From the NCBI GenBank assembly GCA_030386875.1, contig CM059580.1, positions 4,350,618-4,414,617 on the forward strand: 64,000 nucleotides of DNA, written 5' to 3'. Below the pieces are notes generated by a model. It was not told the origin of the DNA. It was given only the letters and a program-made list of their open reading frames with translations, and ran no database searches. A program made the translations under genes and the position numbers. Source of the DNA: Morinoia aosen (taxonomy: Eukaryota > Arthropoda > Malacostraca > Amphipoda > Talitridae). Numbering within the stretch: position 1 is the first letter of the stretch; the number at the start of each line of letters is the position of its first letter. This document shows positions 1 through 64,000 of the stretch, piece after piece.

Positions 1-992
1 AAACGAGTTTTTTATTTTATATTTTTGTTATTTTTTAACAGATTCTCGAGAAAAAAATGTCGAATTTGTAAAAAAATTAAATGTTTGCTTGTGAGTTTTT
101 AATGTTTTCATCCAGTGAATATTTTCGTTTTTTCACGACTGAAAAATATATTACGAATGAAAAAAATTATGCATAATTTTTTCCGGTTCTCATCACACTT
201 CAAAGTCGTTCACTATTTTTCAAAAATTTTTTATATATGGAATTTTTTCATTTAGTGCAGTTCACATCATCAAAAAAAGGCGGTCTCATCCGAAATTATT
301 TTCAAAATTTTTCAGAGCTATTTTTCTTTGGCAAATTATCACCACAAAATTTTTCACTCGAAAATTTTCCCATTCAAATTTTTCACGCAGAAACGTTTCC
401 AGTGAAAAATTTTCACTTCCTGTTTTCACTCAAAATTTTCAAGTTAAATTGTTTTCATTCAAATTTTGGACTTTTAAATTTTTCCAATAAAATTTTATAC
501 CTGAATATTTTTCATGGTATTTTTTCAAGTTCACATCATTTTTTTCATTTTCATCATTTAGAGCTGCGACTTTCTGACCTATTCAACACTTCACTATTTT
601 AAAATTTCACCATTTCAACATCTCACCATTTCAACACCTCACTATTTAACAGTGCGCACTATACAACACTTCACCATTTTAAAAGTTCACCATTTCACCA
701 CTGCCCCTCACCAACACTCAACACCTCACCATTTCCCACCACTGCAGAGCGCACATTTCAAAAAGAAAAACAAATTCCATTCTTCAAAGTTTCGCCCCAA
801 GTATTTTCCAGCCGATGTAGGCGCAGACCTGAAAAAAAAATTTCTTCAATGATAAACATGAAATTAAAAATATAAATTTATATACACATGAAAGATTCAC
901 ATAGATATATAGGTATTGGAACTGCATTATTGTTATTGTATTGTTGATAATATTATTATTATTTTCATTATTATTGACACTATTATTGTTAT
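1..992. other. AT-rich intergenic spacer
   Basis: The sequence is AT-rich with short, irregular runs of the type CATTTCAACACCTCACC near 600-740. Open frames on both strands are short and low in complexity, and none resembles a known family. I see no gene here. Confidence 0.6.
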
Positions 993-1055
993 CCTTCACT
1001 ACACCAAACTAATGCATAGATCCCGGGTGTTATAAATATATAAATCCTTCACAAG
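993..1055 (+). repeat. Dispersed repeat fragment (partner at 62245-62311)
   Basis: The segment carrying CTTCACTACACCAAACTA, a short CC-GGTGTT core and then TATAAATATATAAATCCTTCAC recurs with few differences at 62245-62311, more than 61 kb away and in the same orientation. This is direct sequence identity between two places in the window. It is probably an old fragment of a mobile element of unknown class. Confidence 0.75.
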
Positions 1056-1296
1056 GTACAAGCACACTTTAAATTAAGAACGCATCACGAAACCAAATAG
1101 ATGCTCAAAGATACGGTAAATGAATATACAAATAAATAAATGTATGCTTATCAGCATCAAACACACTGGCCAATTTTATGTAGATCGCACACCACTATAA
1201 TTGCCAGATATTTTTTATTTTTGACGCAAACCAATATTACTTTTGCCGATAATTACCTAGAAATTTTTTTTTTTAGATTTCCCACCCTAACTTTTG

Positions 1297-1348
1297 CCCC
1301 CCCCTCCCCCCCCCCCCCAACACCTTCCCCCCCCCCCCCCCTCCCCCC
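1297..1348. repeat. Poly-C low-complexity tract
   Basis: About 50 bases are nearly pure C, interrupted by single T or AA. No unit longer than one base is evident. Confidence 0.9.
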
Positions 1349-2229
1349 GTCCATATCACGAGGAGCTGCGAGCTTTCATTCCATTCTTTCCTAAATTCCA
1401 CCAAAGCAAATGAGAATGAAAAGGCACCGAGCTCGAACTCCATTTCCCATGTCATTTCCTACATTTCTCACCCGCCTTAATATTTTATCTCAAGGAAATG
1501 CACGCATATGTAAGTGCGTACGTATATACATAAACTGCGTACGCCGGCGCCGTGCAAATTGCAAATAGAGTTGGAAAAATGTGCGTCTCTACAAGCGAGC
1601 GATGATTTCTGAAACGCGTGTGATGAGGACGAATCTTTTTGGGGCTGGACGATACTGAGCGAAACTTTGTGGGAGTGCAGTGAGTAACGCTGTATTTTAG
1701 TTACAAAATTAGGGCGAGAAATTAAAACGCAAACTAAATCTTTCTCGTGAAAGTGTCCAATTGAACGATGTTTTGAGACAAAACGGATTAGCCTCAAAAA
1801 AATAAAAGCTATCTGGAATAATTCAAATGCATGTTGCTGCAAACGTTCAGTAAAAAAGAAATTAATGTTAACTTTTCAAAAGTGGAACGCGCGCAATGCA
1901 CAATCACACCACGCGAAAAAAATGCAAACGAAACTTCCTGAACAGAATTCCCCGAACGAAACATTTTGAGCCAGCGAGCTGAACGAAACAAAAAGGAATA
2001 AGCAATTTCCATAGTTTACGTTTGTTCTTCGAAAAAAAAAACGCGAATTCGACCCGACCTCGTTTAAATTCCTAATAAATTATTCCTGATCAGGAATATT
2101 AGTATTCCAGTCTTACTTAAGGCGACGCGCAGAACTTTTAATTCTAGCTTTTATATAAATACTTGGAGAGTATTTTTTTAATTATTTTTAATGGGAAAAT
2201 CTACGGAGAACCAAAGACACAATGCCAAT
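1349..2229. other. Unique spacer, no gene recognised
   Basis: Single-copy sequence of mixed composition. Two minus-strand frames of 121 and 67 codons overlap here, but neither resembles a protein family and neither has splice sites or other support. I see no gene. Confidence 0.5.
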
Positions 2230-2662
2230 TGTTTAAATTAGATTAGATTAGATGTTATTAGATTAGATTCGATCAGATTAGATTTGATTAGATTAGATTA
2301 GATTTGATTAGATAAGATTAGATGTTATTAAATTAGATTTGATTAGATAAGATTAGATGTTATTTAAAGCCTCCTTAACCGCAACAACAGCGTTTCAAAT
2401 AGAGGAAGGATGAAGGCACCATTCAGTATGGAGTTGAGGGAACGCGGAATCTACGCACAAGGTGCACAGAAACAGTAAGCTAAGAAAGAAGTTCATGAAA
2501 CAAGACAAAAGTAGAAGAAGAAAGCAATAGGTGCTGAAAAACAGGACAGCAGTCAACCGAAAAAAGATGGTCCGTAACAAAACAAAAACCTATTCTATTT
2601 CTACACAAGGAAGGCCTACCTCACCCTCAGCTCGGGACCTCACATATTCCCCCTGAAAAGCT
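2230..2662 (-). mobile_element. Interspersed retroelement (SINE/LINE 3' end) with (AGATT)n tail, copy 1
   Basis: This is one of five related copies in the window (others at 8785-9766, 12430-12570, 46780-47097, 48486-48852). Shared blocks include AGGAAGGCACCATT, GAAAGAAGTTCATGAAAC, GGTGCTGAAAAACAGGACAG and GGAAGGCCTACCT. Read on the minus strand, each good copy ends in a short AT-rich simple repeat (here AATCT/ATCTA pentamers at 2236-2360). This is the pattern expected of a non-LTR retroelement or SINE with a simple-sequence 3' tail, so I place the 3' end at the low coordinates. No intact reverse transcriptase is present. The minus-strand 61-codon frame found in several copies is part of the repeat and not an independent gene. 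Confidence 0.8.
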
Positions 2663-2784
2663 CCAATTCTGCATTAACTTGGAGTTTAACGCGGAGTTAT
2701 GAACTGGCGCGTTGTTGGGTGAGGGGCAGAGGGGCAATGAGGGGCAGAGAGATGGGTAATGTGGAGCAGAGAGAGGGGAAATGA

Positions 2785-3594
2785 GGGACAGTGAGGGACA
2801 GTGAGGGACAGTGAGGGACAGTGAGGGACAGTGAGGGACAGTGAGGGACAGTGAGGGACAGTGAGGGACAGTGAGGGACAGTGAGGGACAGTGAGGGACA
2901 GTGAGGGACAGTGAGGGACAGTGAGGGACAGTGAGGGACAGTGAGTGACAGTGAGTGACAGTGAGGGACAGTGAGGAACAGTGAGGAACAGTGAGGGACA
3001 GTGAGGGACAGTGAGGGACAGTGAGGGACAGTGAGGGACAGTGAGGGACAGTGAGGGACAGTGAGGGACAGTGAGGGACAGTGAGTGACAGTGAGTGACA
3101 GTGAGGGACAGTGAGGGACAGTGAGGGACAGTGAGGGACAGTGAGGGACAGTGAGGGACAGTGAGGGACAGTGAGGGACAGTGAGTGACAGTGAGTGACA
3201 GTGAGGGACAGTGAGGGACAGTGAGGGACAGTGAGGGACAGTGAGGGACAGTGAGGGACAGTGAGGGGCAGTGAGGGGCAGTGAGGGGCAGTGAGGGGCA
3301 GTGAGGGGCAGTGAGGGGCAGTGAGGGGCAGTGAGGGGCAGTGAGGGGCAGTGAGGGGCAGTGAGGGGCAGTGAGGGGTAGTGAGGGGCAGTGAAGGGCA
3401 GTGAGGGGCAGTGAAGGGCAGTGATGGGCAGTGATGTGCAGTGATGGGCAGTGAGGGGCAGTGAGGGGCAGTGAGGGGCAGTGAAGGGCAGTGAGGGGTA
3501 GTGAGGGGCAGTGAAGGGCAGTGAGGGGCAGTGAAGGGCAGTGAGGGGCAGTGAGGGGCAGTGAGGGTCAGTGAGGGTCAGTGAGGGGCAGCCT
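2785..3594. repeat. 10-bp minisatellite GTGAGGGACA, about 81 copies
   Basis: There is perfect 10-bp periodicity. The first half is mostly GTGAGGGACA with sparse GTGAGTGACA pairs. From about 3265 it changes to GTGAGGGGCA, so two variant domains sit side by side, as expected from local amplification of variants. Confidence 0.98.
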
Positions 3595-3671
3595 GGCGCC
3601 GCTCTTCAATTCCTGGGCCATCAATCCTGCTTATCTGAGGGCCCTGTCCCTCGCGTCCCATCCCGGGCCCT
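3595..3671. other. Short unique segment between arrays
   Basis: GC-rich, non-repetitive. It contains an AATCCTGC...CTGAG stretch that is also found at about 22793-22811 next to other arrays. No function is recognised. Confidence 0.4.
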
Positions 3672-3935
3672 CCACCCCTCACTCCACCCCCTCACTCCAC
3701 CCCCCATACCCTCTTCTCTTCCCCTCACTCCACCCCCATCCCCTCACTCCACCCCCATCCCCTCACTCCACCTTCATCCCCTCACTCCATCCCCCATCCC
3801 CTCACTCCATCCCCCATCCCCTCACTCCATCCCCCATCCCCTCACTCCATCCGCCATCCCCTCACTCCATCCCCTATCCCCTCACTCCATCCCCCATCCC
3901 CTCACTCCATCCCCCATCCCCTCACTCCATCCTAT
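3672..3935. repeat. 20-bp minisatellite, about 13 copies
   Basis: The unit is CCCCTCACTCCATCCCCCAT, with a 20-bp period that is exact across 3781-3930 and looser variants before that. Confidence 0.95.
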
Positions 3936-4288
3936 ATCTCCGGAAGCCCACGGACAAAATTTATCCCCTCCAGCTTTTTCACTTCGGATAAAATCCATCA
4001 CCGTCGCAGGCGTGAACGGAGGACTCACCCCCCTCCGATCCCCCCATTCCTTTTTACCCCCTTACTCCCAAATCTACTCCCTCCCCCACAACCGGGGGGG
4101 GGATGCGGTACGAGATAAAAACTCCCCTTTGATCAAAGCCACAGCTACCTTCCCCCCTACGGTGCTCCCCTAACCCAACACCCCCAACACACCCCCTAAT
4201 GCCCCCCCTCTCTATAGGGAGGGGGTCGAGTTGTAATGAATTTTCCAACAGGATTGTGCACCTCATTCACGTGGTCTCTGGTCGCGCC

Positions 4289-4330
4289 TATATATATATA
4301 TATATATATATATAAATATATATATATATT
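4289..4330. repeat. (TA)n microsatellite
   Basis: Alternating TA dinucleotides with one AA interruption. Confidence 0.95.
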
Positions 4331-4331
4331 T

Positions 4332-5087
4332 AATAAAATAATATGTGTACATATACGAAGTTTGTGATTTTCATTTGATGTAGATGACATTCGAGCTGCA
4401 TTTATTCTATTTAGCCCTTATCGACACTTGTAACACCTACACTACTTTTTTGAGACGTACGACAAAACAGGACGTTTTTATTTCGTGATATTGACAACTT
4501 TTTCGCTTTGTTCACGATAATCTCAATTGTTTACGACATTTTCACAGCGTCTTCGACGTTATCACGACACTTATGGCAGCCCCGCAAGACTTACAACATT
4601 TGTTACAAGTACAATCCTGTGACATCACTTTCATGTTGAAAAAAAATGTCAATTTTTTGGAACGGTGGCAGTTAATAACATTTCTTCATAAACAACTCTT
4701 TTTTCCAGTAGTGTCCTCGAGCCAAAACCTACGAAAATCTCGCACAATAATTTCAGGAGGCAGATATTTTAGAAAATCAGCCGGTAGAGGGACCCCATGG
4801 GAAATGAATACACAAGTCGTTACAGTAAAAATGGGGAGTCGGACTGCGCGCTATAATGCACACACGCTACGTGGTACCGCAGCGCGTTGTTCAGCAAGAC
4901 CGCAAACTCGTCAGAACTTTGCGTCTGAAGTTCGGCGGAGCTCATAATTTTGTGGAGGCGCTAAGGAAGACAAAGTGGGAAAATTGCCAAAGTTTTTATT
5001 CCGAGTGCGACTGAAGAGGCTTTAGCGTCTATTTAAAACCGCCTTGGAAAATAAAGAGGTAATCGAGCCCAAATTACGGCTCTAAAT
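4332..5087. other. Unique spacer, no gene recognised
   Basis: Non-repetitive sequence with a 124-codon plus-strand frame at 4573-4947. Its product resembles nothing I know and shows no domain pattern. I do not call a gene. Confidence 0.45.
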
Positions 5088-5273
5088 CTAGGGGTTTTCC
5101 CTTTAGGTGTTCCAAAGCTAGGGGTTTTCCCTTTAGGTGTTCCAAAGCTAGGGGTTTTCCCTCTTGGTGTTCCAAATCTAGGGGTTTTCCCTCTAGGTGT
5201 TCTAAATCAAGAGGTTTTCCCTCTAAGTATTCTAAATCTAGGGGATTCCCTCTAGGTGTTCAAATTTAGGGGT
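5088..5273. repeat. 30-bp minisatellite, about 6 copies
   Basis: The core CTAGGGGTTTTCCCT followed by TAGGTGTTCCAAA recurs every 30 bp, decaying towards the right. Confidence 0.93.
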
Positions 5274-5278
5274 TTTCG

Positions 5279-6075
5279 CAACGCCTCACAACGCCTCACA
5301 ACGCCCCACAACGCCTCACAACGCCCCACAACGCCCCACAACGCCCCACAACGCCTCACAACGCCCCACAACGCCTCACAACGCCTCACAACGCCTCACA
5401 ACGCCTTACAACGCCTCACAACGCCTCACAACGCCTCACAACGCCTCACAACGCCTCACAACGCCCCATAACGCCCCACAACGCCCCACAACGCCTCACA
5501 ACGCCTCACAACGCCTCACAACGCCTCACAACGCCTTACAACGCCTCACAATGCCTCACAACGCCTCACAACGCCTCACAACGCAGCACAACGCCTCACA
5601 ACGCCTTACAACGCCTTACAACGCCTCACAACGCCTCACAACGCCTCACAACGCCCCACAACGCCTCAAAACGCAGCACAACGCCTCACAACGCCTCACA
5701 ACGCCTCACAACGCCCCACAACGCCCCACAACGCCTCACAACGCCTCACAACGCCTCACAACGCCTCACAACGCTTCACAACGCCTCACAACGCCTCACA
5801 ACGCCTCACAACGCCTCACAACGCCTCACAACGCCTCACAACGCCTCACAACGCCTCACAACGCCTCACAAAGCCTCACAACGCCTCACAACGCCTCACA
5901 ACGCCTCACAACGCCTCACAAAGCCTCACAAAGCCTCACAAAGCCTCACAATGCCTCACAATGCTTCATAACGCCTCACAATGCCTCACAACTCCTCACA
6001 ACTCCTCACAACACCTCACAACGCCTCACAACGCCTCACAATTCCTCACAACGCCTCACAACGCCTCACAATTCT
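5279..6075. repeat. 10-bp minisatellite ACGCCTCACA, about 80 copies
   Basis: There is exact 10-bp periodicity for almost 800 bp with scattered one-base variants (ACGCCCCACA, ACGCCTTACA). Because 10 is not a multiple of 3, the long Thr/Ser/Gln/Arg frames across it arise from stop-free units. Confidence 0.98.
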
Positions 6076-6299
6076 TCCTCCAAGTGAGGGGAGTGACAGA
6101 TGGAGCAAAAACCTGAGTTGAGGGGAAAGAATGGTGGATATGGGAGGGGAAATAGAGGGGGGGGAAGTGGGGGGAGTGGGGGGAGAGGGTGAGAAGTTGT
6201 AGACACTGACGGCAAATGCAAAAAAAATTGAATACAAAAAACACAACCAAAAGGAAAAGACGGACGGCAGGATAATTTTTTTGAGGGGGAGGGAAGAGG

Positions 6300-6546
6300 G
6301 GTTTCTAGGGGGATTTTTTGGGGTGAAGGGGGGATTTTTTGGGGTGAAGGGGGGATATTTGGGGGTGAAGGGGGCACTTTTTGGGGGTGAAGGGGGACTT
6401 TTTGTAGGTGAAGGGGGACTTTTTGGGGGTGAAAAGGAGACTTTTTGGGGGTGAAGGGGGAATTTTTGGGGGTGAAAAGGAGACTTTTTGGGGGTGAAGG
6501 GGAGACTTTTTGGTGGTGAAGGGTGAGACTTTTCGGGGGTGAAGGT
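6300..6546. repeat. G-rich 21-22-bp minisatellite
   Basis: The core GGGGGTGAAGGGGGA followed by CTTTTT or ATTTTT repeats roughly every 21 bp. Several G4+ runs per unit make the plus strand capable of G-quadruplexes. Confidence 0.9.
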
Positions 6547-6599
6547 TAATATACACCCATATTCCTCAAAGTAAACCCCACAGCGTACAAAGTACTACC

Positions 6600-6925
6600 T
6601 ATCATCCTTAATAATTGCAGTATCGTACTTTTCGATCATTTATCGTCGACCAGAAGCCTATGTCATTATCGTCGCATTATCGTCGGCTAAAGACGATTTT
6701 GGACGGTCTGTTAGGTTTCACAGGCCATTATGGTTGTGTTACGGTCGCATTACGGTCATTTATCGGCTTTTATGGTCTATTATGGTCGAAGTGTCGCCGC
6801 TTGCAAGTCTCGCGCCCTAAATGGCTGCTAAATTGCTCTCAAATGGCCTTTAAATTGCCTAAATTGCCTTCAAATTGCAAGCGGGAGCAAGACAGTCTCA
6901 TATTGCTACTTCTGTGGCGCCAAAT
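6600..6925. other. Unique spacer with short direct repeats
   Basis: Sequence such as ATTATCGTCGCATTATCGTCGG and AAATGGCTGCTAAATTGC shows loose short repetition. No gene is recognised. Confidence 0.4.
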
Positions 6926-8447
6926 GGCAGCTGTAATGGCAGCTGTAAATGGCAGCTGTAAATGGCAGCTGTAAATGGCAGCTGTAAATGGCAGCTGTAA
7001 ATGGCAGCTGTAAATGGCAGCTGTAAATGGCAGCTGTAAGTGACAGCTGTAAGTGACAGCTGTAAGTGGCACCGGTAAATGGCAGCTGTAAATGGCAGCT
7101 GTAAATGGCAGCTGTAAATGACAGCTGTAAATGGCAGCTGTAAATGGCAGCTGTAAATGGCAGCTGTAAATGGCAGCTGTAAATGGCAGCTGTAAGTGGT
7201 AGCTGTAAGTAGCAGATGCAAGTAGCAGATGCAAGTGGCAGCTATAAGTGGCACCGGTAAATGGCAGCTGTAAATGGCAGCTGTAAATGGCAGCTGTAAA
7301 TGGCAGCTGTAAATGGCAGCTGTAAATGGCAGCTGTAAATGGCAGCTGTAAGTGGCAGCTGTAAATGGCAGCTGTAAGTGGCAGCTGTAAGTGGCAGCTG
7401 TAAGTGGCAGCTGTAAGTGGCAGCTGTACGTGGCAGCTGTAAGTGGCAGCTTTAAGTGGCAGCTGTAAGTGGCAGCTGTAAGTGGCACCGGTAAATGGCA
7501 GCTGTAAATGGCAGATGCAAGTGGCAGCTGTAAGTGGCAGCTGTAAGTGGCAGCTGTAAGTGGCACCGGTAAATGGCAGCTGTAAGTGGCACCGGTAAAT
7601 GGCAGCTGTAAATGGCAGCTGTAAATGGCAGCTGTAAATGGCAGCTGTAAATGGCAGCTGTAAATGGCAGCTGTAAATGACAGCTGTAAATGACAGCTGT
7701 AAATGACAGCTGTAAATGGCAGCTGTAAATGGCAGCTGTAAATGGCAGCTGTAAATGGCAGCTGTAAGTGACAGCTGTAAGTGACAGCTGTAATTGACAG
7801 CTGTAGGTGACAGCTGTAAGTGGCAGCTGTAAGTGACAGCTGTAAGTGGCACCGGTAAATGGCAGCTGTAAATGGCAGCTGTAAATGGCAGCTGTAAATT
7901 GCAGCTGTAAATGACAGCTGTAAATGGCAGCTGTAAATGGCAGCTGTAAATGGCAGCTGTAAATGGCAGCTGTAAATGGCAGCTGTAAATGGCAGCTGTA
8001 AATGGCAGCTGTAAATGGCAGCTGTAAATGGCAGCTGTAAATGGCAGCTGTAAATGGCAGCTGTAAATGGCAGCTGTAAATAGCAGCTGTAAATGGCAGC
8101 TGTAAATGGCAGCTGTAAATGGCAGCTGTAAATGGCAGCTGTAAATGGCAGCTGTAAATGGCAGCTGTAAATGACAGCTGTAAATGGCAGCTGTAAATGG
8201 CAGCTGTAAACGGCAGCTGTAAATGGCAGCTGTAAACGGCAGCTGTAAATGGCAGCTGTAAATGGCAGCTGTAAGTGGCAGCTGTAAGTGGCAGCTGTAA
8301 GTGGCAGCTGTACGTGGCAGCTGTAAGTGGCAGCTGCAAGTGGCAGCTGTAAATGGCACCGGGAAATGGCAGCTGTAAATGGCACCGGGAAATGGCAGCT
8401 GTAAATGGCAGCTGCAAATGGCAGCTGCAAATGGCAGCTGCAAATGG
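6926..8447. repeat. 12-bp minisatellite ATGGCAGCTGTA, about 126 copies
   Basis: A 12-bp unit runs for 1.5 kb with variants GTGGCAGCTGTA, ATGACAGCTGTA and, at intervals, GTGGCACCGGTA. Nearly every unit contains the palindromic hexamer CAGCTG. Since 12 is a multiple of 3, all three minus frames stay open for over 500 codons. These frames encode only cysteine/histidine/leucine/proline repeats and I do not accept them as genes. Confidence 0.98.
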
Positions 8448-8784
8448 CCACTTTGTCTTCCCCTTCACCCCTAACAGCGCATTATCTAGATATACCATTA
8501 CCTCTCACCACTACCTACTACTATTACCTACATTACTACTACGACATTTCCTACCTCTACCATAACATTACCATTAACTACTAACAGCACCTCCACTCCA
8601 GAGCTCTCTACACATTCAACATTACCCACTATGACCTAACCAAACATTACCTTGCTCTTTCCAAACCCAAAGGAGAAATTAGAGATAATTCATCTTGAAG
8701 TTTATCTTACCTCAGAAGGGAATGGTGACTCCCTGGTATGGTGACCCTCACTATCTTCTCCAGTCCTGCAATGCAACAACATAT
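8448..8784. other. Unique spacer
   Basis: CT/A-rich sequence with many CTAC and ATTAC trinucleotides. No gene is seen. Confidence 0.45.
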
Positions 8785-9064
8785 ACGATTAGATTATTAG
8801 TTAGTTCAAGCCTCCCTATCCGCCACAGTGGCGATCCAAAAGGAGGACGGAGGAAGGCACCATTAAGTATGGAGTTAAGGGAACGCGGAATCTATGCAGA
8901 AAGGGCATAGAAGCAGTAAGCTAAGAAAGAAGTTCATGAAACAAGACAAAAGTAGAAGAAGGAAGCAATAGGTGCTGAAAAACAGGACAGCAGTCAACCG
9001 AAAAAAAATGGTCCGTAACAAAACAAAAACCTATTCTATTTCTACACATGGAAGGCCTACCTAA

Positions 9065-9709
9065 ATGGTCACACACTAGCATATCTGATCGGTCTCGACC
9101 AACAGATATGGAATGCTACAGATGAAATCTGTCGCTCCACTCGCCACTAACTGCAGCGACTGTAACTGCAACTCAAGTGCGTGTTCAGCAGTGGTAGCAG
9201 GCGGATATGAGATAACCAGTCATGGACGACAAGAAAAACGCTTTAGCAAGCTTGGTGCCATTAAGTGCTATGAAGCCTAGAAAGGGGTACCGATCGCGTT
9301 GGTCAAAGCAATGGCCTAAAAAAAGAAGAATTTTCTCATATGACACTTCTAAAAGAATTAGAAGTAAATAACCCAGATGATTTTAGAAATTATTTGCGAA
9401 TGTCCGAAGAGGTATTCCAAGAAATACATGCCACTATTGTCCCATTCAAACAAAAGCAAGATACGATGCTCAGAAAAGCAATAAGTTCTGTGGTGGAGGG
9501 AAAGAACTGTCACATTTGCCCATACACTGGGCGATAAAATCTGGAGGCGGGTAAGGAATTCCAACATGATGGAAGATCGAAATGAGTGATTTGATATGCC
9601 AAACTTTATATGTATCACCCCACACACTGGCAGATATTTGAGCGATTTGGTCTGTACAGATCAAATCGGCAGAAACTGACCGATCAGATATGCTAGTGTG
9701 TGGCCAGCT
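9065..9709 (+). mobile_element. PIF/Harbinger-type DNA transposon, non-autonomous, with TIRs and TAA target duplication
   Basis: Terminal inverted repeats lie at 9066-9094 and 9678-9706: the left arm has TAGCATATCTGATCGGTC and the right arm is its reverse complement, with one mismatch over 29 bp. The element is flanked by TAA (9062-9064 and 9710-9712). Uninterrupted copies of the host repeat have a single TAA at this point. A 3-bp TWA duplication is the hallmark of the PIF/Harbinger superfamily (established knowledge), and the interior carries a decayed Harbinger transposase N-terminus. At 645 bp it cannot encode a full transposase and would need one in trans. Confidence 0.88.
9222..9489 (+). 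pseudogene. Degraded N-terminus of a Harbinger (HARBI1-like) transposase
   Basis: Two overlapping reading frames together resemble the start of insect Harbinger transposases. The first, from ATG 9222, includes RWSKQWPKKRRIF (family pattern W-x-x-x-W-L-x-x-R). The second, from 9340, includes LLKELE, DDFRNYLRMSEEVF and, after a short stretch, KQDTMLRKAIS, which matches the conserved block ending in Q-D-T-x-x-R-x-x-I-x. A frameshift near 9336-9340 separates them. After the RKAIS block homology stops and a TGA/TAA soon follows. The whole DDE nuclease domain is missing, so the product is not functional. Confidence 0.8.
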
Positions 9710-9769
9710 TAACTCTCAGCTCGGGTAATTCCCATCGATACAATAGTTGTGTCCCCCTGAGGGGGTATC

Positions 9770-10600
9770 ATATACGTTCATTGTAAAAGTTTCCCTGTCG
9801 TTGTACAATGAAAGAGGCACTTATTGCTTCAAAAAACAATGATAATGAAAACAACAATCATCGTCATGAAAACCATTTTAAAAGAAATTATTGTCGTAAA
9901 TAATAGTGGAACTCATCGGCATAATGATGCAACAGTAATCATTTTTCACTAGAAACTTTTCATAGGCATAATGCAATATTAAAAACAATGATTGTCATCA
10001 AAACTACAATGATTGCGTTCATTGGCAACAAAAATAATGATAAAAGCCACCATTATCCTACAAAAAATCATTTCCGCAGAAAAATATAAGCCACTATTCC
10101 AATAGAACAATGATATATGCAATCATTGCTATAGAATAATGATATAAGAAATTGTCACAAGAAACAACAATAAAAGCAATCATTGCCATAAAAACGGCAA
10201 TAGAAGCAATCATTGTCGTACAAATAGCAATAAAAGCAATCATCGAAACAAAAAAAATCATTGATATAGAACAATGATATTAGGAATAGAAATAACAATA
10301 AAATCAATTATTGTCGTACAAACAAAAACAATCATTGATATAGAACAATGATATTAGAAATAGAAATAACAATAAAATCAATCATTGTCGTACAAACAAA
10401 AACAATCATTGATATAGAACAATGATATTAGAAATAGAAATAACAATAAAATCAATCATTGTCATACAAACATCAACAATCATCGCCCTGAAAACAAGGA
10501 AGTAATCATTGTTGCTGTACGACCGTAAGTTTATGCTATTTATTCCCACAACAGCTATTTTAACGAGTGAAGAGTAGGAAAGCGTTATTTGTATGCTTTG
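9770..10600. repeat. AT-rich field with AACAATCATTGT motifs and a 74-bp repeat
   Basis: The near-palindrome AACAATCATTGTT and variants recur throughout. Between about 10255 and 10475 these are organised as almost three copies of a 74-bp unit containing ATCATTGATATAGAACAATG. Outside that block the spacing is irregular. Confidence 0.8.
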
Positions 10601-10884
10601 ATTAAGGTTAAAAAACTTAATTTACCCACAGCGGGCGTTTTTTTGAAACAAAATGGAAAAGGTGTTTAAATTAGTTTATGAGGGATTAGTTAAAATTGGT
10701 TTTATCCAAGCGGGAGGATTAGCTTACTATTTCGACAATCTGGGTCGGCCAATTTTTTCATTAGTTACCTATGCCAGTGCTTAAAAGTTGAAGATATAAC
10801 TTTTCTTAATTTTTTCTCTAGTTCTGCAACTGCGTGCCAGTTGTTCGTTGAGTAGTAAAATATTTTTTAATAGGTTGAAAAAAA
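10601..10884. other. Unique spacer
   Basis: Single-copy AT-rich sequence without a supported gene. Confidence 0.4.
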
Positions 10885-11563
10885 GTAGACAAATGTTCGG
10901 GTCAAACCCCGTTGACTTTAGACGAGGAAGTAAGTTAAATGTTCGGATCAAACCCCGTAGACTTTAGATGAGGAAGTAAGTTAAATGTTCGGATCAAACC
11001 CCGTAGACTTTAGATGAGGAAGTAAGTTAAATGTTCGGATCAAATTCCGTAGACTTTAGATGAGGAAGTAAGTTGAATGTTCGGATCAAACCCCGTAGAC
11101 TTTAGATGAGGAAGTAAGTTAAATGTTCGGATCAAATTCCGTAGACTTTAGATGAGGAAGTAAGTTAAATGTTCGGATCAAATTCCGTAGACTTTAGATG
11201 AGGAAGTAAGTTAAATGTTCGGATCAAACCCCGTAGACTTTAGATGAGGAAGTAAGTTAAATGTTCGGATCAAACCCCGTAGACTTTAGATGAGGAAGTA
11301 AGTTAAATGTTCGGATCAAATTCCGTAGACTTTAGATGAGGAAGTAAGTTAAATGTTCAGATCAAACCCCGTAGACTTTAGATGAGGAAGTAAGTCAAAT
11401 GTTCGGATCAAATTCCGTAGACTTTAGATGAGGAAGTAAGTTAAATGTTCAAATCAAACCCCGTAGACTTTAGATGAGGAAGTAAGTCAAATGTTCGGAT
11501 CAAATTCCGTAGACTTTAGATGAGGAAGTAAGTTAAATGTTCAGATCAAACCCCGTAGACTTT
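10885..11563. repeat. 46-bp minisatellite, about 15 copies
   Basis: The unit includes GTTCGGATCAAACCCCGTAG and GATGAGGAAGTAAG. Two alternating variants (AAACCCCGTAG and AAATTCCGTAG) are interspersed, which shows that units have been shuffled or copied in blocks. Confidence 0.96.
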
Positions 11564-11739
11564 CAGAGAACCTTTTACATGGAAGAAAGCAAGGAAAGCA
11601 ATTACGAGTATTTTATAAGAACACAAGTACCACAATTACTGCTGGAGAAAATTGCAACAATTGTTGATGGAATACATAGGTTAATTTTTCATGGGACAGA
11701 AGTAATAGATGGTAAATGGGAATGGAAAAGGTGAAAACT

Positions 11740-12015
11740 TTTCTACCGAAAACGGTGAAAACTTTTCTACCGGAAAGGTGAAAACTTATTGGGGAGAAAG
11801 GGTTAAATAACTCGGGGGAAAAAGGAGGCAAATAGATAAAGGGTATACAATTAAGGGGACAAAGGGGGTCAATAAATAAGGGGGGTAAACAATTAAGGGG
11901 ACAACGGGGGCATATAACAGATGGGACAAAGGGGCAAATTGGCGAGGGGACAAGGGCACAAGAGGGGACAATAAATAAGGCGCGAGGGGACAGGGAAGAG
12001 CTTTCTGAGGGTCGT
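11740..12015. repeat. Low-complexity G-rich repeats
   Basis: Three GGTGAAAACTTTTCTACCG copies are followed by irregular AGGGGACAA / AATAAGGGG repeats. No gene is recognised. Confidence 0.75.
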
Positions 12016-12429
12016 TAGGTGAGGGGCTCGCGTTCACGCAACAAATTAGAAACAATAAAACCGACGTGACCCAGCTCGGCCAAAAAAATAGGCCTTGTAA
12101 AATGTTCCTGGATGTAAAATGGGAATGTAAATCCTGTGTTAGGAATGCGGGATTGTTGTAAACAAGGTTTAATTTTACATATCGTGTTTAATTGTTAGTG
12201 TAGTTATTGTTGTCGATGTCGAATTGTTTCGCGAAAATTGAAAATAAAATAATAATAATTATAATAATGTTTTATTTTAGATATGATATTTTAATGGTTA
12301 TAGTGTACTTATTGTTGTCAATATTAAATATATTATTTCGATTCAATTGTAATAGTAAAATGCATATAAGGCAATATACAGTTTTTTTGTATACTATACA
12401 TGGGAACTAATTTTTGTCATTGTCATCAT
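12016..12429. other. AT-rich spacer
   Basis: Unique AT-rich sequence. A 67-codon frame here is AT-driven and unsupported. No gene. Confidence 0.4.
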
Positions 12430-12570
12430 AGTATTAATTATTCAAGCGTCATCAGCTAAGAGAGTGGGGGGAAGACACCCTTTAGAATGGAGGTCAGGGA
12501 ACTTGGAATTTATGCACAAAGTGTGGAGTCCCCACACCCTGCGCACACAAACAGCAAGCTAGGAAGGAAG
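12430..12570 (-). mobile_element. Interspersed retroelement copy 3, truncated and diverged
   Basis: The block ACACCCTTTAGAATGGAGGTCAGGGAAC...GCACAAAGTG...AACAGCAAGCTAGGAAGGAA aligns with the corresponding part of the five-copy family but has many substitutions and an insertion. It is the oldest copy in the window. Confidence 0.65.
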
Positions 12571-12574
12571 GAAA

Positions 12575-12790
12575 TGAATGCTGTTATAGTAATATTAATA
12601 TCAATAGAAATAGTAACCTAGTGATAATAATAGTAATATCAATAGAAATAGTAACCTATTAATGATAATAGTATTAGTAATAAAAATAGTAACCTAGTGA
12701 TAATAATAGTAATATCAATAGAAATAGTATCCTAGTGATAACAATAGTAATAGCAATATAAATAATAACTTAGTGATGATAATTGTAATA
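12575..12790. repeat. 38-bp AT-rich minisatellite, about 5 copies
   Basis: The unit contains GAAATAGTAACCTAGTGATA followed by ATAATAGTAATATCAATA. Copies become irregular at the right end. Confidence 0.85.
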
Positions 12791-13149
12791 ATGTAGTTAT
12801 AGTAATAATTATATGTATAATAGTTTACAGTAGCTTGTGCGATAAAAATTTCCACCTACTGATCGTTTCAAAAATGCTAATTTTTTCAACTGTTCAACAG
12901 GAAAAAAAATTTGGAAGTTCTCCCAGCTGTAACAGTGAGCCAACCATACAATGTTTTTTCACAATGGTTTTCACAGTTTTTACAATGACGTTTATCTGAA
13001 AAATTCCGCTCTGTAACTTTCATATTAATTAACCATAAGGCTTAAAACTCGACGCTCCTTTAGATATTCTATTAATTGATATTTCAGGTACGACCCAAAT
13101 ATTTTTTTCAACAAAGTTATTTTGAAAATTGGAATGTGATTACTAATGA

Positions 13150-14222
13150 AATGCCACTCACACCACCACTCGTGCCACTCACACCACCACTCGTGCCACT
13201 CACACCACCACTCATGCCACTCACACCACCACTCGTGCCACTCACACCACCACTCGTGCCACTCACACCACCACTCGTGCAACTCACACCACCACTCGTG
13301 CCACTCACACCATCACTCGTGCCACTCACTCACACCACCACTCGTGCCACTCACACCACCACTCGTGCCACTCACACCACCACTCGTGCCACTCACACCA
13401 CCACTCGTGCCACTCACACCACCACTCGTGCCACTCACATCACCACTCGTGCCACTCACACCACCACTCGTGCCACTCGCACCATCACTCGTGCCACTCA
13501 CACCACCACTCGTGCCACTCACTCACACCACCACTCGTGCCACTCACTCACACCACCACTCGTGCCACTCACACCACCACTCGTGCCACTCACCCCACCA
13601 CTCGTGCCACTCACACCACCACTCGTGCCACTCACACCACCACTCGTGCCACTCACACCACCACTCGTGCCACTAACTCACACCACCACTCGTGCCACTC
13701 ACTCACACCACCACTCGTGCCACTCACTCACACCACCACTCGTGCCACTCACACCACCACTCGTGCCACTCACACCACCACTCGTGCCACTCACACCACC
13801 ACTCGTGCCACTCACACCACCACTCGTGCCACTCACACCACCACTCGTGCCACTCACACCACCACTCGTGCCACTCACACCACCACTCGTGCCACTCACA
13901 CCACCACTCGTGCCACTCACACCACCACTCGTGCCACTCACACCACCACTCGTGCCACTCACACCACCACTCGTGCCACTCACACCACTCGTGCCACTCA
14001 CTCACACCACCACTCGTGCCACTCACTCACACCACCACTCATGCCATTCACTCATACCACCACTCATGCCACTCACACCACCACTCATGCCACTCACACC
14101 ACCACTCATGCCACTCACACCACCACTCATGCCATACACACCACCACTCATGCCATACACACCACCACTCGTGCCATACACACCACCACTCGTGCCATAC
14201 ACACCACCACTCGTGCCACTCA
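13150..14222. repeat. 21-bp minisatellite CCACTCGTGCCACTCACACCA, about 50 copies
   Basis: The core CACTCGTGCCACTCACACC has a 21-bp period. Occasional units carry a 4-bp insertion (CACTCACTCACACC) that shifts the frame. Towards the right CGTGCC drifts to CATGCC and then to CATACACC. The 21-bp unit keeps several frames open on both strands, and none of them is a gene. Confidence 0.97.
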
Positions 14223-14224
14223 TT

Positions 14225-14428
14225 TTTGTAACAAAATTCCCTCCGTGTACCACCGGTGGGTCACACTGCAGTTAACATGTAACAAAATCCCCTCCGTGTA
14301 CCACCGGTGGGTCACACTGCAGTTAACATGTAACAAAATCCCTCCGTGTACCACCGGTGGGTCACACTGCAGTTAACATGTAACAAAATCCCCTCCGGGT
14401 ACCACCGGTGGGTCACACTGCAGTTAAC
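14225..14428 (-). repeat. Four units of the 51-bp CCACCGGTGG repeat, inside the 21-bp array
   Basis: Four copies of the 51-bp unit (TGTACCACCGGTGGGTCACA plus GCAGTTAACATGTAACAAAA) in reverse orientation to 16863-17955. They interrupt the 21-bp array, which resumes at about 14465. This suggests insertion of mobile-element sequence into an existing array. Confidence 0.9.
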
Positions 14429-14464
14429 AATTCCGCTCTGTTAAAGCTAATTTAATTTAACCGG

Positions 14465-14752
14465 TGGTACACTCATGCCACTCACACCACCACTCGTGCC
14501 ACTCACTCACACCACCACTCATGCCACTCACTCACACCACCACTCATGCCACTCACACCACCATTCGTGCCACTCACACCACCACTCGTGCCACTCACAC
14601 CACCACTCGTGCCACTCACTCACACCACCACTCATGCCACTCACACCACCACTCATGATCCTCACACCACCACTTATGCCACTCACACCACCACTCATGC
14701 CACTCACACCACCACTCATGCCACTCACACCACCACTCATGCCACTCACCAA
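14465..14752. repeat. Second block of the 21-bp CACTCATGCC array
   Basis: Same unit as 13150-14222, now dominated by the CATGCC variant. Separated from it by the 51-bp repeat block. Confidence 0.95.
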
Positions 14753-14839
14753 AAGTTCCGCCATTACTCTCAAGTTAGGACTGCTTTTGCTCCATTAAAC
14801 TGCCCGTCTCGCTAAATTAATGGGGTCCCGGTGGACCCC

Positions 14840-15455
14840 CCGTTTAGTCCCCCCAATACCCCATTGGGTCCCCCCCCAATACCCCTTTGGGCCCCCTCAA
14901 TACCCCATTGGGCCCTCTCAATACCCCATAGGGCCCCCCCCAATATCCCGTGGGGTCCCCCCAATATCTCGTGGGGTCCCCCAATCCCGTGGGGTCCCAC
15001 CAATATCCCGTGGGGTCCCCCCATTACCCCGTGGGGTCCCCCCCAATATCCCGTGGGGTCCCCCCAATACCCCATTGGGCCCCCCAATATCCCGTGGGGT
15101 CCCTCTAATGTCCCGTGGGGTGCAATACCTCGTGGGGTCCTCTAATACTCACTAGGATCCCGTAATACCCCGTGGGGTCCCCCCAATACCCCGTAGGGTC
15201 CTCCCAATACCCCGTGGGGTCCCCCCAATACCCCGTAGGGTCCTCCCAATACCCCGTAGGGTCCTCCCAATACCCCGTAGGGTCCTCCCAATACCCCGTG
15301 GGGTCCCCCCAATACCCCGTAGGGTCCTCCCAATACCCCGTAGGGTCCTCCCAATACCCCGTGGGGTCCCCCCAATACCCCGTAGGGTCCTCCCAATACC
15401 CCGTAGGGTCCTCCCAATACCCCGTAGGGTCCCCCCAATACCCCGTGGGGTCCCT
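14840..15455. repeat. 21-bp minisatellite CCAATACCCCGTGGGGTCCCC, about 29 copies
   Basis: The core AATACCCCGTGGGGTCC contains the palindrome CCCCGTGGGG in part of the units; others read CCCCGTAGGGTCCT. Early units are irregular. All frames are free of stops on both strands. Confidence 0.96.
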
Positions 15456-15459
15456 GACT

Positions 15460-15786
15460 CGGTAGAAGAAACAAGGTAGAGTAAAACCAGTCTTTTCGTC
15501 GTCGACCGCGTGGCAATAGTGACGTCACGGCAACGAACCAATAGCAGCGCTCATATTGCATCTGGTAGCACTGCTACCCCCAAATCTGGCTCCACTATTG
15601 GCCTAACGACATGGCGTTTTGGTGACGTCATAAAGTTTGTTCGAAATAAAGCTTTCCTATTGGCTAGCTGAACAAGAGGAGGTGTATTTTCTCCCATAGA
15701 AATGACCCTACCTTGTTTCCTCTACCGTGCTTCAAACCCTGTCGAGCGTCTCGACCAATGAGAGGCCGTCGTTGCCGTGACGTCAC
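15460..15786. promoter_or_regulatory. CRE/CCAAT-rich segment with interleaved inverted repeats
   Basis: Three perfect TGACGTCA sites (15520-15527, 15623-15630, 15778-15785) and four CCAAT or ATTGG boxes (15538-15542, 15597-15601, 15659-15663, 15755-15759) lie in 330 bp. Two inverted-repeat pairs interleave: 15460-15479 with 15708-15727 (19 of 20 bp), and 15519-15536 with 15769-15786 (perfect). A hairpin GGTAGCA/TGCTACC lies at 15564-15578. TGACGTCA is the CREB/ATF-type bZIP site and CCAAT the NF-Y site (established knowledge). Promoter activity is my inference. No adjacent coding exon was found, and a transposon carrying these sites is an alternative. Confidence 0.5.
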
Positions 15787-15799
15787 AACCAGGTCTGGA

Positions 15800-16862
15800 T
15801 AACCTAATTAAAAAAGGGGAATTTTGGGTCCCAAATCGATGGGGATGTCGTGAAATGCCCCTGGGGAGTGACGGGGGGAGATGAGGGGGGTTGAGGGAGC
15901 AGAGGAGGACTAAGGGGTAACGAAAAGAGTTACGTTAAGAAATATAGCATATTTTTTCTGGGCAAAGGTATTTTGGGTTTGAAAACATTTTTTTTACCCG
16001 GTGTTGTATTTTTTTATTATTTTTTACCCTGTGTTATTTTTTTCGATTACCCGGTGTTATATTTTCTTTTATTTCGGAGTCGTATTATTTTGTGTTTGGA
16101 TAACAAAGCAAGGAATTTCGGTGAATAGAAAAAAAGTTGTGACTGCTAAACTAAAATGGACAGTCATTGTTCAAGATTTTTTTCCGAAGTAACTAAATTA
16201 GAAAAAGTGCAATTATGTAGTAATTATAACCAGTAAAGTTATCTGTAAATAATTGCTAGCATAATTATACTTGATATTACTTTAACTACACAGCATAGGT
16301 AAACAATTATACGGCAATTATAAATAGCAGAATTAACCAAGTGAAGACTATTATAAAAAGACTATTATATTTATACAATTGTATATCTAGCAAAATTATT
16401 TAATTACCTACAAGCACAATTATATAATTACCTTGTTATTATAATTGAAAAAATTAATAATTCATGTAATAAATATATCTAACATAATTTTATAGTTATT
16501 ATTCTTAGAACAATTATACTAGTCATAATTGTAACTAGTGTGATTGTACTAGTTCAAATTACAAGTAGTATAATTAAATAGTAATTATAAGCACGATTAA
16601 AAAATTATAAAGCAATTAAAATTGATCTTATTATGTAATCATATCTAGTAGAATTATATAAAGCAAATAATATCACTTTGGAATCCATGCGTTCTTTTTG
16701 CGCCACCCTATACAAGACGTATGAATTATTTGCTCAATAAACATATCTATTTAATATATATTAAAGAATAATGTTGTAATTTCTTCGTCACATGCAAGTA
16801 AAGGATTAACTTTGTTTTAATATGAAACCAGGCTAAGTATAACTCATGAAATTCATTTGACT
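15800..16862. other. AT-rich spacer without a gene
   Basis: It begins with GT-rich text carrying a CCCGGTGTTATTTT motif three times (about 15998-16065), then long AT-rich sequence with scattered AATTATA words. No gene is recognised. Confidence 0.5.
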
Positions 16863-17955
16863 CAACACTTTGACTGCACGTGACCCACCGGTGGTACACG
16901 GAGGGGATTTTGTTACATGTTAACTGCAGTGTGACCCACCGGTGGTACACGGAGGGGATTTTGTTACATGTTAACTGCAGTGTGGCCCACCGGTGGTACA
17001 CGGAGGGGATTTTGTTACATGTTAACTGCAGTGTGACCCACCGGTGGTACACGGAGGGGATTTTGTTACATGTTAACTGCAGCGTGACCCACCGGTGGTA
17101 CACGGAGGGGATTTTGGCACATGTTAACTGCAGTGTAACCCACCGGTGGTACACGGAGGGGATTTTGTTACATGTTAACTGCAGTGTGACCCACCGGTGG
17201 TACACGGAGGGGATTTTGTTACATGTTAACTGCAGTGTGACCCACCGGTGGTACACGGAGGGTATTTTGTTACATGTTAACTGCAGCGTGACCCACCGGT
17301 GGTACACGGAGGGGATTTTGTTACATGTTAACTGCAGCGTGACCCACCGGTGGTACACGGAGGGGATTTTGTTACATGTTAACTGCAGCGTGACCCACCG
17401 GTGGTACACGGAGGGGATTTTGTTACATGTTAACTGCAGTGTGACCCACCGGTGGTACACGGAGGGGATTTTGTTACATGTTACCTGCAGCGTGACCCAC
17501 CGGTGGTACACGGAGGGGATTTTGTTACATGTTAACTGCAGTGTGACCCACCGGTGGTACACGGAGGGTATTTTGTTACATGTAAACTGCAGCGTGACCC
17601 ACCGGTGGTACACGGAGGGGATTTTGTTACATGTTAACTGCAGTGTGACCCACCGGTGATACACGGAGGGGATTTTGTTACATGTTAACTGCAGCGTGAC
17701 CCACCGGTGGTACACGGAGGGGATTTTGTTACATGTTAACTGCAGTGTAACCCACCGGTGGTACACGGAGGGGATTTTCACAACGCTGCAGACCGACCAG
17801 TAGTCACAAACACAATTTCCATAAATACTTAATCAAAGCTAAATGAAGGCACGATCCAGTTCATGTTTGCTATTTTCAACATCGCGCGCTGCAGTTGACT
17901 TTGTGTTGGAGTTAAATGTTGAACTTCAGTTTAACAAATCACGGCCAAAGTTAAA
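16863..17955 (+). mobile_element. CCACCGGTGG mobile element, copy A, with about 18 internal 51-bp repeats
   Basis: The left terminus CAACACTTTGACTGC (16863-16877) is the same as the terminus of the short copy at 42926-43150. The interior (16879-17778) is a 51-bp tandem array with core GACCCACCGGTGGTACACGG and ATTTTGTTACATGTTAACTG. The right flank 17781-17931 is almost identical, in reverse orientation, to 42950-43105 (I see about one difference in 150 bp). The right terminal repeat is degraded or lost after 17931. Since 51 is 17 codons, both strands stay open through the array; I do not count these as genes. Confidence 0.85.
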
Positions 17956-18235
17956 GTAATATTAATATAAAGTGACTCACCTGAAGGGAAAAAAGCCTCG
18001 GCAGTTGGGGAGGACTGGGGAAAATTTTCAGTTCCCCCCACACCGACGGGGCGTCCACGAGCAAAATTCTAAAAGTTCCTCAAGTTGAAATTTCCCGAAC
18101 TTCGAACTTCACATTATTTCTGCAAAGTTTTGGTTTCTAAGTGGCATGGAGAGTTTGGAGTCTGTCACTCGAGACATTAATTTCAGAGATGTTGGCAAAA
18201 CCTGCTGGAATATCGCAGAATTGACAAGTAATATT
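17956..18235. other. Unique spacer
   Basis: Single-copy sequence. The minus strand has an exon-like stretch (18067 to 17985) bounded by TTTTAG and GTGAGT, but it is short and matches no family. Confidence 0.35.
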
Positions 18236-18239
18236 CTGA

Positions 18240-18540
18240 AAAAAACGTGTTGCCTGAGTTAAATTATTTCGAGAAAACGTATTACCTGAGCAGAAATATT
18301 TTAAAAAATACTTTGCCCGAGCAGAAATATTAAAAAAATGCTTTGCCCGAGCAGAAATATTAAAAAAATACTTTGCCCAAGCAGAAATATTTTAAAAAAA
18401 TACTTTGCTCGAGCAGAAATATTTAAAAAAAATACTTTGCTCGAGCAGAAATATTTTAAAAAAATACTTTGCCCGAGCAGAAATATTCAAATAAATTATT
18501 GCCCGAGCAAAAATATTTTTGAAAACCTTATTGCCCGAGT
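18240..18540. repeat. About 31-bp minisatellite with CTTTGCCCGAGCAGAAATATT
   Basis: About nine units of GCCCGAGCAGAAATATT plus a variable A-rich linker. It is the left, diverged domain of the next array; both share AGAAATATTT. Confidence 0.85.
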
Positions 18541-19515
18541 AGAAATATTTTGAGTAAACGTAGAAATATTTCGAGTAAACGTATAAATATTTCGGGAAAA
18601 CGTAGAAATATTTCGGGAAAACGTAGGAATATTTCGAGAAAAAGTAGAAATATTTCGAGAAAACGTAGCAATATTTCGAGGAAACGTAGAAATATTTCAA
18701 GGAAACGAAAAAATATATCGAGTGAACGTGGAAATATTTCGAGTGAACGTGAAAATATTTCGAGTGAACGTGAAAATATTTCGAGTGAACGTGAAAATAT
18801 TTCGAGTAAACGTGTAAATATTTCGAGTAAACGTGTGAATATTTCGAGTAAACGTGTAAATATTTCGAGTAAACGTAGAAATATTTCGAGTAAACGTAGA
18901 AATATTTCGAGTAAACGTAGAAATATTTCGAGTAAACGTAGAAATATTTCGAGTAACGTAGAAATATTTCGAGTAATGTAGAAATATTTCGAGTAATGTA
19001 GAAATATTTCGAGTAACGTAGAAATATTTCGAGTAACGTAGAAATATTTCGAGTAACGTAGAAATATTTCGAGTAACGTAGAAATATTTCGAGTACCCGT
19101 AGAAATATTTCGAGATAACGTAGAAATATTTCGAGTAAACGTAGAAATATTTCGAGTAAACGTAGAAATATTTCGAGTAAACGTAGAAATATTTCGAGTA
19201 AACGTAGAAATATTTCGAGTAAACGTAGAAATATTTCGAGTAAACGTAGAAATATTTCGAGTAAACGTAGAAATATTTCGAGTAAACGTAGAAATATTTC
19301 GAGTAAACGTAGAAATATTTCGAGTAAACGTAGAAATATTTCGAGCAAACGTAGAAATATTTCGAGTAAACGTAGAAATATCTCGAGTAAACGTGGAAAT
19401 ATTTCGAGTAAACGTAGAAATATTTCGAGTAAGCGTAGAAATATTTCGAGTAAACGTATAAATATTTTGGGTAAACGTGGAAATATTTCGGGTGAACGTG
19501 GAAATATTTCGAGCG
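18541..19515. repeat. 20/21-bp minisatellite CGTAGAAATATTTCGAGTAAA, about 47 copies
   Basis: The core GTAGAAATATTTCGAGTAA contains the palindrome GAAATATTTC. Most units are 21 bp, but a block at 18950-19080 is 20 bp, so one single-base deletion was amplified as a group. Confidence 0.97.
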
Positions 19516-20710
19516 TATCGCTGGTACAGAAATATTCTACGCAAACATTTCAGTCGAGTACAAATTTTATCAAAAGCCAAACTTGATTTAAATTCACTCG
19601 TTAATTTTACGAAATAAATAAAATGAAAACTCAATTTACAGAACAAACAAAACTTCCTAAAATAATAAGAAACCGAGAACAAAATCACCAAGAAAATAAT
19701 ACAAACAAAATAAATCTTATTTATTAACTCTCAAATAGCAACAAACATCACAAGTTTATCCATAAAAAATATATAAATAATTACCTAATCAACCCTAAAT
19801 CATAATTTATCTCGCATTGCATTTTAATTCGCATAGAAATTACCTCCGTCAAAAATACCCCATTATTATCGGCATAAATAAACAGATCTAATAATTAACC
19901 AAACAACATCATTATAAATTTACATAATTTAAACTAATTCACAAATACTACATTTTAATTAATTGAAAGTTTCAGAGTCCTGATCAATGACGTTCACGTG
20001 ACATGTTCATACGAGCGTATACACACACGCACACACAGACGCACGCACACACACTCACACCTACACAATGTTGCTTTAAAGAGACAACGTTGTTATGTGT
20101 GCGCTGTGTAGTGCCTGTGTAGCTCAGGTACACAGCCCCTACACACACACACACAGGCTACATCAATACAGGCTGAGTCACACATCGCTTTTTCCCCAAG
20201 AAGTCAGGCTAAGGGAAACATTTTTCGTGTTTTTTTTGTCGCATGAATTTTCTGAAAATCCAAAATTCGGAATTGCGGTAACTTTTTGAAGATTGAATGA
20301 GGTTTCCGCGCGTTGGTTGCGTCAACGCGCGTATAACATCGGCATGCACACGTGTATACTATTCTTGTATATACGGATTTTCGGGTCAATGTTTCTCGGG
20401 AAAGAAAATTTCCTGGCGAGCAAAATTTTTGACACCCGCCCCCACCGGCGGCTGGAGAGCAACTGAGGAGGCTGGCGGAGGAACGTTATTTCAAAAAGAA
20501 AAAACTTTTATCCTTTTACCGTCGTGCTAAAGATAAAGTATCGTGTCTAGATTAAAAATCCATTAAAGATGACTTAGAAATGATCTAGGCCAGAATAGGA
20601 AGGGGGCGATCCATATATGGGGATTTAGGAGATTTAGATCACACGGTAGATCGATAGATCAAAGGAGCGAGATAGACGTGAAGATGGATTTCATAGGGAT
20701 TCTAGCTTAG
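19516..20710. other. Unique spacer with CA microsatellites
   Basis: AT-rich sequence to 19990, then (CA)n-like tracts at about 20018-20064 and 20134-20153, then mixed sequence with a run of small repeats (GATCAAAGG-like) near 20640-20690. No gene is recognised on either strand. Confidence 0.5.
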
Positions 20711-22706
20711 TTGGAATCCAGGAATACGGTATTCCAGATCCAGGAATACGGCATTCCAGATCCAGGAATACGGCATTCCAGATCCAGGAATACGGCATTC
20801 CAGATCCAGGAATACGGCATTCCAGATCCAGGAATACGGCATTCCAGATCCAGGAATACGGCATTCCAGATCCAGGAATACGGCATTCCAAATCCAGGAA
20901 TACGGCATTCCAAATCCAGGAATACGGCATTCCAGATCCAGGAATACGGCATTCCAGATTCAGGAATACGGCATTCCAGATTCAGGAATACGGCATTCCA
21001 GATTCAGGAATACGGCATTCCAGATCCAGGAATACGGCATTCCAGATCCAGGAATACGGCATTCCAGATCCAGGGATACAGCATTCCAGATCCAGGAATA
21101 CGGCATTCCAGATCCAGGAATACGGCATTCCAGATCCAGGAATACGGCATTCCAGATCCAGGAATACGGCATTCCAGATCCAGGAATACGGCATTCCAGA
21201 TCCACGAATACGGCATTCCAGATCCAGGAATACGGCATTCCAGATCCAGGAATACGGCATTCCAGTTCCAGGAATACGGCATTCCAGATCAAGGAATACG
21301 GCATTCCAGACCCAGGAATACGGCATTCCAGATCCAGGAATATGGCATTCCTGATCCAAGAATACGGCATTCCAGATCCAGAAATATGGCATTCCAGATC
21401 CAGAAATACGGCATTCCAGATCCAGAAATATGCCATTCCAGATCCAGAAATACGGCATTCCAGATTAAGGGATACGGCATTCCAGATCCAGGAATACGGC
21501 ATTCCAGATCCTGGAATACGGCATTTCAGATCCAGGAATACGGCATTCCAGATCCAAGAATACGGCATTCCAGATCCAAGAATACGGCATTCCAGATCAA
21601 GGAATACGGCATTCCAGATCCAGGAATACGGCATTCTAGATCCTGGAATACGGCATTCCAGATCCAGGAATACGGCATTCCAGATCCAAGAATACGGCAT
21701 TTCAGATCCAGGAATACGGCATTCCAGATCCAAGAATACGGCATTCCAGATCAAGGAATACGGCATTCCAGATCCAGGAATACGGCATTCCAGATGAAGG
21801 AATACGGCATTCCAGATCAAGGAATACGGCATTCCAGATCAAGGAATACGGCATTTCAGATCCAGGAATACGGCATTCCAGATCCAAGAATACGGCATTC
21901 CAGATCAAGGAATACGGCATTTCAGATCCAGGAATACGGCATTCCAGATCCAAGAATACGGCATTCCAGATCAAGGAATACGGCATTTCAGATCCAGGAA
22001 TACGGCATTCCAGATCCAAGAATACGGCATTCCAGATCAAGGAAAACGGCATTCCAGATCAAGGAATACGGCATTCCAGATCCAGGAATACGGCATTCCA
22101 GATCCTGGAATACGGCATTCCAGATCCAGGAATACGGCATTCCAGATCCAAGAATGCGGCATTCCAGATCAAGGAATACGGCATTTCAGATCCAGGAATA
22201 CGGCATTCCAGATCCAAGAATACGGCATTCCAGATCAAGGTATACGGCATTTCAGATCCAGGAATACGGCATTCCAGATCAAGGAATACGGCATTCCAGA
22301 TCCAGGAATACGGCATTCCAGATCCAGGAATACGGCATTCCAGATCCAGGAATACGGCATTCCAGATCCAGGAATACGGCATTTCAGATCCAGGAATACG
22401 GCATTCCAGATCCAGGAATACGGCATTCCAGATCCAAGAATGCGGCATTCCAGATCAAGGAATACGGCATTTCAGATCCAGGAATACGGCATTCCAGATC
22501 CAAGAATACGGCATTCCAGATCAAGGTATACGGCATTTCAGATCCAGGAATACGGCATTCCAGATCAAGGAATACGGCATTCCAGATCCAGGAATACGGC
22601 ATTCCAGATCCAGGAATACGGCATTCCAGATCCAGGAATACGGCATTCCAGATCCAGGAATACGGCATTCCAGATCCAGGAATACGGCATTCCAGATTCT
22701 GGAATC
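20711..22706. repeat. 22-bp minisatellite with GGAATACGGCATTCCAGATCC, about 90 copies
   Basis: A 22-bp unit (core GGAATACGGCATTCCAGATC) runs for 2 kb. GGAAT...ATTCC inside each unit can form a small stem. Variants (AGATCAAGG, AGATCCAAG, ATTTCAG) recur in fixed order in the middle (about 21840-22030), a higher-order pattern. The unit has no stop in any forward frame, so a 745-codon frame spans the array by chance. Confidence 0.98.
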
Positions 22707-22890
22707 GGAATCAGGATTCAAGATCGGGAACTGCCGTATCACAGGGACCCCACAGTGTGGACCCTCCTTTGAATCGTTATCGCATTGCTATAAATCCTGC
22801 GTCGCTGAGAGCATTTCGAACTTTCCCTCTTTTTTCCCCTTGCCGATTTTCCCCTCTCTCGCCTTTACCCTCTCCCACTTTTCCCTTCCC
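22707..22890. other. Unique linker between arrays
   Basis: It includes a unique GTATCACAGGGACCCCAC stretch and the AATCCTGC...CTGAGAGC segment related to about 3625-3645. No TG exon or other coding signal was found. Confidence 0.4.
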
Positions 22891-23100
22891 GGCCTTCACT
22901 TTTGCCCCCCTCACGTTAGCCCCCCTCACTTTTGCCCCCTCACGTTAGCCCCCCTCACTTTTGCCCCCCTCACTTTTGCCCCCCTCACTTTTGCCCCCCT
23001 CACTTTTGCCCCCCTCACTTTTTCCCCCCTCACGTTTGCCCCCCTCACGTTTGCCCCCCTCACGTTTGCCCCCCTCACGTTTGCCCCCCTCACGTTTGCC
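22891..23100. repeat. 15-bp minisatellite CCCCTCACGTTTGCC, cut by the assembly gap
   Basis: At least 13 units, changing from CTCACTTTTGCC to CTCACGTTTGCC. The array runs directly into the N gap, so its true length is unknown. Confidence 0.95.
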
Positions 23101-23600
23101 NNNNNNNNNNNNNNNNNNNNNNNNNNNNNNNNNNNNNNNNNNNNNNNNNNNNNNNNNNNNNNNNNNNNNNNNNNNNNNNNNNNNNNNNNNNNNNNNNNNN
23201 NNNNNNNNNNNNNNNNNNNNNNNNNNNNNNNNNNNNNNNNNNNNNNNNNNNNNNNNNNNNNNNNNNNNNNNNNNNNNNNNNNNNNNNNNNNNNNNNNNNN
23301 NNNNNNNNNNNNNNNNNNNNNNNNNNNNNNNNNNNNNNNNNNNNNNNNNNNNNNNNNNNNNNNNNNNNNNNNNNNNNNNNNNNNNNNNNNNNNNNNNNNN
23401 NNNNNNNNNNNNNNNNNNNNNNNNNNNNNNNNNNNNNNNNNNNNNNNNNNNNNNNNNNNNNNNNNNNNNNNNNNNNNNNNNNNNNNNNNNNNNNNNNNNN
23501 NNNNNNNNNNNNNNNNNNNNNNNNNNNNNNNNNNNNNNNNNNNNNNNNNNNNNNNNNNNNNNNNNNNNNNNNNNNNNNNNNNNNNNNNNNNNNNNNNNNN
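23101..23600. other. Assembly gap, 500 N
   Basis: Exactly 500 undetermined bases, a round size usually used for gaps of unknown length. It lies about 560 bp downstream of the last visible transglutaminase exon and may hide the catalytic exons. Confidence 1.
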
Positions 23601-24145
23601 ATGCGTCAGGTATAGCAAGGTATCCGGTAATTAACGAGCAAGTATCTGGCAAGTATACGGAAATAACGGCCAAGTGTCCATCAGGTATGACCAAGTATCC
23701 GGTCAAGTCTCTGGTCATGTATCTGGTCAGGTATCCGGTCATCTATCCAATCTTGTATTGAATCAAGTATCCGGTCATGTATCAGGTCAAGCAAATGGTC
23801 AGCTATACGGTCAAGTATCCGTCATGTATCTGGTCTGGTCAGTCAAGTATCCGGTCAAGTATCCGGTGATGTATCAGGTCAATCATTCAGTCAAGTATCC
23901 GGATCAGCATCGTGTCAGGTATCCGGTCGAGTATCCAGTCAAGTACCCAGTCAAGTATCCAGTCAAGTATCTAGTCAAGTATCCAGTCAAGCATCCGGCC
24001 AAGTATCCATCCGGTCAAACATCCAGTCAAGTTTTCGGTCAAATATCCGGTCAAGTATCCGGTTGAGTATCCGGTCAAGTATCCGGTCAGGTATCCAGTC
24101 AGGTATCCGGTCAAGTATCCGGTCAGGTATCCGCCCAAGTATCCG
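23601..24145. repeat. About 12-bp minisatellite GGTCAAGTATCC
   Basis: The words GTATCCGGTCAA and variants repeat with slightly irregular spacing (12 bp with indels). It ends 15 bp from the donor site of transglutaminase exon 6. Confidence 0.93.
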
Positions 24146-24159
24146 GTGGAGCCACTCAC

Positions 24160-24312
24160 TATCCGGGAGATTGCCCGCGACACAAGGACCGGGTTTGCCC
24201 GCTCCTCAGGGGCAAGACCGGACCTCTCGAGCAGCAGGACGCAGGCGGGCAAGACAGCGTCGTCGAATTGCCCGAACACCCAATGGCGGCCGCGGTGCGC
24301 GTTGTACCAGAT
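24160..24312 (-). CDS. Transglutaminase exon 6 (start of the catalytic core)
   Basis: 51 codons, phase 0 to phase 0, residues 234-284 of the visible protein. The acceptor is a C-run followed by CAG just above 24312, and the donor is a perfect GTGAGT just below 24160. It encodes HWVFGQFDDAVLPAC, VLLLERSGLAPEERANP and VLVSRAISRI. These are the family's conserved beginning of the core domain, which normally leads into the V-N-S-x-D-D-x-G-V-L segment and then the G-Q-C-W active-site motif. Those following segments are not found in the 24 kb to the left. A 12-bp array begins 15 bp after the donor, and another array lies 13 bp before the acceptor. Confidence 0.95.
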
Positions 24313-24325
24313 CTGGGGGGGGGGG

Positions 24326-24596
24326 GAGTGCCCTTAGTGGTGCCCTTAGTGGTGCCCTTAGTGCCATTGGTGGTGCCCTTAGTGGTGCCCTTAGTGCCAT
24401 TGGTGGTGCCCTTAGTGCCATTGGTGGTGCCCTTAGTGGTGCCCTTAGTGCCATTGGTGGTGCCCTTAGTGCCATTGGTGGTGCCCTTAGTGGTGCCCTT
24501 AGTGCCATTGGTGGTGCCCTTAGTGGTGCCATTAGTTCCCTAAGTGGTGCCCTTAGTCCCCTTGGTGCCCTTAGTGGTACCCTCAGGGGTGCCACT
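24326..24596. repeat. 12-bp-based minisatellite GTGCCCTTAGTG in intron 5
   Basis: GTGCCCTTAGTG alternates with GTGCCATTGGTG, forming larger composite units. On the gene's sense strand it ends in a C-run 13 bp before the exon 6 acceptor. Confidence 0.95.
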
Positions 24597-24599
24597 AGT

Positions 24600-25003
24600 C
24601 ATGAATAAGCCTAAAATAATCGTAATATTAAAGAACCAAGAACAAGAAGTCAGAGGAGAATAAAAATAAGAATTTCACAAATATCAAGAAAAAAAAAATT
24701 TCACAGGACATTTTTTTTTAAATTCAATTTATAGAACAAAATATTATAGAGTCGTTCCATTTTTTTAGTCGAACGCCATTTGCGGGTACACGATATTTCC
24801 AATCACGGATCAGTATTTTTTTGAAGAAAAATTGAGAAAAACGAATTTTCCCAACCTCAAAATTCTAACGTTTTTTTCGAAACTAAATTTTAAATTTGCA
24901 TTTCCTTGAAGCAAATTGAATTATTTCCTGTTAAAAAATACCCTGCAATTTTAATAAAAATGATACTTTATTCCAATCGAGCCTGACACACACCACCTGG
25001 TAC
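24600..25003. other. AT-rich unique intron sequence
   Basis: Single-copy AT-rich sequence inside transglutaminase intron 5. No gene or repeat is recognised. Confidence 0.5.
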
Positions 25004-27398
25004 ACTGGTATACCAAATGCCTCATAACTAACACCAGGACGCCATGACGGTTGGTATATCAAATGCCTCATAACTAACACCAGGACGCCATGACGGTTGG
25101 TACATCAAATGCCTCATAACTAACACCAGGACGCCATGACGGTTGGTACACCAAATGCCTCATAACTAACACCAGGACGCCATGACGGTTGGTATACCAA
25201 ATGCCTCATAACTAACACCAGGACGCCATGACGGTTGGTATATCAAATGCCTCATAACTAACACCAGGACGCCATGACGGTTGGTATATCAAATGCCTCA
25301 TAACTAACACCAGGACGCCATGACGGTTGGTATATCAAATGCCTCATAACTAACACCAGGACGCCATGACGGTTGGTATACCAAATGCCTCATAACTAAC
25401 ACCAGGACGCCATGACGGTTGGTATACCAAATGCCTCATAACTAACACCAGGACGCCATGACGGTTGGTATACCAAATGCCTCATAACTAACACCAGGAC
25501 GCCATGACGGTTGGTATACCAAATGCCTCATAACTAACACCAGGACGCCATGACGGTTGGTATACCAAATGCCTCATAACTAACACCCGGACGCCATGAC
25601 GGTTGGTATATCAAATGCCTCATAACTAACACCAGGACGCCATGACGGTTGGTATATCAAATGCATCATAACTAACACCAGGACGCCATGACGGTTGGTA
25701 TACCAAATGCCTCATAACTAACACCAGGACGCCATGACGGTTGGTATATCAAATGCCTCATAACTAACACCAGGACGCCATGACGGTTGGTATACCAAAT
25801 GCCTCATAACTAACACCAGGACGCCATGACGGTTGGTATATCAAATGCCTCATAACTAACACCAGGACGCCATGACGGTTGGTATATCAAATGCCTCATA
25901 ACTAACACCAGGACGCCATGACGGTTGGTATACCAAATGCCTCATAACTAACACCAGGACGCCATGACGGTTGGTATACCAAATGCCTCATAACTAACAC
26001 CAGGACGCCATGACGGTTGGTATACCAAATGCCTCATAACTAACACCAGGACGCCATGACGGTTGGTATACCAAATGCCTCATAACTAACACCAGGACGC
26101 CATGACGGTTGGTATACCAAATGCCTCATAACTAACACCAGGACGCCATGACGGTTGGTATACCAAATGCCTCATAACTAACACCAGGACGCCATGACGG
26201 TTGGTATACCAAATGCCTCATAACTAACACCAGGACGCCATGACGGTTGGTATACCAAATGCCTCATAACTAACACCAGGACGCCATGACGGTTGGTATA
26301 CCAAATGCCTCATAACTAACACCAGGACGCCATGACGGTTGGTATACCAAATGCCTCATAACCAACACCAGGACGCCATGACGGTTGGTATATCAAATGC
26401 CTCATAACTAACACCAGGACGCCATGACGGTTGGTATACCAAATGCCTCATAACTAACACCAGGACGCCATGACGGTTGGTATACTAAATGCCTCATAAC
26501 TAACACCAGGACGCCATGACGGTTGGTATACCAAATGCCTCATAACTAACACCAGGACGCCATGACGGTTGGTATATCAAATGCCTCATAAATAACACCA
26601 GGACGCCATGACGGTTGGTATACCAAATGCCTCATAACTAACACCAGGACGCCATGACGGTTGGTATATCAAATGCTTCATAACTAACACCAGGACGCCA
26701 TGACGGTTGGTATATCAAATGCCTCATAACTAACACCAGGACGCCATGACGGTTGGTATATCAAATGCCTCATAACTAACACCAGGACGCCATGACGGTT
26801 GGTATATCAAATGCCTCATAACTAACACCAGGACGCCATGACGGTTGGTATACCAAATGCCTCATAACTAACACCAGGACGCCATGACGGTTGGTATATC
26901 AAATGCCTCATAACTAACACCAGGACGCCATGACGGTTGGTATTTCAAATGCCTCATAACTAACACCAGGACGCCATGACGGTTGGTATATCAAATGCCT
27001 CATAACTAACACCAGGACGCCATGACGGTTGGTATACCAAATGCCTCATAACTAACACCAGGACGCCATGACGGTTGGTATACCAAATGCCTCATAACTA
27101 ACACCAGGACGCCATGACGGTTGGTATATCAAATGCCTCATAACTAACACCAGGACGCCATGACGGTTGGTATACCAAATGCCTCATAACTAACACCAGG
27201 ACGCCATGACGGTTGGTATATCAAATGCCTCATAACTAACACCAGGACGCCATGACGGTTGGTATATCAAATGCCTCATAACTAACACTAGGACGCCATG
27301 ACGGTTGGTATACCAAATGCCTCATAACTAACACCAGGACGCCATGACGGTTGGTATACCAAATGCCTCATAACTAACACCAGGACGCCATGACGGTT
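25004..27398. repeat. 46-bp satellite-like array, about 52 highly uniform copies
   Basis: The unit contains CCTCATAACTAACACCAGGA and CGCCATGACGGTTGGTATA. Copies are nearly identical. The main variable site is TATACCAAA versus TATATCAAA, with rare single-base differences. It lies in transglutaminase intron 5, is the longest uniform array in the window, and has no spacers. Confidence 0.98.
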
Positions 27399-27424
27399 AC
27401 CCCCGGTCAAGCCGGTACCCATTT

Positions 27425-28010
27425 CCGACACCTGGGTAGAGTGGGGAATTGTGGCTGAGTTCTCCCTTTTCCCAACGGGGAGAACACCTGGGTAGAGTGG
27501 GCAATTGTGGCTGAGTTCTCCCTTTTCCCAACGGGGAGAACACCTGGGTAGAGTGGGAAATTGTGGCTGAGTTCTCACTTTTCCCAACGGGGAGAACACC
27601 TGAAAAGAGTGGGGAATTGTGGCTGAGTTCTCCCTTTTCCCACCGGGGAGAACACCTGGGTAGAGTGGGGAATTGTGGCTGAGTTCTCCCTTTTCCCAAC
27701 GGGGAGAACACCTGGGTAGAGTGGGGAATTGTGGCTGAGTTCTCCCTTTTCCCAACGGGGAGAACACCTGGGTAGAGTGGGGAATTGTGGCTGAGTTCTC
27801 CCTTTTCCCAACGGGGAGAACACCTGGGTAGAGTGGGGAATTGTGGCTGAGTTCTCCCTTTTCCCAACGGGGAGAACACCTGGGTAGAGTGGGGAATTGT
27901 GGCTGAGTTCTCCCTTTTCCCAACGGGGAGAACACCTGGGTAGAGTGGGGAATTGTGGCTGAGTTCTCCCTTTTCCCAACGGGGAGAACAACTGGGTAGA
28001 ACCAAAAATT
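27425..28010 (-). repeat. 56-bp minisatellite derived from a SINE body, about 10 copies
   Basis: The unit is CACCTGGGTAGAGTGGGGAA plus GCTGAGTTCTCCCTTTTCCC and AACGGGGAGAA. Each unit can form a stem between GTTCTCCC and GGGAGAAC. The sequence immediately to the right (28011-28053) is a diverged single unit attached to the tRNA-like head at 28061-28127. The array therefore looks like an amplified piece of that SINE. Confidence 0.93.
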
Positions 28011-28018
28011 GTAGCCGA

Positions 28019-28053
28019 GTTCTACCTTATTCCAACGGGGAATAAGGTAGAAC
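28019..28053. other. Perfect 15-bp hairpin
   Basis: The arm GTTCTACCTTATTCC (28019-28033) and its exact reverse complement (28039-28053) are separated by a 5-base loop AACGG. It sits between the tRNA-like head and the 56-bp array. Confidence 0.9.
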
Positions 28054-28127
28054 TAAATAAGGTTCCGGGATTCGAACCGCCGACACCCTATGAAGGGCGC
28101 GCTCGCGACCACTCGGCCAGGGTGACC
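28019..28127 (-). mobile_element. tRNA-headed SINE (promoter head and start of body)
   Basis: On the minus strand the head carries a perfect A box TGGCCGAGTGG (28109-28119) and B box GGTTCGAATCC (28068-28078), the internal RNA polymerase III promoter of tRNA genes. From A box to acceptor-like end it is only about 66 nt, and the anticodon arm does not form a proper 5-bp stem with a 7-base loop. I therefore read it as a SINE head and not a working tRNA. The body continues to the left into the hairpin and the 56-bp repeats. It lies in transglutaminase intron 5, in the sense orientation. Confidence 0.75.
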
Positions 28128-28197
28128 CCACAGGGAAAATCAAATTGCAAGCACAATAAAGAAGAGCACCTCCCCAGTAGCTGGGGCATCCTCTCAC

Positions 28198-28262
28198 CTT
28201 CCCCACGTCGTTGAGGACGTACTCCTGACGGTGGCTGTCGTCAGCCATGTACACCTGGTCCT
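28198..28262 (-). CDS. Transglutaminase exon 5
   Basis: 65 nt: two bases complete codon 212 (G from exon 4 plus AG gives Glu) and 21 codons follow, ending in phase 0. The acceptor is a long C-run plus CAG above 28262 and the donor is AAG|GTGAGA below 28198. It encodes DQVYMADDSHRQEYVLNDVGK. This is the segment of the family that follows F-N-P-W and carries the strongly conserved R-Q-E-Y-V-L motif linking the beta-sandwich to the core. The exon is small but unmistakable, and its phases fit both neighbours exactly. Confidence 0.95.
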
Positions 28263-28645
28263 CTGGGGGGGGGGAGGGGGGAGGGAAGGAGAGGGGGGCA
28301 CGGGAAGATAGGGAAGAAGGGGAAAGGGGCAAGGAAAGAAGCGGTAAGGAGGAAGGGGGGTCAGGAAAGTAGGGGTAAGAGGGAAAAAGGGAACAAGAAG
28401 AAAAAAGTTTGTTAGAAGATCCAAACTAGGATAAAAAAGGTACAAACAGTTTTGAGGTTGGCTAGTAATTTGAAAAATTTGCTTCACGCCTTTCAGATGC
28501 ATTAAATTTTTGTCCACATCAAATTTGGGCTTCATTTATACCAAACTTATTTTCGACTCTAATATTTAAATTCTTAAATAATGATATATTACATATAATT
28601 ACGTAAAAATTAATTAAAATTCCCACTTATTCCTAATGCATCCTG
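28263..28645. other. Intron 4 non-array part, including a long polypyrimidine tract
   Basis: Bases 28263-28400 are purine-rich on the plus strand, i.e. a polypyrimidine tract on the sense strand ending at the exon 5 acceptor. The rest is unique AT-rich sequence. Confidence 0.7.
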
Positions 28646-30833
28646 TTTATCATCAAGAGGTGGCCCCATCAAGAAGTGGCCCCATCAAGAAGTGGCCCCA
28701 TCAAGAAGTGGCCCCATCAAGAGGTGGCCCCAACAAGAGGTGGCCCCAACAAGAGGTGGCCCCATCAAGAAGTGGCCCAATCAAGAAGTGGCCCCATCAA
28801 GAAGTGGCCCCATCAAGAAGTGGCCCCATCAAGAGGTGGCCCCATCAAGAGGTGGCCCCATCAAGAAGTGGCCCCATCAAGAAGTGGCCCCATCAAGAAG
28901 TGGCCCCATCAAAAAGTGGCCCCATCAAGAAGTGGCCCCATCAAGAAGTGGCCCCATCAAGAAGTGGCCCCATCAAGAAGTGGCCCCATCAAGAAGTGGC
29001 CCCATCAAGAAGTGGCCCCATCAAGAGGTGGCCCCATCAAGAGGTGGCCCCATCAAGAAGTGGCCCCATCAAGAAGTGGCCCCATCAAGAAGTGGCCCCA
29101 TCAAGAAGTGGCCCCATCAAGAAGTGGCCCCATCAAGAAGTGGCCCCATCAAGAGGTGGCCCCATCAAGAAGTGGCCCCATCAAGAAGTGGCCCCATCAA
29201 GAAGTGGCCCCATCAAGAAGTGGCCCCATCAAGAAGTGGCCCCATCAAGAAGTGGCCCCATCAAGAAGTGGCCCCATCAAGAAGTGGCCCCATCAAGAAG
29301 TGGCCCCATCAAGAAGTGGCCCCATCAAGAGGTGGCCCCATCAAGAGGTGGCCCCATCAAGAAGTGGCCCCATCAAGAAGTGGCCCCATCAAAAAGTGGC
29401 CCCATCAAGAAGTGGCCCCATCAAGAAGTGGCCCCATCAAGAAGTGGCCCCATCAAGAGGTGGCCCCATCAAGAGGTGGCCCCAACAAGAGGTGGCCCCA
29501 ACAAGAGGTGGCCCCAACAAGAGGTGGCCCCAACAAGAGGTGGCCCCAACAAGAGGTGGCCCCATCAAGAGGTGGCCCCATCAAGAAGTGGCCCCATCAA
29601 GAAGTGGCCCCATCAAGAAGTGGCCCCAACAAGAGGTGGCCCCAACAAGAGGTGGCCCCAACAAGAGGTGGCCCCATCAAGAGGTGGCCCCATCAAGAAG
29701 TGGCCCCATCAAGAAGTGGCCCCATCAAGAAGTGGCCCCAACAAGAGGTGGCCCCAACAAGAGGTGGCCCCATCAAGAGGTGGCCCCATCAAGAAGTGGC
29801 CCCATCAAGAAGTGGCCCCATCAAGAAGTGGCCCCAACAAGAGGTGGCCCCAACAAGAGGTGGCCCCAACAAGAGGTGGCCCCAACAAGAGGTGGCCCCA
29901 TCAAGAGGTGGCCCCAACAAGAGGTGGCCCCAACAAGAGGTGGCCCCAACAAGAGGTGGCCCCAACAAGAGGTGGCCCCAACAAGAGGTGGCCCCATCAA
30001 GAGGTGGCCCCAACAAGAGGTGGCCCCAACAAGAGGTGGCCCCAACAAGAGGTGGCCCCAACAAGAGGTGGCCCCATCAAGAGGTGGCCCCAACAAGAGG
30101 TGGCCCCAACAAGAGGTGGCCCCAACAAGAGGTGGCCCCAACAAGAGGTGGCCCCAACAAGAGGTGGCCCCAACAAGAGGTGGCCCCAACAAGAGGTGGC
30201 CCCAACAAGAGGTGGCCCCAACAAAAGGTGGCCCCAACAAGAGGTGGCCCCAACAAGAGGTGGCCCCATCAAGAGGTGGCCCCAACAAGAGGTGGCCCCA
30301 ACAAGAGGTGGCCCCAACAAGAGGTGGCCCCAACAAGAGGTGGCCCCAACAAGAGGTGGCCCCAACAAGAGGTGGCCCCAACAAGAGGTGGCCCCAACAA
30401 GAGGTGGCCCCAACAAGAGGTGGCCCCAACAAAAGGTGGCCCCAACAAGAGGTGGCCCCAACAAGAGGTGGCCCCATCAAGAGGTGGCCCCAACAAGAGG
30501 TGGCCCCAACAAGAGGTGGCCCCAACAAGAGGTGGCCCCAACAAGAGGTGGCCCCAACAAGAGGTGGCCCTAACAAGAGGTGGCCCCAACAAGAGGTGGC
30601 CCCATCAAGAGGTGGCCCCATCAAGAGGTGGCCCCAACAAGAGGTGGCCCCAACAAGAGGTGGCCCCAACAAGAGGTGGCCCCAACAAGAGGTGGCCCCA
30701 ACAAGAGGTGGCCCCATCAAGAGGTGGCCCCAACAAGAGGTGGCCCCAACAAGAGGTGGCCCCAACAAGAGGTGGCCCCAACAAGAGGTGGCCCCAACAA
30801 AAGGTGGCCCCATCAAGAGGCCCCATCAAGAGG
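28646..30833. repeat. 16-bp minisatellite GTGGCCCCATCAAGAG, about 137 copies
   Basis: The 16-bp unit occurs as variants CCATCAAGAA, CCATCAAGAG and CCAACAAGAG. The first dominates the left, the last the right. The array fills about 85% of transglutaminase intron 4, and its last, modified unit contains the donor site of exon 4. All forward frames are free of stops, giving spurious frames of up to 807 codons. Confidence 0.98.
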
Positions 30834-30837
30834 TTAC

Positions 30838-31006
30838 CTTTGCTCCAGGGGTTGAAGAGGATGTAGATGGAGAGGTTCTCGAGGTTGGGGGAGTGGGTGG
30901 GGGGTTTTGGGTCGGTGGGGGAGGGGGGAGCGTAGGTGGGGGGGCGGGGGGACACCTCAGCACTCACCCGCCACAGCCCCACGGGGGCGTTGGCCTCCAC
31001 TTGTAT
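30838..31006 (-). CDS. Transglutaminase exon 4
   Basis: 169 nt: 56 codons (residues 156-211) and one base of codon 212. The acceptor is CTCCTCCCCAG above 31006 and the donor is AAAG|GTAACC below 30838. It encodes IQVEANAPVGLWRVSAEV, then a Pro/Thr-rich stretch of about 25 residues, then LSIYILFNPWSK. The first and last parts are the conserved N-P-A-x-x-x-V-G-x-W and F-N-P-W segments of the N-terminal domain. The Pro-rich stretch replaces a loop of variable length in the family. No AG acceptor is available to make it an intron, so I read it as coding. The donor sequence lies within the first unit of the 16-bp array. Confidence 0.94.
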
Positions 31007-31009
31007 CTG

Positions 31010-31960
31010 GGGAGGAGATTTGGGGAAGGAATATTGAGGCATTTTTGTTTCAGTTGGAGAATTTTTACTCTGAATTGTTTTTATTTTGGGGAAATTTGAG
31101 TTTCGCTTTGAATTATTCTGTTTTGGGGGATTATTTTTGCCTTATTTTCTTTTTTTATTTGGGGGAAATTTTAAATTCGCCATGAATCGGTCTTTGCCTT
31201 TTGGGGAAGGCTCGATATTTACCCCATATTTTTAGTTTATTTTGGGGACATTTGAGTTGTGCTTTGAATAATTCATTGATTTGGGGGGTTTATTTTTACC
31301 CTAAATTGTCTGGTGTTTTAGAAAAAAACTTGGATTTTACCCCGAAATATCCTTCGCTTTCGAGAGGAAAATTGTTTCTTTATTTTGGAATCAATCCAGT
31401 GGGTCCATAGGGAAAGGAATTTATCCCTGAAATTCCCGATTGGGGAATTCCGGGAGTAAAGAATGAAAGACAGAAAAAACGTTTATTTCCAAGTTGCCAC
31501 ATGAGATAGATGCCAACATATTGGCTTTTAAAAGTTTCTTAATATAGGACGTCCTAAAACAAAAAGTTCCATACGAGGAGTACTAATTGACAAACCATCC
31601 GAGGTGTGCAAGTAAATAAGCCATACGAGGCATAATAATAGACAAACTATCAGAGGTGTACAAGTAGATAGACCATACGAGGCATATTAATAGACAAAAT
31701 ATACGAGGCGTACTAGTAGACAGTAGAGATTCTCCGCAGAAATTTCCCGATTGCCGAAAAGCAAACCGTCCTCTTTCAACTTCTTTTTTCTTTTTTTGTG
31801 AAATAGAAACAGGATTTTTAAATCAATCCAAATAAAACAAAACCTGGCGTCAAAAGCTACTTTTATACTCAAAATATACAAATTATTGCCATCGATATAA
31901 AATATCATCTTTGTAAGTGACGTAACGATGGTGAAAGAATCATTTCATGATAAATCTTTG
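31010..31960. other. Intron 3 unique sequence with short repeats
   Basis: T/G-rich sequence with repeated TTTTGGGGAAATTT words (31060-31440). Then about five loose 28-bp repeats with ACCATACGAGGCATA (31560-31730), then AT-rich sequence. No exon is recognised. Confidence 0.55.
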
Positions 31961-31964
31961 ATGA

Positions 31965-32990
31965 TTTAGAACGGAATATGTAGAATTATTTTTGATTTGT
32001 AATGAAATATGTAGAATTATTTTTGATTTGTAATGAAATATGTAGAATTATTTTTGATTTGTAATGAAATATGTAGAATTATTTTCGATATGTAATGAAA
32101 TATGTAGAATTATTTTCGATTTGTAATGAAATATGTAGAATTATTTTTGATTTGTAATGAAATATGTAGAATTATTTTTGATTTGTAATGAAATATGTAG
32201 AATTATTTTTGATTTGTAATGAAATATGTAGAATTATTTTTGATTTGTAATGAAATATGTAGAATTATTTTTGATTTGTAATGAAATATGTAGAATTATT
32301 TTTGATTTGTAATGAAATATGTAGAATTATTTTCGATTTGTAATGAAATATGTAGAATTATTTTCGATTTGTAATGAAATATGTAGAATTATATTTGATT
32401 TGTAATGAAATATGTAGAATTATTTTTGATTTGTAATGAAATATGTAGAATTATTTTTGATTTGTAATGAAATATGTAGAATTATTTTTGATTTGTAATG
32501 AAATATGTAGAATTATTTTTGATTTGTAATGAAATATGTGGAATTATTTTTGATTTGTAATGAAATATGTAGAATTATTTTCGATTTGTAATGAAATATG
32601 TAGAATTAATTTTGATTTGTAATGAAATATGTAGAATTAATTTTGATTTGTAATGAAATATGTAGAATTAATTTTGATTTGTAATGAAATATGTTGAATT
32701 ATTTTTGATTTGTAGTGAAATATGTAGAATTAATTTTGATTTGTAATGAAATATGTAGAATTAATTTTGATTTGTAATGAAATATGAAGAATTAATTTTG
32801 ATTTGTAATGAAATATGTAGAAATTATTTTGATTTGTAATGAAATATGTAGAATTAATTTTGATTTGTAATGAAATATGTAGAATTAATTTTGATTTGTA
32901 ATGAAATATGTAGAATTAATTTTGATTTGTAATGAAATATGTAGAATTAATTTTGATTTGTAATGAAATATGTAGAATTAATTTTGAACA
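31965..32990. repeat. 31-bp AT-rich minisatellite, about 33 copies
   Basis: The unit is GAAATATGTAGAATTATTTT plus TGATTTGTAAT. Units to the right of about 32605 carry TTAATTTTG where the left ones have TTATTTTTG, a clear domain switch. Confidence 0.97.
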
Positions 32991-33239
32991 GAGCAGGGAA
33001 ATATTTTAAAATCTATTCCATTGGAATAAAATATTCAGGGTAATTTTTGCATTACACAGAAAAATAATTTGAGAAATAATACCACAGTAAAAATGGTTAG
33101 GGTAACTTTTTTCTTTTACCGGCGAATATTATAGAAAATTTTGGGGGTAGGGATAAAGCTTTCAAGGCAATAGTTGTGAAAACAAAAAATATTCCGATCT
33201 TTTAAATCGCGAATTAAAAAAATTAACTGAGAATTGGGT

Positions 33240-33560
33240 TAAGAAACCGAAAAGAAAGTTACCCCAACATGAATAGGGTGCAAAAACTGGCGAGGAAGTT
33301 ACCCCAAGAAGTAATTAGTCCCAAAAACCTACAAGAAAATTACCCTAATAGAAATTGGTCGCCTAATCTTACAATTAAATTACCCTAGGAAGAAATTGGA
33401 TGTAACAACTGACCAGAAAGTTACCCCAAGAAAAAATTGGGCACTAAAACTTGCAAGAAAGTTACCCCGAAAGAAGTTACCCCAACAGAAATTGGCCACA
33501 AAAACCGACAAAAAATTTACCCCTACAGGAATTAGGGGCAAAAACCAGAGGGAAAGTTAC
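33240..33560 (-). repeat. Repeats of a splice-donor-like motif next to exon 3
   Basis: On the sense (minus) strand six to seven irregular units of about 33-50 bp contain GGGTAACTTTC or close variants, each followed by a T-rich stretch and CCAATTTC. The true donor of exon 3, GGG|GTAACTTTCC, is the right-most member. The repeats therefore duplicate the donor region into the intron. A further related copy is at about 36913-36935. Confidence 0.75.
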
Positions 33561-33694
33561 CCCAACAGTGACGGAGTTGCCCTGGATTTCGGTGACTCGT
33601 GAGTCCCACTCGTCCTTGGAGGGTCGGTCGAAATCTTTCTTCCCCGACACCGGCAGCACCACACGCGTCCCGTGCAGGGGGTTGGGGCGCGGGC
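33561..33694 (-). CDS. Transglutaminase exon 3
   Basis: 134 nt: two bases complete codon 111 (Gly) and 44 codons follow (112-155), ending in phase 0. The acceptor is CTCCCCCAG above 33694 and the donor is GGG|GTAACT below 33561. It encodes PRPNPLHGTRVVLPVSGKK, a D/E-W-D stretch (KDEWDSRV) and EIQGNSVTVG. These match the family's G-T-x-V-x-x-P-V strand, the W-x-A/S-R strand and the following L-T-V strand of the N-terminal beta-sandwich. The mobile-element repeat at 33706 starts about 11 bp upstream of the acceptor. Confidence 0.95.
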
Positions 33695-33705
33695 CTGGGG
33701 GAGTT

Positions 33706-35270
33706 TTTACTGCAGTGTGACCCACCGGTGGGACACGGTGGAAATTTTGTAGATACTTTGAGTGTGTGACCCACCAGTGGGACACGGACGCAATTTGGCT
33801 ACTGGGAGTGGGGAATTTTGTTATGTTTACTGCAGTGTGACCCACCGGTGGGACACGGACGGAATTAGGCTGCTGTTAGGGCGTGGAATGTTGTTACATG
33901 TTAACTGCAGTGTGACCCACCGGTGGGACACGGACGGAATTTGGCTACAGAGAGTGGGGAATTTTGTTATACGTTTACTGCAGTGTGACCCACCGGTGGG
34001 ACACGGACGGAATTTGGCTACAGAGAGTGGGGAATTTTGTTATACGCTTACTGCAGTGTGACCCACCGGTGGGACACGGACGGAATTTGGCTACAGAAAG
34101 TGGGGAATTTTGTTATACGTTTACTGCAGTGTGACCCACCGGTGGGACACGGACGGAATTTGGCTACTGGGAGGGGGGAATTTTGTTATATGTTTACTGC
34201 AGTGTGACCCACCGGTGGGACACGGACATAATTTGGCTACTGGGAGGGGGGAATTTTGTTATATGTTTACTGCAGTGTGATCCACCGGTGGGACACGGAC
34301 GCAATTTGGCTACTGGGAGGGGGGAATTTTGTTATATGTTTACTGCAGTGTGACCCACCGGTGGGACACGGACGGAATTTGGCTACTGGGAGGGGGGAAT
34401 TTTGTTATACGTTTACTGCAGTGTGACCCACCGGTGGGACACGGACGGAATTTGGCTACTGGGAGGGGGGAATTTTGTTATATGTTTACTGCAGTGTGAC
34501 CCACCGGTGGGACACGGACGGAATTTGGCTACTGGGAGGGGGGAATTTTGTTATATGTTTACTGCAGTGTGACCCACCGGTGGGACACGGACGGAATTTG
34601 GCTACTGGGAGGGGGGAATTTTGTTATATGTTTACTGCAGTGTGACCCACCGGTGGGACACGGACGGAATTTGGCTACTGGGAGGGGGGAATTTTGTTAT
34701 ATGTTTACTGCAGTGTGACCCACCGGTGGGACACGGACATAATTTGGCCACTGGGAGGGGGGAATTTTGTTATATGTTTACTGCAGTGTGACCCACCGGT
34801 GGGACACGGACGGAATTTGGCTACTGGGAGGGGGGAATTTTGTTATATGTTTACTGCAGTGTGACCCACCGGTGGGACACGGACGGAATTTGGCTACTGG
34901 GAGGGGGGAATTTTGTTATATGTTTACTGCAGTGTGACCCACCGGTGGGACACGGACGGAATTTGGCTACTGGGAGGGGGGAATTTTGTTATATGTTTAC
35001 TGCAGTGTGACCCACCGGTGGGACACGGACGCAATTTGGCTACAGAGAGTGGGGAATTTTGTTATACGTTTACTGCAGTGTGACCCACCGGTGGGACACG
35101 GAGGAAATTTCACCGCTCACTGACCAGTAGTCACAAACTCAATTTTCATAAACACACTTAATCATAACCAAATGTTTGCGATTTTTGTCAAAATGGCTTG
35201 CTACAATAAACTTTTAATTAGAGTTAAATTTTGAACTCCAGTTTAAAAATATGCGGTAAATGCAGTAAAG
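33706..35270 (+). mobile_element. CCACCGGTGG mobile element, copy B, with about 19 internal 73-bp repeats
   Basis: The interior (33711-35105) repeats GACCCACCGGTGGGACACGG then GAATTTGGCTACTGGGAGG and ATTTTGTTATATGTTTACTG with a 73-bp period. That is the 51-bp unit of copy A plus about 22 bp. The right flank (ACCAGTAGTCACAAACTCAA, CATAAACACACTTAATCA, GAGTTAAATTTTGAACTCCA) matches the right flank of copy A at lower identity. It lies in transglutaminase intron 2, antisense to the gene. Confidence 0.85.
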
Positions 35271-36204
35271 ATTATGAAGATATCCGTAATGGAAGAGTTA
35301 TTTGATGTTAATGTAATGGGGAGTACTTTAGGGTATTTATTTTTTCATTTCAGAGTTTTAGGGAAATTAAAGAGGGATGTTTTCATATACTGGAGAATTT
35401 GCTGGGGATTAAAAAGGGACGTTTTTATTCGCCGGGGAAGTTTTTTAGGGAAGTTTTTTGGGGAAGTTTTAGGAGATTTCTAAAGAGACATTTTCATGCA
35501 TAGAAGAATTGATTGGGTCATGGTAGGTATGATTTTATTCCTTAGAGAATTTAAAAGGAATATTTTTATTCATAGCAGAATTTGAAGGGGACTTTAATTT
35601 AATTTAATTGAAAGGGAATTTAATTGTAAACGGATTCATTAAGAAATAGAAGAGAGATATAACTACTCTCCAATTCATCAAGCTATTACTGAAGTGATCG
35701 AAAAAAAAAACTATTTAAAAAATATTTTCCCATAATTGAAAGTTTATCGATTTTAATAATCATCAAAAATGAATAACTATCAAAGAATTTGATTAATTAA
35801 ACTTAATTTTCTGTTTTTGACATAATGGTTGATGATGATAGATAATTACAGATATTTATACAAAGTAATGCACAATTACAAATTACAATAAATGAAAGTG
35901 GATAATGATAGTTCATTATAATTAATCTATACTATAATTAATCTATAATTAATCTATACTATAATAAGAGCCGCGTCCGTCTGTCCGAAGCCAGCCTGCA
36001 GTGTGTGATGAGCTTCATGTGATTTGTCCAACATTAACATACATTTTTCATGGGCCATGTTCACTTCGTTCTTAATTCAAATGATTTTAATAATAATTAA
36101 TAACACAATAAAATAAACGGTTTTTGTGTGAGTACAGTTGAGTTAACCTTATATGTGGTCTGATGTCGATATTTGTAATTTTATAGACAAACTTTATGTA
36201 AAAT
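35271..36204. other. Intron 2 AT-rich sequence
   Basis: Unique AT-rich sequence. GAAGTTTTAGGG-like words repeat near 35380-35480. At 35920-36010 an AT-rich run leads into AGAGCCGCGTCCGTCTGTCC and GTGTGTGATGAGC. The latter 13-mer also occurs at 62184, so a dispersed-element fragment is possible. Confidence 0.5.
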
Positions 36205-36760
36205 TTTTTACTTCTCTATGAATTTTATAAAAATTTATAAATAACGTATAAATTTTATAAAAACTTATAATTAACGTGTAGATTTTATAAAAATTTATAA
36301 TTAACGCGTAAATTTTATAAAAATTTATAATTAACGTGTAAATTTTATAAAAATTTATAATTAACGTGTAAATTTTATAAAAATTTATAATTAACGTGTA
36401 AATTTTATAAAAATTTATAATTAACGCGTAAATTTTATAAAAATTTATAATTAACGTGTAAATTTTATAAAAATTTATAATGAACGTGTAAATTTTATAA
36501 AAATTTATAATTAACGCGTAAATTTTATAAAAATTTATAATTAACGTGTAAATTTTATAAAAATTTATTATTAACGTGTAAATTTTATAAAAATTTATAT
36601 TGAACGTGTAAATTTTATAAAAATTTATATATAATTAACGCGTAAATTTTATATAAATTTATAATTAACGTGTAAATTTTATAAAAATTTATAATTAACG
36701 TGTAAATTTTATAAAAATTTATAATTAACGTAAATTTTATAAAAATTTATAATGAACACA
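36205..36760. repeat. 30-bp AT-rich minisatellite, about 18 copies
   Basis: The unit is AACGTGTAAATTTTATAAAA plus ATTTATAATT. The palindromic TAAATTTTATAAAAATTTA part can fold. GTGTAAA and GCGTAAA variants alternate. Confidence 0.95.
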
Positions 36761-37009
36761 AAATTTAATGAAAAAAATATTTTTTATAAAATTGCTAGAA
36801 CACAATGTGTTGAGCCAACACTTGAACTCACAAAACCAATTATCTATCACAAATTACTATAGATCATCCCATAACTTATAGCATGAACTTAGAGAATTGG
36901 ATTAAACAAACAAGAAAGTTACCCCAGCAGGAATTTGGGCCCAATAACTGGCGAGAAAGTTGTCTTAAAATAATTTATTTCAATTTGTCATAAAATAGTG
37001 TGAAAACTG

Positions 37010-37310
37010 AAAAATTTAAATATTCGAAAATTTTCATATCATTCGTCACAAAATTTGTCAGAAAAATTTTTCATAAAAATTTTCAATAAAAATTTGTCAG
37101 AAAAATTTGTCAGAAAAATCTTTCATAAAAATTTTCAATAAAAATTTGTCAGAAAAATTTGTCAGAAAAATTGGTCATAAAAATTTTCAATACAAATTTG
37201 TCAAAAATAGTACGGATATTAAAAAGTTAAAATATTACAAATGTCAGAATTTCATAATTTAACTTGTCATAAAATTTATCACAAAAATTTATCATAAAAT
37301 TTTTTAAGTT
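37010..37310. repeat. Irregular AT-rich repeats AATTTGTCAGAAAA
   Basis: AAATTTGTCAGAAAAATTTGT and CATAAAAATTTTCAATA recur several times with irregular spacing. Confidence 0.75.
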
Positions 37311-37319
37311 CAATGTCAT

Positions 37320-37729
37320 GAAAATAAGAAAAGAAAATAGAAAAAAACACAGAAAAAAATACAAAAAACACTGCAGTGTTATCTAAAAAAAGAACCGCGA
37401 ATATCCCGCCAAGTGTCCCGCGAAAAGCCGCTATATTCGCTATCTAGCGGGTTTCCCCCCAAACAAAGGAAGCCTCGGTGAGATAGCGGGCAAAATGGAA
37501 CGGATGTTGGCAACACTCGCTCATTGATAACTTGTGAAAAATACAACAAGAGTTTGCGAACACCTGTACTATTTTTTTTTTAATTTAATAAGAAGCGATA
37601 TCTCAGGAAAAGATTTATATATATGCTCTTTTCAAAGCTTGTTAATTCATTGAAAGGAAAATATGTGTCTGAACTTTATAGTTGGCTGAAAATATTTTTT
37701 GTTTAAGAATATCAGCGTAATATTAATAA
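37320..37729. other. Intron 2 unique sequence with CGCTATCTAGCGGG palindrome
   Basis: Single-copy sequence. Around 37436-37453 GCTATATTCGCTATCTAGCGGG contains the inverted pair CGCTA/TAGCG. No exon is recognised. Confidence 0.4.
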
Positions 37730-38172
37730 GCAACACACAACAACACAAGACAACACAACACACACCACACACTCTGCAACACAAGACAACACACACAACA
37801 CACAACACACAACACACAACAACACACTCTGCAACACAACACAACACACAACACAACACAAAACACACAACAACACAACACACAACACACAACAACACAA
37901 CACAGCACAACACACAACACAACACAACACAACACACAACACAAAACACACAACACACAACAACACAACACACAACACAACACACAGCACACAACACAAC
38001 ACACAACACAACACAAAACACACAACACAACACACAACACAACACAACACACAACACAACACACAACACAACACACAACACACAACACACAACACAACAC
38101 AAAACACACAACACACAACAACACAACACACAGCACACAACACAACACACACAACACACAACAACACAACAC
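37730..38172. repeat. (ACAACAC)n low-complexity array at the exon 2 donor
   Basis: Mixed AACAC, ACAAC and ACACAC words with no fixed period. On the sense strand it is GTGTTGTGTG-rich, and it begins directly at the donor GTGTGT of exon 2. Its cysteine/valine frames are not genes. Confidence 0.93.
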
Positions 38173-38174
38173 AC

Positions 38175-38375
38175 CTGTATCAAAAGTGAGCACCAGCCGC
38201 TGCCTCCGCTTGAGGTCGACCTCCTGGTTGAGTGTGAGCTTGAGGTTGAACGCAACCCCCCTGCGCACCACCAGGGTGTTGGTGGTGCGCTCCACCAGCA
38301 CGTACTTGTGCGTGTGGTGCGGTGGTGCGTTCTGTTTCGCCTGCAGCTCCAGCTTCTCGATGCGGGGGTTGTCGT
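38175..38375 (-). CDS. Transglutaminase exon 2
   Basis: 201 nt: two bases complete codon 44 (G + AC gives Asp), then 66 codons (45-110) and one base of codon 111. The acceptor is TGCACCCCAG above 38375 and the donor is ACAG|GTGTGT below 38175. It encodes IEKLELQAKQNAPPHHTHKY, VLVER, TLVVRRGVAFNLKLTLN and RLVLTFDT. This is the family's first beta-sandwich block: the pattern N-x-x-x-H-H-T-x-x-Y, the L-V-V-R-R-G motif, and a strand ending in F-x-F/T. It is the strongest single piece of evidence for the N-terminal domain. Confidence 0.96.
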
Positions 38376-38398
38376 CTGGGGTGCAGCGTGCGTATGTA

Positions 38399-38760
38399 TA
38401 CCATTTGTACCATTTATACCATTGTGCCATTTATACCATTTACACCATTTTACCATTTATACCATTTTGCCATTTATACCATTTATACCTTCTATAACAT
38501 TTATACCATTAATACCATTTATACAATTATGCCATTGTGCCATTTATACCATTTATAACAAACATACCATTTATTCCATTTGTGCCATTTATACCATGTA
38601 TGCCATGTATGTCATTTATACCCTGTACACCGGTATACCATTTATACCATTTACACCATTTACACCATTTACACTAAATATGCCATTTATACCAAACAAT
38701 CCATTCATACCACTTATGCCATGATGTGCCATGTATACCGAACTTATATACCATTTATGC
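38399..38760. repeat. ATACCATTT-type minisatellite at the exon 2 acceptor
   Basis: 9-10-bp words (ATACCATTT, TGCCATTT, CACCATTT) repeat for 360 bp, starting 24 bp upstream of the exon 2 acceptor on the sense strand. Confidence 0.92.
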
Positions 38761-38929
38761 CATGTATTCCATGCTATATATGCACATCATATATAAAATA
38801 TACACCATATATATACCGCTTGTGTCATTTATGCCATTTATACCATGTGTGCCATACAATACAATGTACAATATGTCATATTGTACGCCACCTCCACCAT
38901 TTATATGTGTGCTATATGTATTCCATATA

Positions 38930-39160
38930 TAGCATATATTGCTATATATGCAATATGTGTGCTATATTGCATGGGTTACATACTATATATATATATACAT
39001 ATATATATAACATACCATGTATGCCATGGGTTACATACTATATATATATGTATGTATATACCACGCCATGTATGCCATAGGTTACATACTATATATATAT
39101 ATACCATACCATGTATGCAATGGGTTACATACTAACATACTATACATATATATATACTAC
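38930..39160. repeat. About 55-60-bp repeat with GGGTTACATACTATATATAT
   Basis: Four copies of ATGGGTTACATACTATATA followed by variable (TA)n and ACCATGTATGC. Confidence 0.85.
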
Positions 39161-39475
39161 AGTCATAGCTCACCTCACGAGACCCAACTTACGAATGATC
39201 CAAGTTTGGATACATGAAATTTTTGTCAAAATAAATAAAAATAAAATATTCGTTTATCATAAAATTTTCGTCTCTGGATACGAAAGAAAATTCAAGTTAC
39301 AAAACACCAAATCTCAAAATTCGAATAATGCGGGCTCGGCTCCGCAGCCGCCAGAATGCCCGGGACGAAAATCCATTTTACATGTATTTTATTTAAATAT
39401 GTTTGTGTTGGATTTGGAGCTATAGAAGTGCTCTTGACTCCCAACGTTGAGTTCCAGCCATCACAATAATTTTAT
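39161..39475. other. Intron 1 unique sequence
   Basis: Single-copy sequence. A plus-strand frame crosses it but has no recognisable product. No exon is seen. Confidence 0.4.
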
Positions 39476-39479
39476 CATT

Positions 39480-39800
39480 GATGGAATATAAATAAAATTA
39501 TATTAATGAGAATTGCACCAAGATTATAGACCATAAATAAAATTATATTAGTGATAATTGCATCAAGATAAGTTATTGTGATTATAGAAAATAAATAAAA
39601 TTATATCATTGATAATTGCATCAAGATGAGTTATTGTGATTATAGAAAATAAATAAAATTATATCATTGATAATTGCATCAAGATGAGTTATTGTGATTA
39701 TAGAACATAAATAAAATTATATCATTGATAATTGCATCAAGATAAGTTATTGTGATTATAGACCATAAATAAAATTACATTAGTGATAATTGCATCTACG
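39480..39800. repeat. 58-bp AT-rich minisatellite, about 5 copies
   Basis: The unit contains ATAAATAAAATTATATCATT and GATAATTGCATCAAGATGAG. Confidence 0.93.
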
Positions 39801-40089
39801 TACTTCATGAATCTACTACGCTGGTCTACTCATCTACTCACTAAAGAACTACTCAAATACAAGCGTTTTCCATACAAATCTACTCGGCTACCTCACATGT
39901 CTACCAATTTAATAGTAGATTTGTTAATGGTAGATTTAATTTAATCTACAATACAGATCTACCATTATGCCTGAAAAGTTCACTTCGCATGTCTACTCAT
40001 CTACCTGGTGAATTTTCAACACTAATCTACCAATCTACTTAGTACATTCATTTCTTAGGTATATTTATTCATCGGAAATTTTTAATACC

Positions 40090-40540
40090 CAAGTCTACCC
40101 GTCTACTCTACCACACATATACCCAAGTCTACCTGTCTACTCTACCACACAAATACCCAAGTCTACCCGTCTACTCTACCACACAAATACCCAAGTCTAC
40201 CCGTCTACTCTACCACACAAATACCCAAGTCTACCCGTCTACTGTACCACACAAATACACAAGTCTACCCGTCTACTATACCACACAAATACCAAAGTCT
40301 ACCTGTCTACTATACCACACAAATACCAAAGTCTACCCGTCTACTCTACCACACAAATACACTAATCTACCCGTCTACTCTACCACACATATACCCAAGT
40401 CTACCTGTCTACTCTACTACAGAAACACCCAAGTCTACCTGTCTACTCTACCACACAAATACCCAAGTCTACCTGTCTACTCTACCACACAAATACCCAA
40501 GTCTACCTGTCTACTCTACCACAGAAGCACCCAAGTCTAC
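40090..40540. repeat. 34-bp minisatellite with CTACCCGTCTACTCTACC, about 13 copies
   Basis: The unit is ACACAAATACCCAAGTCTAC plus CCGTCTACTCTACC. Related single words (CTACTCATCTAC) run upstream from about 39800. Confidence 0.95.
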
Positions 40541-40664
40541 CTAAATTCTACAAAATTCCCCTGATTTCAAAAAGAAACCACTGCCTCAGGAAACCACAGC
40601 CTGGTTTCAAAACGAAACCACTGCCTGGCTTAAAAAGAAAGGGGAGAGAGAGGAATATCCTCAC

Positions 40665-40794
40665 CGGTTTCGGGAGCGGTTTCCTCGAGCAGCTCGACCT
40701 CGGTATCGGTTTCTGCCCCCCGTATCGCCTCGTTCTCTCCCCTCACGCGATCCCACAGGCGGTCGAACCAACCGTCCAGCCTGGCGAACGTCAT
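40665..40794 (-). CDS. Transglutaminase exon 1 (first visible coding exon)
   Basis: 130 nt: 43 codons from ATG and one base of codon 44. CCCCCAG lies immediately before the ATG on the sense strand, so this exon is spliced to an upstream 5'UTR exon or to further coding sequence that I cannot see. I take the ATG as the start because no other in-frame Met follows. The peptide MTFARLDGWFDRLWDRVRGE is followed by an acidic stretch (ETDTEVELLEETAPET). This kind of variable, partly acidic N-terminal extension precedes the beta-sandwich in arthropod transglutaminases. The donor GTGAGG below 40665 has phase 1, matching exon 2. An array starts within about 4 bp of the acceptor. Confidence 0.85.
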
Positions 40795-40796
40795 CT

Positions 40797-41040
40797 GGGG
40801 GTGATGGGGTGAGGGGGTGAGGGGGGTGTGGGGGTGAGGGGTGAGGGGTGAGGGGTGAGGGTTGAGGGTTGAGGGGTGAGGGGGTTGCGGGGGTGAGGGT
40901 AGATGGGTGAGGGTAGATGGGTGAGGGGGGTGAGGGGGTGAGGGGGTTGCGGGGGTGAGGTGTGAGGGTTGAGGGGGTGAGGGGCGAGGGGGTGAGGAAT
41001 GAGGGGATGAGGGGTGAGGGGGTGAGGAGGTGAGGGGGTA
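40797..41040. repeat. G/T-rich repeat GGGGTGAGGG abutting exon 1 acceptor
   Basis: Irregular 7-10-bp words GGGGTGAGGG, GGTTGAGGG and GGGTAGATGG. On the sense strand it is CCCTCACCCC, a 240-base pyrimidine-rich tract ending at the acceptor CAG. Confidence 0.9.
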
Positions 41041-42031
41041 ACATATTAACATTAAATACTTACAATATAACATTAACACTGTTAGGAAACATTTTAATGT
41101 TGTAAAATTTGTGAATTCTTTTTGAGAATTCACGGAATATTCCACTAGATTGTGTTTTTTTAGATTGTGTTTTTATGACTAGAGTGTGTCTTGCTGAATC
41201 GCGTATTGCTTCGTGTTTTGATTCTATTTGGTATGTATCTGTAGCAATTTATGAAGATTCGTTTATATCTTAAAATTGCGTATTCCAACAGTACGAGCGT
41301 GTGTGTGTGTGTCGCTTCAGCATGTGTGCCTGGGGTGTTGTGTTCGACATGTGTTTGTGTATTGTGCGAGCAAAGTGGGTGTGATGCTGGGCTCAATAGA
41401 ATTTTTTGGCCTACGAACTTGAGAGGCCTCGGGTGGACCACATATATAGGGCGAAATTTAATCACAAATCCTTGAACCGAAAAAGCGTTAGTCCCAACGG
41501 TCGTGGACTCCAGCCCTCAGAGGGTGACAGATATATATATAGCCGTCACTTGAACTCGTGGGATAAACATACAACCCAGCAACGAATTTTGAAGAGAGGT
41601 GATTGGGGCCGGTCTCAGAAGAAGGCGGAGTGAACAGCATTCTGGAGAAAGGTGGTAGGCGTGCAGTTCTGTAGATTCAGGGAAGCATGATAGGTCACAC
41701 GGAAAAGTAGAGGACAGCCCTCTAGTACACTTAGGTGTAGCTCATGGGATAAGTTCAGCCTTACGCAGAGAACCGTCTGAGAACGTGTGTCTTAACCAAG
41801 CGTTAGAAAAAATCCCTTTGAAATTACACGTGAATACACAGCGTGCGTCGAAATATGTTTTGCATATATATGTATATGAAGTTGAAATTATTAAATATTT
41901 TGAATCAGTAATTAAAAATTCTCCGACTATTTGCCGGGAAAAAGGGGATTAGAGAAAACAACGAGGGTCGAAAGAAACAGATATCGAAACATCGCTGGGA
42001 AGGGTAAGAGTAATATATTTGTTCACAAGAG
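41041..42031. other. Intergenic or 5' region, no exon recognised
   Basis: Mixed unique sequence with a short (GT)n tract near 41303-41313. It may include the 5'UTR exon and promoter of the transglutaminase, but I see no decisive signal. Confidence 0.4.
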
Positions 42032-42328
42032 ATGCTATTCGAAGCATGTATGCAAATAATGAAAAAATGTAATGCCGTCGAATTAAATGCAAAATGTATA
42101 AACGAGTACGATTTTGACAACAAGTTAATAGGTAAATTTTGTGATCTGTGCAGGAGGGCGGTTTTTCCTAATTCTCCACAGAAAAATCGACGGGAAGCTC
42201 TGAATGCAGTCGTTAAATGTACATTTTCTAATCTGATGATAGCCAGGGAATCTGAACTGGAGCGGTGCTTGTACGAATACGCCTATGAAATTATGACAAT
42301 GTCCTGTGCTGTTGGAATACGCATATAG
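42032..42328 (+). CDS. Hypothetical 98-residue open frame
   Basis: A plus-strand frame from ATG 42032 to a stop at 42328 in non-repetitive sequence. The product is balanced in composition and contains CxxC (FCDLCRR) and a charged helix-like stretch (ARESELERCLYEYAYEI). I recognise no family. It could be a decayed transposon gene fragment or chance. No promoter, splice or polyadenylation evidence supports it. Confidence 0.2.
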   Translation: MLFEACMQIMKKCNAVELNAKCINEYDFDNKLIGKFCDLCRRAVFPNSPQKNRREALNAVVKCTFSNLMIARESELERCLYEYAYEIMTMSCAVGIRI

Positions 42329-42925
42329 TTCAGGATTTTCCCTGTGATGTATTTATGTGAAGTTAAATGTGTAAAGAGGGTTTGGCCAACCCAAACAGTT
42401 AGGATAGGGTTGACATGAGGGCTATTACCAGCGTACATTTTTCAATTCCGTCAGTTGTGTTAAGGTCGTGCAAAGAGCAGGATATTGAGCTATTAGTAGT
42501 CGTACCCCACCTTATGACATGTACACGGTATATTAGCCTCTTAAAATTTGTAATAGGATGCACTGCCGTGACCATTAAGATTATACTATGATATCCTGCG
42601 TATTAAAGTAATTAAAATATCAAGTATTATTAAGGAATAAACCCCTAAATACGCAAGCAGCGCTGGCAGATGCGCCCAGAAAAACGCGCTGTGTAAGTGG
42701 GTCCCTTCACATCGGTGAGTACCTCACATATCGCGTCTGTAATTAATCATAACTACTTTGGGGTGTGAACTTTCATGTGACTTTCTATTTCATTTAGGGT
42801 ATTATCATGTGTGTTTCTTTTTCGTGCATTTCATGATTTCATGGAGGTATGCCAATTCCTCAATTTCAGAGAACCCGGTCTCCTCATTAATGTAAATTAA
42901 TGACAGGCAGGACCAAGTGTCGTGA
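42329..42925. other. Unique spacer
   Basis: Single-copy sequence, nothing recognised. Confidence 0.4.
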
Positions 42926-43150
42926 CAACACTTTGACTGCGGCAGGTACAACTGAAGTTCAACATTCAACTCCAACACAAAGTCAACTGCAGCGCGCGAT
43001 GTTGAAAATAGCAAACATGAACTGGATCGTGCCTTCATTTAGCTTTGATTAAGTATTTATGGAAATTGTGTTTGTGACTACTGGTCGGTCTGCAGCGTTG
43101 TGAAAATCCCTCCGTGTACCACCGGTGGGTCATATGCAGTCAAAGCGTTG
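42926..43150 (-). mobile_element. CCACCGGTGG mobile element, copy C, short form with one repeat unit
   Basis: 225 bp bounded by inverted repeats CAACACTTTGACTGC (42926-42940) and GCAGTCAAAGCGTTG (43136-43150), 14 of 15 matching. It contains a single partial repeat unit (TACCACCGGTGGGTCA). The rest is nearly identical to 17781-17931 in reverse orientation. I see no clear target duplication. It is the best guide to the element's full length before expansion. Confidence 0.85.
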
Positions 43151-43439
43151 AAAAATAGAAATAAAACAACATAAGTCGTACATGGTTACACTCGCCTCAT
43201 AATATCTCAAATAGCACCACAATAATATCATATAATCCCGTACCACTTACAAATGAAATGTATTCAGTACGGTAATGTAACAATAAGCAAAACAGCCTTA
43301 CTAGCGGTCAAGTCCATCATGGTACACATTTTCCCTCAAAATACATCATTTCAGCCTCAAAAAATTTCTCTGGCTTGTTCATTTACCGTTCAAAAAATTA
43401 CCGCTGTTTTGCCATTTAACCCATGTTGGCTGAATAACA
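43151..43439. other. Unique spacer
   Basis: No gene is recognised. Confidence 0.4.
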
Positions 43440-44335
43440 TCTCCATCTTGTTATTTACCCTCACAAAGCATCCCGATATTGTTATTTACACTCACAAAGG
43501 ATCCCATTTTGTTATTTACCGAACAAAGCATCCCATTTTGTTATTTACCCTCAGAGAACATTCCCATCATGTTATTTACCACCACAAAACATTCCCATCA
43601 AGTTATTTACCCTCAGAGAACATTCCCATCATGTTATTTACCACCACAAAACATTCCCATCAAGTTACTTACCCACACAGAACATTCCCATCAAGTTATT
43701 TACCCTCACAAAACATTCCCATCAAGTTATTTACCCTCAAAGAACATTCCCATCAAGTTATTTACCCTCACAAAACATTCCCATCAAGTTATTTACCCTC
43801 ACAGAACATTCCCATCAAGTTATTTACCCTCACAGAACATTCACATCAAGTTATTTACCCTCACAGAACATTCCCATCAAGTTATTTACCCTCACAGAAC
43901 ATTCCCATCAAGTTATTTACCCTCACAGAACATTCCCATCAAGTTATTTACCCTCACAGAACATTCACATCAAGTTATTTACCCTCACAGAACATTCCCA
44001 TCAAGTTATACCCTCACAGAACATTCACATCAAGTTATTTACCCTCACAGAACATTCCCTTCAAGTTATACCCTCACAGAACATTCCCATTAAGTTACTT
44101 ACCCACACAGAACATTCCCATCAAGTTATTTACCCTCACAGAACATTCCCATCAAGTTATTTACCCTCACAGAACATTCCCATCAAGTTATTTACCCTCA
44201 CAGAACATTCCCATCAAGTTATTTACCCTCACAGAACATTCATATCAAGTTATTTGCCCTCACAGAACATTCATATCTAGTTATTTGTCCTCACAGAACA
44301 TTCATATCAAGTTATTTACCCTCACCAAACATCTT
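43440..44335. repeat. 31-bp minisatellite with ACATTCCCATCAAGTTATTT, about 27 copies
   Basis: The unit is AACATTCCCATCAAGTTATT plus TACCCTCACAG. A few units lack three bases (AAGTTATACC) or change CCCATC to CACATC. The left units are more diverged. Confidence 0.96.
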
Positions 44336-44587
44336 TGACGTATCATTATCCCTAACAGTGGCTAGCATGAACCCTACCCTCATCCGAGGGAAATATGGGA
44401 CAAAAAACATCAAAAACTGCTTCATTTTACGTTAGCTTTGTCATATACGACATTTTGTTAAGCAATCACCTAAAAAAAGAATGGAAGTGTAGGCTCATAG
44501 AGCGCAAGAATTTCCTCCATAACCTCCCCTCTCCTTTCCTTTACATCCTACAACCATCATAGGAGCTGCGTACTCTGATAAAAAGAT
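44336..44587. other. Unique spacer
   Basis: Single-copy sequence without a recognised gene. Confidence 0.4.
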
Positions 44588-44656
44588 CGTGCCCCCTCGG
44601 GGTATCGAACCCGCAACGTTCTCAACTCCCCCACCACTGCGCTAAAGGGTTACCTT
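44588..44656 (-). mobile_element. tRNA-like sequence (SINE head or tRNA pseudogene)
   Basis: The minus strand has an A box TAGCGCAGTGG (44634-44644) and a B box GGTTCGATACC (44601-44611), with spacing close to that of tRNA genes. CCCCGAGGGGGCAC follows the B box, but the acceptor arms do not pair well, and I could not assign an anticodon stem with confidence. It has no sequence relation to the head at 28061-28127. Confidence 0.55.
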
Positions 44657-45424
44657 GGCTCAGCAGTCACACGCTCCTCACAAGGCACTGGGCAATAATG
44701 ACGGACTCAGACTAGCTAATGCAAGACAAACCAAACATCCTACCTAGATATGTAGTACCTAAGTAGATAACAAGCACCGGCCTAGATAAATAGAGCAGAA
44801 ATTCTTTGGCTAATATTGGAAGTCTGTGGCTCCTTAGAGATAATGTTTTGTAGGAAAGAATGTTTTGTCTGTTTATGTTTCGTGTGTGTACAGTGGTTAC
44901 TTACATGCATTTTTTTCATATGTTTTGTATAAGTGCAAAAATGAATTGATGAAATTTATGTGTATACAGGTGGGAAAAAGGAATATAAGCACACCATGAA
45001 GTAATACAGAACTTAAGTTTTAAAAGTTAATGCATTGATGTGAGAAAATCAGTTCATATCACAGTAGAAACATACGTGTGTGTGTGTGTACGTGTGTGTG
45101 TGTGTACGTGTGTGTGTAGGAATACCGTCGAGTATACATATGAATTATATATATATATATAATTTTATACATATAATATCCTATCAGTAATTCAGGTATT
45201 TTTTATCAGTAAAATTTGAGCACAATCTGAAACATATTTATATGGTACGTTTATTATATCTAACATATGTATCATATGTGTATAACATATGGAAAAGGTG
45301 AATTATGCACAAAAACAGCCCAATAACATTGCTTACCTGCGCTATGAGGAGGATTGTTGGCTTGTGATGCAATCTTTGATGATTGCCGAATGTTGGTGAT
45401 TGTTGTCGACTTCGGAGAGGTAAT
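44657..45424. other. Unique spacer with GT and TA microsatellites
   Basis: (GT)n with ACGT interruptions at about 45073-45118 and (TA)n at about 45146-45164. No gene is recognised. Confidence 0.6.
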
Positions 45425-45830
45425 TTTTGGCCAATATTGGCTAAAAGTTTATTTTTGAGGCCAAAAAATTTTTTTTTTAGGCCAATATTGGCTTTTTTGA
45501 GGCCGATATTGGCTGGGAACTGATTTTTGAAGCCAATATTGGCTGGGAACTGATTTTTGAAGCCAATATTGGCTGGGAATTGATTTTTGAGGCCAATATT
45601 GGCTGGGAATTGATTTTTGAGGCCAATATTGGCTGGGAATTGATTTTTGAGGCCAATATTGGCTGGGAATTGATTTTTGAGGCCAATATTGGCTTTTTCA
45701 AGGCCAATATTGGCTTTTTTGATGCCAGTATTGGCCGAGAGTTGATTTTTGAGGCCAATATTGGCTTTCTTTTGAGGCCAAAATTGGCTGGGAACTGATT
45801 TTTATGCCCAATATTGGCCTGAAATCGCAT
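45425..45830. repeat. 30-bp minisatellite GGCCAATATTGGCTGGGAAT, about 12 copies
   Basis: The core GCCAATATTGGC is a 12-bp perfect palindrome with CCAAT on both strands. The rest of the unit is TGGGAATTGATTTTTGAG. Some units are shortened (GGCTTTTTTGAGGCC). Confidence 0.96.
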
Positions 45831-45869
45831 ACTATGACAATTATTAGCCGGGAAACAATTTAAATAATC

Positions 45870-46160
45870 TCCCCGATGGAAATCAGAGCAGAAATGAGGG
45901 AAATAAGTTCCTTCTTATGGGAAATTAGCGCGGAAATACGGGGAATAGTTTCTTCTACGAGGGAAATTACGGCGGAATAAGGGGGAATAATTTCCTAAAT
46001 AAGGGAAATAATTTCCTAAACAAGGGGAATAATTTCCTCAATAAAGGGAATAATTTCTTTCTCATAGAACTTAGCACTGAAATTAGGGGAATAATTTCCT
46101 CCACGACGGAAATTAGCGCGAAAATAAGTGAAATAATTTCCTTTTCATGGGAAATTAGCG
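45870..46160. repeat. Irregular GGGAAATAATTTCCT repeats
   Basis: The near-palindrome GGAAATAATTTCC recurs at 20-60-bp spacing with GAAATTAGCGCGGAAATA between some copies. Confidence 0.8.
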
Positions 46161-46199
46161 CGGAAACAAGGGAAATAACAAGACAACTCTGCATTAAAA

Positions 46200-47650
46200 T
46201 TCCTTAATAAGCTAGAATTAAAAGACAAATTTTCCAGCGACTTGGCACGAGTACAAAACTTTATGGACGCCATAACCACATCCAGCCTTAAATTATGGCA
46301 CAGTCAGTATTATGGCAACTCACGGCCTACGGTACGTACCATATATGGCATGATTTCTTTATGGTGCTGTTTACGCCGCCGAACCATAGTTTATGGTAAC
46401 AAAGGTGGGGTGAACCCTTAATTTATGGTGCAAACGGTGGGATCAAGCTATAATTTATGCTTCAGCATTGTGACTCAACCATAATTTATGGTATTGTCTA
46501 TTATATCGACCCATAATTTATGGTCGAGGATATCGACCCATAATTTATAGTCGATTACATAGTCCCAAAATTTATAGTCGAATATATCGTCCCATAATTC
46601 ATAGTCGAGGATATCGTCCCATAATTTTAGGCCGATGATAAAGACCCATAATAATTTATAATACAGACAATTTGATCAAACCATAATTAGTGACATAGTT
46701 GATGATTGAGCCTCATTATATATGGTGCGGCTATTAAGTGAAACCATAATTTTATTATTATCATTATATACAAGAAAGTTTTAGCCTCCCTTAACCACGA
46801 CAAAGATGTTCCAAGAGAGGAAAGAGGAAGGCACCATTTAGTAGGGAGTTGAGGGAAGGTGCACAGAAACAGTAAGCTAAGAAAGAAGTTCATGAAACAA
46901 GACAAAAGTAGAAGAAGAAAGCAATAGGTGCTGAAAAACAGGACAGCAGTCAACCGAAAAAAGATGGTCCGTAACAAAACAAAAACCTATTCTATTTCTA
47001 CACAAGGAAGGCCTACCTAACCCTCAGCTCGGGACCTCACATAGTCCCCCTGGGAGCGCTAATTCCCATAGATACAATACCTGTATCCCCCTGAGGGATG
47101 AAACCATAATTTATGCTTCAGTAAATACATAAATAAAACCATAATTTATGGTGCGTCTGCATAATCAAAACAATCATTTATGGTGCAATTAATGAAAGAA
47201 ACCATAATTTATGGTTAAAATCAGTCCAGGAGCAGAACTATGTTTTATAATTCAATAAATACGATCAAACCATAATTTATGGCCCAATTTACGGTAACTT
47301 ATATTTTATTACAAAATTATCAGGCCAAACCCTAATTTATGGCGCCCCTAATTAGAATAATTCGCACTTATGGCCCATTCACGATTACTGAAAAGTTTAT
47401 GGTCTACCCGTTAATTATGGTGGCCTTGGCTATAATTTATGGGTGTGAGGAACAACCCATAATTAATGGCCCACTTTCTGGAATTGATGAAGGGTCTGTA
47501 CATATAGACCCATATTTTATGGCACCGCAGAGTTTATGCAATTTGTTTGTGACATCGTTGGAAACCGCATATAACTTATGGTGAGGTTGGGAATAAATCC
47601 ATAACTTATGGCAAGGTCTGAAATTAATCCATAATTTATGGTAGTAAATG
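46200..47650. repeat. Cluster of CCATAATTTATGG motifs with irregular spacing
   Basis: More than twenty ATAATTTATGG or close variants, often as ACCATAATTTATGG(T/C), occur at spacings of about 20-70 bp. The sequence between them is not conserved, unlike the tandem arrays elsewhere. The retroelement at 46780-47097 is inserted in the middle. Confidence 0.8.
46780..47097 (-). mobile_element. Interspersed retroelement copy 4
   Basis: A nearly full copy from TTTTAGCCTCCCTTAACC to the terminus ATCCCCCTGAGGG, lacking about 20 bp near GGGAAGGTGCACAG. It shows the uninterrupted sequence GCCTACCTAACCCTCAGC, the empty site for the transposon nested in copy 2. Confidence 0.85.
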
Positions 47651-47679
47651 CACAGCTAAGGGCAAACACCAAATATTAT

Positions 47680-48120
47680 GCACGTATTATTTACCTTAAA
47701 TATTTGGGGTTAATATTAATATTTGATGGTATATATTAATATTTGATGGTAAATATTAATATTCGATGGTAAATATTAATATTCGATGGTAAATATTTGG
47801 TGGTAAATATTAATATTCGATGGTAAATATTTGATGGTAAATATTAATATTTTATGGTAAATAGTAATATTTTGGGGGTAAATATTAATATTCGGGGTAA
47901 TATTTATATCTGAAGGTAAAAAAATCTTTGGGGAATTTATTCGGGGTTGATATTAAAATTTAGGGTAAATATTACCATATTTGTTAAAAATTATTGTATG
48001 GGGAACATATTAATATTTGTGTTTAAATATTATTATTCGGGATTGATATTAACATTTGGGGTAAATATTAATATTCAGGATAAATATCATTATTCAGGAT
48101 AAATATTAACATATGAGGGT
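47680..48120. repeat. Irregular AT-rich repeats GGTAAATATTAATATT
   Basis: TAAATATTAATATTCGATGG and variants repeat with 14-30-bp spacing. Confidence 0.8.
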
Positions 48121-48485
48121 AAACATTAACCACCGTGTTGAAATTTACAGGTGATGTTGAGCGGCAAATATTACAGAGTCGCTAATATTCTGGACCGATA
48201 TTTTGATGTAATATTAAAGGAAGGTCGGGCTAACGTATGTACACGTACAGATATTTCTAGATGGATAATATTTTGGGGCAAATATTCAAAAACGTTGAAA
48301 TACAAAAGGGCCATATTTTATGGTGATATTCAAAATGTTGGGAATATTTAAAAACCATAGTTTATGGTAAATATTCAGAAACCTGCCATTTGGGACCAAA
48401 TTTCACGGTTAACATTATTTTTTAAAAATAGACCCTGATTAAAAGACATATTATATGGTAAATCATGAAAATTTTATATAGAGAC

Positions 48486-48852
48486 AGATTAGATTAGATT
48501 ATAAGTTAGCTTAAGCCTCCCTAACCGCTGCAAAAATAGAGCGTATCGAAGAGAGGAAGGAGGAAGGCACCATTTAGTATGGAGATAAGAAAATGAGGAA
48601 TCTATGCAGAAAGGGCATAGAAACAGTAAGATGTGAAAGAAGTTCATGAAATAAGACAAAAGTAGAAGAAGAAAGCAATAGGTGCTGAAAAACAGGACAG
48701 CAGTCAACCGAAAAAAGATGGTCCATAACATAACAAAAAACATTTTATTTCAACAAAAAGAAGGCCTACCTAACTCTCAGCTCGGACCCTCACATAGTCC
48801 CCCTGGGAGCGCTGATTCCCATAGATACAATAGTTGTGTCCCCCTGAGGGGA
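48486..48852 (-). mobile_element. Interspersed retroelement copy 5
   Basis: The most complete copy: TTAGATTAGATTATAAGTTA tail, CTTAAGCCTCCCTAACCGC, all internal blocks, CCTACCTAACTCTCAGCTCG and the terminus GTGTCCCCCTGAGGGG. A 14-bp array begins within about 50 bp of its end. Confidence 0.87.
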
Positions 48853-48904
48853 GATCAAGGACAGAATTCTAAGGACAAATGCACGAACAAAAGTGCATAT
48901 ATCA

Positions 48905-49795
48905 AAGACAAATTCATAGACAAAACAGGTCCAAATACCAAGGACAAAATGCCAAGGACAAAATGCCAAGGACAAAATGCCAAGGACAAAATGCCAAGGA
49001 CAAAATACCAAGGACAAAATACCAAGGACAAAATACCAAGGACAAAATACCAAGGACAAAATACCAAGGACAAAATACCGAGGATAAAATACCGAGGACA
49101 AAATACCAAGGACAAAATACCAAGGACAAAATACCAAAGACAAAATACCAAGGACAAAATACCAAAGACAAAATACCAAGGACAAAATACCAAAGACAAA
49201 ATATCAAGGACAAAATACCAAGGACAAAATACCAAGGACAAAATACCAAGGACAAAATACCGAGGACAAAATACCAAGGACAAAATACCAAGGACAAAAT
49301 ACCAAGGACAAAATACCAAGGACAAAATACCAAGTACAAAATACCAAGGACAAAATACCAAGCACAAAATACCAAGCACAAAATACCAAGGACAAAATAC
49401 CAAGGACAAAATACCAAGGACAAAATACCAAGGACAAAATACCAAGGACAAAATACCAAAGACAAAATACCAAGGACAAAATACCAAGGACAAAATACCA
49501 AGGACAAAATACCAAAGACAAAATACCAAGGACAAAATACCAAGGACAAAATACCAAAGACAAAATACCAAGGACAAAATACCAAGGACAAAATACCAAA
49601 GACAAAATACCAAGGACAAAATACCAAGGACAAAATACCAAGGACAAAATACCAAAGACAAAATACCAAGGACAAAATACCAAGGACAAAATACCAAAGA
49701 CAAAATACCAAGGACAAAATACCAAGGACAAAATACCAAGGACAAAATACCAAAGACAAAATACCAAGGACAAAATACCAAGGACAAAATACACC
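48905..49795. repeat. 14-bp minisatellite AAGGACAAAATACC, about 63 copies
   Basis: There is exact 14-bp periodicity with AAAGACAAAATACC variants, which recur every two or three units at the right (higher-order pattern). Stop-free in several frames on both strands. Confidence 0.98.
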
Positions 49796-50295
49796 TCCAC
49801 AACACAACTATGGGCAGATATAACAAACATATCTCGATCCCACAAAATCAATTAGCTTCGTCAATATAACAAAGATATTTAAAACTTCAATATAAACTTA
49901 CAAGAATTCCAAAAGATACTTTATGAGGGGTAAATTTGAAGAGGAAGAAATTCTTTTTTCAATAAACATTTAATTTTAACGTTTGGAAACAGTTTTTTGA
50001 CTGTGTAGTTAGTAACGGTTAAATAACCGTTGTAACTTTTTAACAATTATTGAACTGTTTTTTTAATTCGTAACAGTTAAATATTAACTGTTTTTTGGTA
50101 CGTAGACTGTTGCTCGACACACTTAAAAACAGTTCTACAGCGGTACAACAGATATGAACTGCTTGAAAACTGTTTTTCACAATTAATGAGTTGTAAAGTG
50201 TAAAAGGTCAAACTCTTTTACAGTAAAAAAATTAATTATCATCGCATCCCACCGCATTTTACCGTAAAGAAATACAACCAAAACCCGCGCATGAT
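49796..50295. other. AT-rich sequence with AACAGTT/AACTGTT words
   Basis: Single-copy sequence enriched for AACAGTT, AACTGTT and AACGGTTA between about 49975 and 50240, leading into the next array. No gene. Confidence 0.6.
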
Positions 50296-50299
50296 AGTT

Positions 50300-51200
50300 A
50301 AGATCTCCTACAGTTAACCGTCTCGTACAGTTAACCGTCTCGTACAGTTAACCGTCTCATACAGTTGACCGTCTCGTACAGTTAACCGTCTCGCACAGTT
50401 AACCGTCTCGTACAGTTAACCGTCCCGTACAGTTAACCGTCTCGTACAGTTAACCGTCTCGTACAGGTAACCGTCTCGTACAGGTAACCGTCTCGTACAG
50501 TTGACCGTCTCGTACAGTTGACCGTCTCGTACAGTTGACCGTCTCGTACAGTTGACCGTCTCGTACAGTTAACCGTCTCGTACAGTTAACCGTCTCGCAC
50601 AGTTAACCGTCTCGTACAGTTAACCGTCTCGTACAGTTAACCGTCTCGTACAGTTAACCGTCTCGTACAGTTAACCGTCTCGTACAGTTAACCGTCTCAT
50701 ACAGTTAACCGTCTCATACAGTTGACCGTCTCGTACAGTTAACCGTCTCGCACAGTTAACCGTCTCGTACAGTTAACCGTCTCGTACAGTTAACCGTCTC
50801 ATACAGTTAACCGTCTCGTACAGTTAACCGTCTCGTACAGTTAACCGTCTCGTACAGTTAACCGTCTCGTACAGTTAACCGTCTCGCACAGTTAACCGTC
50901 TCGCACAGTTAAGCGTCTCGTACAGTTAACCATCTCGCACAGTTAACCGTCTCGTACAGTTAACCGTCTCGTACAGTCAACCGTCTCGTACAGTTAACCG
51001 TCTCGTACAGTTAACCGTCTCGTACAGTTAACCGTCTCGCACAGTTAACCGTCTCGTACAGTTAACCGTCTCGTACAGTTAACCGTCTCGTACAGTTAAC
51101 CGTCTCGTACAGTTAACCGTCTCGTACAGTTAACCGTCTCGTACAGTTAACCGTCTCGTACAGTTAACCGTCTCGCACAGTTAACCGTCTCGTGCAGTTC
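50300..51200. repeat. 17-bp minisatellite CAGTTAACCGTCTCGTA, about 53 copies
   Basis: Strict 17-bp periodicity with variants CAGTTGACC, CAGGTAACC and TCGCA. The core CAGTTAACCG contains overlapping Myb-type (YAACNG) words on both strands. Confidence 0.97.
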
Positions 51201-51374
51201 ACTAACTGGCGACACGGGCAAGCTAACTGGGATTTGGACATAGTTTGTTTTCTCAAAATTTGCTCAACAGGGAATAGTTTCCATTGATTGAATAACCTTA
51301 ATTATGTCAGAGTTTACCTCAAGTAGAATAACTATTTTACCCATGCACTAGTTTTCCCTTTTATTATTCTCCCA

Positions 51375-51990
51375 ATTTTTCTCCCCATCAATTGTTCTCC
51401 CCATCAGTTGTTCTCCCCATCAGTTGTTCTCCCCATCAGTTGTTCTCCCCATCAGTTTTTCTCCCAATCAGTTGTTCTCCCAATCAGTTGTTCTCCCCAT
51501 CAGTTGTTCTCCCCATCAGTTGTTCTCCCCATCAGTTGTTCTCCCCATCAGTTGTTCTCCCCATCAGTTGTTCTCCCCATCAGTTGTTCTCCCCATCAGT
51601 TGTTCTCCCCATCAGTTGTTCTCCCCATCAGTTGTTCTCCCCATCAGTTGTTCTCCCCATCAGTTGTTCTCCCCATCAGTTGTTCTCCCCATCAGTTGTT
51701 CTCCCCATCAGTTGTTCTCCCCATCAGTTGTTCTCCCCATCAGTTGTTCTCCTCATCAGTTGTTCTCCCCATCAGTTGCTCTCCCCCATCAGTTGTTCTC
51801 CCCATCAGTTGTTCTCCCCATCAGTTGTTCTCCCCCATCAATTGTTCTCCCCCATCAATTGTTCTCCCCACCAATTGTTCTCCCACCAATTGTTCTCCCC
51901 ACCAATTGTTCTCCCCACCAATTGTTCTCCCCACCAATTGTTCTCCCCTCCAATTGTTCTCCCCACCAATTGTTCTCCCCACCAATTATC
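51375..51990. repeat. 16-bp minisatellite CCCCATCAGTTGTTCT, about 38 copies
   Basis: A 16-bp unit drifting to right-hand variants CCCCACCAATTGTTCT from about 51860. Confidence 0.97.
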
Positions 51991-51999
51991 CTCCCCCAA

Positions 52000-52400
52000 T
52001 ACTCCCTCAATATTCCCCTAATTCCTCCCCCAATACTCCCCGAACACTCCCCGAACACTCCCCGAACACTCCCCAATTACTCCCCCAATTACTCCCCCAA
52101 TTACTCCCCCAATTACTCCCCCAATACTCCCTCAATACTCCCTCAATACTCCCTCAATACTCCCTCAATACTCCCTCAATACTCCCTCAATACTCCCTCA
52201 ATACTCCCTCAATACTCCCTCAATACTCCCTCAATACTCCCTCAATACTCCCTCAATACTCCCTCAATACTCCCTCAATACTCCCTCAATTCTCCCTCAA
52301 TACTCCCTCAATACTCCCTCAACACTCCCCCAATACTCCCCCAATTACTCCCCCAATTACTCCCCCGATTCCTCCCCCGATTACTCCCCCAATTAATCTC
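52000..52400. repeat. 11-bp minisatellite CCCTCAATACT
   Basis: A 11-bp unit, most regular at 52125-52325, with longer CCCCCAATTACT and CCCCGAACACT variants on its left edge. Confidence 0.95.
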
Positions 52401-52660
52401 CTAGCTTAATAAGAAATCGTAAAAAAACCTAATTCATTTCCAAACTTTTAGACTGAGAGCCTAATTAAGTCACCTAATACATTTAATTAGCTAACAAACT
52501 ATCAATTAACGGTTACGTACTTAACTTGTTACGTAAATATCAATCACTATCATTTACAGCTAACTAATTAATAATCGCCTTAATCATTAATCACAACAAT
52601 CAGTATTTGCCACAGTAATTTGTAAGCGATGCAATTAATAATCGTCACAATTAATAATTC
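52401..52660. other. AT-rich spacer
   Basis: No gene is seen. Confidence 0.4.
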
Positions 52661-52935
52661 ATAATACAATAAAACTCGTCACAATTAGTAACTCATACAA
52701 TAAAAATCGTCACAATTAGTGATTTATATAATAAAAATCGTCACAATTAGTAACTCATACAATAAAAATCGTCACAATTAGTGATTTATATAATAAAAAT
52801 CGTCACAATTAGTAACTCATACAATAAAAATCGTCACAATTAGTGATTTATTTAATAAAAATCGTCACAATTAGTAACTCATACACTAAAAATCGTCACA
52901 ATTAGTAACTCACATAATAAAAATCTTCACAATTA
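52661..52935. repeat. Higher-order AT-rich repeat, alternating 31-bp units
   Basis: Units beginning CGTCACAATTAGT alternate between an A form (AACTCATACAATAAAAAT) and a B form (GATTTATATAATAAAAAT), giving an A-B dimer repeated about three times and then AA. Confidence 0.88.
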
Positions 52936-53800
52936 TTCACAGCATTAATAATAATGAATGGCCACAATAAACAGTTCCTACAATAACAATTATAATAAAT
53001 CGCCATCATCAATAAATGTTATGATAAAAAAAGTTTCGATTAATACCGGATGCAGCAAAATTTGTCAAATAAACGAATGTTAGAACAAAAATTATCACAA
53101 TTAATAATGGTTATAATAAAATTATTACAATTAATAAACGTTTCTATAAAAGTTGTCACAATTAATAACCGTTTCCCAAAAAATTGCTAAAATTAAATAC
53201 GGCTATTCCACAATTAATAATGGAAACAATAAAAATTGCCACAATTCATTACTCTCACCATAAAAATTGTCAATTAATTACTGTAACCATAACAAAATAG
53301 CCACAATCACGGGTTATCATAGTCACAAATTATAATAACCAGATTATCCTATAACAAACAACACAGCACGCAATTCAACTAAATCAAGTCTATGTAAACA
53401 CATTCAAATCGACTATCTTTTATCCACAGCAAATTACGGTCCTCTGAGCACACAATGTGCACAATGTATGCAAACACACAGCTGTGTGCGCACACTATAG
53501 TAGACAACACAGTGTGCACACACTGGTCTAAAAAATCTCCGCGCGTTACGCTAACTTTCAGTAAGGAAATAAATTTTACCTCTGATTTACGCACTCCATC
53601 TCTTCGTGTAGTAAGTTTTAGAGCATGTACGAACATACATACTCCCATTTACAGTCGATAAAAGTTCTGAACTTAATTTTTTCCTTGTGTATCTTACAAT
53701 TCTATATTAATTAAAGATACGAATAAAAACCAGTTGAAGTACTCCAAACGTCGAGAAAAAAAAACATTTCTTCAAATACTGGAAACGTGGAAGATACGGC
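52936..53800. other. AT-rich region downstream of the LRR gene
   Basis: Dispersed AATAATCGTCACAATTAAT-like words to about 53340, then unique sequence. It would hold the 3'UTR of the minus-strand LRR gene, but I could not pick a polyadenylation site with confidence. Confidence 0.5.
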
Positions 53801-53867
53801 GTAACTTACAAAGATGTCGCACGTCCACTTCTTATCTCTAACACTCAAAAATTTATTTGGCTCGTCT

Positions 53868-56800
53868 TCAAGGATTTCTGACATCGGTGTCTGGATGTGA
53901 CATTTCTGGAACGTTATCGTAAAATTCACAGTGCCCCAAAGGCGGGAACGTTGTAAAGTTATAGTCATCTCCGGGTTGTGCCAAAACCTGACTATACCTC
54001 TTCGACCCACTTTGGTCCAGGGAGTTGAAACTGCTGCAAAAGTTCTCGTTGTTTTCCCGCAAGTGTTCGTACAAATCTGACTCTGCGGCTTGGCGACAGC
54101 ACGGATTGTTCGAGTTGGCAACGACAACGTCGACGTTATTGTCGTCAACGTCGTCATTGACGTCGTCGTTGATGTCATACATTCCGCAAGTTGTGGATTG
54201 AAGACAATGGAGTTGACCCTCCATATCGCGGAAGTTCCCGAACGCTCGAGAAGCTTGGAACAAATCCCCTTGTGTTGCCAGTCCTAAAGCCCTAGTCCCT
54301 TGGTTTGCAAGTCCCAAAGCCCTAGTCCCTTGGGCTGCAAGTCCCAAAGCCCTAAAATGGTCGGTGCTTGTGTGGGTCGATAACGCCCCGAAATTGTCCC
54401 CACTCATGGAATGGGTCGGTAGTCCCGCAAAGTTGTTGCCGCAGCCGCCGAGCAGAGTTGTTCCCAAAGTTGTTCCATCTGAGCCGTGATCGATACTGCA
54501 GTGCGGGTGCTGGCCGTAAGAATCTCTTAAAAAATCGCTAAAGTCGTCTTCGAACGATTGGGAGGCTTCGCAGCAGGCAGAATCATCAGAATCCCGGTCG
54601 AGCAGAAGATTCTGGCAGCTGTGACACGGCTCGCTCACGTCAAAAAGGTTGTTTTCGTACACAAATGGAAGTGGATCGAAGCCAGAGAAGTGCTTCAAGT
54701 TTGACATGGGGGGAGGCGGTGGTGGTGGGGGAGGAGGAGGTGGAGGCGGTGGAGGCGTGTGAGGGGATGGAGGCGTGTGTGGGGGAGGTGGAACAGATGA
54801 TGAAAGACCTCCTTCATATTCTCCCAGCCCCACATTATCTAAGAGAGCCGCCCGAATTTCTTCCGATTTTTTGGATCTGAGAAGTTTCGAAGTCAGTAGC
54901 GAACATCTGAATAATTTCCCCGGGGATCCCGTGTACTTTTTCCCAAGGGTCACATTAACTCCGTGCGGTGCGTTCAGTGAATTTGAGCAAAGGATATTAT
55001 TTGAAGAGCTTCCGTTAGCGGCCAGCCGGTTTCCGACTCGCGTTTGCAAATTTTCCCGGTACGGCGATTCTCCGTTGAACGAATTTGACCGAGATAGACG
55101 CTCCCCCACGGAACTTTCGTTGTCGTAAAACCTTTCCCCATACGCTTTTTTCACCCCAAACTTGACTTTGATAAACGCGAACACAAGCATCACTCCCAGC
55201 AGCACAAAAATCATGAGCGTAGCGAAGATGATGATAGCGAGAGAAAGGGCTTCTCCGTGGTCAAAAATGTCAAAAAGTTTGCTGAAAGGCAGCAGGATTT
55301 TGTTGTTTTCTTTCTCCATCTCGCGTTGCTTGAGAATGTTGCCGATATCGTGCCGGCTGTCCCCTCGGAACAAATACAAGTCTCTGCTCAGATGGAACGA
55401 GGGCTCCGAATAATTAGCACTTTTGACCGCCCATTCAGAAGTAGAGAACGATCCATTCTGCTTGAAATTCGGACCATCGCGGAAGAAAGACTTGATTCTT
55501 TTTTCGGCATTGTGCACGCGATCTTCGTAACTGTCATCGAAAGTAGAAGCGTCATGTCGTAAAGACTCGTCGGAACGCTGTACTATAACTTCGATATCCG
55601 GTTTTTCGTTGCTGTAATCGGCAGGCCAGCCTGTATCAGAACCAGCCGTAGGCGCTGAGTTGCGATTTGGAGTCAAAGAAACTGAATTTCCCAACAACCG
55701 AGTATGATTGTCCGAGTTATTCAATGCCCGGTTTTGGTGCTTTGTAGTTTTTGCGTAATTGTCCGTAGTGTTATTAGCAGTCTTCTTTATTTCAAAGTTT
55801 TCTTGGGTAGTGGGTGGATCGGTCCCTGGTTTTGCTGGAAAAGAACTGTTCATGCTATTTGTAAATTGGGGAGGACTAATGGAGCGTGAATTGCTGTGAA
55901 ATTGGCCTCTGAAAGTAGCATTTTCAGTGTTAGGAGAAGTAGGAGTGCCTGCAAAGGACGTTAGTGAAGGAGCAGGCAAAGGAAGTTCGGTTTTTCGCTC
56001 GGGGATCAAACCAAGATTCGAAATATCGATGTCACTACTGCGAGCAATAATACTGGCACGTTCGTCACCTCTAAAATGCTCATTTCTATCGCTGATTTCA
56101 TCGTCAGTTTCATATACTTCTGTCCTTCCAAGGAGCTCAGTCGCACCATTAACAACACCTCCGTTCCTTCTTTCTAGAGTGATGGCAGAGTCAACATTGA
56201 CCGATGTTTCATCATACCCAGCGGTGCTAACTTGCAAAATATCTTCGATCTTACGAGTCGTAATTTTGGGCGTTTCGATAGTCGCTTTTTCAACGGATGT
56301 ACCTCTCCCAGAAGTGTTTATTCCCTTACCACCGCTTCTGTCATGTTCTGGGATAGCAAAATTCTTTTTGTTATCGTCAGGTGAGCTCAGGGGTAAGGCT
56401 AAAGGAGGTATTATGTAGTCGTAGGACTCGGTATCTTCGTAAAATTTTTCTTCAAGTGGACGACCAGCTGTGAGCTTTGGTTTTTCTGAACTCGCAATAC
56501 CATCATCGCTGCCAAAAGAACTGCCTTGCTTTCCAAAAGTACCTTCCGGACCTTTTGAAGGACTCTCTCGTTTTTTGAATGGGTTTTCTGAAATTTCTGA
56601 AGGACTATCTTGCTTTTCAAAACGGCCTTTCGAAAATTCCGAAGAACTATCATGATTTCCAAAAATGCGTCCCAAAACTTCTGCAGGGCTATCTTCCTTT
56701 CCAAAAGGACTATCCGAAATTTCTGGACTATCCGATCCGTTAGCAGAGAGATCTACCTTGCCAACAGAGAGATCCTTAACGTCACCGGAAAGATCCGTGG

Positions 56801-59793
56801 CTTCAAAAAGACGATCCGGATTACGAAAGGCCAGATTCTGGTTCTCGGAAGACCGTTTTGAGGTAGCAGAATTTTCCACGTCGGCAAATACACGATTCGG
56901 GCTTTTGGAGCTGACGGGATAACTATTCTGATTGCTTGTAAACTCGGCGTAATCGCCAAAATTCCTATTCTGTGTTGTTCGAGAGCGATGCGGATTTTGA
57001 TCCATTGAAAACGGGTTTTCTTTACCGTTAAATGCACGTTTTCTGCCGTTAAAACGGTCGTGTGTTTTGGGAGGACGCAGTTGGTTTGTTGGGCTTTGAT
57101 GCTCGAATCCAACTCCGTGCGTTTTGTTGTGGTTGAAATGCGTTTTGGCGTTGTTGAAGCGATCCCTGTTGTTGAGGTACTTATCGTCGTGGATCGCTGA
57201 ACGTTCCCGGTCGATGGACGAAAAATCGTAGATGCTGGAACGTTTTCGAACGACAGACGAACGATTTTGATCAGCAGCGGAGCGTTTTCTAACGATAGAA
57301 GAACGATCTCGATCAGAAATAGAACGATATTGACCAGAAATAGAGCGTTTTCGAACGATAAAAGAACGATCATGATCAGAAATAGAACGATATCGGCCAG
57401 AAACAGAGCGTTTTCGAACAAAAAAAGTCCGATCTCGGCCGATAGGCCTCACAGAAAGCCGATTTCTAGACCCCGTCTCCGTGAAAGGCTCATTTGAATT
57501 CAATCCCACCGCGTATTCCCCGCTGGGGAACCCAACTTTCCCCTTCGAATATCGCGCCGCAAAACTGCTCGATCGTTCGACCCGATTTTTCCCGAGCCCA
57601 CCAAAAATTTTCCCACCAATAAGAGACTTTTCTCGGTGCTTCTCGGACTTTTTCCACCGCGGAACCGACAATTTAGGTTCGGGATTTTTGGCCGGCGCTT
57701 CATGCAATTTTTGTAGTGGCGACACTGACGTTTGATATCCTGAATTTCTGGGCGCGCGATACTGAGACGACGTATCGCAGCACGGCTTGGCGATCCGCGG
57801 TAGCGTTTCCGCTCGAATCGCAGGCGGTTTCCCGGTTTCTGGCAAAAGTTTCCCGGTTTCTGGCAAAGGTTTTCCGGTTTCTGATGAAAAATTCCCGGTT
57901 CCTGACAAAGGTTTCCCGGTTTCTGGCAACGGGTTTCCGGTCTCTGGCGACAGTTTCCTGGGCTCTGGTAACGGTTTTCCGTTGTCTGGCAACGGTTTCC
58001 CGGGGTCTGGCAACGGTTTCCCGGGGTCTGGCAACGGTTTCCCGGTGTCTGGCAACGATTTTGAATTTTCATGACGTAAAACTTCAGCGTTTCCAGAAGG
58101 CAAAGGTTTCGCGGTTTCTAAAAGTTTATCATCAGATTCAGACTGAGACCAACGGTTTCCTTTGACGGTTTCCGGATGTTTCATTATATGAACGATACCT
58201 GTAACAGGTGCCGTTTTAGTACCGGATTTGTTAACGGCAGTAGGAAGATAGTCGGGGTCCTTAGAATACCGATTCCTGGATTCCGTTTTAAACAATTCCT
58301 GATTCCGGGATTCCTTTTTAAACAATTCCTGATTTCGAGATTCTTCTTTCAACAATTCCTGATTTCGGGATTCTTCTTTCAACAATTCCTGATTCAGAGA
58401 TTCTGGATTCAAAATTTCGCTGTTCAAAAATTTGTTGTCCAAAAATTTCGCGAGGAATTCAAAACCGGATTTTATTTTCACCTCAATACCGATGTTGGTA
58501 CCATTGGTATTGGTACCAGTATTGGCACCAATACTATTACCAGTAACGTTAACAGTACCATTTTCAACACCAATCCCACTACCATTTCCAACACCAATAC
58601 CACTACCATTTCCAACACCAATACCACTACCATTTTCAAAACCAATACCACTACCATTTTCAACACCAATACCACTACCATTTTCAACACCAATACCACT
58701 ACCATTTTCAACACCAATACCACTACCATTTTCAACACCAATACCACTACCATTTTCAACACCAATACCACTACCATTTTCAACACCAATACCACTACCA
58801 TTTTCAACACCAATACCACTACCATTTCCAACACCAATACCACTACCATTTTCAACACCAATACCACTACCATTTCCAACACCAATACCACTACCATTTC
58901 CAACACCAATACCACTACCATTTTCAACACCAATACCACTACCATTTTCAAAACCAATACCACTACCATTTTCAACACCAATACCACAACCATTTCCGTT
59001 GGATTTGGCCCGTTTCATGGCGAGCTTTCTCTCCGTTTCACGAAACCGCATAGGTGACGTAACGGCGGGCCCAAGGTTCGCTTCCGTTTTACCGCCCGTT
59101 TCGAAGGATATTTTGTTGCCAGTTTCAGGAGCAGTTTCATGCAGAAACTTCACCGTTTCCGGCAAGATGCCCGTTTTGATTTCCCGCTCAGGTCCCGTAA
59201 TGAACCGGTGAACGTTGCTGTGATTCACCGTTAGGTTTACCGTTATATTTCTGAGTCGAATTTCATGATTTCCGCCCGTTACGGACCGTTTTTCTCCTCC
59301 CGTTACAGCCCGTTCACCTCCTTCCGTTACAGTCCGTTCACCTCCTCCCGTTACAGTCCGTTCACCTCCTCCCGTTACAGCCCGTTCACCTCCTCCCGTT
59401 ACAGTCCGTTTTCCCCCGCCCGTTACAGCCCGTGCTCCTCCATCCGTTACAGCCCGTTCTCCTCCTCCCGTTACAGTCCGTTTTCCCCCGCCCGTTACAG
59501 CCCGTGCTCCTCCATCCGTTACAGCCCGTTCTCCTCCTCCCGTTACAGCCCGTTCTTCTCCTCCCGTTACAGCCCGTTCTTCTTCTCCCGACATATCACG
59601 TTCTCCTGCGCCCGTAACAGCCCGGTTTCCTCCTCCCGTTACAGCCCGTTTTCCCCCACCCGTTACAAACCGATCTCCTCTGCCCATAAAGCGCAGCGGC
59701 TGCGGCCCGTTCGATAACGGCTCACGGCTCGCCGGCCGGGGTAGTGGCCCGATATAACGGCTGTTGAGACGAGGGCTTCGGACGTCATCGGAC
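53868..59793 (-). CDS. LRR membrane protein, giant exon (low-complexity region, TM helix, long tail)
   Basis: One exon of 5926 nt. The acceptor TTCGTTGCAG lies just above 59793 and its first base completes the Met codon begun in the upstream exon; the stop is TGA at 53868-53870. Counting from the window edge it encodes residues 430-2403. In order: a long disordered region rich in Asn, Ser, Arg and Gly with several tandem peptide repeats; a 26-residue hydrophobic helix ([14 protein letters not shown]... at 55247 down to about 55170) followed by basic residues KVKFGVKK; and a tail of about 430 residues with a run of about 20 prolines (near 54710-54790), a [19 protein letters not shown] segment and aromatic/acidic motifs ([18 protein letters not shown]). 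The tail could bind SH3, WW or EVH1 domains (inference). I do not recognise an orthologue. Confidence 0.9.
54265..54350 (-). repeat. Coding 30-bp repeat ([10 protein letters not shown])
   Basis: Three tandem copies of a ten-residue unit in the cytoplasmic tail of the LRR protein. In frame. Confidence 0.85.
56500..56740 (-). repeat. Coding repeat, [13 protein letters not shown] type
   Basis: Five imperfect 14-residue units (D/E-S-P/S-...-F-x-K/N-x). In frame in the extracellular low-complexity region. Confidence 0.7.
57230..57440 (-). repeat. Coding repeat, [18 protein letters not shown] type
   Basis: Short Arg/Ser-rich in-frame units ([13 protein letters not shown]) repeated five or six times. 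Confidence 0.75.
57820..58075 (-). repeat. Coding 21-bp repeat (GKPLPDT)
   Basis: About twelve seven-residue units [14 protein letters not shown] with single-residue changes. In frame. Confidence 0.85.
58270..58400 (-). repeat. Coding 30-bp repeat ([10 protein letters not shown])
   Basis: Four to five ten-residue units, in frame. Confidence 0.85.
58552..58995 (-). repeat. Coding 24-bp repeat (NGSGIGVE), about 18 copies
   Basis: Eight-residue units [24 protein letters not shown] from a 24-bp DNA unit with core AATACCACTACCATTTTCAA. All length changes are multiples of three bases. Confidence 0.95.
59275..59665 (-). repeat. Coding 24-bp repeat (ERAVTGGG), about 16 copies
   Basis: Eight-residue units [24 protein letters not shown]. 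On the plus strand CCCGTTACAGCCCGTTCTCC has a 24-bp period. In frame. Confidence 0.95.
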
Positions 59794-59831
59794 CTGCAAC
59801 GAACATTTCCGTTAATTAACGGCATATAACG

Positions 59832-60525
59832 GTGGAGGGGAGGTGGAGGGGAGGTGGAGGGGAGGTGGAGGGGAGGTGGAGGGGAGGTGGAGGGGAGGTG
59901 GAGGGGAGGTGGAGGGGAGGTGGAGGGGAGGTGGTGGGGAGGTGGAGGGGAGGTGGTGGGGAGGTAGAGGGGAGGTGTGGAGGAGAGGTGTAGGGAAGGT
60001 GTAGGGGAGGTGTAGGGGAGGTGGAGGGGAGGTGGAGGGGAGGTGGAGGGGAGGTGGAGGGGAGGTGGAGGGGAGGTGGAGGGGAGGTGGAGGGAAGGTG
60101 GAGGGGAGATGAAGGGGAGGTGGAGGGAAGGTGTGAGGAAGGTGGAGGGAAGGTGTAAGGAAGGTGGAGGGAAGGTGTTGGGGAGGTGGAGGGAAGGTGT
60201 TGGGGAGGTGGAGGGGAGGTGAAAGGGAGGTGAAGGGGAGGTGGAGGGAAGGTGTAAGGAAGGTGGAGGAAAGGTGGAGGAAAGGTGTAGGGGAGGTGGA
60301 GGGGAGGTTGAAGGGAGGTGGAGGGAAGGTGGAGGGGAGGTGGAGGGGAGGTGAAGGGGAGGTGGAGGGAAGGTGTAAGGAAGGTGGAGGGAAGGTGTAG
60401 GCGAGGTGGAGGGGAGGTGGAAGGGAGGTGGAGGGGAGGTGAAGGGGAGGTGGAGGGAAGGTGTATGGAAGGTGGCAGGAAGGTGTAGGGGAGGTGGAGG
60501 GGAGGTGGAGGGGAGGTGGAGGGCC
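59832..60525. repeat. 11-bp minisatellite GGTGGAGGGGA in the LRR gene intron
   Basis: Almost 700 bp of GGTGGAGGGGA and close variants (GGTGTAAGGAA, GGTGTAGGGGA). On the gene's sense strand it is a continuous pyrimidine tract (CCACCTCCCCT) ending about 38 bp before the acceptor at 59794. It is stop-free on the minus strand, so the exon's frame appears to run through it. Confidence 0.96.
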
Positions 60526-60526
60526 A

Positions 60527-61850
60527 CAACAACACCACCATAACAACACCACCACAACAACACCACCACAACAACACCACCACAACAACACCACCCCAAC
60601 AACACCACCACAACAACACCACCACAACAACACCACCACAACAACACCACCACAACAACACCACCACAACACCACCACCACAACAACACCACCACAACAA
60701 CACCACAACAACACCACCACAAAAACACCACCCCAACAACACCACCCCAACAACACCACCACAACAACATCACCACAACAACACCACCCCAACAACACCA
60801 CCACAACAAAACCACCACAACAACACCACCACAACAACACCACCACAACAACACCACCCCAACAACACCACCACCACAACACCACCCCAACAACACCACC
60901 CCAACAACACCACCACAACAACACCACCCCAACAACACCACCCCAACAACACCACCACAACAACACCACCACAAAAACACCACCACAACAACACCACCAC
61001 AACAACACCACCCCAACACCACCACCACCACAACAACACCACCACAACAACACCACCACAAAAACACCACCACAACAACACCACCACAACAACACCACCA
61101 CAACACCACCACCACAACAACACCACCACAACAACACCACCACAAAAACACCACCACAACAACCCCACCACAACAACACCACCACAAAAACACCACCACC
61201 ACAACACCACCACAACACCACCAAAACAACACCAACACAACAACAACACCAACACCACCACAACAACAACACCAACAACAACACAACCACAACAACAACA
61301 CCACCACAACAACAACACCAACACCAACACAACAACAACAACACCACCACAACAACAACACCACAACAACAACAACACCAACAACAACAACACCAACAAC
61401 AACCACACCAACAACAACACCACAACAACAACAACACCAACAACAACAACACCACAACAACAACAACAACAACAACAACACCACAACAACAACACCAACA
61501 ACAACCACACCAACAACAACCACACCAACAACAACAACACCACTACAACAACAACACCAACAACAACAACACCACCACAACAACACCACAACAACAACAA
61601 CACCAACAACAACACCACCACAACAACAACACCAACACAACAACAACACCAACACCACCACAAAAACAACACCAACAACAACACCACCACAACAACAACA
61701 CCACCACAACAACAACACCAACACCAACACAACAACAACAACACCACCACCACAACAACAACACCAACAACAACACCACCACAACAACAACACCAACAAC
61801 AACAACACCAACAACAACAACACCAACAACAACCACACCACCACAATCCA
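60527..61850. repeat. 14-15-bp minisatellite ACAACAACACCACC in the LRR gene intron
   Basis: A 14-bp period in the left half; looser ACAACAACACCAAC units from about 61215. On the minus strand it is GTTGTTGTGGTGG, giving valine/leucine/cysteine frames that are not coding. Confidence 0.95.
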
Positions 61851-62244
61851 GGGTAAGTTCGCCCCAGGATATCGGGTAACTTTCACAAGTTAGTCAAGTT
61901 GCGCCGAGGCGGTTTTTTGAAGCTTAACTTTGGCTCGAAGTTTGGGAGCGGAGAGGCGTGAGGTCCCTGGGGAATGGGAGGGGGGATTTTGGGGGGAACT
62001 TAGGATGGAATGTTGGGGGGATTTGGGGGGGGGGTTATGTTGGGGACGGCCAAGTCCCGTTGAGCCTTAAATAGTATGTAATTAAGATGATTATGCAGGT
62101 AATTATATAAGAGCATTAATTACTCTCTCATTAAGTAGGTATATATATAAGAGAATTAATTACTCCCTAATTACCTGAGCAGCAGGAAGTGTGTGATGAG
62201 CGTATCTGTGATACAGGCTTCACTACCCCCCAATTTTCCCTATA
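61851..62244. other. Intron remainder
   Basis: Mixed unique sequence with AATTACTC repeats near 62110-62170. It includes the 13-mer GTGTGTGATGAGC shared with 36000. No exon is recognised. Confidence 0.5.
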
Positions 62245-62311
62245 TTAATCCTTCACTACACCAAACTATTGTATAAATCCCAGGTGTTTTTATAAATATA
62301 TTAATCCTTCA
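62245..62311 (+). repeat. Dispersed repeat fragment (partner at 993-1055)
   Basis: CTTCACTACACCAAACTA then a TATAAATCCCAGGTGTT block and TATAAATATATTAATCCTTC, matching 993-1055 with a few changes. Confidence 0.75.
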
Positions 62312-62714
62312 CTTCCTCCCCAATTTTCTAGCATCACTGACAAAGAAATGTAAAGTTCATAAGTGATATAATTGTTAATATCAAAATGGATTCTGTCATC
62401 CATTTGTTTATTTTCCCTTTCGGTAATGTTTCTACAGCATTCATCCTTTCGTTTTCGCCAAAATGTATATTTATAAGTAAATAATGAAAATAAATATAAT
62501 AACTAACTACAATAACTACCAACTAATAAATAACTATGATAACTACAGAGAGATAGTACTTTAAAGTTCATTCAAAAAGGCAGTAAATTTCATTTAAATC
62601 CTAGCACATGCAAACTACTTTTTTTCAGCAATGGCTGAAATTTAAAAATAAAGAACAAATATTAACCAATTATCCAAGTTAGCGTAGTAAAAGAATTTAA
62701 AAAAAGCTACTCAC
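62312..62714. other. Intron 5' part, AT-rich
   Basis: Unique AT-rich sequence directly downstream of the donor at 62714. Nothing else is recognised. Confidence 0.5.
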
Positions 62715-64000
62715 ATAGCTTTTGGAAGCTGATGTAGTGTTTGCGGGGCAGATTCGTTCTGCGTACTAGAGTCCTGCTCCAATAAGCGGGTGCTTGAACG
62801 GTTAGACCGGCTCTCCGTTTTATAAGCGAGTCCGTTTTCCGTTTCAGAGGACATTGTAGACCCGTTTTCAACGTTTCTCTCATGTAATTTCTCCTCTTCA
62901 ATAAACTTTGTTTCTCGTGGGATTTTTCGGTTCATGTTTTTTTTTAAACTTGACGCAAATTTTCTCTCTCCAGTGATTGACATCCAAGAGTCTATATCCA
63001 CTGCAGCTGTTGTGTTGATATCCAAGCGTGTATTTTCTTTCGCATCTGAAATGGAAGCTTCTTCTTTCTTCGTTATTCTCCCCAATCCAACAAAAATCTT
63101 CAGATCCGTCAAGCGTGTCGACCCGTTTTCCAGTTTTCTGTAACCCGTAAAGTTTCTTTCGTTTTTTTCGTGGTCCTCGAACCCACTTTTGATCTTCGGA
63201 AGCCCAGTGAAAATTTCTGGACGAGTCGCAAATCCATTTTTGATATCCGCGTTTCGTTCGAACCCGTTCATCATGTCGGCGAGACCATTTCGGATTTTGA
63301 CGCGGTTTCCAAGGCCGACGTTGCCCATCCCCTCATCAAACTTCACTTCCTGGAGTCGAGGCAGCTGCTGCCTGAAGCCTTCAGGCAGTTTGCGCACGTT
63401 GCAATGGACCAGATAAATTTCCCGCAAGAAAACAAGTCGACTTAATTCGGAAGACTGGAGGAACCCTTTACAAAGAGCCGGAGAAGCCTCCAAGTCCAGT
63501 ACCTCCAGTCTCGCGAGACGGGCAAAACTGTCTCTCGAGACGACGCATCTCGTATTCAAGCGCCGCATATGAAGAACTTGAAGCCTGTCGAGACCCTGGA
63601 AGAAGTTCCCGCCCAAAACTGTGATTGGATTTTCGGACAAGTCAAGCGTAGCGAGCCTCGAAAGTTGGGCAAACACGGGAGCCTTCAGTTGCTTGATGTT
63701 GTTGCTGCGCAAGCTGAGGGTCCGCAAATCGTATAGGCCTGCAAAAGAGGCATCCTCGATGTCCGAAATGACGTTGCCGAAAAGGAACAGCTGTCTCAAA
63801 GACCCCAGCCCTCGGAAGTCCGATGATTTCAGCGTAGAAATCAAGTTCCTCTGGAGGTATAGCTCCACTAGAGACACAGGAAGACTGGCCGGGACTTCCA
63901 TAAGGTGGTTGTCCCCCAAGAAAAGTTTTGTTAGGTATTCATGTCTCCCCAAAGCGTCTTCTTCTATGGTCTCCAGCCCGTTTTCTTCTAATCCGAGCTC
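62715..64000 (-). CDS. LRR membrane protein, leucine-rich-repeat exon (5' end outside window)
   Basis: Open from the window edge to the donor GCTAT|GTGAGT at 62715 (phase 2). It encodes 428 residues. The first 230 or so form about nine leucine-rich repeats with the pattern L-x-x-L-x-L-x-x-N-x-I/L (for example LTKLFLGDNHLMEVPASLP, LVELYLQRNLISTLKSSDF, LRTLSLRSNNIKQLKAPVF, LATLDLSENPITVLGGNFF). No clear LRRCT cysteine cap follows; the protein passes into a polar, Asn/Lys/Glu-rich region. LRR ectodomains of this kind usually mediate protein binding at the cell surface (established knowledge). The start codon and signal peptide must lie to the right of the window. Confidence 0.95.

Follow-up and report, generated by a model that had tools for sequence, protein, structure and literature searches.

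Minisatellite arrays at the exon edges of a transglutaminase gene of the amphipod Morinoia aosen, and candidate junction-copying arrays in other genes

The window, by which we mean the whole stretch of 64,000 nucleotides analysed (Morinoia aosen, contig CM059580.1, positions 4350618-4414617), holds six minus-strand exons of a transglutaminase gene, E1 to E6, which give one open frame once joined. It also holds a large coding exon of another gene and a gap in the assembly.

40665..40794, minus strand: exon E1, the first coding exon seen, ATG directly 3' of the acceptor; from splice signals, phase and the second gene copy
38175..38375, minus strand: exon E2; from the gene model, PDB match and second gene copy
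33561..33694, minus strand: exon E3; from the gene model and PDB match, with Pfam Transglut_N below cut-off
30838..31006, minus strand: exon E4; from the gene model and PDB match
28198..28262, minus strand: exon E5; from the gene model and PDB match
24160..24312, minus strand: exon E6; from the gene model, PDB match and second gene copy
53868..59793, minus strand: large coding exon of another gene, a natural control with in-frame arrays
23101..23600, no strand: 500-N gap, with a collinear second copy of window positions 23733-64000 on its far side

The joined product resembles factor XIIIA and other transglutaminases in the PDB (phmmer, best 3.4e-24, residues 59-281), and by phmmer the N-terminal part of TGM/FXIIIA is present in order across several exons. 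E1 lies outside the PDB match. Pfam Transglut_N on E3 alone scores 6.9e-4, under the family cut-off, and the E3 donor has a possible alternative position 6 nt earlier. Where is the exon with the catalytic cysteine? A motif search found no GQCW in the window or in 40 kb on one side, and for Transglut_core none of the 13 matches listed was on contig CM059580.1; since the 500-N gap follows E6, the missing GQCW exon does not show a loss. ARAGORN and Rfam (gathering threshold) found nothing in the window, and Pfam gave no family above cut-off for ten long frames outside the transglutaminase gene. A Galaxin match in a 2673-aa frame was rejected as low complexity; it sits inside a 14-bp array.

Tandem Repeats Finder (TRF) reports 133 rows in the window, which merge into 77 arrays covering 53% of the sequence. 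Those nearest the transglutaminase exons, as TRF places them, are as follows.

40797..41039, minus strand: C-rich array, 7-8 bp unit, stopping 2 bp before E1
40590..40640, minus strand: 24-bp unit x2.2, 24 bp from the E1 donor
38397..38772, minus strand: 9-bp (27-bp) array, 21 bp before the E2 acceptor
37731..38174, minus strand: GT-rich array, beginning at the first intron base after E2
33764..35110, minus strand: 73-bp array upstream of E3, a degenerate copy extending to ~33706
33252..33568, minus strand: degenerate 40-41-bp array at the E3 donor
28651..30834, minus strand: 16-bp array x137, beginning 3 bp after the E4 donor
24327..24593, minus strand: 54-bp (21/33) array, 14 bp before the E6 acceptor
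23692..24147, minus strand: 12-bp array, 12 bp after the E6 donor

The distances from acceptor and donor to the nearest array are 2 and 24 bp for E1, 21 and 0 for E2, 69 and 0 for E3, 562 and 3 for E4, 47 and 156 for E5, and 14 and 12 for E6. When the exact E3 end is used and TRF is applied to the gene strand, those of E3 become 69 and 14 bp and those of E5 22 and 156 bp. An array thus lies within 25 bp of 8 of the 12 exon edges, or of 9 on the gene strand, which bears out the observation, made earlier from the sequence alone, of arrays within about 25 bp at eight of twelve edges. That sequence-only reading also held the arrays to be unrelated to one another, and the units are indeed unrelated between exons, measuring ~7-8, 9, 12, 12, 16, 24, 41, 54 and 73 bp at the near edges. 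Its list needs two amendments: the 24-bp array near the E1 donor had been omitted, and the array placed at the E3 acceptor is there, but TRF starts it at 33764, the stretch from ~33706 being a degenerate first copy. The C-rich array before E1 is itself the source of the E1 acceptor's pyrimidine tract.

Aligned with the window, the second copy beyond the gap falls into blocks that are 76-98.6% identical, separated by stretches that do not align; it represents the alternative haplotype or else a tandem duplication of large size. Since the same 40 kb recurs across the 500-N join, haplotypes were probably left uncollapsed in the assembly. The splice sites of the gene are kept in the second copy, and many arrays differ. 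A 34-mer has 13.5 copies in one and 41.5 in the other, a 46-mer 52 and 85; by TRF a 30-mer x18 occurs in one copy only and a 15-mer x100 in the other only. In introns E1-E2 and E2-E3 the arrays differ in unit, copy number and presence: where the 73-bp array stands upstream of E3 the second copy has a 52-bp unit x2.7, and TRF finds no 24-bp array there at the E1 donor. In intron E3-E4 the two copies agree in length and share a 31-mer array. One might suspect that arrays ending at junctions are a product of assembly, given the join, the repeated 40 kb and one extra base in exon 4 of copy B; arrays abut the same junctions in both copies flanking the gap, however, and we give an assembly artefact almost no credence.

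Do 8 of 12 edges exceed chance? The answer depends on the null chosen. Arrays make up 70% of this gene's introns, so that 74% of random intron points have an array within 25 bp, and such random points in the gene's own introns predict 8.9 of 12 edges where 9 are observed (8.9 against 8 in the second gene copy). This coverage null, which we judge too generous to chance, would require that arrays be trimmed at exon borders after growth, whereas birth models let arrays grow from a seed. At the other extreme, throwing exon-length pieces into array-free sequence, a null we judge too permissive, gives 1.0 of 12. Uniform birth of arrays, treated analytically, predicts 2.0 edges for this gene and 1.8 for the second copy. 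Simulated with deletion and decay, it places 0.01-0.35 of edges within 25 bp over all settings, at most 4.2 of 12, and the five settings with realistic abutment between arrays (0.11-0.28) give 0.09-0.31, or 1.1-3.7 of 12. The gaps between observed arrays are short in 4 of 76 cases for merged arrays, and in 14 of 84 if abutting arrays are counted. We consider simulated uniform birth the fairer null, though the simulation is crude, and no setting reproduced 70% coverage and the observed abutment at once. The gene's own P values are inflated, since it was picked for showing the pattern. The earlier assertion, that arrays placed at random would seldom end at exon borders, fails against coverage (8.9 edges expected); over uniform birth (1.1-4.2) an excess is left.

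A sample independent of this gene was drawn from myosin-head, G-alpha and kinase exons of the assembly (1.99 Gb, 29 contigs). Its 75 loci gave 144 splice edges as predicted with a consensus matrix; one edge was dropped, leaving 143. The kinase exons are 20 of 135 matches, hand-picked in list order from frames under ~200 aa with both domain edges internal, one being kept of each near-identical pair. Left out were L043 (a single exon), L047, L050, L060 and L063 (near-identical duplicates), six domain-end edges, and L001-L008. The L030 donor was also left out, as it offers no acceptable GT; an array stands at distance 0 from it, and its inclusion would turn the count of near edges given below into 11/144. 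Array coverage of the flanks is 6.8%, well under that of the window. One muscle-myosin exon has as its nearest PDB sequences five from fly, water bug and tarantula (134-136 bits, against 108 for the next), in keeping with an arthropod genome.

In this sample an array lies within 25 bp of 10 of the 143 edges. Coverage predicts 12.5, random re-placement of the arrays 4.9 (P 0.005) and uniform birth 3.7-4.2 (P 0.005-0.011), so that for edges other than those of the transglutaminase gene the border claim retains a weak excess over the latter two nulls (10 against 3.7-4.9, P ~0.005-0.03). Within 10 bp the count is 7 (11.5 by coverage, 2.7 by re-placement), within 50 bp it is 13 (13.9 and 7.8), and within 100 bp it is 22 (16.6, P 0.028, and 12.2, P 1.1e-4); re-placement is exceeded at every threshold, the coverage null only at 100 bp. 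Five arrays run into the exon, where coverage predicts 10.8 and re-placement, which forbids straddling, 1.2 (P 1.2e-5); uniform birth with straddling allowed predicts 2.0-2.6 (P 0.05-0.12). These counts bear on the proposal that minisatellites are born preferentially at splice junctions, or in intron DNA close to exons, owing for instance to co-transcriptional structures, pausing or repair. Such a preference would accord with the excess in the gene and in the sample over simulated or uniform birth, and with the overlaps (5 against 1.2-2.6). Against it, the 10 near edges are not above the 12.5 of the coverage null, and the first 25 bp next to the exon have 0.67 of the array coverage of the rest (CI 0.25-1.22). 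A seed in the R-loops at the 5' ends of introns, as had been suggested, should favour donors; arrays lie within 25 bp of 5 of 70 donors and 5 of 73 acceptors, no difference, which is evidence against R-loops at intron starts, and a sense-strand excess of G is clear at only 2 of 5 donor-side stretches. Preferred birth seems to us unlikely on balance. The broader suggestion that splice sites seed arrays finds an excess over uniform-birth nulls at 25 bp and none over coverage there, and is no more than a possibility. Simple sequence in the splice signals was rejected as a general seed, most of the sampled edge arrays having non-simple units of 20-161 bp.

Further out, array coverage at 25-200 bp from exons is 2.19 times that at 300-580 bp (CI 1.51-3.87; the bins were chosen after the profile had been seen). 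With the counts, this profile indicates that splice sites do not clearly attract arrays and that exon neighbourhoods may. A 2-3-fold excess of arrays at splice edges is possible, not proven. One route to such a profile is survivorship, in which transposons and deletions overwrite intron interiors and spare exon flanks, so that flank arrays last longer. The higher coverage at 25-200 bp would suit it, but simulated deletions that stop at exons, taken alone, fell short of the observed exon-edge figure, and we regard survivorship as possible and somewhat doubtful.

Do the arrays merely reach the junction, or do they copy it? For the 22 edges that have an array no more than 35 bp away, we compared the 30-nt junction with its own flank and with the flanks of all the other near-array edges. 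The own flank was best at 8 of the 22, where about 1 is expected by rank: the E3 donor of the transglutaminase gene, L033, L069 (whose gene model is weak), the donor and the acceptor of L071, L072, L078 and L085. Among far edges, each set against ~40 random flanks, 7 of 134 have a junction copy, with about 3 expected. At the E3 donor 14 nt of the junction (8 exonic, 6 intronic) recur unchanged in the flank, with the GT of this copy at +80, a match better than all 21 mismatched pairings. No junction copy was found at the E1 donor and acceptor, the E2, E5 and E6 acceptors, the E4 donor, or the neighbouring gene's acceptor, for which the test used an edge displaced by 4 bp. The E2 donor (rank 3) and the E6 donor (rank 4 of 21) were not significant, although the 12-bp unit at the latter has CCGGATA in common with the exon end; the E3 acceptor, E4 acceptor and E5 donor were assessed solely within the pooled far group. 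The other transglutaminase arrays tested, then, abut the junction without copying it.

The five arrays that run into the exon are found at both boundary types, at the donors of L071 and L085 and the acceptors of L071, L072 and L078. In L071, a G-alpha exon, the 161-bp acceptor unit holds 41 bp of exon, and the 24-bp unit at the donor recurs in copies that retain an equal donor score. Its near-identical copy L094 has 1 extra acceptor copy against 4 in L071, and 2.5 copies of the donor 24-mer against 3.5; a 74-mer has 2.6 copies in L078 and 3.3 in L095, the latter read on a cut-off stretch. The members of these two pairs, like copies A and B of the transglutaminase gene, are alleles or recent duplicates. 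The arrays at the E3 donor and in several other genes appear to fit the mirage minisatellites of amphioxus. An excess of junction copies at near edges, 8 of 22 against 7 of 134, is what preferred birth would give as well, but the junction is also copied, with no preference needed, whenever a tandem duplication straddles it.

Might such arrays act in splicing, as enhancers, silencers or a store of alternative splice sites? Decoy sites score at least as high as the functional site at the E3, L071 and L085 donors and the L072 acceptor, but decoys that strong are absent at the E2, E4 and E6 donors and at L033, units at different exons are unrelated, and the two genome copies disagree in copy number. 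Moreover, all 14 array-borne GT or AG sites tested at six junctions, the +80 site of E3 included, would if used cause a frameshift or bring in a stop. We think a role in splicing very improbable; judging from the protein, the exon-proximal site would be the one used in RNA.

That arrays expand everywhere and that selection on exons merely sets their limit was the first explanation offered for the pattern, and it gains direct support from the large coding exon at 53868-59793, whose 5' end is set from the AG at 59795-59794 (59797 was used in the array and indel analysis). There, array periods are divisible by 3 in 10 of 10 non-redundant arrays, against 28 of 75 in the rest of the window (Fisher P 1.5e-4), and the five indels between genome copies, of 3, 30, 24, 45 and 3 bp, are all multiples of 3, against 1 of 14 copy-to-copy indels in one noncoding control. 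Arrays do, therefore, arise inside exons, where they are filtered by frame. The frame shifts and stops that use of the 14 array-borne splice sites would bring argue for the same explanation.

What process accounts for these arrays? We favour, with a probability of about 0.62, widely arising minisatellites that are limited by selection on exons, together with silent duplications that straddle junctions. The region would be saturated with fast-changing minisatellites, born by local tandem duplication at near-uniform rates along the introns, with copy number then rising or falling. Coding sequence and splice signals would set the limit because selection removes arrays that break the frame of an exon. 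A duplication straddling a junction would stay silent provided that splicing uses the splice-site copy nearest the exon; arrays could then extend to the edge of the exon and include the splice site in their units, as in a mirage. We counted for this account that 70% intron coverage alone predicts 8.9 of 12 edges near an array. Counted against it were the 8-9 near edges, which exceed every uniform-birth setting, the excess over re-placement in the sample, and the excess of coverage at 25-200 bp. A bolder proposal, which we offer tentatively and hold to be rather unlikely, is that in this arthropod junctions and the adjacent intron DNA are preferred minisatellite birthplaces, donors and acceptors alike, that mirages occur at a few per cent of splice sites genome-wide, and that splicing routinely picks the exon-proximal site among identical tandem copies.

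Mirage minisatellites have been described in a handful of amphioxus genes, among them Adh3, the globins BflGb6 and BflGb9, troponin C and PGBD5 (PMC3087553, PMC3902484). In those accounts they are tandem repeats across exon-intron boundaries, at donors and acceptors, with units of 10-160 bp; many units hold AG or GT signals, two haplotypes carry 6 and 3 units, and RT-PCR suggests normal splicing (PMC3087553, PMC3902484). The present arrays are like them, as there described, in spanning boundaries at both edge types, in the splice signals within units and in variable copy number, and unlike them in their arthropod host, in that most transglutaminase arrays only abut the junction, and in being known from DNA where the amphioxus accounts draw on RT-PCR. 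Human segmental duplications also contain minisatellites with units of ~30 bp, some at exon-intron boundaries and variable between paralogs; half of the human internal tandem repeats fall within coding exons, and those at boundaries can give rise to new introns (PMC2812944). The likeness lies in the boundary minisatellites, while half-coding placement and the formation of new introns are features of the human repeats as that source describes them. In the Rogers model, and for novel introns in Drosophila, introns are gained by tandem duplication of AG|GT proto-splice sites (PMC2891723). There too a local duplication copies splice signals, but exonic sequence is duplicated and one copy becomes the intron, whereas here existing junctions are multiplied inside introns.

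Among the literature matches listed, none describes a mirage in an arthropod; new here would be mirages in several arthropod genes, with copy number differing between genome copies. At some junctions the decoys are as strong as the real site, which offers material on how the spliceosome chooses among tandem copies, and the mirage loci are natural material for asking where minisatellites are born. In the same window, the frame-keeping arrays of the coding exon show selection acting on the same process.

The sequence around CCACCGGTGG forms the unit of three separate arrays, with units of 51, 51 and 73 bp, and it occurs once more as a single copy:

14227-14429, array, 51-bp unit
16873-17778, array, 51-bp unit
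33764-35110, array, 73-bp unit
about 43110, single occurrence

This sequence is a dispersed element that becomes arrays. Beside the 143 predicted splice edges sampled from myosin-head, G-alpha and kinase exons, array coverage of the flanks at 25-300 bp from the exon edge is about twice that beyond 300 bp.

The transglutaminase intron between exons 5 and 6 holds a stretch (about 28060-28125, minus strand) that by eye is tRNA-like, with A-box-like and B-box-like sequences; neither ARAGORN nor Rfam gave a call on it. It lies close to the exon 5 donor, its start is present both in the window's copy of the region and in the second copy, and it is possibly a tRNA-derived SINE. That second copy (C25:4302800-4347146) is collinear and lies across a 500-N join at 23101-23600. 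Because of this arrangement, and because several of the other exon matches in the genome are paired, with the same score and on one contig per pair, the haplotypes of the assembly may be uncollapsed.

Elsewhere in the assembly, at C27 59.9-71 Mb and at loci L001, L004, L005 and L008, TgpA_N, DUF2126 and Bact_transglu_N domains are encoded in long open frames that each consist of a single exon; these frames are either bacterial sequence put into a chromosome-scale contig or transferred genes. On contig C1 (35644596-35648320), a single exon of the myosin head, corresponding to roughly positions 376-452 of the model, is found in six tandem versions, presumably mutually exclusive exons, as in arthropod muscle myosin.

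Within the window, the open frame of 2673 aa at 53868-61889, minus strand, is a large coding exon of a neighbouring gene, and its protein, judged by eye, likely has a single membrane segment. The acceptor AG is probably at 59795-59794. Upstream of the exon the frame crosses an 11-bp and a 14-bp array stop-free, and some 37 bp separate the predicted acceptor from the former.
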